A stretch of 46,418 nt of DNA from Actinomycetes bacterium. GTDB taxonomy: Bacteria; Actinomycetota; Acidimicrobiia; Acidimicrobiales; RAAP-2. The first letter of the stretch is position 1; each line of letters starts with the position of its first letter. Below are positions 1-46,418 of this stretch, piece after piece. The stretch covers positions 1 through 46,418 of the forward strand of contig JAJYVT010000020.1 of the NCBI GenBank assembly GCA_021791845.1, written 5' to 3'. Below the pieces are notes generated by a model. The model saw only the letters and a program-made list of their open reading frames with translations. It did not search any database and was not told where the DNA came from. The translations under genes and the position numbers were made by a program.

Positions 1-373
1 CCTGGTCCGACCGGGCGTCGGCGGTGAGGACCCGCCCCGCGCGGTGGTCCACCACGATGTCGATGGGCTCGACCCCCACCGGGATTGTGGCGACGACCTT
101 GGCGTGCTCGAGGTCCACCACCGCCACCGCGTTCGACCGGGAGCAGGAGACGTAGGCCAGCCCCGTCCGGCGGTCGACCACCACGCCCTCGGGATCGAGC
201 CCGACGGGCACCTCCGCCAGCACGGCGTAGGGCACGGGGCCCGTGCCGGTGATCCGGCAGCTCGGCCCGCTCGCCACGATGGCCACGCCGTCGGCGCCGA
301 TCGCTCGCTCCACGTCCTCCTCGACGCCCGACGCGTCGTCCATCTCGTCCGGGTCGGCCGGTACCGCCTGCAT
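1..373 (-). CDS. YVTN-type beta-propeller repeat protein, N-terminal part
   Basis: This is the first 124 codons of a leftward gene that leaves the window at base 1. The start is ATG at 373, preceded by a strong Shine-Dalgarno sequence (GAAAGGAG) a few bases upstream. The translation shows successive beta-propeller blade motifs of the YVTN/lactonase type: PEGVVVDRRTGLAYVS, then NAVAVVDLEHAKVVATIPVG, then PIDIVVDHRAGRVLTADA. There is no signal peptide; the first 30 residues are acidic and hydrophilic. The family is a structural scaffold and its substrate cannot be inferred. It is divergent from selA, with 114 bases between the two start codons. Confidence 0.72.
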   Translation of the reverse strand, partial: MQAVPADPDEMDDASGVEEDVERAIGADGVAIVASGPSCRITGTGPVPYAVLAEVPVGLDPEGVVVDRRTGLAYVSCSRSNAVAVVDLEHAKVVATIPVGVEPIDIVVDHRAGRVLTADARSDQ

Positions 374-487
374 CCGTTCTCCTTTCCTGCCCATGGGTGG
401 CTACCCGGCCTTTGCCGGTTGGAACCACAGGCGGCAGTCGGCCCGAGGCGGGCTGCCGGCGCGCCACGGGTGTGGCCGGAGCATGCT

Positions 488-1846
488 ATGGCAATGGCAA
501 TGGACGTGCGGCCCCCTTCCGTCGACGTGCTCGCCCGCTCGATCGCCGACGTCCCCTTGCCCCACCCCATGCTCGTGGAGGCGGCGCGGGACGCCATCGC
601 CGCCGGAGACCCGGCCTCCGCCCGGTCGCGGGCCGAGCGGAGGGCCCGCGGCCTGCTGCGACCGGTGGTGAACGCGACCGGCGTCCTGCTCCACACCAAC
701 CTCGGGCGTGCCCCGGTCGGCCACCACCAGGCGCCCGCGGCCTGGAACCTCGAGCTCGACCTGGAGAGCGGCAGCCGGGGGTCCCGCCGCAGCCACGCCG
801 CGGCCCTCGTGGCGCTGGCGGCCGGCGCCGAGGACGCGCTCGTCGTCAACAACGGCGCCGGGGCGCTGCTCCTGGCCCTCTCGGTGGTGGCCGGGGGCCG
901 GCCCGTCGTCGTGAGCCGGGGCGAACTGGTGGAGATCGGGGGCGGCTTCCGGGTGCCCGAGGTGTGCGCGCTCTCCGGCGCGCCGATGGTCGAGGTCGGC
1001 ACGACCAACCGGACCCGGCTCGCCGACTACGAGGCCGCGGTGTCCGCCGCCGCGGGTGCCACCGCCACCGAGGGTGCGGGTGCGATCTTGAAGGTCCACC
1101 CCTCGAACTTCCGGGTCCAGGGGTTCACCCAGTCGGTCCCGGTCGAGCAGCTGGCGGACCTGGGGCCGCCCGTGGTAGCCGACCTCGGGTCGGGCCTGCT
1201 GGACGAGCGCGCCCCCTGGCTGGACGGCCCGCCGCCGCCGTGGCTGGCCGGCGAGCCCGCCGCCCGCCAGACGCTCGCCGCCGGCGCGGCGCTGGTCACG
1301 TTCTCGGGCGACAAGCTGCTCGGTGGGCCGCAGGCGGGCGTGATCGCCGGCCGCGCCGACCTCGTGGCCGCCTGCGCCCGGCACCCCTTGGCCCGCGCCC
1401 TGCGGCCCGGGGGGCTCGTCCTGGCCGCCCTGCAGGAGACGATGCTCGCCTACCTGCGTCGGGACGGGCGGGCGATCCCGTTCTGGCGCATGGCGACCGC
1501 CTCCGAGTCGGAGCTGGAGCGCCGGGCGGAGGCGGTGGCCGCGGCCGTGACCGGTGCCGGCGCCCGAGCGGCCGCGGTCCGGTGCCTCGCCGTGGCCGGC
1601 GGCGGGTCGGTGCCGGGACTGGGGATCCCCTCGGCCGGCGTGGCCGTCGACGGGGACCTGCGTGCTGCCTTGCGCCGGCACGAGCCTCCGGTGATCGCCC
1701 GGATGGAGGGCGGGCGGACGCTCTGTGACCTGCGAAGTGTGGACCCGGCGATGGACCCGGTGCTGGCGGAGGCCCTGGCCGCCGCCCTCGGGGGGCGACT
1801 CGAGGGCGGCCCCAGCCGTGCCCTCGCCGAGGGCCGGGGAAGGTAA
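488..1846 (+). CDS. selA: L-seryl-tRNA(Sec) selenium transferase SelA
   Basis: The product (452 aa) is a PLP enzyme that converts seryl-tRNA(Sec) to selenocysteyl-tRNA(Sec) with selenophosphate. The SelA signature is clear: the N-terminal PPSVDVLARS region, NATGVLLHTNLGRAP, VVNNGAGALLLAL, and the PLP-lysine motif SGDKLLGGPQAG, with the lysine at about residue 276. Length is close to the usual 460 aa. Three in-frame ATG codons (488, 494, 500) lie together; 488 is chosen because GGAG at 478-481 is six bases upstream. The reading frame is open back to base 44, but the upstream part has no SelA similarity. It is the first gene of selA-selB-selD-selC, with selB eight bases downstream. Confidence 0.95.
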   Translation: MAMAMDVRPPSVDVLARSIADVPLPHPMLVEAARDAIAAGDPASARSRAERRARGLLRPVVNATGVLLHTNLGRAPVGHHQAPAAWNLELDLESGSRGSRRSHAAALVALAAGAEDALVVNNGAGALLLALSVVAGGRPVVVSRGELVEIGGGFRVPEVCALSGAPMVEVGTTNRTRLADYEAAVSAAAGATATEGAGAILKVHPSNFRVQGFTQSVPVEQLADLGPPVVADLGSGLLDERAPWLDGPPPPWLAGEPAARQTLAAGAALVTFSGDKLLGGPQAGVIAGRADLVAACARHPLARALRPGGLVLAALQETMLAYLRRDGRAIPFWRMATASESELERRAEAVAAAVTGAGARAAAVRCLAVAGGGSVPGLGIPSAGVAVDGDLRAALRRHEPPVIARMEGGRTLCDLRSVDPAMDPVLAEALAAALGGRLEGGPSRALAEGRGR

Positions 1847-1854
1847 CGCCTCCG

Positions 1855-3687
1855 GTGCACGTCGTCGCCACCGCCGGCCATGTCGACCACGGGAAGTCCA
1901 CGTTGGTGCGCGCCCTCACGGGGATGGACCCCGACCGGCTGGCCGAGGAGAAGGCCCGGGGCCTCACCATCGACCTCGGGTTCGCCTGGTCCACCTTGCC
2001 GTCGGGCCGGGACGTCGCCTTCGTGGACGTGCCCGGCCACGTGCGCTTCGTGAAGAACATGCTGGCCGGCGTGGGAGCGGTCGACGCCTGCCTCTTCGTG
2101 GTCGACGCCACCGAGGGCTGGAAGCCCCAGTCCGAGGAGCACCTGCGGATCCTCGACCTCCTGGGCGTGGGCCACGCCGTGGTCGCGCTCACGAGGGCCG
2201 CAGGCCCCGCCTCCGGGTCGCCCGAGCACGCCGAGCTCATGGAGCTGGCCCGCATGGAGGTGGAGGAGCGGCTGGCCGGCACCGTCCTCGAGGCCGCGTC
2301 GATCGTGCCCGTCGACGCCCCCGCCGGGCTGGGGCTGGACGCGCTCACCCGTGCGCTCGACGAGATGCTGGCGGGGACGCCGACGGCAGCCGATCGGGGC
2401 CGGCCCCGCCTGTGGATCGACCGGAGCTTCGTCCTGCGGGGCACCGGGACGGTCGTGACCGGGACGCTCACCGGCGGCTCCCTCGCCGTCGGCGAACGGC
2501 TCGACGTGGTGCCCGGACCGCCTCCGTCGTTCGAGCCTCGGCCCGTGCGGGTGCGGGGACTCCAGACCCATCTTCGCAGCGTGGACGTCATCGGTCCGGG
2601 CCACCGGGTGGCCGTCAACGTGACCGGGGTGGCCCAGGGGGACCGCGGCGCCACCCGCCGCGAGGACCTGGTGCGGGGGGCGGCCTTGGTCCGGACCCTG
2701 CAGTGGGAGCCCACCACCGTGTTCGACGCCAGTCTGACCCTGCTCTCGGCGGCACCCGCTCCGGTCGGCCGCCACGGCCGGGGCGCCTTCCACGCCTACG
2801 TGGGATCGGGCGAGCACCCGGTCCGGGTCCGGGTCCTCGGCGCGGACGAGATCGGGCCCGGCGAGACCGGCTGCGTGCGGCTCCGCCTCGCCACCGCCCT
2901 CCCGCTCCTGCCCGGGGACCGCTACGTCCTGCGGGACGCCGGCCGGTCGGCCACCATCGGCGGCGGCATGATCCTGGACGTCGCCCCGGTCCTTCGGCCG
3001 TCCAAGGCCAGCCCGGACCGCTCGGTGGACCGGGTGGTGGCCGAGCGCGGCTGGGTCGACGTGGACCTGCTGGAGCGCTTGACCGGCGAGCGGCGGACCG
3101 CAACCGTGGCCAGCCGCTGGGTCGTGGACCCTGCGGCCCTCGAGGGGGCGACGGCCGTCCTGCGGGCTCGGGTGCTCGACGCAGGCCCGCTCGGCATGGA
3201 CGTGGGGGAGCTCGACGAGCGGAGCCGGGCCGTCCTGGGCGAGCTGGTGCGAGCGGGCGACGTCACCCTGGACGGCGGGCGGGCCGTGGGTGCGACGCAC
3301 GCCGCCTCGGGACGGGCCGCCGCCGCGTTGGCCGGGCACCCCTTCCTCCAGGCCCTGGAGGCGTCGCCGTTCGCGCCCCCGGACCCGGCGGCCTTGGGCG
3401 TCGACCGCTCGGAGCTGGGGCACCTGGTGCGCTCCGGGCTCGTCGTCGAGCGCGACGGGCACTACTTCTCGGCCGACGCCGTCGCCCGGGCGGCCGACCT
3501 GGTGGCCGCGCTCCTCCGGGACCATCCCGACGGGGTTACGGTGTCCTCGGTGCGGACCGCCCTCGGCAGCACCCGCAAGCACGTGGTGCCGTTGCTGGCG
3601 CTCCTCGACGCGCGCGGCGTCACCCGGCGGCGGGGAGACCTCCGGATCGGCGGCCCACGCCTCCCGGCCTCCACGGGGGGCGCATGA
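1855..3687 (+). CDS. selB: Selenocysteine-specific elongation factor SelB
   Basis: The product (610 aa) is the GTPase that brings selenocysteyl-tRNA(Sec) to UGA codons marked by a SECIS hairpin. It starts with GTG, eight bases after selA. Visible parts are the P-loop GHVDHGKST (8-16), the RGLTIDLGFAW switch region (35-45), DVPGH (58-62), an EF-Tu-like beta-barrel region including RGTGTVVTGTLTGGSLAVGE, and C-terminal winged helices ending in a block with GSTRKHVVPLLALLD that is typical of the SECIS-binding end. One oddity: the G4 motif, normally [N/T]KxD, reads TRAA at 113-116, so both the lysine and the guanine-reading aspartate are replaced. The gene overlaps selD by ATGA. Confidence 0.94.
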   Translation: MHVVATAGHVDHGKSTLVRALTGMDPDRLAEEKARGLTIDLGFAWSTLPSGRDVAFVDVPGHVRFVKNMLAGVGAVDACLFVVDATEGWKPQSEEHLRILDLLGVGHAVVALTRAAGPASGSPEHAELMELARMEVEERLAGTVLEAASIVPVDAPAGLGLDALTRALDEMLAGTPTAADRGRPRLWIDRSFVLRGTGTVVTGTLTGGSLAVGERLDVVPGPPPSFEPRPVRVRGLQTHLRSVDVIGPGHRVAVNVTGVAQGDRGATRREDLVRGAALVRTLQWEPTTVFDASLTLLSAAPAPVGRHGRGAFHAYVGSGEHPVRVRVLGADEIGPGETGCVRLRLATALPLLPGDRYVLRDAGRSATIGGGMILDVAPVLRPSKASPDRSVDRVVAERGWVDVDLLERLTGERRTATVASRWVVDPAALEGATAVLRARVLDAGPLGMDVGELDERSRAVLGELVRAGDVTLDGGRAVGATHAASGRAAAALAGHPFLQALEASPFAPPDPAALGVDRSELGHLVRSGLVVERDGHYFSADAVARAADLVAALLRDHPDGVTVSSVRTALGSTRKHVVPLLALLDARGVTRRRGDLRIGGPRLPASTGGA

Positions 3688-4694
3688 TCCGCCTCACCCA
3701 GACGGCGCCCGGCGGCGGCTGCTCGTGCAAGGTGGCGCCGGGAACGCTCGAGCGGCTCCTGGCCGCCGCCGGCTCGGGGATCGGCGTCGTGGCCACGGCC
3801 CGGGCCGCTTCGTCGGGTCCGGACCTCGTGTGCGGCACCGAGCACGGCGACGACGCCGCGGTCGTCCGCCTCGACGGCAACCGCGGCATCGTGAGCACCA
3901 CCGACTTCTTCCCGCCCGTGGTGGACGACGCCTTCGACTGGGGCCGGATCGCAGCCGCCAACGCCCTCTCCGACGTCTACGCCATGGGCGGCGAGCCACT
4001 GGTGGCCCTGAGCCTGCTCGCCTGGCCCGTCGACGAGCTCCCCGAGGAGCTGGCGGTCGAGGTCCTGCGAGGCGGCCAGGTCGTGGCGACGGAGGCGGCG
4101 TGCCCGATCGCCGGCGGCCACTCGATCACCGACACCACGCCCAAGTACGGGCTGGCGGTGACCGGCACGGTGGACCTCGACCACCTGCTGCGGAACGACG
4201 CCGCCAGGCCCGGGGACCCGCTCTCGCTCACCAAGCCGCTCGGGGTGGGCCTGCTGAACGCCCGGCACAAGGCGACGGGGGAGCGGTTCGACGAGGCGGT
4301 CGCGGTGATGGCCACGCTCAACCGGGACGCCGCCCGTGCCGCCGTTGCCGCCGGCGTCCGCGCCGCCACCGACATCACCGGCTTCGGGCTCTTGGGCCAC
4401 CTCTTCAAGATGGCTCGGGCGAGCGGCGTGGGGGCGGTGGTGGACGCCGCGGCGGTGCCCTACCTCGACGGCGCTCGCCGTGCCCTGGCCGACGGGTTCG
4501 TGCCCGGCGGGTCGCTGCGGAACCTGGAGTGGGTGCGGCCGCACCTCGAGTCGAAGGCGGCCGACGACGAGTTGGTGCTGCTGGCGGACGCGCAGACCTC
4601 GGGGGGCCTGCTCGTCGCCGGTGAGATCCCCGGCGCGCCCGTGGTCGGCGAGGTCGTGGCCGCTGGGGACGGGCCCCTGCTCCGGGTGCGCTGA
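3684..4694 (+). CDS. selD: Selenide, water dikinase (selenophosphate synthetase) SelD
   Basis: The product (336 aa) makes selenophosphate from selenide and ATP, the selenium donor for SelA. The start is the ATG at 3684, overlapping the selB stop by four bases. The N-terminal glycine-rich catalytic loop reads GGGCSCK. Cys13 and Lys16 match the catalytic Cys17 and Lys20 of the E. coli enzyme, so this is the cysteine form, not a selenoprotein. Further family motifs are HGDDAAVVRL, STTDFFPPVVDD, NALSDVYAMGG, AGGHSITDTTPKYGLAVTG and ATDITGFGLLGHL. Translation is probably coupled to selB. Confidence 0.95.
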   Translation: MIRLTQTAPGGGCSCKVAPGTLERLLAAAGSGIGVVATARAASSGPDLVCGTEHGDDAAVVRLDGNRGIVSTTDFFPPVVDDAFDWGRIAAANALSDVYAMGGEPLVALSLLAWPVDELPEELAVEVLRGGQVVATEAACPIAGGHSITDTTPKYGLAVTGTVDLDHLLRNDAARPGDPLSLTKPLGVGLLNARHKATGERFDEAVAVMATLNRDAARAAVAAGVRAATDITGFGLLGHLFKMARASGVGAVVDAAAVPYLDGARRALADGFVPGGSLRNLEWVRPHLESKAADDELVLLADAQTSGGLLVAGEIPGAPVVGEVVAAGDGPLLRVR

Positions 4695-4744
4695 CCCGCT
4701 CGACGATTGTGCCTCGGGGCCGGCCCGTCGGTAGTGTCGCCCGC

Positions 4745-4840
4745 GGAGGTGTCCAGGCGCCTGGTGGGCCTCCCCGCCTTCAAAGCGGGTGGGACGGGTA
4801 GACCCCGTCCGGCGGGTTCGATTCCCGTCCACCTCCGCCA
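4745..4840 (+). tRNA. selC: tRNA-Sec (anticodon UCA)
   Basis: The 96-base gene includes an encoded CCA end (4838-4840). Acceptor stem GGAGGTG (4745-4751) pairs with CACCTCC (4830-4836), followed by a G discriminator. The eighth acceptor pair expected for bacterial tRNA-Sec would be T-C here, a mismatch. The anticodon arm CCCGC-CTTCAAA-GCGGG puts TCA at 4780-4782. A long variable arm (GGACGGG with CCCGTCC) and a T arm GCGGG-TTCGATT-CCCGT follow. These features and the position after selA-selB-selD identify it. The 3' half of an antisense GNAT gene overlaps bases 4780-4840. Confidence 0.95.
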
Positions 4841-5421
4841 ATCCGACGCGCGCCCCGCCTCGGGGCCGGACCGACCTCCCGGCGCACGATCCACGCGTGC
4901 TTGCCCACCTGGCGGCCGCGCGTGAAGCCGTGCTGCTCGAACAGCTCGACCGTCGCGCTGAAGAGGAACCGCCCCTGGGCCTCCCGGCCGGCGGTCGTCT
5001 CGGAGATCGCCTCGACGGTGCCGCCGCCGGCGGCGGCGATCTGCGCCAGCGCGCCTTCGAGGGCGGCGCGGGCGACCCCCTGGCCCCGGTGCCGCTTGTC
5101 GACGAAGATGCAGGTGATCCGCCACCGGGCCGGTGGCGGCGGGTCCTGGTCGTAGGCGCGGCGGTGCCTGAGGGCGAGCTCCTCGGGGCTGCCGTACTGG
5201 CACCAGCCCTGGGCCAGCCCCGCTGTGTCGAGCACCAGCGCGGCATGCGCCTCTCCCGAGCGAACGAGCGCCTCCTTCAGGGTGCGGGGGTCGCTCACGC
5301 CGCGTCGGTAGGCCGTGTGGAAGGCGATGCACCAGCACCCGCCGTAGATGCCGTTGTTCCGTTCCACCAGGTCGGCGAAGGCGTCCCACGTGGAGGCGTC
5401 GAGCGGTCGGACGGTCGGCAC
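4780..5421 (-). CDS. GNAT-family N-acetyltransferase with run-on C-terminus into selC
   Basis: The product (213 aa) carries the acetyl-CoA-binding signature of the GNAT fold: IFVDKRHRGQGVARAALEGA (R-x-x-G-x-G/A). The substrate is unknown. The start is GTG at 5421, two bases past the stop of the upstream alpha/beta hydrolase gene, so the two form one transcription unit. By family comparison the domain should end near FTRGRQVGKHAWIVRREV. Here no stop follows, and about 30 extra residues, rich in Gly and Arg, are read through the antisense strand of the tRNA-Sec gene. The TGA stop at 4782-4780 is the complement of the UCA anticodon. The tail is therefore probably a consequence of a lost stop codon. 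Confidence 0.82.
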   Translation of the reverse strand: MPTVRPLDASTWDAFADLVERNNGIYGGCWCIAFHTAYRRGVSDPRTLKEALVRSGEAHAALVLDTAGLAQGWCQYGSPEELALRHRRAYDQDPPPPARWRITCIFVDKRHRGQGVARAALEGALAQIAAAGGGTVEAISETTAGREAQGRFLFSATVELFEQHGFTRGRQVGKHAWIVRREVGPAPRRGARRIGGGGRESNPPDGVYPSHPL

Positions 5422-5423
5422 GG

Positions 5424-6110
5424 TCAGGCGCCGGCGAGCCCGGCCAGCAGGCCGGCCAGCGTGGCGGGACAGGTGATCATCGGCCAGTGGCCCGAGTCGA
5501 TGTCGGCGAAGTCCAGGTGGCGTGCCCGGGCGACCTCGGGCAGCTCGCCCGCTTCGAGCCACGCACGTGCCTGCGCCGGGGAGAACTCCGGGCAGACGAG
5601 GGTGACCGGCACGTCGTAGCGCCGGTCGTCGCGCAGGTGCACGACGCCTCTCGCCACCCCCTCGGGGACGGGGATGGCGGCCGCCGACATGGCCCGGCGC
5701 TGCTCCTCGCTCAGGTCGTCGGCGTCCGGGCCCTCGAACGGTTCCCATCCCGGGAACGCCATCGCGCCGTCCACGAGGGGGAAGAAGTCGGCGTAGCGCT
5801 CCCCGTCGGCCCGGGGGAACCCGCCGATCAGGGCCGCCCGGGCCACGGCGCCGGGGCGGGCGTCGGCCGCCATCCAGGCCAGCGTGCAGGCGGCCGAGTG
5901 GCCGACGACGAGCACCGGCCCGGTGGCGGCGGCGTCGACGGCATCCAGCACCGCGGCGTGCTGGTCCTCGAGCGTGGCGGCCACCGGGGGCGCCCCCTGG
6001 CCGGGCAGCCTGACGGCGAGGGGGCGATGGCCCAGGGACCCGAGGCGCGACGCGACCGGGTCCCAGACGGAGGCGTCGAGCCACAGGCCGGCAAGCAGGA
6101 TGATGTCCAT
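5424..6110 (-). CDS. Alpha/beta hydrolase
   Basis: The product (228 aa) is a compact alpha/beta-hydrolase-fold protein. The N-terminal strand MDIILLAGLWLDASVWDPV forms the oxyanion region, the nucleophile elbow is GHSAA inside VLVVGHSAACTLAWM, and the likely catalytic histidine is in DIDSGHWPM near the C-terminus. It resembles small esterase or haloperoxidase-like proteins; the substrate cannot be told. The start is ATG at 6110. It has no Shine-Dalgarno sequence, which suggests a leaderless or near-leaderless transcript. It is divergent from the WYL regulator gene 70 bases away, which makes it the natural candidate for control by that protein. Confidence 0.85.
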   Translation of the reverse strand: MDIILLAGLWLDASVWDPVASRLGSLGHRPLAVRLPGQGAPPVAATLEDQHAAVLDAVDAAATGPVLVVGHSAACTLAWMAADARPGAVARAALIGGFPRADGERYADFFPLVDGAMAFPGWEPFEGPDADDLSEEQRRAMSAAAIPVPEGVARGVVHLRDDRRYDVPVTLVCPEFSPAQARAWLEAGELPEVARARHLDFADIDSGHWPMITCPATLAGLLAGLAGA

Positions 6111-6144
6111 GGAAGCGACGGTAGAGCCGATACCGGACGATCGG

Positions 6145-6179
6145 CTTCCGGTTCCAGAGAATTCTTCTACGCTGGCCGG
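6145..6179 (+). promoter_or_regulatory. Candidate leaderless promoter of the WYL regulator gene
   Basis: A TACGCT hexamer at 6168-6173 resembles a -10 box and sits six bases before the GTG at 6180. A CTTCCG/TTCCGG hexamer about 17 bases further upstream could be the -35 box. There is no Shine-Dalgarno sequence, so transcription would begin at or next to the start codon. This is motif matching by eye only. Confidence 0.35.
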
Positions 6180-7211
6180 GTGACGGCGGCAGGCTCCCCG
6201 GAGGCCGCGCCCAGCCCCACGGCCCGGGCGCTCCAGACGCTCGAGATGCTCCAGCTCCGGCCGGGGACGACCGCCGGCCAGCTCGCGGCCCGTCTCGGGG
6301 TGACCGAGCGGGCGGCTCGCCGGTACGTGGCGGTGCTGCGGGAGGCCGGGATCGACGTCGAGTCCGCGAGGGGTCGCTACGGCGGCTACCGGCTCGGGCG
6401 GGGAACGCGGCTCCCTCCGGTCGTGTTCACCCAGGACGAAGCGCTGGCCCTGGTCATGGCCGTGCTCGAGGCCCACCCGGCGGCCACCGGCGCCGGCGAG
6501 CTGGCCGGCTCGGCGCTCGGCAAGGTCATCCGGGCGCTCCCGGCCGACGTCGGCCGCCAGGCGGCGGCCCTTCGAGCGCACGCCGCGGCGGCGCCGGACC
6601 GCAACGCCGCCCACCCCGATCCCGCCGTCACCAGCGCGCTCGTGGTCGCCGTCGCCGACCGGCGCACCGTCCGGCTCCGGTACCGAAGCCCAGCGCAGCA
6701 GCAGCGAGGGCCGGAGCCGGACCGGGATCAGCGGCGGGAGTGGGAGCCCGAGGTCGACCCGTGGGCGGTGGTGGTCCGGCACGGGCGCTGGTACCTGCTC
6801 TGCTGGTCGAACCGTGCCGGGGCGGTCCGCAGCTACCGCGTCGACCGGGTCGGCGCGGTGGAGCCCACCGGGCGCACGTTCACGCCGCCCGACGGGCTCG
6901 ACCCGGTGGCGACGCTCGAGGAGAGCCTGGGCCACGGCTGGGCCTTCCCCACCCGGGTGGTGTTCGAGGCGCCGCCGTCGGAGCTGGCACCCTGGGTCCG
7001 GCCGCCGATGGGGCGCCTCGAGGCGCACCCCGACGGCTGCGTGCTCGTGGGGAGCACCGGCAACCCGTCCATGTACGCCCAGGAGTGGCTGGCGACCGTG
7101 CCGTTCGCCTTCCGGGTGGAGGGAGGCGACGAGCTGCGAGCCGCCGTCGCCGTGCTGGCGGCGCGGTGTGCGGCCGCGGTGGCACCCGGCTCGCGGCCCG
7201 CCGCCACCTGA
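6180..7211 (+). CDS. WYL-domain transcriptional regulator
   Basis: The product (343 aa) has an N-terminal HTH_11/DeoR-like helix-turn-helix (TTAGQLAARLGVTERAARRY) followed by the wing GGYRLGRGTRLPP. The central region leads into a WYL domain with VDPWAVVVRHGRWYLLCW and YRVDRVGAVEPTGRTF, then a C-terminal WCX-like extension. This order is usual for WYL regulators, which bind nucleic-acid or nucleotide ligands. The start is taken as GTG at 6180 because a promoter-like element ends just before it; the open frame extends further upstream without similarity. It is divergent from the alpha/beta hydrolase and GNAT pair and six bases upstream of the phosphoribosyltransferase. Confidence 0.88.
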   Translation: MTAAGSPEAAPSPTARALQTLEMLQLRPGTTAGQLAARLGVTERAARRYVAVLREAGIDVESARGRYGGYRLGRGTRLPPVVFTQDEALALVMAVLEAHPAATGAGELAGSALGKVIRALPADVGRQAAALRAHAAAAPDRNAAHPDPAVTSALVVAVADRRTVRLRYRSPAQQQRGPEPDRDQRREWEPEVDPWAVVVRHGRWYLLCWSNRAGAVRSYRVDRVGAVEPTGRTFTPPDGLDPVATLEESLGHGWAFPTRVVFEAPPSELAPWVRPPMGRLEAHPDGCVLVGSTGNPSMYAQEWLATVPFAFRVEGGDELRAAVAVLAARCAAAVAPGSRPAAT

Positions 7212-7217
7212 TCGGGC

Positions 7218-7898
7218 GTGCGCACCGTCCGCTCCGCCCTGCATTTGCGCGTGTGGCACCCGGACCGGCAGCATCGCGGCATCGACCACGAGCGGACCTA
7301 CCGAACCACCGTCGGATCGCAGACGGTCGACCTGCCGCTCGTGCAGGTGACGGACGACGTCACCATCGCGCTGCTCATCTGCGTCGACCTGGGGGTCGGC
7401 TTCTCGGAGGTCGCCGGGCGCGAGCTGGCCGAGTTGCTGCGCGACGCCGAGCCCGAGGTGGTGGTGTCGGTCGCCACCATGGGCATTCCCCTGGCCATCG
7501 AGGTGTCCCGGGCGCTCGGCATCGACGACTACGTGATCCTCCACAAGACGCCCAAGATCCACCTGGGGAACACCTGGGCCGAGCCGGTGCGCTCGATCAC
7601 CACCGGCGCCAACCAGACGCTGCGGCTCGACCCGTCCCGGGTGGACGCGGTGCACGGCCGCCGGGTGGCGGTGGTCGACGACGTGGTCTCGACCGGCGCC
7701 TCGTTGCGCGCCGCGCTGAGCCTCCTTCGGCGGGCCGGGGCCGAGCCGGTCGTGGTGGGCTCGTTCCTCATCGAGGGCCAGGAGTGGCGCCGCGCCCTCG
7801 GCCCGGACGCCGAGCTGGTCCGGTCCCTCGGCGCCATCCCCCTGTTCCGCGCCGCCCCCGACGGCAGCCTGACCGAGGACTGGACAGGCGCCGGCTGA
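7218..7898 (+). CDS. Phosphoribosyltransferase, adenine-PRT-like
   Basis: The product (226 aa) contains the type I phosphoribosyltransferase PRPP-binding signature VAVVDDVVSTGASL and a preceding substrate-loop region VSVATMGIPLAIEVSRALG. The family transfers a base on to PRPP, as in purine or pyrimidine salvage; regulatory, non-catalytic members such as PurR-like proteins also exist. The N-terminal 35 residues are longer than in adenine PRT. It starts with GTG, six bases after the WYL gene stop, so the two genes are likely co-transcribed. Which base is used cannot be seen. Confidence 0.82.
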   Translation: MRTVRSALHLRVWHPDRQHRGIDHERTYRTTVGSQTVDLPLVQVTDDVTIALLICVDLGVGFSEVAGRELAELLRDAEPEVVVSVATMGIPLAIEVSRALGIDDYVILHKTPKIHLGNTWAEPVRSITTGANQTLRLDPSRVDAVHGRRVAVVDDVVSTGASLRAALSLLRRAGAEPVVVGSFLIEGQEWRRALGPDAELVRSLGAIPLFRAAPDGSLTEDWTGAG

Positions 7899-7932
7899 GG
7901 CTGACGCGGCTCGCGACGGGAGAGGAGCCACC

Positions 7933-9015
7933 ATGGACTGGCAGCTGCCGGAGAACCTGAGCACCCCCGCGCTCGTGGTCGACCACGACGTCCTCGTGGC
8001 CAACGTGGCGCGCATGGCGGCGCGGATGCAGGAGCGGGGGGTGGCACTGCGGCCGCACGCCAAGACCCACAAGTCGCTCGATGTCGCCGCGCTGCAGCGC
8101 GAGCACGGTGCGGTGGGCCTCACCGTGGCGACGGTGGGAGAGGCGGAGGTGTTCGCCGCCGGTGGCCATGACGACCTCTTCATCGCCTACCCGGTGATCG
8201 CCCAACGGGACAAGGCGGACCGGCTGGCCCGCTTGGCCGGCAGCCTGCGCCTCAGCGTCGGCGTGGACTCGCTCGACGCGGCCGAGCTCCTCGCCGCCGC
8301 CGGGCTGGCGGGCAGGGCGGCGGTCATGATCGAGGTCGACACCGGCCAGCACCGCAGCGGCGTGCTCCCCGAGGCGGCCGGTCCGTTGGCGGAGGCGGTG
8401 GCTGACCTCGGCCTGGAGGTGGAGGGCGTCTTCACCCACGGTGGCCACGGCTACTGGACGCCGGACGCACCGGCGGGCGCGGCGCGCGACGAGGTGGAGC
8501 GGCTCGGCCAGGCCGTCGAGGCCCTGGCCGGCCGGGGCCTCGACGCCGTGCGGGTGAGCGCAGGCTCGAGCCCCACCGTGCTGGGCTCGGCCATGCGGCC
8601 CGTCACCGAGGAGCGGCCGGGCACCTACGTCTTCAACGACCGCCAGCAGGTGCGGCTCGGCGCCGCCGACCCGGGCCAGGTGGCGCTGGTGGTGGCGGCC
8701 ACCGTGGTCAGCACCGCCGTCCCGGGGCAGGTGGTGATCGACGCCGGGAGCAAGTCGCTCGGGAGCGACCGGCCGGCGTGGCTCGAGGGCTTCGGGACGG
8801 TGCCCGAGCTCGACGGGGCGGTCGTCGCCTCCATGTCGGAGTGCCACGGGATCGTGGCGATCGGCGACCGCACCCCGCCGGCGGTGGGCACGATGGTGCG
8901 GGTCGTCCCCAACCACGTGTGCCCGGTGGTGAACCTCTTCGACACCTACGACGTCGCCTCCGGAGGCGACGTCGTCGCCCGCTGGCCGGTGTCGGCCCGC
9001 GGGCACCTCGCCTGA
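7933..9015 (+). CDS. D-threonine aldolase / D-serine dehydratase-like PLP enzyme
   Basis: The product (360 aa) belongs to the fold-type III (alanine-racemase-like) PLP family. The N-terminus LSTPALVVDHDVL is followed by the PLP-lysine motif LRPHAKTHKS (Lys44). MIEVDTGQHRSG and VSAGSSPT bind the cofactor phosphate region. The C-terminal NHVCPVVN holds the His and Cys that bind the metal in D-serine dehydratase and D-threonine aldolase. Members act on D-3-hydroxy amino acids. A strong GGAGAGGAG Shine-Dalgarno precedes the ATG. The convergent D-amino-acid dehydrogenase gene four bases downstream supports a role in D-amino-acid breakdown. Confidence 0.88.
   Translation: MDWQLPENLSTPALVVDHDVLVANVARMAARMQERGVALRPHAKTHKSLDVAALQREHGAVGLTVATVGEAEVFAAGGHDDLFIAYPVIAQRDKADRLARLAGSLRLSVGVDSLDAAELLAAAGLAGRAAVMIEVDTGQHRSGVLPEAAGPLAEAVADLGLEVEGVFTHGGHGYWTPDAPAGAARDEVERLGQAVEALAGRGLDAVRVSAGSSPTVLGSAMRPVTEERPGTYVFNDRQQVRLGAADPGQVALVVAATVVSTAVPGQVVIDAGSKSLGSDRPAWLEGFGTVPELDGAVVASMSECHGIVAIGDRTPPAVGTMVRVVPNHVCPVVNLFDTYDVASGGDVVARWPVSARGHLA
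8950..8973. repeat. 24-bp perfect palindrome inside the end of the D-threonine aldolase gene
   Basis: The half-site GACGTCGCCTCC is followed directly by its exact reverse complement. It lies 42 bases before the stop codon and encodes DVASGGDV. The convergent neighbours are only four bases apart, so there is no room between them for a terminator. This stem could serve that purpose, or be a protein-binding site, or be chance in GC-rich code. There is no T run after it. Confidence 0.6.
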
Positions 9016-9019
9016 GCGC

Positions 9020-10279
9020 TCAGCGGCAGGGGTCGAGAGGGCGAAGCTCGGGCGGGGTGACGCCCGTCGTGATCTGCCGGGCAAGGAGCGAGCCGGTGAG
9101 CGGGCCGAGGGTGACGCCCCACATGCCGTGGCCGCCGGCGGCGTAGACCCCGGGGGTCGCGGTCGCCCCCACGAGGGGGACGCCGTCGGCCGACAGGGGC
9201 CGGGGACCCATCCACTGGTCGGCCATCGTGGACCAGTCCACGTCCACCAGGAGGTGGCGGATGGCCTGCACCATGTGGCCGAAGCGGGCGCGCTGGAGGG
9301 AGGCATCGGGTGAGCCGAACTCCATGATCCCGGCGAAGCGGACCCGGTCGGCCTGGGGCGTGAGCGCCACCCGGGCGACCGGGAAGTACAGGGGGCTCGC
9401 GAAGGACTTGGGGGCGGCGACGGTGAAGCTGTAGCCCCGGCCGCCGTACACGGGGACGCGCACGCCGTGGCCGGCCAGCAGGTCCGTCGCCCATGCGCCG
9501 GCCGCGACCACTGCGGCGTCGGCCTCGAGCTCTCCCTGGGGCCCCCGGGCCACCACCACACCGTGGCGGCGCTCCACCGCGCTGATCGGCGTGTCCTCCA
9601 CGATCTTCCCGCCCCGCTCCCGCACGCTCTGGGCCAGCGCGGCGACATAGCGCGATGGGGTGAGGTACTGCTGGCCGCGCACCCGCACGCCCAGCTCGAC
9701 CTCGTCGGAGACGTGGGGCTCGTTGGACCGCACCTCGTCGCCGGTCAGCAGCGAGACCTCGACCGCCTGGCCGGCGGCGACGACCGACTCCATCTCGTGG
9801 AGGAAGCCGGCGCTCTCGTGCGCGTGGGCGAAGCAGGCCACCACGTCGCCACGGTGCAGCTCCAGCTCGACGCCGCCGGCCTGCTGGTGGGCGAAGGCGT
9901 CGGCGGCCAGCTCGTTCAACACGCGGTAGGAGGCCATGCTGCGACGCCACGACGCGGTGGTGCACGAGCGGACCATGGCTGCCATGAACCGCGCCAGACG
10001 GGGGTCCGCCGAGCGCACCAGGGCGACGGGAGAGCGGGGGCTGAGCACGGCCCGGACTCCGTAGCGCAGGATGCTGGGCTCGGGCAGGGGGACGCACATG
10101 GCCGGCGAGACCAGCCCTGCGTTCTGCCACGACGCCCCGGCTCCGGGTCGGCGGCGGTCGACCACGCACACCTCGACGCCGTGCTCTTGGAGCGACCACG
10201 CACACGACATCCCGACGATGCCCGAGCCGATCACAAGGACCCGGGACGGGGCACGGTGCTCGCTTGCCATTTGGCGCAC
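9020..10279 (-). CDS. D-amino-acid dehydrogenase (DadA-like FAD oxidoreductase)
   Basis: The product (419 aa) is a DAO-family flavoprotein. It opens with the Rossmann FAD motif VLVIGSGIVGMSCAWSL (GxGxxG) and the following acidic strand VCVVDRR. The C-terminal part has PLSADGVPLVGATATPGVYA and GHGMWGVTLGP, typical of DadA. The reaction is oxidative deamination of D-amino acids with electrons passed to the respiratory chain. The start is placed at GTG 10279, where GGGGAGG lies five bases upstream; the in-frame ATG three codons later would be 14 bases away. It converges with the D-threonine aldolase-like gene. Confidence 0.9.
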   Translation of the reverse strand: MRQMASEHRAPSRVLVIGSGIVGMSCAWSLQEHGVEVCVVDRRRPGAGASWQNAGLVSPAMCVPLPEPSILRYGVRAVLSPRSPVALVRSADPRLARFMAAMVRSCTTASWRRSMASYRVLNELAADAFAHQQAGGVELELHRGDVVACFAHAHESAGFLHEMESVVAAGQAVEVSLLTGDEVRSNEPHVSDEVELGVRVRGQQYLTPSRYVAALAQSVRERGGKIVEDTPISAVERRHGVVVARGPQGELEADAAVVAAGAWATDLLAGHGVRVPVYGGRGYSFTVAAPKSFASPLYFPVARVALTPQADRVRFAGIMEFGSPDASLQRARFGHMVQAIRHLLVDVDWSTMADQWMGPRPLSADGVPLVGATATPGVYAAGGHGMWGVTLGPLTGSLLARQITTGVTPPELRPLDPCR

Positions 10280-10628
10280 CCGAACCTCCCCTCTCGCTCC
10301 GGCTCCCGGTCACGTCCCCTTCGGGCTTGGCGACCGGCGCGCCACCTCTGGTTGACGGCCTCCGACGGGCCGCCGCACCAGCACGCTAGGCGGGGGGGTT
10401 CCGTGGTCGCGAGGGCTGGCGCGACGAACTTGTCGAAAGCCCTTGGTCGATCCGCACAATGCAGCCGGCGGCGCAACATCCTGGGTTCGCCAGCCGAACT
10501 GATCGAGGGTGCACGGGCCGCGTCGCCCCGGGACCTTCGACCCTACGGAGCGCCGGGGTCCGCTCCCCAGTCTGGACTCGAGGATCCATCGGTCGTCGCC
10601 GGATCCTCCCGTTACCGAGGAGGGTGAC
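10280..10628. other. Non-coding stretch between dadA-like gene and repeat protein gene
   Basis: These 349 bases lie between two divergent genes, so both promoters should be here. The short open frames across it have no coding character. I see no convincing riboswitch, tRNA or long hairpin. The only secure signal is the Shine-Dalgarno AGGAGGG ending five bases before the ATG at 10629. Confidence 0.5.
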
Positions 10629-11561
10629 ATGAAGGCAATGCGTCGCGCCCTGACGATCGTGGCGGGCGTGCTCGCCGCCCTGCTGGTGCTGTCCTCGCCG
10701 GTCCTGGCGGCCGGCATGGGCTCGGGCACCAGCGGCGGCGACACCGGCGGAACGGCCAGGTACGGTCCTGCGAACGGCGGGGGAGCGTTGTCGGCGATCG
10801 CGGCCGCCACACAGACACAGACACGCACACGGACACGGACAGGAACGGGCACACAGACACGCACACGCACACGCACACAGACACAGACACGGACACGGAC
10901 ACGCACACGCACACAGACACGCACACGGACGTCTGCGGGCTACTGGCTGACGGCGCGTGACGGTGGCGTCTTCTCGTTCGGTCCGGGCGGGTTCTACGGC
11001 TCCACCGGCGCCATGCACCTCAACGCCGCCATCGTCGGCATGACGGCCATGCCCACAGCCAAGGGCTACTGGCTCGTCGCCTCCGACGGCGGGGTGTTCA
11101 GCTTCGGGAGCGCGGGCTTCTACGGCTCCACCGGCGCCATGCACATGAACGCCGCCATCGTCGGCATGACGGCCACGCCCACAGGCAAGGGCTACTGGCT
11201 CGTCGCCTCCGACGGCGGGGTCTTCAGCTTCGGGAGCGCCCGGTTCTACGGCTCCACCGGCGCCATGCACATGAACGCCCGGATGGTCGGCATGACGGCC
11301 ACGCCCACAGGCAAGGGCTACTGGCTCGTCGCCTCCGACGGCGGGGTCTTCAGCTTCGGGAGCGCCCGGTTCTACGGCTCCACCGGCGCCATGCACCTCA
11401 ACGCCGCCATCGTCGGCATGACGGCCACGCCCACAGGCAAGGGCTACTGGCTCGTCGCCTCCGACGGCGGGGTCTTCAGCTTCGGGAGCGCGGGCTATCT
11501 CGGCGGCGAGGGTGGCGCCGCTCTCAACGAGCCGGTCGTCGGCATCGCACCGGCTGCGTAA
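10629..11561 (+). CDS. Secreted protein with Thr-Arg/Gln linker and five 42-residue repeats
   Basis: The product (310 aa) begins with a Sec signal peptide (MKAMRRAL, then a hydrophobic core and cleavage near VLAAG). After a Gly-rich stretch comes a 41-codon linker made almost only of Thr alternating with Gln or Arg, then five copies of a 42-residue repeat with core GYWLVASDGGVFSFGSAGFY and a second part STGAMHxNAAIVGMTATP. Such repeats are common in surface or secreted proteins of Acidimicrobiia and probably form a beta-propeller-like array; their function is not known to me. ATG 10629 is chosen from its AGGAGGG site and the signal peptide that follows. The Thr-rich linker could be O-glycosylated. 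Confidence 0.85.
   Translation: MKAMRRALTIVAGVLAALLVLSSPVLAAGMGSGTSGGDTGGTARYGPANGGGALSAIAAATQTQTRTRTRTGTGTQTRTRTRTQTQTRTRTRTRTQTRTRTSAGYWLTARDGGVFSFGPGGFYGSTGAMHLNAAIVGMTAMPTAKGYWLVASDGGVFSFGSAGFYGSTGAMHMNAAIVGMTATPTGKGYWLVASDGGVFSFGSARFYGSTGAMHMNARMVGMTATPTGKGYWLVASDGGVFSFGSARFYGSTGAMHLNAAIVGMTATPTGKGYWLVASDGGVFSFGSAGYLGGEGGAALNEPVVGIAPAA
10809..10931 (+). repeat. Thr-Arg/Gln dipeptide microsatellite
   Basis: A 123-base tract of degenerate hexanucleotides (ACACAG, ACACGC, ACACGG) encodes 41 codons of Thr alternating with Gln, Arg or Gly. Slippage by whole hexamers would keep the reading frame and only change the linker length. The opposite strand gives Val-Arg/Val-Cys repeats, which are an artefact. 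Confidence 0.9.
10938..11558 (+). repeat. Five tandem 126-bp repeats
   Basis: Copies begin at 10938, 11064, 11190, 11316 and 11442, each 126 bp; the last is shorter and diverges after its first half. Copies 2 to 4 are nearly identical in DNA, not only in protein, which points to recent duplication or gene conversion. Confidence 0.9.
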
Positions 11562-11579
11562 CCGTCTTCGGCACGGCCC

Positions 11580-11620
11580 GGCCGGTGCTGGTCACCCTCA
11601 CGGGACGACCAGCACCGGCC
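11580..11620. terminator. Bidirectional hairpin between convergent genes
   Basis: The 14-base arm GGCCGGTGCTGGTC (11580-11593) pairs exactly with 11607-11620 around a 13-base loop. It lies between the stop of the repeat protein and the end of the universal stress gene, and includes that gene's last codons. There is no T run, as is common for actinobacterial terminators. Confidence 0.65.
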
Positions 11621-12026
11621 GCTTGCTCGTGTGGATCACCTTGTAGGTGGTGCTGCCGAGCACGGCGGCGGCAAAGGGCGACAGGCCGCGTGAGCCCAGC
11701 ACGACAACGTCGGCGGAGACGTCGTCCGCAGCTTGGAGGATGGCGCGGGCCGTCTCCTCCTGGCGGCCGCGCTGGACGTGCGGTTGGACCGTGACGCCGC
11801 CCTCGTCCAGCGTGGCGATCTCCGCCGAGAGCAACGACTCCACGTCCGCCTCCGTCTCCAGCTCGAACGCCCCCCCGTCCTTGCCGGTCACCACCTGCCG
11901 TTCGAGCACGTGGAACAGGTGGACGACGCCGCCGCTCGCCCTGGCCAGGTCGCGGGCCGCCGCCACGGCCCGGTCCGAATGCTCGGACTTGTCCACCGCC
12001 ACCAGGATCACGCCGAACGAGCTCAT
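11598..12026 (-). CDS. Universal stress protein (UspA family)
   Basis: The product (142 aa) is a single-domain Usp. It begins MSSFGVILVAVDKSEHSDRA and ends with the ATP-binding signature GSRGLSPFAAAVLGST (G-2x-G-9x-G-S/T), then the final strand VIHTSKRPVLVVP. ATP-binding Usp proteins help survival under stress by poorly defined means. A strong GAGGAGGGAG site precedes the ATG at 12026. The gene lies 35 bases downstream of the amino-acid permease gene in the same direction. Usp genes often sit next to permeases, so a shared transcript is likely. Confidence 0.93.
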   Translation of the reverse strand: MSSFGVILVAVDKSEHSDRAVAAARDLARASGGVVHLFHVLERQVVTGKDGGAFELETEADVESLLSAEIATLDEGGVTVQPHVQRGRQEETARAILQAADDVSADVVVLGSRGLSPFAAAVLGSTTYKVIHTSKRPVLVVP

Positions 12027-12061
12027 CGTCTCTCCCTCCTCGCAGCTGCTGCCTGCCGCGC

Positions 12062-13759
12062 TCACCCGCCGTCTGGTGCCGGGGCGGCGCCGGGTCCGGG
12101 TGCAGGCCCGGCCGCGCCGGTCGAGACCCCGGCGGCGTCGGGCGCGCCTGCCACCCCGGGCCCGGGACCGGGCGCGGTGACCATCCGGCCCCTGACCACG
12201 CTCGGGGCTCCGCCCCGCACGTGCGGCCGGTAGGCGAAGTACACGATCGCACCGATCACGATGATGATGAACATGACCACGAGCGTCATCCAGCCGTAGT
12301 TGAAGAGCGCGGCCCGCGGCGTTGTGAGCCCACCGGGGAAGACGATGTTCACCAGCATCCCGACGCCGTACACGATGGCCACGATGTACACCGGGTAGGC
12401 CCACTTGCCGAGGTTGAACCCCCGGGGGCGCCAGCCGCGGATGCGGGCGACGAGCGCCGCCACCACGACCATCTGGAACGACAGGTAGATCCCCGACGTG
12501 GCGAACGAGACGAGGATGAACAGGGCGTTCACCTTCGCCGGGTATGTGAAGAACAGGATGTGGACCGGCTTGGACGGGGTGGCCCGAGCGAGGAGGGCGA
12601 ACAGCGCCGGCACCACCGTCACCACGAGCACGGCGAACACGGGGGTCCGGAGCGTCGGCGAGATCTTGCGCAGCGACTTGCTGGCGGGGAGCTGGTCGTC
12701 CCTGCCGTAGGAGAACAGCACCCGGGAGCCGGCCGCCTGCACCGAGAGCCCGCAGGAGAAGAAGGCGAGGCAGATGAGCACCAGCAGGACGTCGCTCAGC
12801 GCCGATGTGTGCACGCTGGAGGAGAAGATGTAGGGCACGCCGAGCGTGACGACCTTGGAGAGGTTGTCGCCGGGGATGGCGAGCGACAACCCGGCCACGA
12901 GCACGAAGGACGTGATGCCGCCCACGATCATCGTGGTCACCATGGCCCGGGGGACCCGCCGCCGGGCGTCGACCACCTCTTCTGCGATGTCCCCGGCCGA
13001 CTCGAAGCCGTAGAAGATGTACACGTTGGCCAGCACGGCGATGAGGGCGGCGTCGGGGAACCAGCTGTGGGAGAAGCTCACGCCGAAGGGGTTGCCGGCC
13101 ACGTGTGTCGTCCCGGCCGTCGTGTTGAGGTACCCGGCCGAGTGGTGGAACCCCTCGACGGCGAGCAGGACGAAGATGCCGAACGTGCCGAGCACCTCCA
13201 CCCAGACGCCCCACCGGGCGATCAGGGCCGTCCAGCGGACGCCGAGGATGTTGATCGTCGCCTGGACGGCGATGAGGATGATCGTGCAGACGAAGATGAT
13301 GTTCGGGTCCGAGGGTGTGAAGGTGGTCCCGAACCAGTTGTTGATGAGGGTGATGACGTAGCTCGTGATCCCGGTGTCGACCGACGCCACGGTGATGATG
13401 AGCGCCCAGGCGTAGATCCAGCCGACCCACCACCCGTAGGAGCGGCCCATGATGTTCCGGGACCACTGGTACAGGGCGCCGGCCAGGGGATAGGAGCTGC
13501 CCAGCTCGGCGAACACCAGGGACACGAGGAGCTGGCCGGCCACGACGATCGGGATGGTCCAGATGTAGCGCGGCCCGCCCGTGCCGACCCCGAGGGCGAA
13601 CAGCGAGTAGATGCCGACCACCGGCGAGAGGTAGGTGAAGGCCACCCCGAAGTTGGAGAAGAAGCTGAGCGACCGGCGCAGCTCCTGGCGGTAGCCGAAG
13701 GCGGAGAGGTGCTCCGACTCCTGTGTCGACGTCCCTGCACCGGCTGTCATTGTCGACAT
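12062..13759 (-). CDS. APC-family amino acid permease
   Basis: The product (565 aa) is an integral membrane transporter with about 12 hydrophobic segments. The first two include FSNFGVAFTYLSPVVGIYSL, and the family motif GFESAGDIAEEVVDARRRVP is clear. It resembles amino acid or polyamine/choline-type permeases of the APC superfamily; the substrate is not readable from sequence. The C-terminal 45 residues are a Pro-Gly-Ala-rich tail of low complexity, outside the transporter core. The ATG at 13759 lies after a GGGGGG stretch. The universal stress gene follows it. Confidence 0.9.
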   Translation of the reverse strand: MSTMTAGAGTSTQESEHLSAFGYRQELRRSLSFFSNFGVAFTYLSPVVGIYSLFALGVGTGGPRYIWTIPIVVAGQLLVSLVFAELGSSYPLAGALYQWSRNIMGRSYGWWVGWIYAWALIITVASVDTGITSYVITLINNWFGTTFTPSDPNIIFVCTIILIAVQATINILGVRWTALIARWGVWVEVLGTFGIFVLLAVEGFHHSAGYLNTTAGTTHVAGNPFGVSFSHSWFPDAALIAVLANVYIFYGFESAGDIAEEVVDARRRVPRAMVTTMIVGGITSFVLVAGLSLAIPGDNLSKVVTLGVPYIFSSSVHTSALSDVLLVLICLAFFSCGLSVQAAGSRVLFSYGRDDQLPASKSLRKISPTLRTPVFAVLVVTVVPALFALLARATPSKPVHILFFTYPAKVNALFILVSFATSGIYLSFQMVVVAALVARIRGWRPRGFNLGKWAYPVYIVAIVYGVGMLVNIVFPGGLTTPRAALFNYGWMTLVVMFIIIVIGAIVYFAYRPHVRGGAPSVVRGRMVTAPGPGPGVAGAPDAAGVSTGAAGPAPGPGAAPAPDGG

Positions 13760-13858
13760 CGGGCCCCCCGTCTCACGCGCGCATGCCCCACGGTAGAGAT
13801 CCGGGAATCGCCGGTCAAGGGGCGGGGAGCGGCAGGTGCTGCCGCTACCGTCTGCGCT

Positions 13859-14482
13859 ATGGGTGCGACCGGGGAGCCGCCGGGCATGCCACCGGGCAGG
13901 GGCGCCGGCGTTGGAAGGGTGCAGGTGGACGGAGCGGGCGCCGGCGCCGCGCCCGCCCGGGCGCAGGCGGTGGTTCCGTTGCTCCCGCGCCACCTCCGGC
14001 AGTTGTCGACCGTGTTCCTCGCCATCGCCACCGGCCTCGTCCCCTGGGTGCTCTTCCTCGGGTTCTCCCTCCCTCCCAGGTACGACGCCGGCCACTGGAA
14101 CCTGCTGTGGATCGGCTTTGACGTCGCGCTCGTGGCGGTGCTGGCCTCTGCGGCGTGGGCGGCGTGGTTCCGCCGTCAGGTGCTGGCGTCGACGGCGGTG
14201 GTGGCCGGGACCCTGCTCCTGTGCGACGCCTGGTTCGACATCATGACGTCGTTCGGCCGCCCCGGCGAATGGGTCACGCTGGTGACCGGCTTCGGGGGCG
14301 AGCTCCCGCTGGCCGCCTTCTTCTTCTGGCTGTACCGGCGCATCGTCCTCGAGACGCTCGCCGCCCTCCACGCGAGGCTTGGCGAGGGGCCGCCGCCGCG
14401 CCGGCTGCGTGACGCGCACCTGCTCCTGCTCGCGACCCCGGCGTCGCTGGAGGTTGCCGACGACGAGCCGGGGAAGCCCTGA
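13859..14482 (+). CDS. Conserved small membrane protein, function unknown
   Basis: The product (207 aa) has a Gly/Ala/Pro-rich N-terminus of about 40 residues and then four predicted membrane segments: near LSTVFLAIATGLVPWVLFL, LLWIGFDVALVAVLASAAW, VLASTAVVAGTLLLCDAWF and ELPLAAFFFWLYRRI. The motif CDAWFDIMTSFG between segments 3 and 4 looks conserved. I do not recognise a functional family. The ATG at 13859 has no Shine-Dalgarno sequence, but TACCGT at 13846-13851 could be a -10 box seven bases before it, so a leaderless start is likely. It converges with the PucR gene. Confidence 0.78.
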   Translation: MGATGEPPGMPPGRGAGVGRVQVDGAGAGAAPARAQAVVPLLPRHLRQLSTVFLAIATGLVPWVLFLGFSLPPRYDAGHWNLLWIGFDVALVAVLASAAWAAWFRRQVLASTAVVAGTLLLCDAWFDIMTSFGRPGEWVTLVTGFGGELPLAAFFFWLYRRIVLETLAALHARLGEGPPPRRLRDAHLLLLATPASLEVADDEPGKP

Positions 14483-14511
14483 CGTGCAGGCGGGCGCGCG
14501 CCGCGTCAGGG
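14477..14511. terminator. Hairpin overlapping two convergent stop codons
   Basis: CCCTGACG (14477-14484) pairs with CGTCAGGG (14504-14511) around a 19-base GC-rich loop. It contains the stop codons of both the membrane protein gene and the PucR-type gene, so it could end both transcripts. Confidence 0.5.
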
Positions 14512-16164
14512 TCGCGGACGCGGGGCGAAGGCGAACCGGGCGTCGCCGTGCTGGCCGAGCTCCCAGAGGCGGAGCCGGAGCATGGCCCCGAACCGTGTGT
14601 CGGGGCTCTCGAGGTCGATGCCGCTGATGGCGCTCAGGCGCCGCAGCCGGTAGCGGAAGGTGTTGGCGTGGACGTGCACCGACTTGGCCGCCAGCGAGAC
14701 GTCGCCGAAGGAGTCCAAGAACGCCACCAGCGTCTCGAGCAGGTTGGCATGGTGGCGCTGGTCGTAGGCGGCCAAGGCGGCGAGGGGCCCGAGGACCATG
14801 TCCTCGTCCTCCACCACCAGGTCCACCAGGCGCAGGAGCAACGAGTCGACCTGCACGTCCACGAACCGGGCCAGCTGGCGACCGCGGGCGTCGTTGCGCA
14901 GCACCCGCAGGGTCTTGTCGGCGTCGAGCCGCGAACGGGCGATGTCGGCGAACGAGCGCGTGGGCCGGCCGATCCCCACCAGGTAGGCGCGGGACGGGTC
15001 GGTGTAGTCCACGAAGTCCTCCATGAGGGCGGCCGGGCCACGGCCGGTCTCGTCCATCTCGTCGACGGGGGCGAGCACGGCGTAGACGACGTCCTGCACC
15101 CGTGCCACCGCCGAGCGCGGCCGCACGGCCTTCAGGTGCACCGAGAGCGAGGTCTCGAGCCGCTGCAGCTCGGCCTCGGCCAGCACGCTCTCGGTCCGCT
15201 GGGTGGTGGCGGCGACCACGCACGACGGTCCCGCCCCGAGCCCGAGGCGCCCGGCCATCTCCAGGGCGGGGTGACCGCCTTGCAGCAGGGCGGACAGGTG
15301 GTCCGAGCGCGTCCGCTGCCGCATGTCGCTCTCGGACCGCAGGCGCAGCAGGTGGAGCGCCACCAGCCGGCCGGCGTCCATGAGCCACTGCTCCCGCTCG
15401 ACCGACAGCCGCTCGTCGGTGGCCACCCAGATCGACCCCAGCACGTCCTGACCCGCCCGCACGCTCACCGCCGTCCGGGGCTTCATGCCGTCGTAGAGGC
15501 CCTCGATGAACACCGGTTGGGTGCCCTGGGCCAGCCGGCGGAAGATGCCGCGGTCGCTCAGCGCCTGGATGAAGCGCTCGGGCACCTGGCGACCGAGGAT
15601 GGTCTCGGTCCTGGCCTCGTCCACGCCGCTCTGGTCCTCGGAGAAGGCCAGCACCCTCGACGAGCGGTCCTCGATCGTGACCGGCGCCCCCAGCACGGCG
15701 CTCACCACCTCGGCCAGGGTGAAGAGGTCGGTCATCGTGCCCGTCGCCCGCCCCTCGGGGCCCGGTGTGCCCGAGATGATGAGCGAGCGGATCAGCACCA
15801 CGATCTGCTCCCACGAGGCGCCGTTGGTGAGCTGCACCAGCGGGACGCCGGCGCGCTCCGCCGCGGTGACGACGGCGTCGTCCAGCGGCTCGTGCGGCCC
15901 GCCCGCGCCCTTCACCACGAGCCCGGCGCACCGGGTCCCCGTCAGCCGGTTGAGCAGGTTCCAGTGGTCCTCGACGTCACGGACGCCCACGCCGAGGACA
16001 AGGTCGCCATGGTCCACGGCCGGCTCGTCCACCGCGTCCCAGATGACGATGTCGAGCACCTCCCCGCCACCTCCCGAGGGGAGCCAGCGGGCGTCCAGGA
16101 GGCTGGACCCGAGGACGGTGAGGACCCGCGAGAGCGAGACCCCCGAGCGCAAGGGGTTGTTCAT
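14506..16164 (-). CDS. PucR-family transcriptional regulator
   Basis: The product (552 aa) has the PucR layout: an N-terminal purine-catabolism/PucR domain (about 10-130), a middle GAF-like and GGDEF-related sensory part (about 140-460), and a C-terminal HTH_30 with LLETLVAFLDSFGDVSLAAK and HVHANTFRYRLRRLSAISG. The family controls purine, amino acid and peptide catabolism genes. The start is ATG 16164 (GGAG ten bases upstream); an in-frame GTG at 16188 is an alternative adding eight residues. It is the last gene of the leftward peptide-uptake series, 85 bases after the CocE-type hydrolase, and may regulate that series. Confidence 0.88.
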   Translation of the reverse strand: MNNPLRSGVSLSRVLTVLGSSLLDARWLPSGGGGEVLDIVIWDAVDEPAVDHGDLVLGVGVRDVEDHWNLLNRLTGTRCAGLVVKGAGGPHEPLDDAVVTAAERAGVPLVQLTNGASWEQIVVLIRSLIISGTPGPEGRATGTMTDLFTLAEVVSAVLGAPVTIEDRSSRVLAFSEDQSGVDEARTETILGRQVPERFIQALSDRGIFRRLAQGTQPVFIEGLYDGMKPRTAVSVRAGQDVLGSIWVATDERLSVEREQWLMDAGRLVALHLLRLRSESDMRQRTRSDHLSALLQGGHPALEMAGRLGLGAGPSCVVAATTQRTESVLAEAELQRLETSLSVHLKAVRPRSAVARVQDVVYAVLAPVDEMDETGRGPAALMEDFVDYTDPSRAYLVGIGRPTRSFADIARSRLDADKTLRVLRNDARGRQLARFVDVQVDSLLLRLVDLVVEDEDMVLGPLAALAAYDQRHHANLLETLVAFLDSFGDVSLAAKSVHVHANTFRYRLRRLSAISGIDLESPDTRFGAMLRLRLWELGQHGDARFAFAPRPRP

Positions 16165-16249
16165 CGGCCGTGGGCTCCGGTCGGGCACCGGCGCGGGATG
16201 CTAGTGCCGTCGCCGAGGTGGCTCGGCTCGGCCGGGGCGCCGCTCGACC

Positions 16250-17944
16250 TCATCGGCGGCTGCTGTCGACCGGCAGCCGAAGGCGCGAGGCGTGGGCGCC
16301 GCCGTGGTGGACCGTGTTGACGGCCACCCGGGGCTCCGCCAGCTCCGCGATGCGGCCGAACCGGTTGAGCGAGCGGGCGAACCACGGGAAGTCGCTGCTC
16401 GTCACCGACACCCGCAGGCGGTGGCCCGGGAGGAAGACGTGGTGGGTCGGCCACAGCTCCACGTCGAAGCGAGTGGTCTCTCCGGGCACCAGCGGCTCGG
16501 GCTGCGCCAGCGAGCTGCGGCAGGCGGCCCGCAGGCAGCCCTGGGTCACCCGGAACGACCGCCCGTCGGGGTGGACGTCGGTCAGCTTCACGTGCCAGTC
16601 GGTGTCGTCGCCGTCGGAGGAGGCGAAGAGCTCGAGCGTCGCCCAGCCCGACACGGTGAGCTCCTCGGCCAGCGGGTCGCTGGTGAAGCAGACGACGTCG
16701 TCGCGGGCCTCGGTCGCCGTCTGCTCCATGGTCACGTCCTCGACCGGGTACTTGCGGATGTCCATCGGGGTGGTGGCCGGGTCCTCCGGGTCGTAGCGGT
16801 ACTCGGTGGACGCTTCCTCGGCGGGTGCGGCGTCCTCGAGCCGCCTGGGCGCCAGGTAGAGGCAGCGCTCGGCGTCCGACAGCGGCCACGACGCCGCTCC
16901 CCGCCAGGCGTTGCGGCCGGGCTCGAACACCCGCACCCGGTCCACCGACGAGAGCCCGGTGTCCTTGCCCTTCAGCCAGTGGTCGAACCACCGGAGGTGC
17001 TCGGCCTCCATGTCCCAGGCGGCCTCCGGCCCGAAGTCGAGCCCGCCGCACGCCCGGTCGGGGTAGCGGGACTTCACGTGGCTCCACGGGCCGACCAGGA
17101 GGTGCTGGTGGTCGCGGGCGGGCGAGGTCTGCATGCCCTCGTAGTGGTGGAAGGCGCCGAGCAGGTCCTCCAGGTCGTACCAGCCGGTGACGTGCAGGCA
17201 GGGCACCTCGATGGTGGCGTAGTGGTCGTCGTAGCGGAGCCCCCGCCAGAAGTCGTCCAGCGTGTCGTGGCCGGTGAGCAGTTCCCAGTTGTTGCCACTG
17301 GCGTCGATGACCGCGCCGAGCGCGCCGACGGGAAGGGTGCGCAGCACCTGCTCCCAGTCGGTGGTCTCCACGCCGTATGTCTCCTCGATGCGCCGGCGGG
17401 TGGCGTAGGCCCACCAGGCGAAGTAGAGCTGGAAGACGCCGTTGGTGAACGGGATCTCCTGCTGCCAGCGGCCGGCGGCCGAGGTGGAGATCATGGCCTT
17501 CAGATGGGGCGGGTGCTCCGAGGCCCCGGCCCACTGGACCCAGCCCATGTAGCTGAGCCCGGTGGTGCCGACGTTGCCGTCGCACCAGGGTTGGGCCGCC
17601 ACCCACTCGATGGTGTCGTGGACGTCCTTCGGGTCGTTGGCGAAGGCCACCCACTCGCCCTCGGACTTGCCCCGGCCCCGCACGTCCACGGCCACGAAGA
17701 CGTAGCCGTTCGACCGCCACAGCTCGGCGTCGTCGGCCATGAGGGCCTCGTTGTCCTTGTTGTAGGGGGTGAGCTCGACCACCGCCGGCACCGGCCCCAG
17801 GCCCTCGTCGGTCGGGAGGTGCACGTCGGCCGCCAGCTCCACCCCGTCGCCCATCGGGATGCCGACCTCGAAGACGCGCCGGGTGGCCAGCTGCTCGATC
17901 CGGTCGGTCCAGCGCCGGAACGGCGTCGCCGTCCCCTCGGCCAT
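16250..17944 (-). CDS. CocE/NonD-family hydrolase (X-Pro dipeptidyl-peptidase type)
   Basis: The product (564 aa) has an alpha/beta-hydrolase domain with nucleophile motif GLSYMG (Ser131), preceded by VAVDVRGRGKSEGEW, and a C-terminal jelly-roll (PepX_C) domain with ELTVSGWATLELFASSDGDD and VFLPGHRLRVSVTSSDFP. This pairing is the CocE/X-Pro dipeptidyl peptidase architecture; members cleave esters or N-terminal Xaa-Pro dipeptides. No signal peptide is seen, so it is probably cytoplasmic. ATG 17944 is preferred because AGAAGG lies eight bases upstream; another ATG at 17965 overlaps the stop of the D-aminopeptidase gene but has no ribosome site. It probably degrades imported peptides. Confidence 0.9.
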   Translation of the reverse strand: MAEGTATPFRRWTDRIEQLATRRVFEVGIPMGDGVELAADVHLPTDEGLGPVPAVVELTPYNKDNEALMADDAELWRSNGYVFVAVDVRGRGKSEGEWVAFANDPKDVHDTIEWVAAQPWCDGNVGTTGLSYMGWVQWAGASEHPPHLKAMISTSAAGRWQQEIPFTNGVFQLYFAWWAYATRRRIEETYGVETTDWEQVLRTLPVGALGAVIDASGNNWELLTGHDTLDDFWRGLRYDDHYATIEVPCLHVTGWYDLEDLLGAFHHYEGMQTSPARDHQHLLVGPWSHVKSRYPDRACGGLDFGPEAAWDMEAEHLRWFDHWLKGKDTGLSSVDRVRVFEPGRNAWRGAASWPLSDAERCLYLAPRRLEDAAPAEEASTEYRYDPEDPATTPMDIRKYPVEDVTMEQTATEARDDVVCFTSDPLAEELTVSGWATLELFASSDGDDTDWHVKLTDVHPDGRSFRVTQGCLRAACRSSLAQPEPLVPGETTRFDVELWPTHHVFLPGHRLRVSVTSSDFPWFARSLNRFGRIAELAEPRVAVNTVHHGGAHASRLRLPVDSSRR

Positions 17945-17957
17945 CGGGGCGCCCTTC

Positions 17958-18803
17958 TCAGTCATAGGTGTAGGGGTTGGCGGCCAGGGCGGCCGTGCCG
18001 AGCTGGAAGAAGACCCGGAGCAGCCGGTAGAGGGCGGGGACGTCGCTCGAGGTGTACGCCACCTCGCGCGGCGCGACCCGGGTGACGCCGGGGATGTTGG
18101 CGCACAGCGCCGCCGTCGAGGTGGAGTTCCAGGCGACCCGCAAGGTGGTGGGCGTCTCCACCCGGTAGGGGGCGAAGTCGCCGAGGCGCCCGAGCGCCCG
18201 GGCCGCGCCCTCCCGGATGCGCTGGCGGGCGACCGAGGGGTGGACCGAGACGGCCGTGTACTTGTCGACGGCCTTCTTCACTTCGACGGCCTCCACGTCG
18301 CCGAGCACCGCCTTGGCCTCGGCGCAGAGCACGTCGTCGCCGGTCACGAGCACCACCGGCACCCCCGCCGCCCCGGCCACGGCGGCGTTCAGCCGGAGCT
18401 CGCCGGCCGGCTCTGTGTTGAGGAAGACGTCGGCGAGGTCGTGCCCCCGCATGGTGTGGTTGAGCACGCCGTCGCCGCCGCCCGCCCGGGCGTGGTAGCC
18501 GACGAACATGGTGGCGTCCATGCCGGCGTCGAGGCCGTGGGCCATGCTGAGCGCCTTGGTGCGGCCCCGGACCACCTGGGCCCGGGGATCGAGCTCCTCC
18601 TGGAGCAGGTTGAGCATGGTGCCGTGGGAGTCGTTCACGAGCACCTCCGTGGCGCCGCCCTCGAAGCTGCCCTCGATGGCGGCGTTGCACTCGCCGGTCA
18701 TGAGCTTGCGGCAGTACTCGTAGTGGGGGGCGCCCACGGTGGTGTCGGCGCCGTCGGCGATGCCGCCGATGCCCTCCATGTCGATCGAGATGTGGACCTT
18801 CAT
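17958..18803 (-). CDS. D-aminopeptidase, DppA type (peptidase family M55)
   Basis: The product (281 aa) starts MKVHISIDMEGIGGI, which contains the SxDxEG zinc-binding signature (Asp8, Glu10) of M55 peptidases. Further family motifs are VLVNDSHGTMLNLL, MFVGYHARAG and GVLNHTMRGH. DppA of Bacillus releases D-amino acids from the N-terminus of peptides and sits in a dipeptide ABC operon, the same setting as here. The ATG at 18803 has GGAGG eleven bases upstream. The gene lies between the ABC permease DppC and the CocE-type hydrolase. Confidence 0.93.
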   Translation of the reverse strand: MKVHISIDMEGIGGIADGADTTVGAPHYEYCRKLMTGECNAAIEGSFEGGATEVLVNDSHGTMLNLLQEELDPRAQVVRGRTKALSMAHGLDAGMDATMFVGYHARAGGGDGVLNHTMRGHDLADVFLNTEPAGELRLNAAVAGAAGVPVVLVTGDDVLCAEAKAVLGDVEAVEVKKAVDKYTAVSVHPSVARQRIREGAARALGRLGDFAPYRVETPTTLRVAWNSTSTAALCANIPGVTRVAPREVAYTSSDVPALYRLLRVFFQLGTAALAANPYTYD

Positions 18804-18935
18804 CGCTTCATGTCCTCCTCCGTCATGTCCCTCTCCCTCCTCCCGGCGAAGGCGGCGGACGTGCGGCGCGCCGCGCACGGCGGTCCGCCTCCGCTGCAGC
18901 GCCTGCCTGCCGGCCCGATCGGACCTCCCCCGCGC

Positions 18936-19880
18936 TCAGCGCTGGCGGAGCCGCACGTCCAGGGCGTCGCGGGTGGCGTCGCCCAGGAGGTTGAAGGCCA
19001 CCACCGTCAGCACGATGCAGATGCCGGCCGGGTAGATCTGCCACCAGTAGCCGTCGTAGATGAAGTTGAGGCCTGTGGTGAGCATCCCGCCCCAGTTGAC
19101 CGCCGGCGGCGGCGGGCCGAGGCCGAGGTAGCTCAGCGTGGCGAGCAACAGGACGGCGTTGGCCACCTCGAAGGTGGCCTGCACGGCCACGATGCCGATC
19201 ACGTTGCGCACCACGTGGCGCAGGACGATCCGGACCGGGCGCTCGCCGGCCACCCTGGACGCGCTCACGTAGTCGAGCGTGCGGAGCACCAGCACCTCGC
19301 CGCGCACGAGGCGGGCGGTGATGATCCACGAGACGAAGCCCAGGACGTAGATCATGGTGAGCACGCTCGGCGTCACGATGGTGGCCAGGAGGAGGACGAG
19401 GAGCACCGTGGGGATGGCGATCAGGGCGTCCACGATGCGCATCATGACCGAGTCGACCCAGCCGCCGGCGAAGGCCGAGACCGCCCCCCACAGGGTGCCG
19501 ATGCCCGCGGCGATGACGGCCGCCGCCATGCCCACCTCCAACGACGACTGGCCGGCCACCATCAGCCGGCCCAGCACGTCGTAGCCGACCTGGTCGGTCC
19601 CGAGGGGGAACTTCCCGCCCGGCGCCAGGTTGACCTGGGTGAGGTTGGTCGCCACCTGGTTGGTGTGGTAGGCGAGCGGGCCCACGAAGCTGAAGAGGAC
19701 CATCAGAAGGATGATCCCGAGCCCCACCATCCCCAGGCGGTTGTGGAGCAGCTCGCGCAGCGCCACCCGCCAGGTGCTCTGGCCGGCGGCACCGCCGGGC
19801 TGCTCGGGCTCGGCGGGCGCGGTCACGGTGTCGGGGGCGAGCAGGCCTCCGCCCACGTCGAGCATGTCGCGAAAGCTCAT
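18936..19880 (-). CDS. ABC transporter permease, DppC type
   Basis: The product (314 aa) is an inner-membrane subunit of a peptide/nickel-type ABC importer. It has the OppC N-terminal segment (LRELLHNRLGMVGLGIILLM), the periplasmic stretch PLGTDQVGYDVLGRLMVAG, and the BPD_transp_1 domain with the EAA loop AASRV-like DYVSASRVAGERPVRIVLRH. The ATG at 19880 overlaps the stop of the DppB gene by four bases, so translation is coupled. The D-aminopeptidase gene follows after 132 bases. Confidence 0.93.
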   Translation of the reverse strand: MSFRDMLDVGGGLLAPDTVTAPAEPEQPGGAAGQSTWRVALRELLHNRLGMVGLGIILLMVLFSFVGPLAYHTNQVATNLTQVNLAPGGKFPLGTDQVGYDVLGRLMVAGQSSLEVGMAAAVIAAGIGTLWGAVSAFAGGWVDSVMMRIVDALIAIPTVLLVLLLATIVTPSVLTMIYVLGFVSWIITARLVRGEVLVLRTLDYVSASRVAGERPVRIVLRHVVRNVIGIVAVQATFEVANAVLLLATLSYLGLGPPPPAVNWGGMLTTGLNFIYDGYWWQIYPAGICIVLTVVAFNLLGDATRDALDVRLRQR

Positions 19881-20833
19881 GTCGCCGAGTACCTGATGCG
19901 CGGGTCCAAGACGGCGTAGACGACGTCGGCCACGAGGTTGCCGACCACCGTCGCCACCGCCACCACGATGGTGAAGCCCATGAGGACGGGGTAGTCCTGG
20001 GTGCTGGCCGCCTGCCAGAACAGCCACCCCATGCCCGGGTAGTTGAAGACCGCCTCGACCACGATGGCGCCGGAGATGACGGCCGGGAGGCTGAGCCCGA
20101 TCAGGGTCACGATGGGGAGCAGGCTGTTGCGCAGGAGGTGTCGGGTCACGAGCTGGCGCTGGGAGAGCCCTTTGGCCCTGGCCGTGCGGATGTAGTCCTG
20201 GAGGAGGTTGTCGATGGCCGAGGTCCGCATGAACCGGCTGAACTGCGCCACGGTGACGATGGTGAGGGTGGCGACCGGCAGGACCAGGACCTTGGGGTTG
20301 TTGAAGACCGCCCCCACGCTCGACGCTGCTGTGCCGGCCTGGGCGGGAAGGACGTGGGTCTGGACGGCGAAGAGCACGATGAGGAGCATCGCCAGCCAGA
20401 ACATCGGCATCGAGTAGCCGACGAAGGCGAAGACGGTGAAGGCGTGGTCGACCGCCTTGTTGCGCTTGAGCGCCTGGGCCAGCCCGACCGGGATGGCGAT
20501 CACGATCGCCAACGCGTAGGACACCCCGACCAGGAGGGCGGTCTTGGGCAGGTCGAGCGCGAGCAGCGAGCCGACCGACTGGTCCAGGTGGTACGAGAAG
20601 CCCAGGTTCCCGTGGACCAGGCGGTCCATGTACAAGAGGTACTGCATGGGCAGCGCCCGGTCGTAGCCGTTGGCCTTGTTGAAGGCGGCGATGGCCCCCG
20701 GGGTGGCCTTCACCCCGAGCATGGCCCGGGCCGGGCTGCCGGGGAGGAAGTGGAGGATCCCGAAGACGATCATGGTCACGAGGATGATGACCGCGACCGC
20801 CTGGGCGATCCGTCGTGCCAGGTAACGGGTCAC
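19877..20833 (-). CDS. ABC transporter permease, DppB type
   Basis: The product (318 aa) has the OppB/DppB start MTRYLARRIAQAVAVIILVT, the conserved FLPGSPARAMLG and LGFSYHLDQSVGSLL, and the EAA loop QDYIRTARAKGLSQRQLVTR, followed by ISGAIVVEAVFNYPGMGWL. Six membrane segments are expected. The start is GTG at 20833, with AAGGAGG about 13 bases upstream, slightly far. The binding-protein gene lies 97 bases upstream. Together they form the membrane part of a peptide importer. Confidence 0.93.
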   Translation of the reverse strand: MTRYLARRIAQAVAVIILVTMIVFGILHFLPGSPARAMLGVKATPGAIAAFNKANGYDRALPMQYLLYMDRLVHGNLGFSYHLDQSVGSLLALDLPKTALLVGVSYALAIVIAIPVGLAQALKRNKAVDHAFTVFAFVGYSMPMFWLAMLLIVLFAVQTHVLPAQAGTAASSVGAVFNNPKVLVLPVATLTIVTVAQFSRFMRTSAIDNLLQDYIRTARAKGLSQRQLVTRHLLRNSLLPIVTLIGLSLPAVISGAIVVEAVFNYPGMGWLFWQAASTQDYPVLMGFTIVVAVATVVGNLVADVVYAVLDPRIRYSAT

Positions 20834-20930
20834 GTCGCTGCTGCGCCCTCCTTGCTCGGTCGCCGCCGCCGCTGGGCGGTCGTGCGGCGGCGGCGACCGG
20901 GTCCCGCCGAGACGGTGGTGGCTCCCGACG

Positions 20931-22787
20931 CTACGACTCGAGCGACCATGTCTCGGGGTAGATGTGGCCGGTCGAGTCCTGCGCCGACACGCCCTTCAAC
21001 TTGGTCGAGATGGCCGAGATCTGGTAGGCGGCGTTGGGGAACCACAGGTCCGGGACCTGCTTGGCCAAGAATTCCTGGTACTTGTACAGCGTCTTGATGG
21101 ATGCCGCGTTCCCCTGCGACTCGATCTGTGTGAGCTGCTTGTTCGCTGTCTGGTTGCAGTAGTTGCCGGCGTTGGTGGCGCCGCCGCAGCCGAAGAGGCT
21201 TGTGCCGTCGGGGTAGTAGATCGGCACGTAGGTGTACGCCGGCGAGGACCAGATCGCCAGCACCGGCGTGTTGGTCGGGCATGTGGCCGCCTTCTTGCCG
21301 ATGCAGGCGCTGGAGTCCGACAGCACGGTGTTCTCCGGCGCCTCCGACAGTGTGAGGTGGAAGCCGGCGTGGGCGAATGTCGACCGCATCACCTGGATCT
21401 CGTTGTCGACGGAGGGCGTGCCGCTCGGGTACATGAGCGAGACCGCGAGCTTGGTGCCCTTGGCGATGCCCTTGCCGCAGTGCCCGGCCCCTGTGCCCGG
21501 CTTGGCGCACACGTCCGTGCCGCCGACGTGGATGGTCCAGCCGTGGGAGCTGAGCAGCTTTTTCGCCTTGGCCACCGAGAACGGGTACGGGTTCTTGGTC
21601 TCGGCCTTGGCCAGGAAGTTGGTCTTGGGGAAGGTCGGCACCGGCCCGTAGGTGGGGGTCCCGTACTTGTCCAGGATCGTCTTGATGTACTCCGGCTGGT
21701 TGATGAGCGTCTGCATCGCCTGGCGGATGTAGAGCTGGCCCACCAGGGCCTGGTACTTCGGGTTGTTGAAGAGGATGCCGAGGAAGGTCAGACCCCACTC
21801 GTACCAGGGGTCGACCTTGAAGCCGGAGGCCTTGAGGGAGGCGAGCGCCCCGATGTCTGTGGTGGGGACGTAGCCGTAGTCGACGCTGCCCGAGCGCAGG
21901 GCGTCGTACTCGGCCGAGGCGCTGGTGAACGGCACCTCCTCGAACTCGCTGGCCTTGGCCTTGTTCGGGCCGGAGTACTTGGTGTTCGGGACCATGGTCA
22001 CCTGGCCGGTCACCTGGAAGCCGGTTGTGGGCTTCAGGCGCCAGGGGCCGTCGACCACCTGCCACAGGGGTGTCTTGTCCCAGGTGGACAGCGACTCGGA
22101 GCGGGAGTTCAGGTAGTTGTAGACGGACTTGGCGCCGGCCGCGGTGGTGTCGTATGTGCCGTTGGGGCTGGACGCCGACGTCTTGTCCCAGGCCTGCTGG
22201 GGCATCGGGGTGAGCGTGGCCAACCCGTTGTAGAGCAGGTAGGTCTGGTTGTAGCCCTTTGTCATTGTGAGGACGAAGGTTGTTGTCCCCTTGGTCGAGT
22301 AGCCGGCGACGTGTGTCATCCAGCCGCCCGGCACGTAGCCGGCGTAATTTGTCTTCTCGTTCATCACGAGGTTCATCCAGAACACGACGTCACGGGCGGT
22401 GACGGGGGTGCCTGTCGACCAGACGTAGTGCTTCAGCTTCATGGTGACGGTCTTGCCGCCGTTGGAGAACACCGGCGGGTCGGCCATCGAGAGCTTGTAG
22501 TTGATGGTGGCGGCACTGCTTGTCGGGTGCCCGAACCAGTAGAGCGGCAGCCACATGAGGGGCTGGAGGTACGTGATGTCGGAGTTCTGCGAGTTGGCCC
22601 CGTTGTAGAGCGGGAAGATGTACGTCGGGGGCGACCCGGGCTGCTCGGCGAAGGTGATCACCCCCCCGCCCTTGGCGGCGTGGCGGGCCGGGGCGGCTCC
22701 CGCCGCCCCCGTGCCGACCGCCGCCGACATTGCCCCGACGGCGCAGACCGCCGTGACCGATGCAAGAACCTTGCGAAGAAGCCGCAT
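20931..22787 (-). CDS. ABC transporter substrate-binding protein, family 5
   Basis: The product (618 aa) is an SBP_bac_5 (OppA/DppA-type) binding protein. It has a signal peptide (MRLLRKVLASVTAVCAVGAM) with an AxA-type cleavage region near GAAGAAPARHAAKGG. A cysteine at position 15 lacks a proper lipobox, so lipidation is uncertain. Family motifs include YVWSTGTPVTARDVVFWMN, NTKYSGPNKAKASEFEEVPF, GILFNNPKY and RQAMQTLINQPEYI. It delivers peptides or related ligands to the two permeases downstream. Thr ACA codons are unusually frequent compared with cytoplasmic genes nearby. The ligand cannot be named. Confidence 0.92.
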   Translation of the reverse strand: MRLLRKVLASVTAVCAVGAMSAAVGTGAAGAAPARHAAKGGGVITFAEQPGSPPTYIFPLYNGANSQNSDITYLQPLMWLPLYWFGHPTSSAATINYKLSMADPPVFSNGGKTVTMKLKHYVWSTGTPVTARDVVFWMNLVMNEKTNYAGYVPGGWMTHVAGYSTKGTTTFVLTMTKGYNQTYLLYNGLATLTPMPQQAWDKTSASSPNGTYDTTAAGAKSVYNYLNSRSESLSTWDKTPLWQVVDGPWRLKPTTGFQVTGQVTMVPNTKYSGPNKAKASEFEEVPFTSASAEYDALRSGSVDYGYVPTTDIGALASLKASGFKVDPWYEWGLTFLGILFNNPKYQALVGQLYIRQAMQTLINQPEYIKTILDKYGTPTYGPVPTFPKTNFLAKAETKNPYPFSVAKAKKLLSSHGWTIHVGGTDVCAKPGTGAGHCGKGIAKGTKLAVSLMYPSGTPSVDNEIQVMRSTFAHAGFHLTLSEAPENTVLSDSSACIGKKAATCPTNTPVLAIWSSPAYTYVPIYYPDGTSLFGCGGATNAGNYCNQTANKQLTQIESQGNAASIKTLYKYQEFLAKQVPDLWFPNAAYQISAISTKLKGVSAQDSTGHIYPETWSLES

Positions 22788-22850
22788 GCTGGGCCTACCC
22801 CCACGTGTCCGGACCCCGGGCGCCGCGCCGGTATCTCACCACGGCACGAG

Positions 22851-22868
22851 CCGGAGGGGCCCCTCCGG
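22851..22868. promoter_or_regulatory. 18-bp perfect palindrome upstream of the binding-protein gene
   Basis: CCGGAGGGG is followed directly by its reverse complement, 64 bases upstream of the ATG at 22787. It could be an operator, for PucR or RpiR, or a leader hairpin. The 176-base gap also ends the RpiR transcript. Function is a guess; the symmetry is certain. Confidence 0.4.
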
Positions 22869-22963
22869 TGTACCCGAGGGAACTTAGCGCGGTTGTCCAC
22901 AGGGAGCGATGGCGGCTCGCACGAACGCGCCTGGGATTGCTTGGGCGATCCGACGAAGATCGG

Positions 22964-23839
22964 TTACGTGCGGGTTTCCCCGCTGATCAGGTCCTCCCAC
23001 CGCTCCAATCGCGCCCGGGCCGGTGGGCCGATGGCGTGCATGGTGGAGAGCACCAGGACCTCGACCAGGGCCAGGGCCGCGACCAGGGTGTCGAGCGGTG
23101 AGGGGCTGTCCACCGCCACCGGCAGGACGGCGGCGGCATGGCGGGTCGCCGGGGACAGCAACGTGTCGGTGACCACGACCAGCCGGGCCCGGCGCTCCCG
23201 CGCCCGGGTGGCCAGCTCGACGGTGGCCGCCTCGTAGCGGCGGAGGTCGAGGACCAGGACCACGTCCCGCGGCCCGAGGTCGAAGGTGGTGGCCAGCCGG
23301 CGCACCCGGTCGCGAGGCAGGACGGTGACCCCGCCCCGCACCCGCTCCAGGTGCAGCCCGAGGATCTCCGCCAGCGAGTGGCTGACCCGTCCCCCGCTGA
23401 GGACCACGCGCCGGTTGCTGTCGGCGAGGAGCTCCACCGCCACGTCCATCTCGGCTTGTGGCACGGTCGCGGCGATGCTCGCAGCCACCCTGCCGAGCTG
23501 GGCGGCCACGGAGGGCAGGAGCCCGGGGCCCGGGCCGACGGCGGTGTCCAGCCGTTCGAGCGGCCCCGCGCTCCGGCCGGCCAGCTCCTGGCGGAGCGCC
23601 GCCTGGAGCTCGGGGAAGCCGGCGTAGCCCAGCTTCTGCGCCAGGCGTACCACGGTGGCGGTGCTGGTGGCGGCTTCCTCGGCCAGCGAGGCCACCGTGC
23701 CCAGACCGGCGGCCGGGTACACGGCGAGCAGGGCGCGGGCGACCCGGCGCTCGGCCGGGGGCAGGGCGCGCAGGGCGTGGCGGACCTGGTCGGCGACCGT
23801 CGGCGGCCGTGCTCCGGCGGGCAGCGGCGCCGCCGTCAC
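22964..23839 (-). CDS. RpiR-family transcriptional regulator
   Basis: The product (291 aa) has an N-terminal HTH_6 domain with LAEEAATSTATVVRLAQKLG and FPELQAALRQEL, and a C-terminal SIS domain with NRRVVLSGGRVSHSLAEILG and later LVVVTDTLLSPATRHA. RpiR regulators sense phosphosugars or amino-sugar-like ligands. The start is GTG at 23839, overlapping the stop of the glutamine amidotransferase gene by four bases. This tight coupling, and the divergent amidohydrolase and aldolase genes, suggest it controls this local group. Confidence 0.9.
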   Translation of the reverse strand: MTAAPLPAGARPPTVADQVRHALRALPPAERRVARALLAVYPAAGLGTVASLAEEAATSTATVVRLAQKLGYAGFPELQAALRQELAGRSAGPLERLDTAVGPGPGLLPSVAAQLGRVAASIAATVPQAEMDVAVELLADSNRRVVLSGGRVSHSLAEILGLHLERVRGGVTVLPRDRVRRLATTFDLGPRDVVLVLDLRRYEAATVELATRARERRARLVVVTDTLLSPATRHAAAVLPVAVDSPSPLDTLVAALALVEVLVLSTMHAIGPPARARLERWEDLISGETRT

Positions 23840-24693
23840 GACCCGGGCCACTCCGGATGATCGATCGTGACGACGGGCGCCCCTCCGGCCAGCGGCCACA
23901 CGGCCACGGTCCCCGTCGCCCGGTCGGCCACGAGCACCGACTCCTCCGCCAGGGGCTCCCACGAGGCGTCCGGCATCCCGGTGGAGGACACGACGATGCT
24001 GTCGGCGCCTGCCCGGTAGCGCAGGTCGTAGTACGAGTCGGTGTGCTCCGGCGGGAGAAGGGCGACGTCGCCGCCGACTGTCTCGAGCAGGATGTCCAGC
24101 GGCGGGACCGTGCCGGCGCGGGCGTGGACGACGACCAGGACGCCCGGCCCCAGGAGCATGGCGTTCATCGACCCGAGCCCGCACTCGGACCGGATGTCGG
24201 CGACGGCCGCCCGGATGCCGTCCACGAGGTCCCCCTCCTTCTCCATGCGCTCGAGCACGCAGAGGAAGTAGCGCTCGCTGTCGGTGGTGCCGGCGCGCCG
24301 GGCGCGCCACTCGCCGCCGAGCAGACCGTCGATGCGCTCGGCCTCCGGGATGGTCCCGTTGTGGGCGAAGGCCCAGCCGTCGAAGACGAAGGGGTGCGTG
24401 TTGACGGGTTCGACGGCGTAGCCCGCCGTGGCCCGGCGGAGGTGGAGGACGGCCGCTTGCGCCGGGACGCTCCGGGCCACGGTGAGGAAGCCGGGATCGC
24501 GCAGGGCCCCCTCGGTCGAGCGCTCCACCCGGAGGTCGGCCCCTCCACCGTCGGTCCGGTCCGAGAGGGCGGCACCCCACCCGTCGGGATGGAGCCGCGA
24601 CACGTCGGTGACGAGGGCGTCGATGCGGTCCTCGCCCACCAGCTGCGCCAGCGTCCGCGGGCGGGCGCTCGTCCATCCGATCAACCTGCACAC
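23836..24693 (-). CDS. Class II glutamine amidotransferase
   Basis: The product (285 aa) starts with GTG directly followed by Cys, giving MCRLIGW after start processing; Cys2 is the N-terminal nucleophile. Other glutaminase-domain motifs are LHLRRAT, NTHPFVFDGWAFAHNGTIP and TTDSERYF. It is close in size and layout to YafJ/EgtC-like single-domain amidotransferases, which hydrolyse gamma-glutamyl amides. GGGAGGGA lies seven bases before the GTG at 24693. EgtC-type ergothioneine neighbours (EgtB, EgtD) are absent, so that role is unsupported. Confidence 0.9.
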   Translation of the reverse strand: MCRLIGWTSARPRTLAQLVGEDRIDALVTDVSRLHPDGWGAALSDRTDGGGADLRVERSTEGALRDPGFLTVARSVPAQAAVLHLRRATAGYAVEPVNTHPFVFDGWAFAHNGTIPEAERIDGLLGGEWRARRAGTTDSERYFLCVLERMEKEGDLVDGIRAAVADIRSECGLGSMNAMLLGPGVLVVVHARAGTVPPLDILLETVGGDVALLPPEHTDSYYDLRYRAGADSIVVSSTGMPDASWEPLAEESVLVADRATGTVAVWPLAGGAPVVTIDHPEWPGS

Positions 24694-24959
24694 GGCCGTC
24701 CCTCCCTGCCGTCTCGGGGTGGCTCCGGTGTCCGGCACGCCCGCCACCCACGTGCCCGGACCCGTCGCCACGCTCGGGCGCTCGTCGGCAAGCTCGTTGC
24801 CGATCCGCGTCCTTGTGACTAACTTTACCGTTTGCATGGGTGCCCGTGGTTCCGTACGTTCTGTTACACCCTCTCGGTCGGCGGGCTGGTGGGTGCATCG
24901 CTGCAGGGCGCACCGTCCCCGGCGTCGCTGACGGCATCGGAAAGGGGGGCGGGGCGACC
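24694..24959. promoter_or_regulatory. Divergent intergenic region with an AT-richer core
   Basis: These 266 bases separate the amidotransferase and amidohydrolase starts. A rare AT-richer stretch lies at about 24815-24835 (GTGACTAACTTTACCGTTT) and another at about 24853-24872. These are the likely sites of promoters or of an RpiR operator, but I could not fix box positions. Confidence 0.4.
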
Positions 24960-26126
24960 ATGGACGGAGCGTCACGGCACGCGGCGGCGGAGCTGACGGA
25001 GCACCTCGAGGCCCTGCCCCTCGTCGACCACCACGTCCACGGCGCTACCCGGGGCGAGCTGACGAGCGAGAGCTTCGAGGCGATGATCACCGAGTCGGAC
25101 CGGAGCCGGCGCCCGGGCCAGTCGTCGTTCGACAGCCAGCTCGGCTTCGCCCTGCGGCGTTGGTGCGCGCCGGCGCTGGACCTCGAGCCCGATGCCCGCC
25201 CCTCGAGCTACCTGGCCCGCCGGCGCGACCTCGGCGCCGAGGAGGTGAACCGCAGGCTCCTCCGGGCGTCGGGGGCCGCCACCTTCCTCGTCGACACGGG
25301 CTTCGCCACCGCCGGGTTGCTCACGCCGGACCAGATGGCCAGCGTCGCAGGTGCACGGGCGAGGGAGATCGTCCGGCTCGAGGCGGTGGCCGAGGAGGTG
25401 GCCGCCGCCGGTCCGGACGCCGCCGCCTACGCCGCCGCCTTCGAGGACCGGCTCGCCGCCCGGTTGTCGGCCGGGGCGGTCGGCACCAAGAGCATCGTCG
25501 CCTACCGCCACGGCCTGGACCTGGAGCCGACCCGGCCGGTCCCCTCCGAGGTGACGGCCGCCGCCGGTCGCTGGCTGCGGGCGGTCGAAACGGCGGGCAG
25601 CTCCCGGATCAGCGACCCCGTCCTGCTGCGCCACCTTCTGTGGGCGGGGATCGACGCCGGCCTGCCCCTTCAGATCCACACCGGCTTCGGCGACACCGAC
25701 CTGGACCTGCACCGCAGCAACCCCGTGCTCCTGTCGGGCTTCCTCCGGCTGGCCGAGCCGTGGGGGACGCCGGTGGTGCTGCTCCACTGCTACCCGTACC
25801 ACCGGGAGGCCGGGTACCTGGCCCAGATGTACCCCAACGTGTTCTTCGACGTGGGGGAGGCGGTGAACTACCTCGGCGCGCAATCGGTCCAGCTGGTGGC
25901 CGAGTCCTTGGAGCTGGGCCCCTTCGGCAAGCAGCTGTACTCCTCCGACGCGTGGGGCCCGGCCGAGCTGCACTACCTGGGGGCGCGGCTGTGGCGGACG
26001 GCCATGGCCCGGGTGCTCGGGCGCTACGTGGCCGACGGCGACTGGAGCCTGGCGGAGGCGAAGCGGGTCGCCTCGATGATCGGGGCGGACAACGCGACCG
26101 CCCTGTACGACCTGCCCACGTCGTGA
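24960..26126 (+). CDS. Amidohydrolase-family protein (Amidohydro_2)
   Basis: The product (388 aa) is a TIM-barrel metal-dependent hydrolase. The N-terminal metal site LPLVDHHVHG is clear, followed by QIHTGFGDTDLDLH, VVLLHCYPYHREAGYLAQMY and the C-terminal LYSSDAWGPAE aspartate. The pattern (HCYPY, followed by NVFFDVGEA) resembles the FluG / glutamine-synthetase-associated amidohydrolases. Substrate is not known. A GGGGG-rich ribosome site precedes the ATG at 24960. The aldolase gene follows after 32 bases. Confidence 0.88.
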   Translation: MDGASRHAAAELTEHLEALPLVDHHVHGATRGELTSESFEAMITESDRSRRPGQSSFDSQLGFALRRWCAPALDLEPDARPSSYLARRRDLGAEEVNRRLLRASGAATFLVDTGFATAGLLTPDQMASVAGARAREIVRLEAVAEEVAAAGPDAAAYAAAFEDRLAARLSAGAVGTKSIVAYRHGLDLEPTRPVPSEVTAAAGRWLRAVETAGSSRISDPVLLRHLLWAGIDAGLPLQIHTGFGDTDLDLHRSNPVLLSGFLRLAEPWGTPVVLLHCYPYHREAGYLAQMYPNVFFDVGEAVNYLGAQSVQLVAESLELGPFGKQLYSSDAWGPAELHYLGARLWRTAMARVLGRYVADGDWSLAEAKRVASMIGADNATALYDLPTS

Positions 26127-26158
26127 TCGACGAGGCGGCCGCCTGACACACTGGGCCG

Positions 26159-26884
26159 GTGCCCGGGACGGAGGAAGGGGGTCCGAGCGACCGGAGCGAC
26201 CGGCGCGTGAGTGATCGGGCGCCACGGGGTGCCCGTGCCGGCGCGCTCGACACCGCCAGGGCGGAGCTGGTCGCCTACGGCCGGCGGATGGCGGGCGAGG
26301 GGCTGGCGTTCGGCACGGCCGGCAACCTGAGCGTCCGGGTCGGTGACGTGGTGGCGATCACGCCCTCGGGCATGCCCTACGACATGGTGGCGCCCGAGGA
26401 CGTCTGCATCGTCGACCTGGACGGCGCCAAGCGCGCCGGGCGGGGGGCGGTCTCCTCGGAGTGGCCCATGCACCGGGCCGTGTACGCCACGACGGACGCC
26501 GCCGCCGTGGTCCACACCCACTCGCCCGAGGTGGTGGCCCTGTCGACGTCCTGCGCCGAGCTGCCCGCCGTCCACTACGCCATCGTCGGGCTGGGCGGCC
26601 CGGTGCGGGTGGCCGGCTACACCCGCTTCGGGTCCGACCGCCTGGCCGAGCAGGCGTCGGCGGCGCTGGCCGGCCGCACGGCGGCGATCCTCCAGAACCA
26701 CGGCGCCGTCACGTACGGGACGACCCTGGCCGAGGCCTACGAGCGGGCCGGGTTGCTCGAGTGGCTGGCGGGCACCTACCGCCGCGCCCGCCAGCACGGG
26801 GTGCCGCGGATCCTCACGACAGACGAGCTCGACGACGTGCGGGCCGAGATGCGCCGGCTCCGCTACGGCGGCCGGGTGTCGTAG
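26159..26884 (+). CDS. Class II aldolase/adducin-family protein
   Basis: The product (241 aa) matches L-fuculose-phosphate aldolase-like enzymes: FGTAGNLSVRVGDVVAITPS, PEDVCIVDLDG, SEWPMHRAVY, the zinc histidines in VVHTHSPEVVALS, and AAILQNHGAVTYG. The family splits or epimerises sugar phosphates. GTG at 26159 is taken as start; a GTG at 26207 with GGAG ten bases upstream is an alternative that removes a charged 16-residue leader. It is probably co-transcribed with the amidohydrolase and may act on sugar-derived compounds sensed by the RpiR protein. Confidence 0.86.
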   Translation: MPGTEEGGPSDRSDRRVSDRAPRGARAGALDTARAELVAYGRRMAGEGLAFGTAGNLSVRVGDVVAITPSGMPYDMVAPEDVCIVDLDGAKRAGRGAVSSEWPMHRAVYATTDAAAVVHTHSPEVVALSTSCAELPAVHYAIVGLGGPVRVAGYTRFGSDRLAEQASAALAGRTAAILQNHGAVTYGTTLAEAYERAGLLEWLAGTYRRARQHGVPRILTTDELDDVRAEMRRLRYGGRVS

Positions 26885-26893
26885 TAACGGTCC

Positions 26894-26932
26894 CCACGCG
26901 CCGGCCGCCGGTACGCGGCGGTCGGCGCGTGG
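26894..26932. terminator. Strong bidirectional terminator hairpin
   Basis: Arm 26894-26909 (CCACGCGCCGGCCGCC) pairs with 26917-26932 over 16 pairs, one a G-T wobble, around a seven-base loop. It sits between the aldolase gene and the end of the leftward DUF2786 gene and marks the left edge of the 26956-38090 island. Confidence 0.75.
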
Positions 26933-26955
26933 ACGACGGAACGCCCCGGCCCGAA

Positions 26956-28275
26956 TCAGGCGAGTGCGTCGGCCAGCTCCGGCTGGTAGGTGAGCGTGGC
27001 CAGGTCGGCCGCCGCCGTGCCTGCCACCCATCCCTCGTAGTCGTTCGCCGACGACCGGTGGCTGACGGTTGTCGGGAACAGCTCGGCAACCACGTCGTCT
27101 GCCGCCGACGATCGGGAGGCGAGCACCGGGAGCAACCCACTGCCGTGCACCGCCGCGGCTGCCGAGACGGCCTCCTGTTGGGTGGCCCGGAGACGCTGGC
27201 CGATGCGAGCCGCAAAGGCGACGAGGAACGTCCGGCGGAAGACCCGGGTCCGCGACCGCCCGAAGCGGTCGGTCTTGCGGCCCGCGGCCGTCATCTGCGT
27301 GGTGGCCTGGACCAGGAGCGAGGTGAAGAGGATCTCCACCGTCTCGACGTCGTCGTCGTGGCCCACGAGCGTGGCCAACCCCAGCTCCTCGTCCATCACC
27401 GACCGGCACCGGTTGGCCTGGCACACCACGTGGAGCAGATGCGCCTTGGCCATGATGTAGGGCTCGTCGATCCACAGCCGCCGCACCGCCGCCTGGGCTT
27501 CTTGCCGGGGCGCAGTCATCTGCAGGGCTGCGCTGTCGATGCTGTAGCGCGATAGCAGTTCCTGCGCCTTGGCGGTGCACGCATCGGCCTCGTCGGCGAA
27601 CGTGGTGGACTCGGCCTTGGACAAGAGATGCCGGACTTTCTCGAGGATGCGGGCGTCGGGCGCCGCGCCGCCGCCGGGCGCTGAGCGCGTCGTCCGGCGA
27701 GCCGGCAGTGCGGGGAGGTGCATGAGCACGCTGAGGGCGGCGATTCCTGCCTCCACGTCGGAATGCCATGACGGCCGGGCCGGGTCCGGTCGCCACTGCC
27801 CGGGGCCGGCCTCCGTCAGGGCCGCGGCTTCACTGGGCCACTCAGGATCGCGCCCGGTGTCGCGGCTGGCGCGATGCTCGGATCGCCAGAGGGAGCGCAC
27901 TGCGGTGGCGACGACCTCCTCGGCCTCAGTCCCGCCCTTCCGGCGGGCCTGGCGGGCCAACTCGCTCGGCAGCCACTGCGCCTCTGCCAGCTCGCGGACG
28001 CAGTGCTCGGCCGCTTCGCCGAGTGCCCGAGCCACCATCCGGGGGCCGGCCTTGAACGGCGGCCCTGCCGCGAGCGCCTCCACCAGCTCCGCCGCGTTCG
28101 GGCGGCGATGGAAGCGGGCCTCCGCCGCAACCCGGACCATCAGGGCGACCGAGAGCCCCCCGGCGAGGGCGTCCCAGGTGCTCTGCTGGGCCCGCCCGCC
28201 GGAGCGGGAGGCCCGCTCCTCGCGCCGGTGCTGGATCTTCTTCTGCTGCCGTCGTTGTCGGCTGCGCACACCCAT
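26956..28275 (-). CDS. DUF2786 domain protein
   Basis: The product (439 aa) carries the DUF2786 motif at about 210-250: ILEKVRHLLSKAESTT and EADACTAKAQELLSRYSID. The N-terminus is very basic (MGVRSRQRRQQKKIQHRREE), which suggests nucleic-acid binding. The remaining C-terminal half is predicted helical and ends with SANDYEGWVAGTAAADLATL. DUF2786 proteins are often phage- or defence-linked, but their function is unknown. The ATG at 28275 has no clear ribosome site; an in-frame ATG at 28392 is possible. It is the last gene of the leftward island, 142 bases after the helicase. Confidence 0.82.
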   Translation of the reverse strand: MGVRSRQRRQQKKIQHRREERASRSGGRAQQSTWDALAGGLSVALMVRVAAEARFHRRPNAAELVEALAAGPPFKAGPRMVARALGEAAEHCVRELAEAQWLPSELARQARRKGGTEAEEVVATAVRSLWRSEHRASRDTGRDPEWPSEAAALTEAGPGQWRPDPARPSWHSDVEAGIAALSVLMHLPALPARRTTRSAPGGGAAPDARILEKVRHLLSKAESTTFADEADACTAKAQELLSRYSIDSAALQMTAPRQEAQAAVRRLWIDEPYIMAKAHLLHVVCQANRCRSVMDEELGLATLVGHDDDVETVEILFTSLLVQATTQMTAAGRKTDRFGRSRTRVFRRTFLVAFAARIGQRLRATQQEAVSAAAAVHGSGLLPVLASRSSAADDVVAELFPTTVSHRSSANDYEGWVAGTAAADLATLTYQPELADALA

Positions 28276-28417
28276 GGAGCGATCGTCGCGCGATGTCGTG
28301 ACGCCGGCGCGGATGGTGCGTCTTCCATCGGCCGGCGGCTCTGGGACCTGGTGCTTTCGGCCTCCGTCCAGCGCGCCGCTAGCGATGGCCACGCCGTCGC
28401 AGGAGCGGGGGCCCGCA

Positions 28418-30064
28418 TCACGCCCCCAAGCGGAGCGACGCCGCGACGAGGTCGGGACGACTGGCGACGGTGGCCGCGTCGAGCAGGGTCACGGCCTCGG
28501 CGACGTCCACGACCTCTCCCAAGAAGGCCTCGTGGGCACCGGTTCGGGGGTCCTCGACGGTGCCCTCCACGAACACGATCGCGAACCGGGCCGACCTCCC
28601 GTCTGGCTTGCGGCGCAGCACGCGGCCCATGCGCTGGATCATCTGGCGCCGGGACCGACTGGCGCCGACGATGACCGCGACCTCAGCCGCCGGGACGTCG
28701 ATACCCTCGTCGAGCAGCCGGGGGGCGGTGAGGACCTGCACTTCCCCCGAGGCGAAGCGGTCCAGTGCCGCCCGCCGGGCGAGGGCGTCCAGACCGGAGT
28801 GGAGGGGCTCGACCGCCAAGCCGCAGGCATTGAGGATGATGGCCGCACGTTCGGCCGTGGCGATGCTCTGGGTGAAGACGATGGCGCGCTCGGCGCCGGA
28901 GAGCGCTGGCGCCATGGACGCAAGGCACCAGTCCTTGGCCGGCGTGTCGGCCAATAGTCGGCGCCGCTCGAGCATCGCCTGCCGGTAGGCGCGAGCCAAC
29001 CCGCTGCCAGGCGCCGACCCCTCCGCCAGCGCTCCCACCGCCCGAAGGAACGCCTCGAACGGCTCGTCCGGCACGCCGTAGGCACGGAGCAGGCGGCTCC
29101 TCAGCACGGTCATCCGCGCGCTCAGGTCATCGTAGAGCTCCTCCTCATCTGCGGAGAACCGCACGCCGGCGAGCGTGACGCAAAAAGGCGCCGTCACCCG
29201 GTCGGCGATCGCCCTCCGGTAGCCCAGGCGAAAGCAGGTGCCCCCGAAGTAGGGGTCGAGCCAGGCGATCGTCCCGTCGTCCTCCCGGGCGTAGGTGGCG
29301 CTCAGGCCGAGGCGGCTGGCGAAGCGCGAGTCGAGCGCCAGGCGGTTGACCGCGCTGCCGTAGCGGTGGCACTCGTCGGCCACGAGGAGCCCGCCGCGAC
29401 GGATGGGGCGGACGTCGAGGCTGCGGGCGCTGTTCACCACGGCGACCAGCACGTCGTGGCTCGCCAGGTTGTCGGCATGCCCGGCGCCCAGCCGGCCCAC
29501 CGCGTGCCGCCCACCCACCCATGCTCCGAGGTGGCCAACCCACTGGTGGAGGAGCTCCACCGTCGGCACCAGGACGAGCACCTGGCCGTGGCGCTCGAGC
29601 TCGCCGATGGTGGCCGCCACACCGACCATCGTCTTGCCGGCACCCGTCACCGCCTCGATCACCCCCCGCCGCCCCCGGGTCTCCCAGGCTCGGAGGGCGT
29701 CGGACTGCCAGGGGTACAGGCGTAGCGGGGTGCGGGCGGGAGCCCCGAGAGAACGAGGCCGCGGGGCGCAGGCGTCGGTCACGGCGCGCAGGGTCGGCGC
29801 GGCGGCTCGCAACGGTGTGTCCCCGTCCCGGTCCCCGCCCGGGCCGGCCGAGGCGAGCCACCAGCGCGGAGGCCGACCTCGGTCGCACCGGAACCGGCCA
29901 TGACCGGCGAAGAGCTGGCGGGTGACGTCATGCTCCGGCACGGCCAGGTGGTGGGCGAGCTCTGCCGCCGTCTGCCCTCCACCGGTGGCGAGCGCCGCCG
30001 CCAGGTCGTCGGTCAGCAGCTCAGCAGCCCTCGGCGCCGCCCGGATGATCGCCCGGGCGGCCAT
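28418..30064 (-). CDS. SF2 DEAD/DEAH-like helicase (SSL2/XPB type)
   Basis: The product (548 aa) has an N-terminal winged-helix-like segment (about 30-70), then a helicase core: WQSDALRAWETRGRRGVIEA, Walker A TGAGKT (140-145), VLVLVPTVELLHQW, DECH box (230-233), LSATYAR (motif III), and C-terminal QMIQRMGRVLRRKPDGR (motif VI). It resembles the short SSL2/COG1061 helicases that accompany BREX-type and other defence ATPases. It is much smaller than the Lhr-like BrxHI. The start is uncertain: ATG 30064 overlaps the upstream ATPase gene by 44 bases and ATG 30118 by more; neither has a good ribosome site. Confidence 0.88.
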   Translation of the reverse strand: MAARAIIRAAPRAAELLTDDLAAALATGGGQTAAELAHHLAVPEHDVTRQLFAGHGRFRCDRGRPPRWWLASAGPGGDRDGDTPLRAAAPTLRAVTDACAPRPRSLGAPARTPLRLYPWQSDALRAWETRGRRGVIEAVTGAGKTMVGVAATIGELERHGQVLVLVPTVELLHQWVGHLGAWVGGRHAVGRLGAGHADNLASHDVLVAVVNSARSLDVRPIRRGGLLVADECHRYGSAVNRLALDSRFASRLGLSATYAREDDGTIAWLDPYFGGTCFRLGYRRAIADRVTAPFCVTLAGVRFSADEEELYDDLSARMTVLRSRLLRAYGVPDEPFEAFLRAVGALAEGSAPGSGLARAYRQAMLERRRLLADTPAKDWCLASMAPALSGAERAIVFTQSIATAERAAIILNACGLAVEPLHSGLDALARRAALDRFASGEVQVLTAPRLLDEGIDVPAAEVAVIVGASRSRRQMIQRMGRVLRRKPDGRSARFAIVFVEGTVEDPRTGAHEAFLGEVVDVAEAVTLLDAATVASRPDLVAASLRLGA

Positions 30065-31337
30065 CGGCGTCGCCGTCGCGCTCGTCCTCCACCCCGGCCC
30101 CGGCGCCCCCCTCGGCATCCTCCATGCTGAGGTCGACGTGGAGGTCGGTGGTGGTCAGCACCGGGGAGTACGTCGGGTCGAGGCGGCGCAGGTCCCACTC
30201 ATTGATCCAGGCGCGCACGTACTGGCGCATCCGGTTGGACGGCAGTCGCTCGAGGCCCGCCACGTCGGGCGGCTCCCAGCCGTAGGCCTCGCCGTGGATC
30301 TGCTTGAGCTGGGCGTAGGTGCGGTCCAGCTCCTCTTGCCCCGGTGGCTGGAGCTGGACCTGCTCGCGTTCGATGATGCGCATCCCCGTCTCGGCTTGCG
30401 CTGCCAGCACCTCGTCGTCGGCCGTGCCCCGGACCCGCAGACGCTTGGGGATCAGCTCGACGTCGTTCTTGCCCACCAGGACCTGACCCTCGAAATCGTC
30501 GACGGTCGTGAGCACGGCGCACAGCGGGGCAGCCGGGTCGTCCCGGTCCCCGCGCACCCAGCGGGCGATCTCAGCGTAGGACTTGGCCCGCTGCAGGGCC
30601 GAGTACCGGCCGATGAGCTCGGCCTCATCGAGCAGGACGATCCAGCCAGCGTAGCCAGCCGCCTGGGCCAAGCGGCAGACGAAGCGGAACCGCTGGCGCG
30701 CCAGGTCCCGTTCCTTGATCGCCGCCAGCCGGTAGCCGGCCGCTGCTCCCGCCTCCCTGAGGCGGCGGCGCAGGTCGGCCACGGGGAGCGGGTCGCCGCC
30801 CCAGAAGCGCACGATCCGGTCGGCGAACTCCTCGTCGCCCCGGGCGTACTCGTGGAGGAACAACGTGGCGGCAAACCGACTGTCGACCGGGGCGCTCTCC
30901 TGGTGGGCCCATCGGTACAGCTCGGCGTAACGGGGCGCGTCGACGTCGAGGCCAGCGACGATCTCGTCGATGGCTGAGCCCGGTCGCCCGGGGACCTTGG
31001 CCAGCTCGATGGCGGCCCGGTACAACTTGACCGGGTCGTGGAGTGGCGTCTCCTTGGAGATGACCACCTTGGAGACGACGAACTGCTCCGACAGCGCGGT
31101 GTGCGCCAGGTGCTCGAGGACGTGGCTCTTCCCGGTGCCGAAGCCGCCCCCGATCAGCATCCCCCCTGCGGGTGGCCCCTCCGGAAGGGCGCGGGCGGCG
31201 GCGAGCAGTCCGCTGAAGCGGTCCTCCACACCCTGTTGCATCGAGCCCAGCGCCGCCACCGCGTCGCGGTTGGGGACGCCCGCCCGCAGCGCCTCGAGCG
31301 CCCGGCGGCGGTCGACCAATCCGGTCATGTCCCTCAT
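30021..31337 (-). CDS. BREX-type ATP-binding protein (BrxC/BrxD family, DUF2791)
   Basis: The product (438 aa) matches the BrxC_BrxD/DUF2791 P-loop family: RRRALEALRAGVPNRDAV, Walker A GGFGTGKS (64-71), the family-specific SKVVISKETPLHDPVKLYRA, and Walker B WIVLLDEAELIG (232-243). In type 2 BREX, BrxD is such an ATPase next to the helicase BrxHI. Here too a helicase follows, but PglX, PglZ and the other BREX proteins are absent. ATG 31337 overlaps the stop of the preceding gene by four bases; a second ATG at 31328 is possible. The last 30 residues are Gly/Asp-rich and overlap the helicase start. Confidence 0.9.
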   Translation of the reverse strand: MRDMTGLVDRRRALEALRAGVPNRDAVAALGSMQQGVEDRFSGLLAAARALPEGPPAGGMLIGGGFGTGKSHVLEHLAHTALSEQFVVSKVVISKETPLHDPVKLYRAAIELAKVPGRPGSAIDEIVAGLDVDAPRYAELYRWAHQESAPVDSRFAATLFLHEYARGDEEFADRIVRFWGGDPLPVADLRRRLREAGAAAGYRLAAIKERDLARQRFRFVCRLAQAAGYAGWIVLLDEAELIGRYSALQRAKSYAEIARWVRGDRDDPAAPLCAVLTTVDDFEGQVLVGKNDVELIPKRLRVRGTADDEVLAAQAETGMRIIEREQVQLQPPGQEELDRTYAQLKQIHGEAYGWEPPDVAGLERLPSNRMRQYVRAWINEWDLRRLDPTYSPVLTTTDLHVDLSMEDAEGGAGAGVEDERDGDADGRPGDHPGGAEGC

Positions 31338-32287
31338 GGCGCACCGAGCCGGACGAGCGACGACAGCGGGTTGTCGCGTGCCGCGTCCCGAACCTCGTCG
31401 AAGACGCGCAGCTTCAATGCCTGGTAGGCGTCGAGCCCCCGAACGGTGTCGGTCACGAATGCGGGCGACGTCACCACCGCCACCACGAGGTGGGACATCT
31501 CGTCGGTGTTGTCGACGAGCTGGCGGAGGACCTCGTAGGTGTCGAGGAGCGCAGCCTTGGTGTAGTAGTGGCCGTGCCGCTCCTCGGGGCTGGGCCGGCG
31601 GGCGAACCCCAGCCGGCGGATGTCGAGCACGAGGGCCAGCCCGGCACGGTCGTTGACGGCCAGCCAGTGCGCCAGGGAGAACAGGAGCTGTCGGGCGTTG
31701 TGACGCCCGATGCGGCGGAAGATGAGCGCCGAACGCAGGGCCGAGATCTGGCGCAAGTCCCCCCGCAGCCAGTCGACCACGGCCGCATGCTCGGCGTCGG
31801 AGACCTGCCCCGTGCGGAGCTGCGCCTGGCACAGCCGCAGCATCGCCGTGCGGAACTCGGCCACCATTGCGTAGTCCCGCTGCACCTGGGCCTGCAGCGC
31901 CCGGTCGAGGTCCCGCTTGAGCTCGCGCGGGTCCACGCCGTGGTGGGCAGCCAGTCGCTCGACGGATGGCCCCCCGTCCTCGGGCGCGGGGTACCCGGCG
32001 CTGGTGGCGGCCCGGGCCGCGGCAGACGTGGCCAGCCGGTCCCAGTCGACCTGGCGGGCGACGTCGAAGAAGACCTGCTCCAGCAGGTGCACGCGGGTCT
32101 CCGCGGCATCGACCGAGGCCACGGCGTACCTGGCGTCGGCAGCAGCGGCGGTGAACCGCGCGGTGAAGGCGCTGGCGGCCACCTCGTCTCCCGGCACCAC
32201 GAACTTGACCGCGGCGCCTCCGTTCGCCACGTAGTCGGCGAGGTACTCGCCGGCAAGGAAGGAGACGTAGTCCTCGACGCCGATCAT
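31334..32287 (-). CDS. BREX ATPase-associated protein, apparent P-loop-less partner
   Basis: The product (317 aa) begins IGVEDYVSFLAGEYLADYV and AVKFVVPGDEVAASAF, a strand that aligns in position with the P-loop strand of AAA-type ATPases but has no GxxGxGK[S/T]. Later blocks (ETRVHLLEQVFFDVARQVDW, RHNARQLLFSLAHWLAVND, GLALVLDIRRLG, LLDTYEVLRQLVDNTDEMS) look like a Walker-B-containing core and sensor region. I read it as a degenerate paralogue that pairs with the ATPase encoded next to it; this is inference. Four-base ATGA overlaps join it to both neighbours, so the three proteins are probably made in fixed ratio. Confidence 0.68.
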   Translation of the reverse strand: MIGVEDYVSFLAGEYLADYVANGGAAVKFVVPGDEVAASAFTARFTAAAADARYAVASVDAAETRVHLLEQVFFDVARQVDWDRLATSAAARAATSAGYPAPEDGGPSVERLAAHHGVDPRELKRDLDRALQAQVQRDYAMVAEFRTAMLRLCQAQLRTGQVSDAEHAAVVDWLRGDLRQISALRSALIFRRIGRHNARQLLFSLAHWLAVNDRAGLALVLDIRRLGFARRPSPEERHGHYYTKAALLDTYEVLRQLVDNTDEMSHLVVAVVTSPAFVTDTVRGLDAYQALKLRVFDEVRDAARDNPLSSLVRLGAP

Positions 32288-33072
32288 GTCACCGGATCGG
32301 CGAAGGTGATCCCGGCGTACACCTTCGTCTGGCCTGAGCGGGTCACCGTCGTGAGCACGGGTCCGCTGCGGGTCATTGCGCTGGCCGGCAGGCTCATTCG
32401 CCGGCCGTCCTTCACATCAACCACACCGCTCTGGTCGAGCAGGTACAGGTCCCGGGCGAGCTCCTGCCGGCTGTAGTCCCTGGCCGACCCCGGCAGGAGG
32501 GTGAGGACCCGGTGGACGTCGACGAGGCGGGCTGGAGCGCCCGGGCGGAGCCGCCGTGCCCCGGCTACGAGGTCGTAGGCGGCCGCCAACGCCTCGATGA
32601 ACGGCTCGGGCTTGAACTTCGGCGGGCGCTGCTGGAGCGCCGCAAGCTGGCCGACGAGGACGGACGGGCGCACCCGGCGCTCCTTCGTCTTGTCGACGAC
32701 CACGGTGGCGTCGCCCGCCGACACCTGGACGATGGCTGGATAGCTGAGGATGAGGTCGTCCGATTCGAACGCCTGAAGGCCAGCGTCGGCGGCACAGGCG
32801 AGCAGCTCCTTGGCGTACGCACCCGACGCGAAGTACGTACCGGCATCGAAGCGCCACCCGGCCCGGAGGTCCTGGGCGGCCGTTGCTGCCTGGTCGGCCA
32901 GGGCCGCCGTCGCCTCGAGCGCCTGCTGCAGGTCACGCAGCTGCCCGGAGGCCGCGGCCGCCTTGGCCCGCTTGGCTGAGCGTACGGCGGAGGCCAGGAT
33001 CCTGAGCGTCGCATCGGCGTCGCCCTCGATCGCGTCGAGGGCCGACTCGAGGGCGTTCGGGACGTCGGTCAT
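32284..33072 (-). CDS. Unrecognised protein: N-terminal coiled coil, C-terminal winged-helix-like
   Basis: The product is 262 aa. The first 85 residues are Ala/Lys/Gln-rich and helical (AKRAKAAAASGQLRDLQQAL), likely coiled coil. A middle block has ESDDLILSYPAIVQVSAGDA and VVVDKTKERRVRPSVLV. The C-terminal 75 residues (YSRQELARDLYLLDQSGVVD, then SGPVLTTVTRSGQ) could be a winged helix. No family is recognised. The ATG at 33072 has an ideal AAGGAG site five bases upstream and overlaps the preceding stop by four bases. Its fixed position in the ATPase/helicase operon suggests a DNA- or partner-binding subunit. Confidence 0.7.
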   Translation of the reverse strand: MTDVPNALESALDAIEGDADATLRILASAVRSAKRAKAAAASGQLRDLQQALEATAALADQAATAAQDLRAGWRFDAGTYFASGAYAKELLACAADAGLQAFESDDLILSYPAIVQVSAGDATVVVDKTKERRVRPSVLVGQLAALQQRPPKFKPEPFIEALAAAYDLVAGARRLRPGAPARLVDVHRVLTLLPGSARDYSRQELARDLYLLDQSGVVDVKDGRRMSLPASAMTRSGPVLTTVTRSGQTKVYAGITFADPVT

Positions 33073-34661
33073 CGCGCTCCTTGGGATGTTGTGCCGGTGA
33101 AGAGGATCTGGAGCTGCCCGGGCTCGGTTCCTGCCAGGCCGGCAGGCCTGGCAGCGCCCCGGAGCACCATAGCGTCCGGGGCGGGCGTCGAGAAGGGGCC
33201 GGGGCCTTCGTTCCCGGGGGGTGCGGTCCGGCCTCGCTTCGGGTGCGCGGCCTCCCGCACCTCGACCACCAGGTCCCCCGCGAGCGAGAACCAAAGCAGG
33301 AGCGTGTCGCCCGGCCGGGCGCCCGCGGCCCGGGCAACTGCGCGCAGGGAGCCCCGCTTCGGCCGCGGTCCGTCGGCGGCCAGGGTGACCGGACCCCACC
33401 GGCACGAGAACGTCCGACGACCGCCGGCGGCGATCCCGAGCCCGTCGACCAGCTCGGCAGGCACGACGGCCTCCTCTCCCCGCAGGACGGCATCGTCGAC
33501 CTTGACCCGGAGCCGCAGCTGCTCGGCGGTGGCCGGCGCGCTGTCGTGCCCGCCGACCCGAGGGGGAGCCGGGCGCGGCCCTCGATGCCCCTCTGTGGCC
33601 CTCGGCGGCCCGTGGCGACGGGCGGCCGTCGGTCGGTCGGCCGCGGCCCCAGCCGGCGTCGACGGCGCCGGTTCCTGCCCCGTCCGCCTTGCCGAGGCAC
33701 CCCGCGTGGGCTCGCCCCAGGCCGCCAGGCGGACGGCTCCGTCCTCGAGCGTCCGGAAGCGGCGACCACGGATGCAGGCGGCGAGCGTCGCCGCGTCCAC
33801 GGTGCGGCCACCGGACGCCAGGTCCTCGGCGAGCTCCGCCAGGCTCCGGGCCGTGCCGTGGGCGTCGAGCAGCCGCTCCACGGCATCTGGCAGTGGTCCG
33901 GCGGTTGCGACCACGAGGTCGTGGACAATGGCCGCCCCGAACGCATGGAGCCAGGGCACGAGCATCCCGGTGGCGATCTCGAGGTCGGCCAGCTCTCCGG
34001 TGAGATCACCGAGCCGACGGACGCCGCCGTCTGCGCGCACACACCGGGCCGAGTGGCCAAGGAGCGCCACCGGGTCGCGGGCGAGCCACCCGGGGTGGCC
34101 GCGCACCGAGCGGAACGGACCCGCCAGCCATGACGCAAGCAGCGCTGCCACCGAGCCCGGAGTGGCTCCGAGCCGCGCCAGCACGTCGCCGATGATGCCC
34201 TCGGTCGTGACGGCGCCGAGCCGGCGGCGGAGCTCGGTCACGAGCCACGGCCACGGCGGAGGCGCACCCGGGAGCACGGCCCGGATGCGGCGTCCGGCAC
34301 GCTGGGCGGCGTCGCCGACCGCGGGGGCGTTCATTCCGCGCTGGCGGCCGATGGCCTCGAGGGTGCGGCCTTCGCCGCCCCTCAGCACCTCCACGAACAG
34401 CGCCGACTGGTGGGGGCTCGGCGCCCCGAGCAGGAACTCCTGCCCTGGACCGAGGTCGGAGCCCCAGGGCGCGTGCCCATCGAGGAGCCTGGTCGCAGCG
34501 GCACGGGCCGCTCCCTCGCCAAAGCACCGGACGGCGAGCAGCGCCTCGAGAACGGGCCGCTCCGGCGCCGCACGCTCATGCCGCAGCAGGACGTCGATCT
34601 CCTGTTTGCTCCCGGTTGCCGCCCGCGGTGGCTTCGCCACGCCGGCAACCCTATCCAGCAC
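33069..34661 (-). CDS. Unrecognised protein with sigma-region-4-like HTH and C-terminal beta domain
   Basis: The product is 530 aa. Residues 98-130 (RTLEAIGRQRGMNAPAVGDA) resemble a sigma-factor region 4 or LuxR-like helix-turn-helix. A second HTH-like part lies at about 260-300 (SLAELAEDLASGGRTVDAATL). A Pro/Arg-rich linker (about 310-385) leads to a C-terminal beta domain ending RAVARAAGARPGDTLLLWFS. No full-length family is recognised. The start GTG 34661 is weak: the reading frame is open back to the TGA at 34718-34716 but has no other start codon. It overlaps the next gene by ATGA. Confidence 0.62.
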   Translation of the reverse strand: MLDRVAGVAKPPRAATGSKQEIDVLLRHERAAPERPVLEALLAVRCFGEGAARAAATRLLDGHAPWGSDLGPGQEFLLGAPSPHQSALFVEVLRGGEGRTLEAIGRQRGMNAPAVGDAAQRAGRRIRAVLPGAPPPWPWLVTELRRRLGAVTTEGIIGDVLARLGATPGSVAALLASWLAGPFRSVRGHPGWLARDPVALLGHSARCVRADGGVRRLGDLTGELADLEIATGMLVPWLHAFGAAIVHDLVVATAGPLPDAVERLLDAHGTARSLAELAEDLASGGRTVDAATLAACIRGRRFRTLEDGAVRLAAWGEPTRGASARRTGQEPAPSTPAGAAADRPTAARRHGPPRATEGHRGPRPAPPRVGGHDSAPATAEQLRLRVKVDDAVLRGEEAVVPAELVDGLGIAAGGRRTFSCRWGPVTLAADGPRPKRGSLRAVARAAGARPGDTLLLWFSLAGDLVVEVREAAHPKRGRTAPPGNEGPGPFSTPAPDAMVLRGAARPAGLAGTEPGQLQILFTGTTSQGAR

Positions 34662-35298
34662 GCCACGATCGAGGATCTCGATGTTGGCCCTGCGCCGGTT
34701 GTCGCTGCGCCTCGTTCAGGCCCCGTCCATTCCGAGCAGCGCCCGGAGCCGGCCCACGTCGTAGCCGCCCGGCCCCCCGGGGGATCGGGGTGCGCTCGTA
34801 CTCGTGCAAAATGGCGACGAGGTCCTCCCTGCGGGTGGGGTCGGCTGCCGCCTGACGGGGAGTCAGGTCGCCGAGGGCGGGGATCGGCTCGTCGAGCCAC
34901 CGTACCTCTCGGGCCCGCATGAGCTCGGCCAGTGCGGCGGCGGCGGGGGATGGAGGAACGAGGAGGTCAGAAGGTGCGGCCGCCTTGCCGAGGCGGCGAG
35001 ACGCCTCGGCAAGGCTCTCCCGTGCCTCCATGATCGGGGCCAGGCCGTCGACCGCAGCGACCACGATCGCCTTCAGGTGCTCGAAGCGGCGCTCGCTGTT
35101 GGCGAACGCCACCAGCGTTGTCCCGTCGATCGTCATGACGGACCGCACCAGCCGCTCGCCCTCCACCTCGAGCATCTCCGCCCAGCGCGCTCCTCCGTGA
35201 GGCTCCAGGACGACATCGAGGCACCGCGCCGACGCGACCGGGTCCTCGAGCTCGGAGGACGCGCTGCACAGCACCGTCGGTTCGCCCTCAGTGTTCAC
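34651..35298 (-). pseudogene. C-terminal fragment of a frameshifted SEC-C/DUF1841 gene
   Basis: This 215-codon frame begins at GTG 35298 and overlaps the stop of the larger SEC-C frame by 11 bases. Its sequence continues that protein: removing one G from the GGGG run (bases 35318-35321, C4 on the plus strand) joins the two frames as LGSGVKPPATVNTEGEPTVL. It then has VAFANSERRFEHLKA and a C-terminal block DEPIPALGDLTPRQAAADPT, an MbcA/ParS-like segment seen at the end of SEC-C proteins. A second shift follows in a C6G5 run (34773-34783): with one G fewer the frame reads PGGYDVGRLRALLGMDGA and stops at 34716, a natural-looking end. In the actual frame the last 35 residues are Arg/Gly-rich noise. 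Confidence 0.6.
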
Positions 35299-37720
35299 CG
35301 TGGCGGGCGGCTTGACGCCCCGAGCCCAGGATCTGGGCCAGCTGACGTGCGCCAGCCCCTTCGTCGAGCGCCTCCAGCAGCGGGTCGCGGAGGCGGAGGG
35401 GGATGCCGACGATCCCGCCCACGATCTGGTACCCGGTCCCGTCGAAGACGGGATGGGTCAAGAGCAGGTCGCCGGGCGTCACCGCCTTCGCCCCGTGGCG
35501 TTCGCGCACCGAAGTGACGTCCTCAGTACGGAGATCGCGCAGCGTGAGGCCTTCGCCTCGGACGGCATCGGTCACCTCAAAGACAGAGAGCGGCGCGAGT
35601 GCCCATTGGCTCACGAGGTCCGCCTCGTCTGCCGGCAGGATCGCCCCCCGCTGGCTCAGGAATGACTGGACTGCGCCGTCACCGAAGAGGACGAGGGAGG
35701 CGGCGATGTCCATGTCGACGGCCAGCGCCACGACGTCCTCGACGCGAGGGCGGCCGTGGAGCGCGAGGGCGACCTCGATCACTGTGGCGAAGGGGCCGAA
35801 GCGTTCGAGCCACCAGCGCAGCTTCTCCCAGACCCAGCGGGTACGTGTCGGCAGGGGCGTCGCCAGTGCCGTTCCCTCCCGGGCCAGGCAGCACAGCTTG
35901 TACTTCCGGCCTGAGCCGCACGGGCAAGGCGCGTTGCGACCGGCGCGGGGCACCGGCGGTCGTGCCACCGTGCGCAGGAGCGTGAGCCTCGAGTCCTCCC
36001 CCCGCGCGTCGGTGCGCTCGAGGAACCGGACCGCCGCGGCGGCGTCGCCGCGGTCGCTCGCATGCCAGGCGCAGTCCTCGAGGATCTGATCCAGCAGGTG
36101 GTCGCCCGGGTGGGCTGCGAGCGCGGCGCGTAGGCACGACTCGGCGGCCTCGGTGTCGCCCGCCCGCCCCGACACCAGCGACTCCACCCACAGGACGCCC
36201 GCCGTGTAGCGCCTTCCCGCGCTCCGGCGCAGGGTGCGCAGGACGGCTCGCACCGTCGCCACCTGGTCCACCGTCGCCTCGGCGAACGCCTCCGCCACCT
36301 CGGGCTCGGTGACCATGACGGCCAAAACCTCGGCCGCCTGGCGCGACAGGTCGCTGCCCCCACCACCTGCGCGCCCCGCCGCTTCTCCGAGGGAACGGAA
36401 CGCCTCCACCACGGTGAGCACGACCGCGGCCGTGGGGGAGTCGAGGCCCCGCCGAGCGCAGAGCCTGGCGATGCGCCGACGCTGGTCCAATGCACCCCAG
36501 TCGGCGCCCTGGGGTGCAGCATGCGCGTGGCGGGCTTCGAAACCGGCGCGCTGGAAGAGCTCGTCGAGCGGGGGAAGGATGCCGGCGACCATCGCGGAGG
36601 CGTCGAGAGCCATCTGGCACAACAGGTCGATGGACCGCACCGGCAGAGGCTCGCCCTGGCTCAGGAGCTCGAATCCCCTCGCCAAGCAGATGGCTGCCTC
36701 GGCGGAGGCCGGCGGGGCCGCATCGAGGCGCACCATCTCGAGCTCGGGGATCCAACCCACATCCTCGGGCACCTGGAACCCGACGACGTCGCCGGTTCGG
36801 AGGTCCGGCGGTGGCACCTTGAGAGTGACGCGGTCGCCGTCCAGCTCCTCTGCGTCGCTGCTTGGCTCGAGCTCGGCTCGGGTTCCTCCCGCCAGGTGGA
36901 GATGGCCGGCGCTGCAGAGGAACGCCTCGAGAGGCGCCAGGTCGGTCCCGAGGTCCAGGGACCCTCGAGCCGCCTCGTCGGTCGTCACCCGGTGGGTGAG
37001 CGCCGCGCCCCTGAGGGCCGCGAGGGCGGAGGCAACGCGGCCGTCGGCGACGACGGTCAGCGAGGGGTGCCCGATGACGAGGTCGAGATCCTCGACCTCG
37101 GTGCCCAGGAGCTCGGCGAGCGCTTCCTCGTCGAGGGGGCCACGTTCGGTGAGCACCTCGTGGGCGGCGACGAGGAGCTCCTCGTCGAATGTGTCGTCGC
37201 CTGTGTCGAGTGTGTCGTATGTGTCGTATGTGTCGTATGTGTCGTTCATGTCGGCGTCCGAGTTGTCGCTCGCAGGGACGCCGGGCCCTTCCTCCCAGGA
37301 ACCGGGCAGCGCGTCGAGCCGGTCCTGGCGGGCGTTCCGGTCGAGCACTGCCTGGCCGCGCCCTACCCGCCAGAGGTCCTCGGCGACCACGGTGCCGAGC
37401 ATGTGCAGCACCTCGTGGCGGTCGTACCCGAGGGCGCGCAGCCGGTTGGCAGTGGTCCCGACCGCCGAGGGGTCGCCTTCCCACAGCTGCGTGGCGACCA
37501 CCTCGTGGATCATGAGATGGAGCCGCGGACCCGAGGGGTCATCCCGGAGGTCGAGCGCACCGTCTCCCGGCCCCGTCGCCTCGTGGAGGTCAGGGTGGTC
37601 GGCCCGGATGAGTGCGGCACGATCGGCGGCATCCCCCGGATCCAAGAGGCCGAGATCCTCCCCATGCCATGTCCCATGCGACGGCGGGAACAGCCACGCC
37701 CTCAGATCCTCCAGTGGCAT
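35288..37720 (-). CDS. DUF1841 / SEC-C zinc-motif protein (likely 5' part of a broken gene)
   Basis: The product is 810 aa. An N-terminal DUF1841-like block (about 68-120) contains LHLMIHEVVATQLWEGDP and LGYDRHEVLHMLGTVVAEDL. A low-complexity Asp-Thr-Tyr stretch follows near 160, then a long helical, TPR-like region, and the SEC-C zinc motif RNAPCPCGSGRKYKLCC at about 594-611. After it, a conserved region (WWLERFGPFATVIEVALALH to LRDPLLEALDEGAGARQLAQ) is cut by a stop. The ATG at 37720 has GGGAG five bases upstream. It heads the leftward island. SEC-C proteins bind zinc and are often chaperone- or phage-defence-linked. If the two frameshifts are corrected, the full gene is 34716-37720, exactly 1001 codons. 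Confidence 0.8.
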   Translation of the reverse strand: MPLEDLRAWLFPPSHGTWHGEDLGLLDPGDAADRAALIRADHPDLHEATGPGDGALDLRDDPSGPRLHLMIHEVVATQLWEGDPSAVGTTANRLRALGYDRHEVLHMLGTVVAEDLWRVGRGQAVLDRNARQDRLDALPGSWEEGPGVPASDNSDADMNDTYDTYDTYDTLDTGDDTFDEELLVAAHEVLTERGPLDEEALAELLGTEVEDLDLVIGHPSLTVVADGRVASALAALRGAALTHRVTTDEAARGSLDLGTDLAPLEAFLCSAGHLHLAGGTRAELEPSSDAEELDGDRVTLKVPPPDLRTGDVVGFQVPEDVGWIPELEMVRLDAAPPASAEAAICLARGFELLSQGEPLPVRSIDLLCQMALDASAMVAGILPPLDELFQRAGFEARHAHAAPQGADWGALDQRRRIARLCARRGLDSPTAAVVLTVVEAFRSLGEAAGRAGGGGSDLSRQAAEVLAVMVTEPEVAEAFAEATVDQVATVRAVLRTLRRSAGRRYTAGVLWVESLVSGRAGDTEAAESCLRAALAAHPGDHLLDQILEDCAWHASDRGDAAAAVRFLERTDARGEDSRLTLLRTVARPPVPRAGRNAPCPCGSGRKYKLCCLAREGTALATPLPTRTRWVWEKLRWWLERFGPFATVIEVALALHGRPRVEDVVALAVDMDIAASLVLFGDGAVQSFLSQRGAILPADEADLVSQWALAPLSVFEVTDAVRGEGLTLRDLRTEDVTSVRERHGAKAVTPGDLLLTHPVFDGTGYQIVGGIVGIPLRLRDPLLEALDEGAGARQLAQILGSGRQAARHGEH
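37203..37247 (-). repeat. 9-bp tandem repeat (Asp-Thr-Tyr codons)
   Basis: Five units of GTGTCG[T/A][A/T/G][T/C] on the plus strand run head to tail; three are exactly GTGTCGTAT. In the SEC-C gene they encode repeated Asp-Thr-Tyr. Copy-number change would preserve the frame. Confidence 0.85.
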
Positions 37721-38222
37721 CGTGCTCCCTTCGCTCCGGCGGGCACGTACGCCGGACCCGCTTCGAACCTATAGCTCTTGCCGGCACGGGACAGGCTTGC
37801 CTGCCAGGTCGCACCCCCACGCACGCCCACAGGGAAGCCCGCGGTTTGCATCCCGATGCACTCCCGATGCCTTCTGCCATGGCCCCATCTCCCGCCGGGC
37901 GCCCGCGCCTGGCGCGTCAGCTCCCGCTCTCGGCGACTCAGGGGTCCATCACCGCGACACCGGTACGCTTCAAGTCGTCGATGGCGCGCGTGGCGAGGGT
38001 CGGACCGTGCGCTCGTGAGATAGCGGCACGTTCGCATCGACACCGGATCGGGCCACCGGCGCGCTTACGCTCCGAGACGACGGTCCCGCAGTGGACGGCC
38101 GCGGCCGCGGCGAACGGGAGGATCCACGTCGCGAACGAGCCAACACGTCATCGGCGATGACGTGGAGCCGATCGCGACACTGGCCGGCAGGTGGGAAGTC
38201 GATGCCCCGGCGGGTCCCCGCC
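37721..38222. other. Non-coding region upstream of the island, with a toxin remnant
   Basis: The 502 bases hold the likely promoter of the SEC-C-led operon, near the CTATAG at about 37770. They also hold the PIN-toxin remnant and the 3' side of the NCS1 permease gene. Open frames on the plus strand (37612-38160) have no protein character. No tRNA is visible. Confidence 0.45.
37938..38090 (-). pseudogene. Remnant of a VapC-like PIN-domain toxin gene
   Basis: Ending at the TGA at 37940-37938, the leftward frame reads AAISRAHGPTLATRAIDDLK, then RTGVAVMDP and stop. This matches the C-terminal end of VapC toxins, whose usual form is A-x-A-HG-TL-TRN--DF-GTGV-V-DPW. Directly upstream in the same frame is GTVVSERKRAGGP, like the VapC N-terminus (DTNVVSEL-). 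The middle, with the catalytic acids, is missing. No intact start and no VapB antitoxin gene are seen. Confidence 0.45.
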
Positions 38223-39740
38223 TTACGCCGCGTCCGCCCCGGGCAGCCCGTTCCCGGCAGCCAGGAGCTGGTCCTGGCGGTCGGCCTGGCGCCGGACGGC
38301 ACCCCGGGCGAGGACGAGGTAGAGCAGCCCGGCCACCCCGATGCCCATGAAGACGCTGAAGTCCGCCCCGAACCCGTAGCTGTCCCGGGTGGCGTAGGTG
38401 ATCGGGTTGAGCCACTGGGGCAGGTGGAAGGTGGCGGCCAGGGCCGAGATGGCGGCGTACATGCCCACCAGCTGGGCGACCACCGCCGGCCAGAAGAACC
38501 CGCCGTTGCGGTAGTAGAGGCTGGTGCGTCCGGTCTTCTGCAGCTCCGACGGCACGTAGCGGAACCGCCGGAGGACCCAGTCCACGAGGAAGATGGCGAG
38601 CCACGGGGCGATCCAGACGATCACCACGTCCACGAAGTCCTTCAAGAACGTGGAGAAGGACGTGTCGAAGATGGCGAAGATGCTGAAGCCCAGCACGATC
38701 ACGCAGTCGATGACCACCGCCACGTACCGCTGCACCCGCACGCCCATGGCCTGGAGGGTCACGCCGGAGGAGTAGAGGTCCAGGCTGTTGATGGCGAACA
38801 GCTGCACGACGGAGAAGACGAGGAAGACCACGACGAACCAGGCGGGGATGGCGCTCTGGTGGGCGAAGGGCAGGAAGGCGTTGGCCGAGGTGCCCACCTT
38901 CGTCAAGAAGGTGCCGACCGCCGCCCCCAGGGTCATGACCAGGATCTCGGGCACGGCCGTCCCGAGGAACACCCAGCCCACGATGGAGCGCTTCCTCGTG
39001 CCGGGCGGGCAGTAGCGCGTGTAGTCGTTGCCGCACTCGGTCCATCCCAGCCCCGAGAGGGTGATGGTGAAGGCCAGGCCCTCCATGTAGGTCTGCCAGT
39101 CGGCCCCGTGGGCCACGCCGGTGGTGGTGGCGTGGGGGATGGCGAAGGCCAGGAGGACGGCAAAGAGGACGAGGAACGGGATCACCAGCACCCGCAGCGT
39201 CTTCACGATGGTCGCGTGGCCCAGGAAGGGGAGGACGCCCTGGATGATGACGGCGAGGAAGACGAACGCGATCTTGGCCGGGTCGCCGGGGGAGAACCCG
39301 GCCTTGATCGAGAGCACGAGGGCGGCGCCCACGATCAGGATGATCCCCTCCACCTCGAAGCCCAGCTGGGTGACCCAGTTGAAGAAGGCGATGCCCCTCG
39401 AGCCGTTCGGGCCGTAGCTGGCCCGGTTGATGGCGAAGACGGTGGTGCCGGTCTGCGGGGCTTGGAGGCTGGCGAGCCCCAGGAGGAAGTAGGAGAGGTT
39501 GCCGATGATGATGAGGGAGAGGGCCTGGGCGAAGGTGAACCCGAAGGTCATCAGGATCGCCCCGTAGATGAAGTACTCGATCTGGACGCTGGCCCCGGCC
39601 CACATGCCGGCCACGTCCCTCGGCGTCGCCCAGCGCTCCCGGAGGGGGATGTAGTCGACCCCGTGGGTCTCGACGTGGAACGCCTCGTCCGACTCGGGCA
39701 GATCCTGGTTGGGCGCGTTCTGTTCCACGACGGTCGTCAC
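38223..39740 (-). CDS. NCS1-family (cytosine/purine/allantoin-type) permease
   Basis: The product (505 aa) has about 12 membrane segments and NCS1 family traits: VDYIPLRERWATPRDVAGMW near the N-terminus, GASVQIEYFIYGAILMTFGF, INRASYGPNGSRGIAFFNW, WTECGNDYTRYCP in the middle, and IVWIAPWLAIFLVDWVLRR. The family imports nucleobases or hydantoins with sodium or protons. GTG 39740 is preferred, with GGAGGAACCAAGG just before it; the frame also opens at GTG 39776. No catabolic enzyme for a nucleobase lies beside it, so the substrate stays open. Confidence 0.9.
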   Translation of the reverse strand: MTTVVEQNAPNQDLPESDEAFHVETHGVDYIPLRERWATPRDVAGMWAGASVQIEYFIYGAILMTFGFTFAQALSLIIIGNLSYFLLGLASLQAPQTGTTVFAINRASYGPNGSRGIAFFNWVTQLGFEVEGIILIVGAALVLSIKAGFSPGDPAKIAFVFLAVIIQGVLPFLGHATIVKTLRVLVIPFLVLFAVLLAFAIPHATTTGVAHGADWQTYMEGLAFTITLSGLGWTECGNDYTRYCPPGTRKRSIVGWVFLGTAVPEILVMTLGAAVGTFLTKVGTSANAFLPFAHQSAIPAWFVVVFLVFSVVQLFAINSLDLYSSGVTLQAMGVRVQRYVAVVIDCVIVLGFSIFAIFDTSFSTFLKDFVDVVIVWIAPWLAIFLVDWVLRRFRYVPSELQKTGRTSLYYRNGGFFWPAVVAQLVGMYAAISALAATFHLPQWLNPITYATRDSYGFGADFSVFMGIGVAGLLYLVLARGAVRRQADRQDQLLAAGNGLPGADAA

Positions 39741-40342
39741 GTCCTTGGTTCCTCCCTCTCCGCTCGGGACGCCCACACGATGGAGGGTGGAAGGGCCCTC
39801 GTCAAGCGCGTTTCGTGAACGGTCTGTTTCGAGCGTGACAGGACGGCGAAATTCGCCCGAGCATCCACCACCCCCGTGATGGGTCTCGGTACTGTCGTAC
39901 CCGAACCCCTTCCCCTGGAGGTGACGCGGCGGCCCGCTCCGGACTTTCGGTCCGGGGCGGGCCGTGTCGCGTGTGGTCGCGTGGGGCGGCGGGGGAGCAG
40001 CGTAGGACCGGGTCCCCCTGTGGCGCTCCCTCTGCCCGAGAGGAGCGCGGCCGCCGGCACCCCCTCGACCTCCTGCTCACATCGAGGTGCCTACCCGTCC
40101 AGGCGCTTGCGACACCACGCAGTGATGGCCATACCCAGCCAACGGTGGCGGTCACGCCATGGGTGCCATGACGTGGGAGGGCAAGGTACGCTCTCGAAGG
40201 CGATGTCACAGGCTGTCCGTCGGGACGGTTGAACGAGACGTACGCCGGCTCGACCGCCGCCGCGCCGCCCGAAGCCCGGGGACGGGGTAGTGATCCGAGA
40301 GCAAGCAACAGACCAACGAGGCGAAAGCCAGGAGGAACTGAC
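39741..40342. other. Long divergent non-coding region
   Basis: The 602 bases hold the promoters of the NCS1 permease and of the CWB2 surface protein, a 15-bp stem-loop at 39930-39964, and an AGGAGG site (40330-40335) for the TTG start. A TACTGT hexamer inside GGTACTGTCGTACC (about 39888-39901) could be a -10 box on the plus strand. I see no credible gene. Confidence 0.5.
39930..39964 (+). promoter_or_regulatory. 15-bp stem-loop upstream of the CWB2 gene
   Basis: CGGCCCGCTCCGGAC pairs fully with 39950-39964, with one T-G wobble, around a TTTCG loop. It is 379 bases upstream of the TTG start. No gene ends nearby that it could terminate, so it may be an attenuator or part of an RNA leader. No T run follows. 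Confidence 0.45.
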
Positions 40343-43087
40343 TTGAATCTTCGAACACATCGGCTCCGTCGAGTGGCGGCCGCGGCTGCGCTCGGCGTCG
40401 GAGGGATCGGAGGGGTGGTCGGGTTCGCGACCGCCGGGCCTGCGGGCGCGTCCACCCTGAACACGATCACCGCCACAAGCGCGCCGCAGGTCGCAAAGAC
40501 CGGCACCAACCAGCCGGCAGGGGACCTGAAGCTGACGCTGACCAACACAACGGGCACCGCCATCGCCACATCGACGCTCACCCTGCGGGTCGGGGTCCCG
40601 AGCGGCACCGTCGACTGGGGCACACCCCCCAAGGTCTCCTCTGCGACGGTCACGATCTCGGGCACGGCGACGGTCACACCCGCGACAAAGCGGAACGTCA
40701 CGGTCACCGTGTCGGAGGCGGCGCACACCAACGGCACGATCACAGTCACCGCCGTCCGGTACACGACGACCACAGCGACGGGCACAATCACAGTGACGCC
40801 GACGTGGAAGAAGACATCGACCACGGAGGGCACGTTCACGCCGCCCAGCGCGGTCAACGCCTACGCCACACACACGACGCCGCCACCGGCGGCGCCGGTC
40901 AAGGCGGTGGCCACCGCCACGCCCAACCTGAAGAGCACGGGGTCGGGGCAGGCGGCCGGCACATGGACGGTCTCGTTCGCCACAGTCACGAAGGGTGCCG
41001 GCTGGGACGCCACAGAGACCGTCTCCTTCACCGTCCTCGGCCACACAACAGCCAACTGCACAAGCTCGAACCACGGCTACGTGCTGTTCACAGGCACGCC
41101 GACCGCCCGGGTCACCAGCGCCACACACGTCAGCACCACGCCGACGTTCACGGTGTCGACCTCGGCGACAGGCGTCGCCTGCACGGCCGTCAGCCACAAC
41201 AGGGTGACACTGCGGTTCACCAACGCGGGCACGTTCACCACATCGACGGCCAGCAAGAACAAGGCCACCATCACCCTGAGCGGCGTGAAGTACGACCTCG
41301 AGCCAGGGACGGCGCCGCAGTACGGCACCCTGTCGGTCACCGCCCGGCAGACAGCGTCGACGATCGGCGCGGCCAACACAAAGACGCCCGCGACAGCGAC
41401 AGGGCTCTCCAACGGGAACGTCGTGTCCCTCTTCGTGACCGGCAACACACCGGCCGTGTCGGTTCCGCCGTCCGCGTTCAACGCGCCGATCAGCCCCATC
41501 AGCGTCGTCGAGAACCAGCCGGGGGCCGTGAGCGCCGGGTACGTCTGCATCTCGTTGACACCGGGGACCAACGCCACAGCGGGCAAGAACAACTTCTTCA
41601 ACGCAGGCGCGTCGGCCACCGCCGCGACCTCACGCGGCACAGGCACGGTGACATCGAAGGTGTTCTACGAGAACGCGACAGGCACGAAGATGACGACCGG
41701 CTCGGCCAAGTACGCGGTCTTCCAGGTGAAGACGGCGTCGACCAAGACGGCCACGACCTACGCCGTGTCCGGGCTGGCGGTGAACGCGGCGAAGACACCG
41801 GGACCGGTCAAGGCCATGGTGGTCAGGGCCACCGTCGCCACAAACTGCAAGATCACCTCGTCCATCGGATCGACGACCGCCTACACGATCAGCACAACGT
41901 CGACACAGGTCTACGGCGCGACAGCTGACGCGACGGCCGCGGCCGAGTTCGCCCGCACCTTCCCGCACACCTCCGGGCAGACAACAACCTGCCCGAGCAC
42001 GCGTGCCGCCGTGCTGGCGACGACAAAGGTGTTCCAGGACGCGCTCTCGAGCCAGTTCCTCGCCCAGGACCTGACAACCGGGACCCTGCTCACCCCGACC
42101 ACCAGCCTGGCGCAGGTGACGATCACAACCCTCCGCCGGGAGGGCATCAACACCGTGTACATCGTCGGTGGCCCGCTGGCCATCACGACAGCGGTGGCGA
42201 ACCAGATCGCGGGGCTTCCCGTCTACAAGTGCGGCGGCACCACCCGGACAGCCAACCCGACAGCGAAGATCGCGGTCCACCGCCTCTGGGGCCAGACCCA
42301 GTACGGGACGGCCATGTCGGTGGCCGAGTACGTCGGGTCTGCTGCGGGCAAGCACTTCCTCGGCGCGTACATGACACCGCTCGCCACACCGAACGCAACA
42401 GGTGGGACGGGCCGGTACAACGACACGGCGGGAGCCGCGTCCAAGGCGCCGACGGTGGTGGGGACACTGCCGACGGCGATCCTCGCCAGCGGGCAGGAGT
42501 TCCAGGACGCCCAGTCGGCAAGCGTCGTCGCCTACCACACAAAGCTGCCGTTGCTCCTGACCCCCGCAACCTCGCTCTCCGCGACAGCGGTGTCGGCGAT
42601 CACCGATCTGCACATCAAGCAGGTGATCCTCATGGGCGGCCAGCTCGCGGTCAGCAACACAGTGGAGAAGGCTCTCGTGGCGAAAACGGGCGTGAGCGTG
42701 CTCCGCGTGGCCGGAAAGGACTACACGGACACGGCTCGTGAGCTGGCCCGGTTCGAGGCCGCCACAGGCACAAACGGCCTGGGGTGGACAATCGGCGGCC
42801 GGATCCTGGTGGCCCGCGGGAACGGGTTCACGGACGGCCTGGCTGGTGCGGTGCTCGAGAACACGCACAACAAGGCGACAGGCACACCGCCCAAGCCCCA
42901 CCCGCTGCTGCTCACCGAGTCCCCGACCGTGGTCGGCCCGTACCTCACCACATTCCTGAAGACCACAGGTCACACAGGGATCGACGGCAACACGGCGAAG
43001 AAGATCACCGACATCACGGTGCTCGGTGGTCCGTTGGCGGTGAGCACGTCCACGATCGCTGCGATGCAAGCCGATCTGAAGAGCTGA
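40343..43087 (+). CDS. Secreted surface protein with three C-terminal CWB2 repeats
   Basis: The product (914 aa) starts at TTG 40343, with AGGAGG seven bases upstream and a signal peptide directly after (LRRVAAAAALGVGG, cleavage near AGPAGAST). Residues up to about 530 are Thr/Ser-rich beta-type sequence without a named family. The C-terminal 370 residues hold three cell-wall-binding-2 repeats (PF04122), recognisable by VFQDALSSQFLAQ, GEFQDAQS-type and NGFTDGLAGAVL cores and by the ends NTVYIVGGPLAIT, QVILMGGQLAVS and DITVLGGPLAVS. CWB2 repeats attach surface proteins to cell-wall polymers. Thr ACA codons are frequent, unlike in cytoplasmic genes of the window. Confidence 0.9.
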   Translation: MNLRTHRLRRVAAAAALGVGGIGGVVGFATAGPAGASTLNTITATSAPQVAKTGTNQPAGDLKLTLTNTTGTAIATSTLTLRVGVPSGTVDWGTPPKVSSATVTISGTATVTPATKRNVTVTVSEAAHTNGTITVTAVRYTTTTATGTITVTPTWKKTSTTEGTFTPPSAVNAYATHTTPPPAAPVKAVATATPNLKSTGSGQAAGTWTVSFATVTKGAGWDATETVSFTVLGHTTANCTSSNHGYVLFTGTPTARVTSATHVSTTPTFTVSTSATGVACTAVSHNRVTLRFTNAGTFTTSTASKNKATITLSGVKYDLEPGTAPQYGTLSVTARQTASTIGAANTKTPATATGLSNGNVVSLFVTGNTPAVSVPPSAFNAPISPISVVENQPGAVSAGYVCISLTPGTNATAGKNNFFNAGASATAATSRGTGTVTSKVFYENATGTKMTTGSAKYAVFQVKTASTKTATTYAVSGLAVNAAKTPGPVKAMVVRATVATNCKITSSIGSTTAYTISTTSTQVYGATADATAAAEFARTFPHTSGQTTTCPSTRAAVLATTKVFQDALSSQFLAQDLTTGTLLTPTTSLAQVTITTLRREGINTVYIVGGPLAITTAVANQIAGLPVYKCGGTTRTANPTAKIAVHRLWGQTQYGTAMSVAEYVGSAAGKHFLGAYMTPLATPNATGGTGRYNDTAGAASKAPTVVGTLPTAILASGQEFQDAQSASVVAYHTKLPLLLTPATSLSATAVSAITDLHIKQVILMGGQLAVSNTVEKALVAKTGVSVLRVAGKDYTDTARELARFEAATGTNGLGWTIGGRILVARGNGFTDGLAGAVLENTHNKATGTPPKPHPLLLTESPTVVGPYLTTFLKTTGHTGIDGNTAKKITDITVLGGPLAVSTSTIAAMQADLKS

Positions 43088-43124
43088 CACTCAGCATCGG
43101 CCGGCGATCCGGCTGAGCCGAGAG

Positions 43125-43161
43125 GCGCGACGAAGGGGCCGTTCAGGCCCCTTCGTCGCGC
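43125..43161. terminator. 16-bp bidirectional terminator
   Basis: Arm GCGCGACGAAGGGGCC (43125-43140) pairs exactly with 43146-43161 around the loop GTTCA. It lies 38 bases after the CWB2 stop and 114 bases before the end of the convergent sigma-factor gene. Confidence 0.85.
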
Positions 43162-43274
43162 TCGGGGTGGGGCGGATGCGGACGGCAGCCGACGGACCAG
43201 TGGCGGACCGGGGGCGAAGGTTGGGCGGATCCGACGGACCCGATCGCCCGGGCCGTCCCAGCGGGACCGGGCGG

Positions 43275-45464
43275 TCAGCCTGCTGCTGTGGGCGTAGAGC
43301 TCGTTGTCGAGGATGCTCCGGCGCCGACCGTCCCGCTCTTGGACGGTGTGGCCCCCGACGACGGTGTGCCGCTCTTGGACGGTGTGGCCCCCGACGACGG
43401 TGTGCCGGTCGACGACGGTGTGCCGGTCGACGACGGTGTGCCGGTCGACGACGGTGTGCCGGTCGACGACGATGTGCCGGTCGACGACGATGTGCCGGTC
43501 GACGACGATGTGCCGGTCGACGACGGTGTGCCGGTCGACGACGGTGTGCCGGTCGACGACGATGTGGTCGAACCTGTGAGGTTCATCGGCTGGAGGAAGA
43601 CCACCTGGATCGACGCCGTGTCACCGGGCTGGACCTGCACCTCGGCGACGAAGGTCGGCGACAGACCCCAGGGCAGGCGCCCGCCGGGCAGCACTGTTCC
43701 TGCGATCTGGGTGACCTGGCCCCGGAAGAGGAGGTCGACCGCGCCCTGGGTGGCCTTGGATGTTGCTGGAGCCGACACCAGTGAGCCGACCAGCTGGACC
43801 TCCGACCCTGTGGTCCCGGTCATGTCCACGGCGAGGAGGGAGCCGCCGGCGGCCAGGCACGTCCCGACCTTGACGCTGACGGGGGCGGACGACCCGGACG
43901 CCGTGCTCATCGACCCTGTAGTCTGGAACATGGGCGACGCGTTCGTGGATGTGAGGCCGTGCGGCGTCGTGCTCATGAAGGCGACCAGCATGTCGGAGCT
44001 GAGCGGGGGGACCGAGGAGGGGGCGGTGACGCCGGGGAACCCAGGGATCGCTGTGCAGGTGCCGATGGGCAAGGTGTAGCCCGTCCCGCTGCCGGCGGCA
44101 GGTGTCGTGCCGCTCGATGACGACGAGCTCGAGGCCGGCGATGTCGAGGTCGAGGCCGTCGAGCTCGAGGCCGTCGAGCTCGAGGCCGGCGATGTCGAGG
44201 TCGGAGGCTTGGCGGGGGTGGAGGGTGCAGCAGGCGTCGTGGGAGCGGGGCTCCCCGATGCGGTCCCCGAGGGCGGCGGTGGCGTGCCGGGGGAGGGCTG
44301 GGCGCCGGACTGCGCGGCCTCGTCCACTGCCGCCGAAGCGGCGACTGCCACCCAGGACGGCGCCGGAGGCCCGGAGGGCGCGTGGGAAGGGGTCGCCGTG
44401 CCCGACGTCTTGACCGACGTCCCCTGCGTCGACGGCGCGGTCCCCGGTTGCACCGTGGAGGTGTCGGGCGACAACGCGCTGACGACGTACGCAGGCTGCG
44501 CCGCGGCCCCCGATGTTGTGGCCGCGGCGACGGCGGGGACCGACAGGCCGCCGGCGGCCGCGAGGCTGGCGACAACACCCAGCACCACGGATCCCCGTGC
44601 GGCACCGCTGGTGGATGCCGCGATCGCCACCTGTGCGACGGGCGTGGTGGCGAGCTGCCCGAGCATCTGCATGCCGGTGCCGATGGGCCCGCTGCCCACG
44701 GTGGCCGCTTCCGCCGTGGCCGTGGCGGCGTTGGCTGCGCTGGTGACGTTCGTGGCAAGGGTCGAGGCCGCCGTGGCCGCGGTGGCATGGGCCGAATTGC
44801 CGGCGTTCGAGGAGAAGATCCGCCGCAGGGCCGAGCGCAGCGAGCCGGCGACGAGCAGCGGCGCCGCCGCCAGCATGCCGGTCAGCGCGTCGCTGCGGGA
44901 GAGCGCCCGCTGCAGCGCGCTGCGGGCCCGGGCCACCCGCGCCCGGGCGTTGTCCTCCGTGATGCCGAGGGTGGCTGCCACCTCCTCGTACGGGCGGTCG
45001 TCGACCATCCGGAGAAGGAAGGCGCTCCGCTGGGACTGCGGCAGCGTGGCGATCGCCCGGGCGATGGCGTCCAGGACCACGGTGTCGGAGACCAGGTCTG
45101 CGGCGTCCGGACGGTCCTCGGCCCGGTTGTCCGTCCGCTCGTCGAACGGGGTCGAGGGATGGCGCCGGGCCAGCATGTCGGAGCACACGTTCCCGAGGAT
45201 CGTGTTCAGCCACGCGCCCAGCCGCCAGTCGCCCTGGTTCCCGAACGTCTCCAGGCGCCGGTAGGCGCGGAGGAACGCCTCTTGGACGGCGTCCTCGGCG
45301 TCCTGGGGGTTCGTGAGCCGCCGTCGCGCCCACGCGAGCAGGGTGGGGTAGTGGCTGCGGACGATCTCGGTGAAGGCCGCTCTGTCGCCCGACCGGTGCG
45401 CGATCACCAGTCGCATGGCAGTGTCCCGCTCGGGGCCACCGGTGTCCTGGGGCGCTAGGGCCAT
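43275..45464 (-). CDS. ECF sigma factor fused to a membrane anchor and extracytoplasmic domain
   Basis: The product is 729 aa; a usual ECF sigma factor is about 200. Region 2 (about 27-95) has FTEIVRSHYPTLLAWARRRL and DAEDAVQEAFLRAYR. Region 4 (about 131-187) has LPQSQRSAFLLRMVDDRPYE and EVAATLGITEDNARARVARA. A likely membrane segment lies at about 290-315 (SVVLGVVASLAAAGGLSVPA). A Ser/Thr/Pro-rich linker, a Gly/Val-rich domain (about 470-650) with two Cys, and a T-G-T-[PS]-S-S repeat tail follow. The ATG at 45464 has GGAG six to seven bases upstream. No separate anti-sigma gene is adjacent. I infer a membrane-tethered sigma factor with an outside sensor part. Confidence 0.85.
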   Translation of the reverse strand: MALAPQDTGGPERDTAMRLVIAHRSGDRAAFTEIVRSHYPTLLAWARRRLTNPQDAEDAVQEAFLRAYRRLETFGNQGDWRLGAWLNTILGNVCSDMLARRHPSTPFDERTDNRAEDRPDAADLVSDTVVLDAIARAIATLPQSQRSAFLLRMVDDRPYEEVAATLGITEDNARARVARARSALQRALSRSDALTGMLAAAPLLVAGSLRSALRRIFSSNAGNSAHATAATAASTLATNVTSAANAATATAEAATVGSGPIGTGMQMLGQLATTPVAQVAIAASTSGAARGSVVLGVVASLAAAGGLSVPAVAAATTSGAAAQPAYVVSALSPDTSTVQPGTAPSTQGTSVKTSGTATPSHAPSGPPAPSWVAVAASAAVDEAAQSGAQPSPGTPPPPSGTASGSPAPTTPAAPSTPAKPPTSTSPASSSTASSSTASTSTSPASSSSSSSGTTPAAGSGTGYTLPIGTCTAIPGFPGVTAPSSVPPLSSDMLVAFMSTTPHGLTSTNASPMFQTTGSMSTASGSSAPVSVKVGTCLAAGGSLLAVDMTGTTGSEVQLVGSLVSAPATSKATQGAVDLLFRGQVTQIAGTVLPGGRLPWGLSPTFVAEVQVQPGDTASIQVVFLQPMNLTGSTTSSSTGTPSSTGTPSSTGTSSSTGTSSSTGTSSSTGTPSSTGTPSSTGTPSSTGTPSSGATPSKSGTPSSGATPSKSGTVGAGASSTTSSTPTAAG
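43335..43572 (-). repeat. Tandem repeats in the sigma-factor tail
   Basis: Two 36-bp units (43335-43370, 43371-43406) merge into nine 18-bp units of the form GACGACGGTGTGCCGGTC (from 43393 to 43554), then a decayed tenth. On the coding strand they give Thr-Gly-Thr-[Pro/Ser]-Ser-Ser. Unit differences are mostly one base (GGTGTG or GATGTG). Confidence 0.92.
44120..44210 (-). repeat. Second degenerate Ser/Thr repeat in the sigma-factor linker
   Basis: A 15-bp unit close to GTCGAGCTCGAGGCC occurs several times with GGCGATGTCGAGGTC between copies. It encodes the SSTASSSTAST-like linker. Confidence 0.7.
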
Positions 45465-45831
45465 GCTCGTCTCCCCCGAGCCTCGCCGGCCGGATCCGAC
45501 CGGCCTGGTGCGATGGTCTCGTCGCTACAACCGGAACGTACTCCAACGGAGCCGCGAGGCGTAAGAATTCGCCGACCCCATGCGAAGGCTGCCGCGTCCG
45601 CCTCGAACACGGTACCTGGACGGGCGGCGGAATTCAACGAATCCGGAACACGCGGGTTGGACCCCGACCGGCGCCGTTGCCGGCGTCGTTGCCGGCATCG
45701 TTGCGTTGCCATCGCGGGCCCCGCGTCTCCGACGCTCCACGTGCCCGGTGAGCCGATCGGCGTTCCGCGGCTCGGCAGACGATGCACGGCGGCGCGTGCC
45801 GCCGGCCGAGGGCGAGGACCGGCTCGGATCC
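45465..45831. other. Non-coding region between sigma-factor gene and last gene
   Basis: The 367 bases should carry the sigma-factor promoter, perhaps auto-regulated. A relatively AT-rich spot lies at about 45565-45580. At about 45683-45706 a 12-bp unit GTTGCCGGC[G/A]TC is repeated twice. I see no gene or clear promoter boxes. Confidence 0.4.
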
Positions 45832-46398
45832 TCAGGTGCACGGGGCTGTCCCGCCCCGTGCGACGACGGCGTCGTGGGCGCCCAGGGCGGCACGGACCTC
45901 GGCAACCCACTGCGTCACCGACCCGTCGCGCAGGAGCCCATGACCGCTGGCCATGAGCGAGCGCTCGATCGGCAGCAGGACGTCCTGTTGGATCGCCTCG
46001 AGCGAGTCGCCGCGGTCCACCCGGTCGATGATCTCCGCCGCCAGGTACCCCCGGGCGCCGAGCCACGCTCTCGTGTGCAGTCGACCCTGCTCGAGGGCCT
46101 GCGCCTGGCGTCGCAGCTCGTCGGCGCTGCCGTGCGCCAGCAGGTTCGTCCATGCCCACTTCGGCACGGCTCTGCCCCGCGCCGCCACCGTCTCGGCGTA
46201 GGTCCCCATGAGGTAGGCCGCCGACTCGGCGGCCACGGCCTCGGCCATGTGCCGCAGTTCCGCGTGGCCGATCTTCGGTCCGTGGCGGTCGGGACCCGGT
46301 CGGAGCCGTCGGCGGCGGGTCGTCTCGAACCCGGCAGGGGTGGCACGAGCCACGACGTCGGCCCACTGCTTCCTCGACATGAACCACGGCAACCACAT
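45832..46398 (-). CDS. Hypothetical protein, unrecognised
   Basis: The product (188 aa) starts MWLPWFMSRKQWADVV at ATG 46398, with GGGAG seven bases upstream, 20 bases from the window edge. It has a basic stretch (TTRRRRLRPGPDRHGPK) after residue 25 and then mostly helical, soluble sequence, such as AEAVAAESAAYLMGTYAETV and SADELRRQAQALEQGRLHTR. There is no signal peptide and no recognised motif. The upstream neighbour lies outside the window; the sigma-factor gene is downstream in the same direction, 367 bases away. Confidence 0.72.
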   Translation of the reverse strand: MWLPWFMSRKQWADVVARATPAGFETTRRRRLRPGPDRHGPKIGHAELRHMAEAVAAESAAYLMGTYAETVAARGRAVPKWAWTNLLAHGSADELRRQAQALEQGRLHTRAWLGARGYLAAEIIDRVDRGDSLEAIQQDVLLPIERSLMASGHGLLRDGSVTQWVAEVRAALGAHDAVVARGGTAPCT

Positions 46399-46418
46399 CG
46401 TCGCTCTCCCTGATGCGT

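Follow-up and report, generated by a model that had tools for sequence, protein, structure and literature searches.

A five-gene actinobacterial operon with a live/dead pair of BrxD-family ATPases as a candidate DNA-surveillance machine not described before

In type 2 BREX, as passages of PMC12839542 present it, the gene for the ORC/Cdc6-type ATPase BrxD adjoins that for the SF2 helicase BrxHI; BrxD is suggested there to load or activate this helicase, and the role of the pairing is called uncharacterised. The same passages describe BrxA as a multi-HTH DNA binder, BrxB as a Walker-less ORC-type protein and BrxC as an active ORC-type ATPase, and BrxL is reported to have a sigma-like HTH at its start. 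In PMC6459918, PbeABCD is reported not to degrade viral DNA, and this sparing is disputed in PMC10853773.

Within the window, that is, the whole stretch of 46,418 nucleotides of actinobacterial DNA that was analysed, five genes (p530, p262, p317, ATPase and helicase) form a core operon at 28418-34661. The features of the region are as follows.

33069..34661, minus strand: p530, predicted DNA reader (model, Foldseek, sigma family profile)
32284..33072, minus strand: p262, coiled-coil hairpin protein, putative adaptor (model; no known family)
31334..32287, minus strand: p317, BrxC/BrxD-family protein with Walker motifs absent, a dead paralogue (PF10923)
30021..31337, minus strand: BrxD-like ATPase with Walker A and B intact (PF10923)
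28418..30118, minus strand: SF2 helicase, nearest to PbeA/XPB models (Pfam, PADLOC, NCBIfam); start probably near 30064
34651..35298, minus strand: p215, outside the core, paired with the SEC-C gene (weak PF09722 match)
35288..37720, minus strand: SEC-C protein, outside the core, in a separate SEC-C/p215 cassette (SEC-C E 4e-9)
26956..28392, minus strand: DUF2786/DUF7168 protein, directly downstream, outside the core (PF10979, PF23771)
26114..39521, no strand: 13.4-kb segment absent from the syntenic site of the congener G003 (homology break)

The island exists, with limits other than those of the original prediction, as the SEC-C, p215 and DUF2786 genes lie outside the core. As had been described, the window contains a run of leftward ORFs, which overlap by four bases at 33069-33072, 32284-32287 and 31334-31337; the leftward genes, counted there as seven, are in fact eight, with the 215-aa ORF lying between the SEC-C and 530-aa genes. 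The helicase ORF as called (ATG 30118) shares 98 bases with the 3′ end of the ATPase gene, and comparison with homologues suggests a later start, e.g. at 30064.

Scattered actinobacterial genomes carry the five genes as one recurrent set. The triad p262-p317-ATPase was found in the same order and on one strand in 27 of the 31 loci examined, a set that leaves out L016, L018 and L019, whose contigs are as long as those of L071, L069 and L068; two of the other four loci are truncated at contig ends and two hold p262 fragments only. In all 27 triad loci p262 stands 5′ of p317, and the expected conservation of the 262- and 317-aa genes beside the ATPase was thus borne out. The same expectation held in part for the helicase (20 of 27) and for the 530-aa gene (14 of 27), and was not supported for the remaining neighbours. 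The 20 helicases 3′ of the triad are PbeA/XPB-like, and three further loci, which form one clade (L010, L088 and L089), carry an SNF2-type helicase; one p262-p317-ATPase engine may be coupled to either type, depending on the clade. Since p530 is missing from 13 of the 27 triad loci (including L080 and L083, with a contig end within ~1 kb) and the helicase from three (L012, L083 and L084), neither is essential to every version. L017 comes from a Dormibacterota MAG, in which its contig of 4.7 kb may be misbinned.

The spread of the genes is patchy. Of 397 genomes of the order, 26 have p262, a count that takes in the window's own genome and two weak matches (G570 and G673). For p317 the count is two of 61 genomes, one of them that of the window, and a search of 12 congeners, several with incomplete genomes, gave no match. 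Used as a query, p530 matched 17 other genomes among 296, in 13 of which the similarity was confined to the sigma-like stretch; it was rejected as a locus marker, the best two matches (L111 and L112) having no other core gene on the fetched stretches.

The core proteins have diverged together. Distance correlations were 0.93-0.97 among p262, p317, ATPase and helicase and 0.67-0.81 between p530 and the other four, and in each of the ten pairs none of 2000 permutations reached a value as high; this comparison omits L020, L090, L091 and L092 and uses partial proteins for loci truncated at contig ends (L017) and for L085 p262. Mean identity over 13-15 shared loci was 36% for p530, 61% for p262, 67% for p317, 73% for the ATPase and 55% for the helicase. 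The dN/dS values of the window against L016 ranged from 0.13 to 0.35 across the five genes, with p530 at 0.35 and the other four at 0.13-0.23; these values, together with the triad order recurring in 27 loci, indicate that the five-gene set is not due to chance. Judged from the sequences compared, the p530 reader is the fastest-evolving core protein.

Both AAA+ proteins belong to PF10923 by Pfam score, in agreement with the original assignment of the ATPase to the BrxC/BrxD family (75.7 bits vs a cut-off of 22.2, E 4.3e-21) and with the description of p317 as a P-loop-less neighbour of the same layout (46.8 bits vs 22.2, E 2.6e-12). Compared directly by profile, p317 and the ATPase family matched only weakly (E 0.039), so that the kinship of the two rests on PF10923. 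The window ATPase, of 438 residues, carries Walker A as GGFGTGKS and Walker B as WIVLLDEAE. Walker A was kept in 27 of 27 ATPase homologues and Walker B in 25, the exceptions (L017 and L020) being incomplete ORFs; of the 27 p317 homologues, none gave a match to the expressions applied for the P-loop and for Walker B. The live/dead split is therefore present in every triad locus.

The helicase contains the ResIII and Helicase_C domains and the motifs AVTGAGKT and DECH, and no nuclease domain was found on it by Pfam. Its best PADLOC match was PbeA (E 2.9e-57, 192.7 bits; BrxHI 34 bits), and it scored 141.8 bits against NCBIfam TIGR04095 (cut-off 600). The proposal of an ATPase-helicase core common with BREX was not supported as regards the helicase, which is nearest to PbeA and dnd_restrict_1/XPB models and not to BrxHI.

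For p530, the structural model predicts a sigma-region-4-like HTH at ~81-133, three winged-helix-like units at ~134-315, a disordered linker and a C-terminal B3-like barrel (~382-469), with a mean pLDDT of 73.5, disordered parts included. We take 24 of the top 26 Foldseek rows to be B3-type domains, with probabilities of 0.77-1.00 and E values of only 0.05-0.42. Because these rows print no residue ranges, the barrel was placed at 382-469 from the strand order, and this position is probable only. The label of sigma-4-like protein was supported by the p530 family profile only (best E 1.3e-3), with sigma factors making up 25 of the 26 chains among the matches listed; the window copy alone gave no Pfam match. 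The p262 model (pLDDT 88.3) shows a coiled-coil hairpin (helices 8-42 and 45-72), after which come parts rich in strands and others that, by the order of secondary structure, may be winged-helix-like. The window p262 had no Pfam, PADLOC or NCBIfam match, and its model matched no PDB fold at E below 1; we infer that it is an adaptor.

The genes flanking the core behave differently. The DUF2786 and SEC-C domain calls of the original prediction were confirmed (PF10979 E 1.9e-13 and PF23771 E 1.4e-8 for the former protein); as parts of the system both were discarded. DUF2786 had no match in any other fetched core locus at E 1e-3, and SEC-C occurred with p215 in one other only (L080); p215 was rejected as a component as well. 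The SEC-C/p215 pair is also found on congener contigs without any core gene, and p215 homologues adjoin SEC-C homologues in L027, L028 and L080. Matches to SEC-C were obtained in seven of 13 genus genomes (the window's own and motif-only matches included), and the motif in one of 205 neighbours vs none of 194 control proteins. The weak p215 match is to the Xre/MbcA/ParS C-terminal domain (PF09722, E 0.0053, 17.2 bits vs a cut-off of 24.5). With regard to the site itself, homology with G003 ends at 26113 and resumes at 39522, points that are ~180 bases apart in L131, and homology with a second congener (G011) ends at 26114, with none of the segment on its 6.3-kb contig. A clean insertion with defined ends was rejected: G003 retains 102 bases, 93% identical, from the 5′ portion of the permease gene, and loss in G003 is therefore as possible as gain in the window genome.

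To these proteins we assign, at about even odds in our own judgement, a single DNA-surveillance complex, in which a reader, an AAA+ heteromer and a helicase would act against foreign DNA without a nuclease. In this mechanism, the sigma-like HTH, the winged helices and the B3-like barrel of p530 would read DNA, and p262 would connect p530 with an AAA+ heteromer, in which the active BrxD-like ATPase is joined by the dead p317, perhaps as a fixed or sensing subunit, as proposed for Walker-less partners in BREX. By using ATP, the heteromer would load or switch on the SF2 helicase, which may translocate along and remodel the bound foreign DNA, blocking its replication or expression. More tentatively, and with the balance somewhat against it, we propose a class of immunity, or of DNA surveillance, that has not been described before and would work with no nuclease and no modification of DNA: a fast-evolving sequence reader would steer the live/dead BrxD heteromer, and this would place an exchangeable SF2 helicase on foreign DNA. 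We counted for the surveillance complex the triad order, the co-divergence, the live/dead split, the fast reader, the change of helicase class, the patchy spread, the variable site in two congeners and the loader suggestion for BrxD in the passages cited (PMC12839542). Counted against it were the metabolic neighbours, the lack of matches in mobile records, the absence of effector domains by Pfam, the loci that lack p530 or the helicase, the weak p317-ATPase profile comparison and the disputed PbeABCD precedent for a nuclease-free outcome. The originally predicted DNA-sensing or DNA-remodelling defence module survives in part, as a candidate with a conserved core that fits none of the named systems tested, and loses SEC-C, DUF2786 and the BREX-type helicase.

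The neighbourhood of the operon bears on these readings. In individual Pfam scans of 15 loci, the operon adjoined a gene of metabolism or transport in ten and a restriction gene in L010 only. From 205 neighbours, 139 were selected by distance and length and 134 scanned, the five longest being left out; these matched 101 of 5027 PADLOC models vs 16 for 139 control proteins, drawn at random from longer ORFs in 18 control stretches that the same genomes supplied, and one protein matches many models. The commonest were SNF2 helicase models, from four proteins. Apart from scattered families, no further gene beside the operon was common to the loci, and hence neither a recombinase nor a relaxase was seen to be conserved. 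Carriage by viruses, plasmids or phages was rejected, as p317 and p262 matched nothing in plasmid records or viral contigs, nor p317 in phage records.

Strain-specific DNA repair or chromosome maintenance, in which the XPB-like helicase would open damage with an ATPase-driven loader and no role in immunity, is unlikely; it would account for the match of the helicase to the NCBIfam XPB repair model (2e-23), for the metabolic and transport neighbours and for the absence of effector domains from the five core proteins by Pfam, but patchy spread, a one-clade change of helicase class and a fast-evolving reader are unusual for repair genes. We consider it improbable that the operon is a divergent BREX type 2 or Shango subtype that kept only the ATPase-helicase core. 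The PF10923 membership, the PADLOC scores of the ATPase (BrxD 54.1 bits, SngB 25.8 bits) and a helicase adjoining a BrxD-like gene, an arrangement known from both, speak for it; against it, the ATPase reaches 56.6 bits with the BrxD equivalog NF033438 (cut-off 350), the true SngB of a Shango locus recovered as a control (L014) scores 582.4 bits, the helicase fits PbeA models best and not BrxHI or SngC, and p262 lacks similarity to SngA. Least probable of all is replication or target selection of an integrative element, with an ORC/TniB-like ATPase pair and adaptor loading the helicase at a p530-read origin or site: ORC/Cdc6-type ATPases do load helicases, and phage integrase domains and IS605 transposases were each found in two of the 134 neighbours, but no recombinase or relaxase is conserved beside the operon and p317 is unmatched in plasmid and phage records, as is p262 in plasmids.

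That the window's genome (G000, 90.8% complete) hides a BREX locus was also rejected. No PF10923 gene other than the two of the window, BrxC/PglY or otherwise, was detected in it, and the reported lack of PglZ and of a PglX-type methylase was corroborated: PF08665 had no match in this genome (two of 14 control genomes match), nor had the Eco57I family PF07669, to which we assume PglX belongs (11 of 14 match). No PglW-like domain was found in the eight island proteins with Pfam or PADLOC.

The operon would represent a minimal, self-contained form of the BrxD-helicase pairing. With five genes and no methylase or nuclease by Pfam, the loader hypothesis would become directly testable in it, and the dead/live ATPase pair, found in 27 of 27 triad loci, is a clear further case in a candidate defence setting. 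A short word search confined to open-access papers gave no description of the five-gene set.

Compared with known systems, PADLOC gave no match for the island set, as had been expected, and by the profile scores the operon lies outside every named antivirus system tested, membership in BREX type 2, Shango and Pbe failing. With Shango (SngABC) it has in common a BrxD-like ATPase, an SF2 helicase and one more protein; its SngB score is far below that of the control locus, its SngC match has an E of 4.7e-4, and the TerB-type SngA had no PADLOC match in the island, p262 being rejected as SngA-like at E 0.42. The helicase core is nearest to PbeA of PbeABCD/CxC-DndE, yet membership there means a PbeA with a PLD nuclease domain and an SMC-like PbeC, whereas the operon helicase has no PLD nuclease domain and the island no PbeC or Dnd match. 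The p530 C-terminus is like the B3-type readers of restriction enzymes (BfiI C-terminal and LlaJI.R1 N-terminal domains) by predicted fold only (E 0.05-0.23), in an operon where Pfam found no nuclease domain. As for BREX, p317 and p262 show no similarity to the BrxA and BrxB models at the PADLOC threshold used, and BrxC has 1200-1300 residues, the operon ATPase 438; the proposed division of labour resembles that of BrxA, BrxB and BrxC. Finally, the operon shares with BREX type 2 a BrxD-like ATPase with an adjoining SF2 helicase, this helicase being PbeA/XPB-like and BrxHI Ski2-like, and adds to that pair a dead ATPase, a putative adaptor and a predicted B3-type reader.

Eight open reading frames, all leftward, were found between positions 26956 and 37720, where the original prediction had placed seven genes; the leftward island itself and the three proposed four-base overlaps between its genes were all present. 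Pfam searches described the encoded proteins as follows:

35288-37720, leftward, SEC-C protein (Pfam SEC-C)
34651-35298, leftward, p215 (nothing reaching the Pfam cut-off)
33069-34661, leftward, p530, predicted DNA reader (no Pfam match)
32284-33072, leftward, p262 (no Pfam match)
31334-32287, leftward, p317 (Pfam BrxC_BrxD)
30021-31337, leftward, ATPase (Pfam BrxC_BrxD)
28418-30118, leftward, helicase (Pfam SF2 helicase domains)
26956-28392, leftward, protein with DUF2786 and DUF7168 (Pfam)

PADLOC and NCBIfam returned no named system for the island. In these collections the ATPase scored just 54-57 bits against BrxD models, and the closest models to the helicase were PbeA and dnd_restrict_1.

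Profiles of the five core families (p530 to helicase) run against 31 loci revealed that p262, p317 and ATPase genes are consecutive and on the same strand in 27 of them. The four other loci stop at a contig edge (L073, L092) or hold p262 fragments only (L090, L091). The gene 3′ of this triad encodes a PbeA/XPB-like helicase in 20 of the 27 loci (some truncated at contig ends) and an SNF2-type helicase in three (assigned by Pfam in L010, and by similarity in L088 and for the fragment present in L089). No helicase follows the triad in L012, L083 and L084 (3/27), a divergent DUF3670-SNF2 gene lying about 1.9 kb upstream in L084, and in L017 (1/27) the contig ends downstream of the triad. The p530 gene was found upstream of the triad in 14/27 loci, and also in L073. 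Because some loci lack p530 or the helicase, the triad may act as the engine of the system, with these two proteins as its variable tools. The reading frames of the ATPase and helicase genes at L020:5579-8270, and of p262 at L085:9465-10349, are disrupted, through either decay of the copies or assembly errors.

The claim that a neighbour shares the layout of the ATPase without its P-loop was borne out: a regular-expression search detected a P-loop in 27/27 ATPases and 0/27 p317 proteins, and the window p317 scored above the PF10923 cut-off. A DExx Walker B motif was likewise detected in 25/27 ATPases, those of L017 and L020 being incomplete, and in 0/27 p317 proteins. Direct profile comparison of p317 with the ATPase gave a weak match.

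Distance matrices of p262, p317, ATPase and helicase were correlated at 0.93-0.97 (19-26 loci), and that of p530 with the other four at 0.67-0.81; none of 2000 permutations reached any observed value. This shows joint inheritance and not contact, because common descent alone would yield such values. The midpoint-rooted triad tree of 26 loci comprised a p530-bearing clade (14), a p530-less clade (8, two also without helicase), an SNF2 clade (3) and L012. Between the window and L016, dN/dS was 0.35 for p530, 0.17 for p262, 0.15 for p317, 0.13 for the ATPase and 0.23 for the helicase. Over 13-15 shared loci p530 was the fastest-changing core member, with a mean identity of 36% vs 61% (p262), 67% (p317), 73% (ATPase) and 55% (helicase).

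The structural model of p530 (mean pLDDT 73.5) combines helices and a sigma-like HTH with three winged-helix-like units and, at the C-terminus, a barrel. As predicted from the sequence, its family profile matches sigma region 4 in solved structures. By our classification, 24 of the top 26 Foldseek rows are B3-type DNA-binding domains (plant ARF1, VRN1, FUS3 and VAL1; BfiI; LlaJI.R1); these matches had probabilities of 0.77-1.00, with E-values of only 0.05-0.42. The order of strands and helices at residues 382-469 is consistent with the B3 fold, a label that received no support from any sequence search. The p262 model is confident (88.3), and no relative of this protein was found among solved structures. 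Two other genomes encode relatives of p530 (L111:9431-10936 and L112:434-2758) that match the profile across the sigma-like HTH and on into the C-terminal domain, with no other core gene on the stretches examined around them.

Most likely, p530 would select DNA and p262 would couple it to a live/dead AAA+ assembly, which would in turn load the helicase to remodel or block DNA; complex formation and all later steps are what we infer. The idea of BrxD as a helicase loader appears in section 24 of PMC12839542, and section 21 reports a proposed sensing role for Walker-less STAND/ORC-type proteins. The strongest rival explanation is a role of the operon in DNA repair.

The DUF2786 and SEC-C genes had been counted as island members. 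The former had no match in any other core locus; the latter, and also p215, were matched among other core loci in L080 alone. SEC-C followed by p215 was also present on congener contigs (G002, G006) without core genes, so the pair is a separate two-gene cassette that adjoins the operon in two loci. The cassette (34651-37720; L027, L028, L080) occurs in several genomes of the order. It could be toxin-antitoxin-like, because the end of p215 resembles, weakly and below the cut-off, the Xre/MbcA/ParS antitoxin domain of Pfam.

The p317 family was found in 2/61 relatives, the window's own genome included, and a search of genome contigs gave five loci. It was matched in 5/396 genomes of the phylum: the window, two real relatives (G101, G137), a true Shango SngB (G365) and a weak fragment (G194). 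The phylum also includes a genome with a Shango system (SngA, SngB, SngC) at L014:4460-11689. The p262 profile matched 26/397 genomes of the order, own genome counted, and 20/292 when only better assemblies were considered.

Positions 26114-39521 are absent from the syntenic site of congener G003, and homology to congener G011 likewise stops at 26114. The site is thus variable, whether by gain or by loss. A large protein with CWB2 cell-wall-binding repeats (40229-43087) is encoded beside this site, and a selenocysteine tRNA gene (tca anticodon, 4745-4840) lies close to the left end of the contig. At L010:9474-19901, in a complete genome, the operon with the SNF2-type helicase neighbours genes for a Fic protein and for a type IV restriction enzyme that carries both PLD and helicase domains; a Fic homologue also occurs at L077. 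A metabolic or transport gene adjoins the operon in 10 of 15 individually scanned loci (L003, L012, L016, L018, L019, L020, L083, L084, L086, L087). Pfam searches of 134 neighbour proteins gave 5 PIN, 2 Fic, 2 phage integrase and 2 IS605 matches, and no DNA methylase family, among the 25 of 134 families listed. Neighbours matched 101 PADLOC models vs 16 for control proteins, most commonly SNF2 helicase models matched by four proteins (L010 and L088, both in the module slot, L072 and L084).

No description of the five-gene operon was found in the literature searched. In PMC12839542, a survey of BREX and BREX-related systems, the BrxD passages available concern type 2 BREX, and its main text nowhere uses 'Shango', 'B3 domain' or 'PF10923'. 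We rate the operon as an apparently undescribed variant of the known pairing of a BrxD-type ATPase with a helicase.
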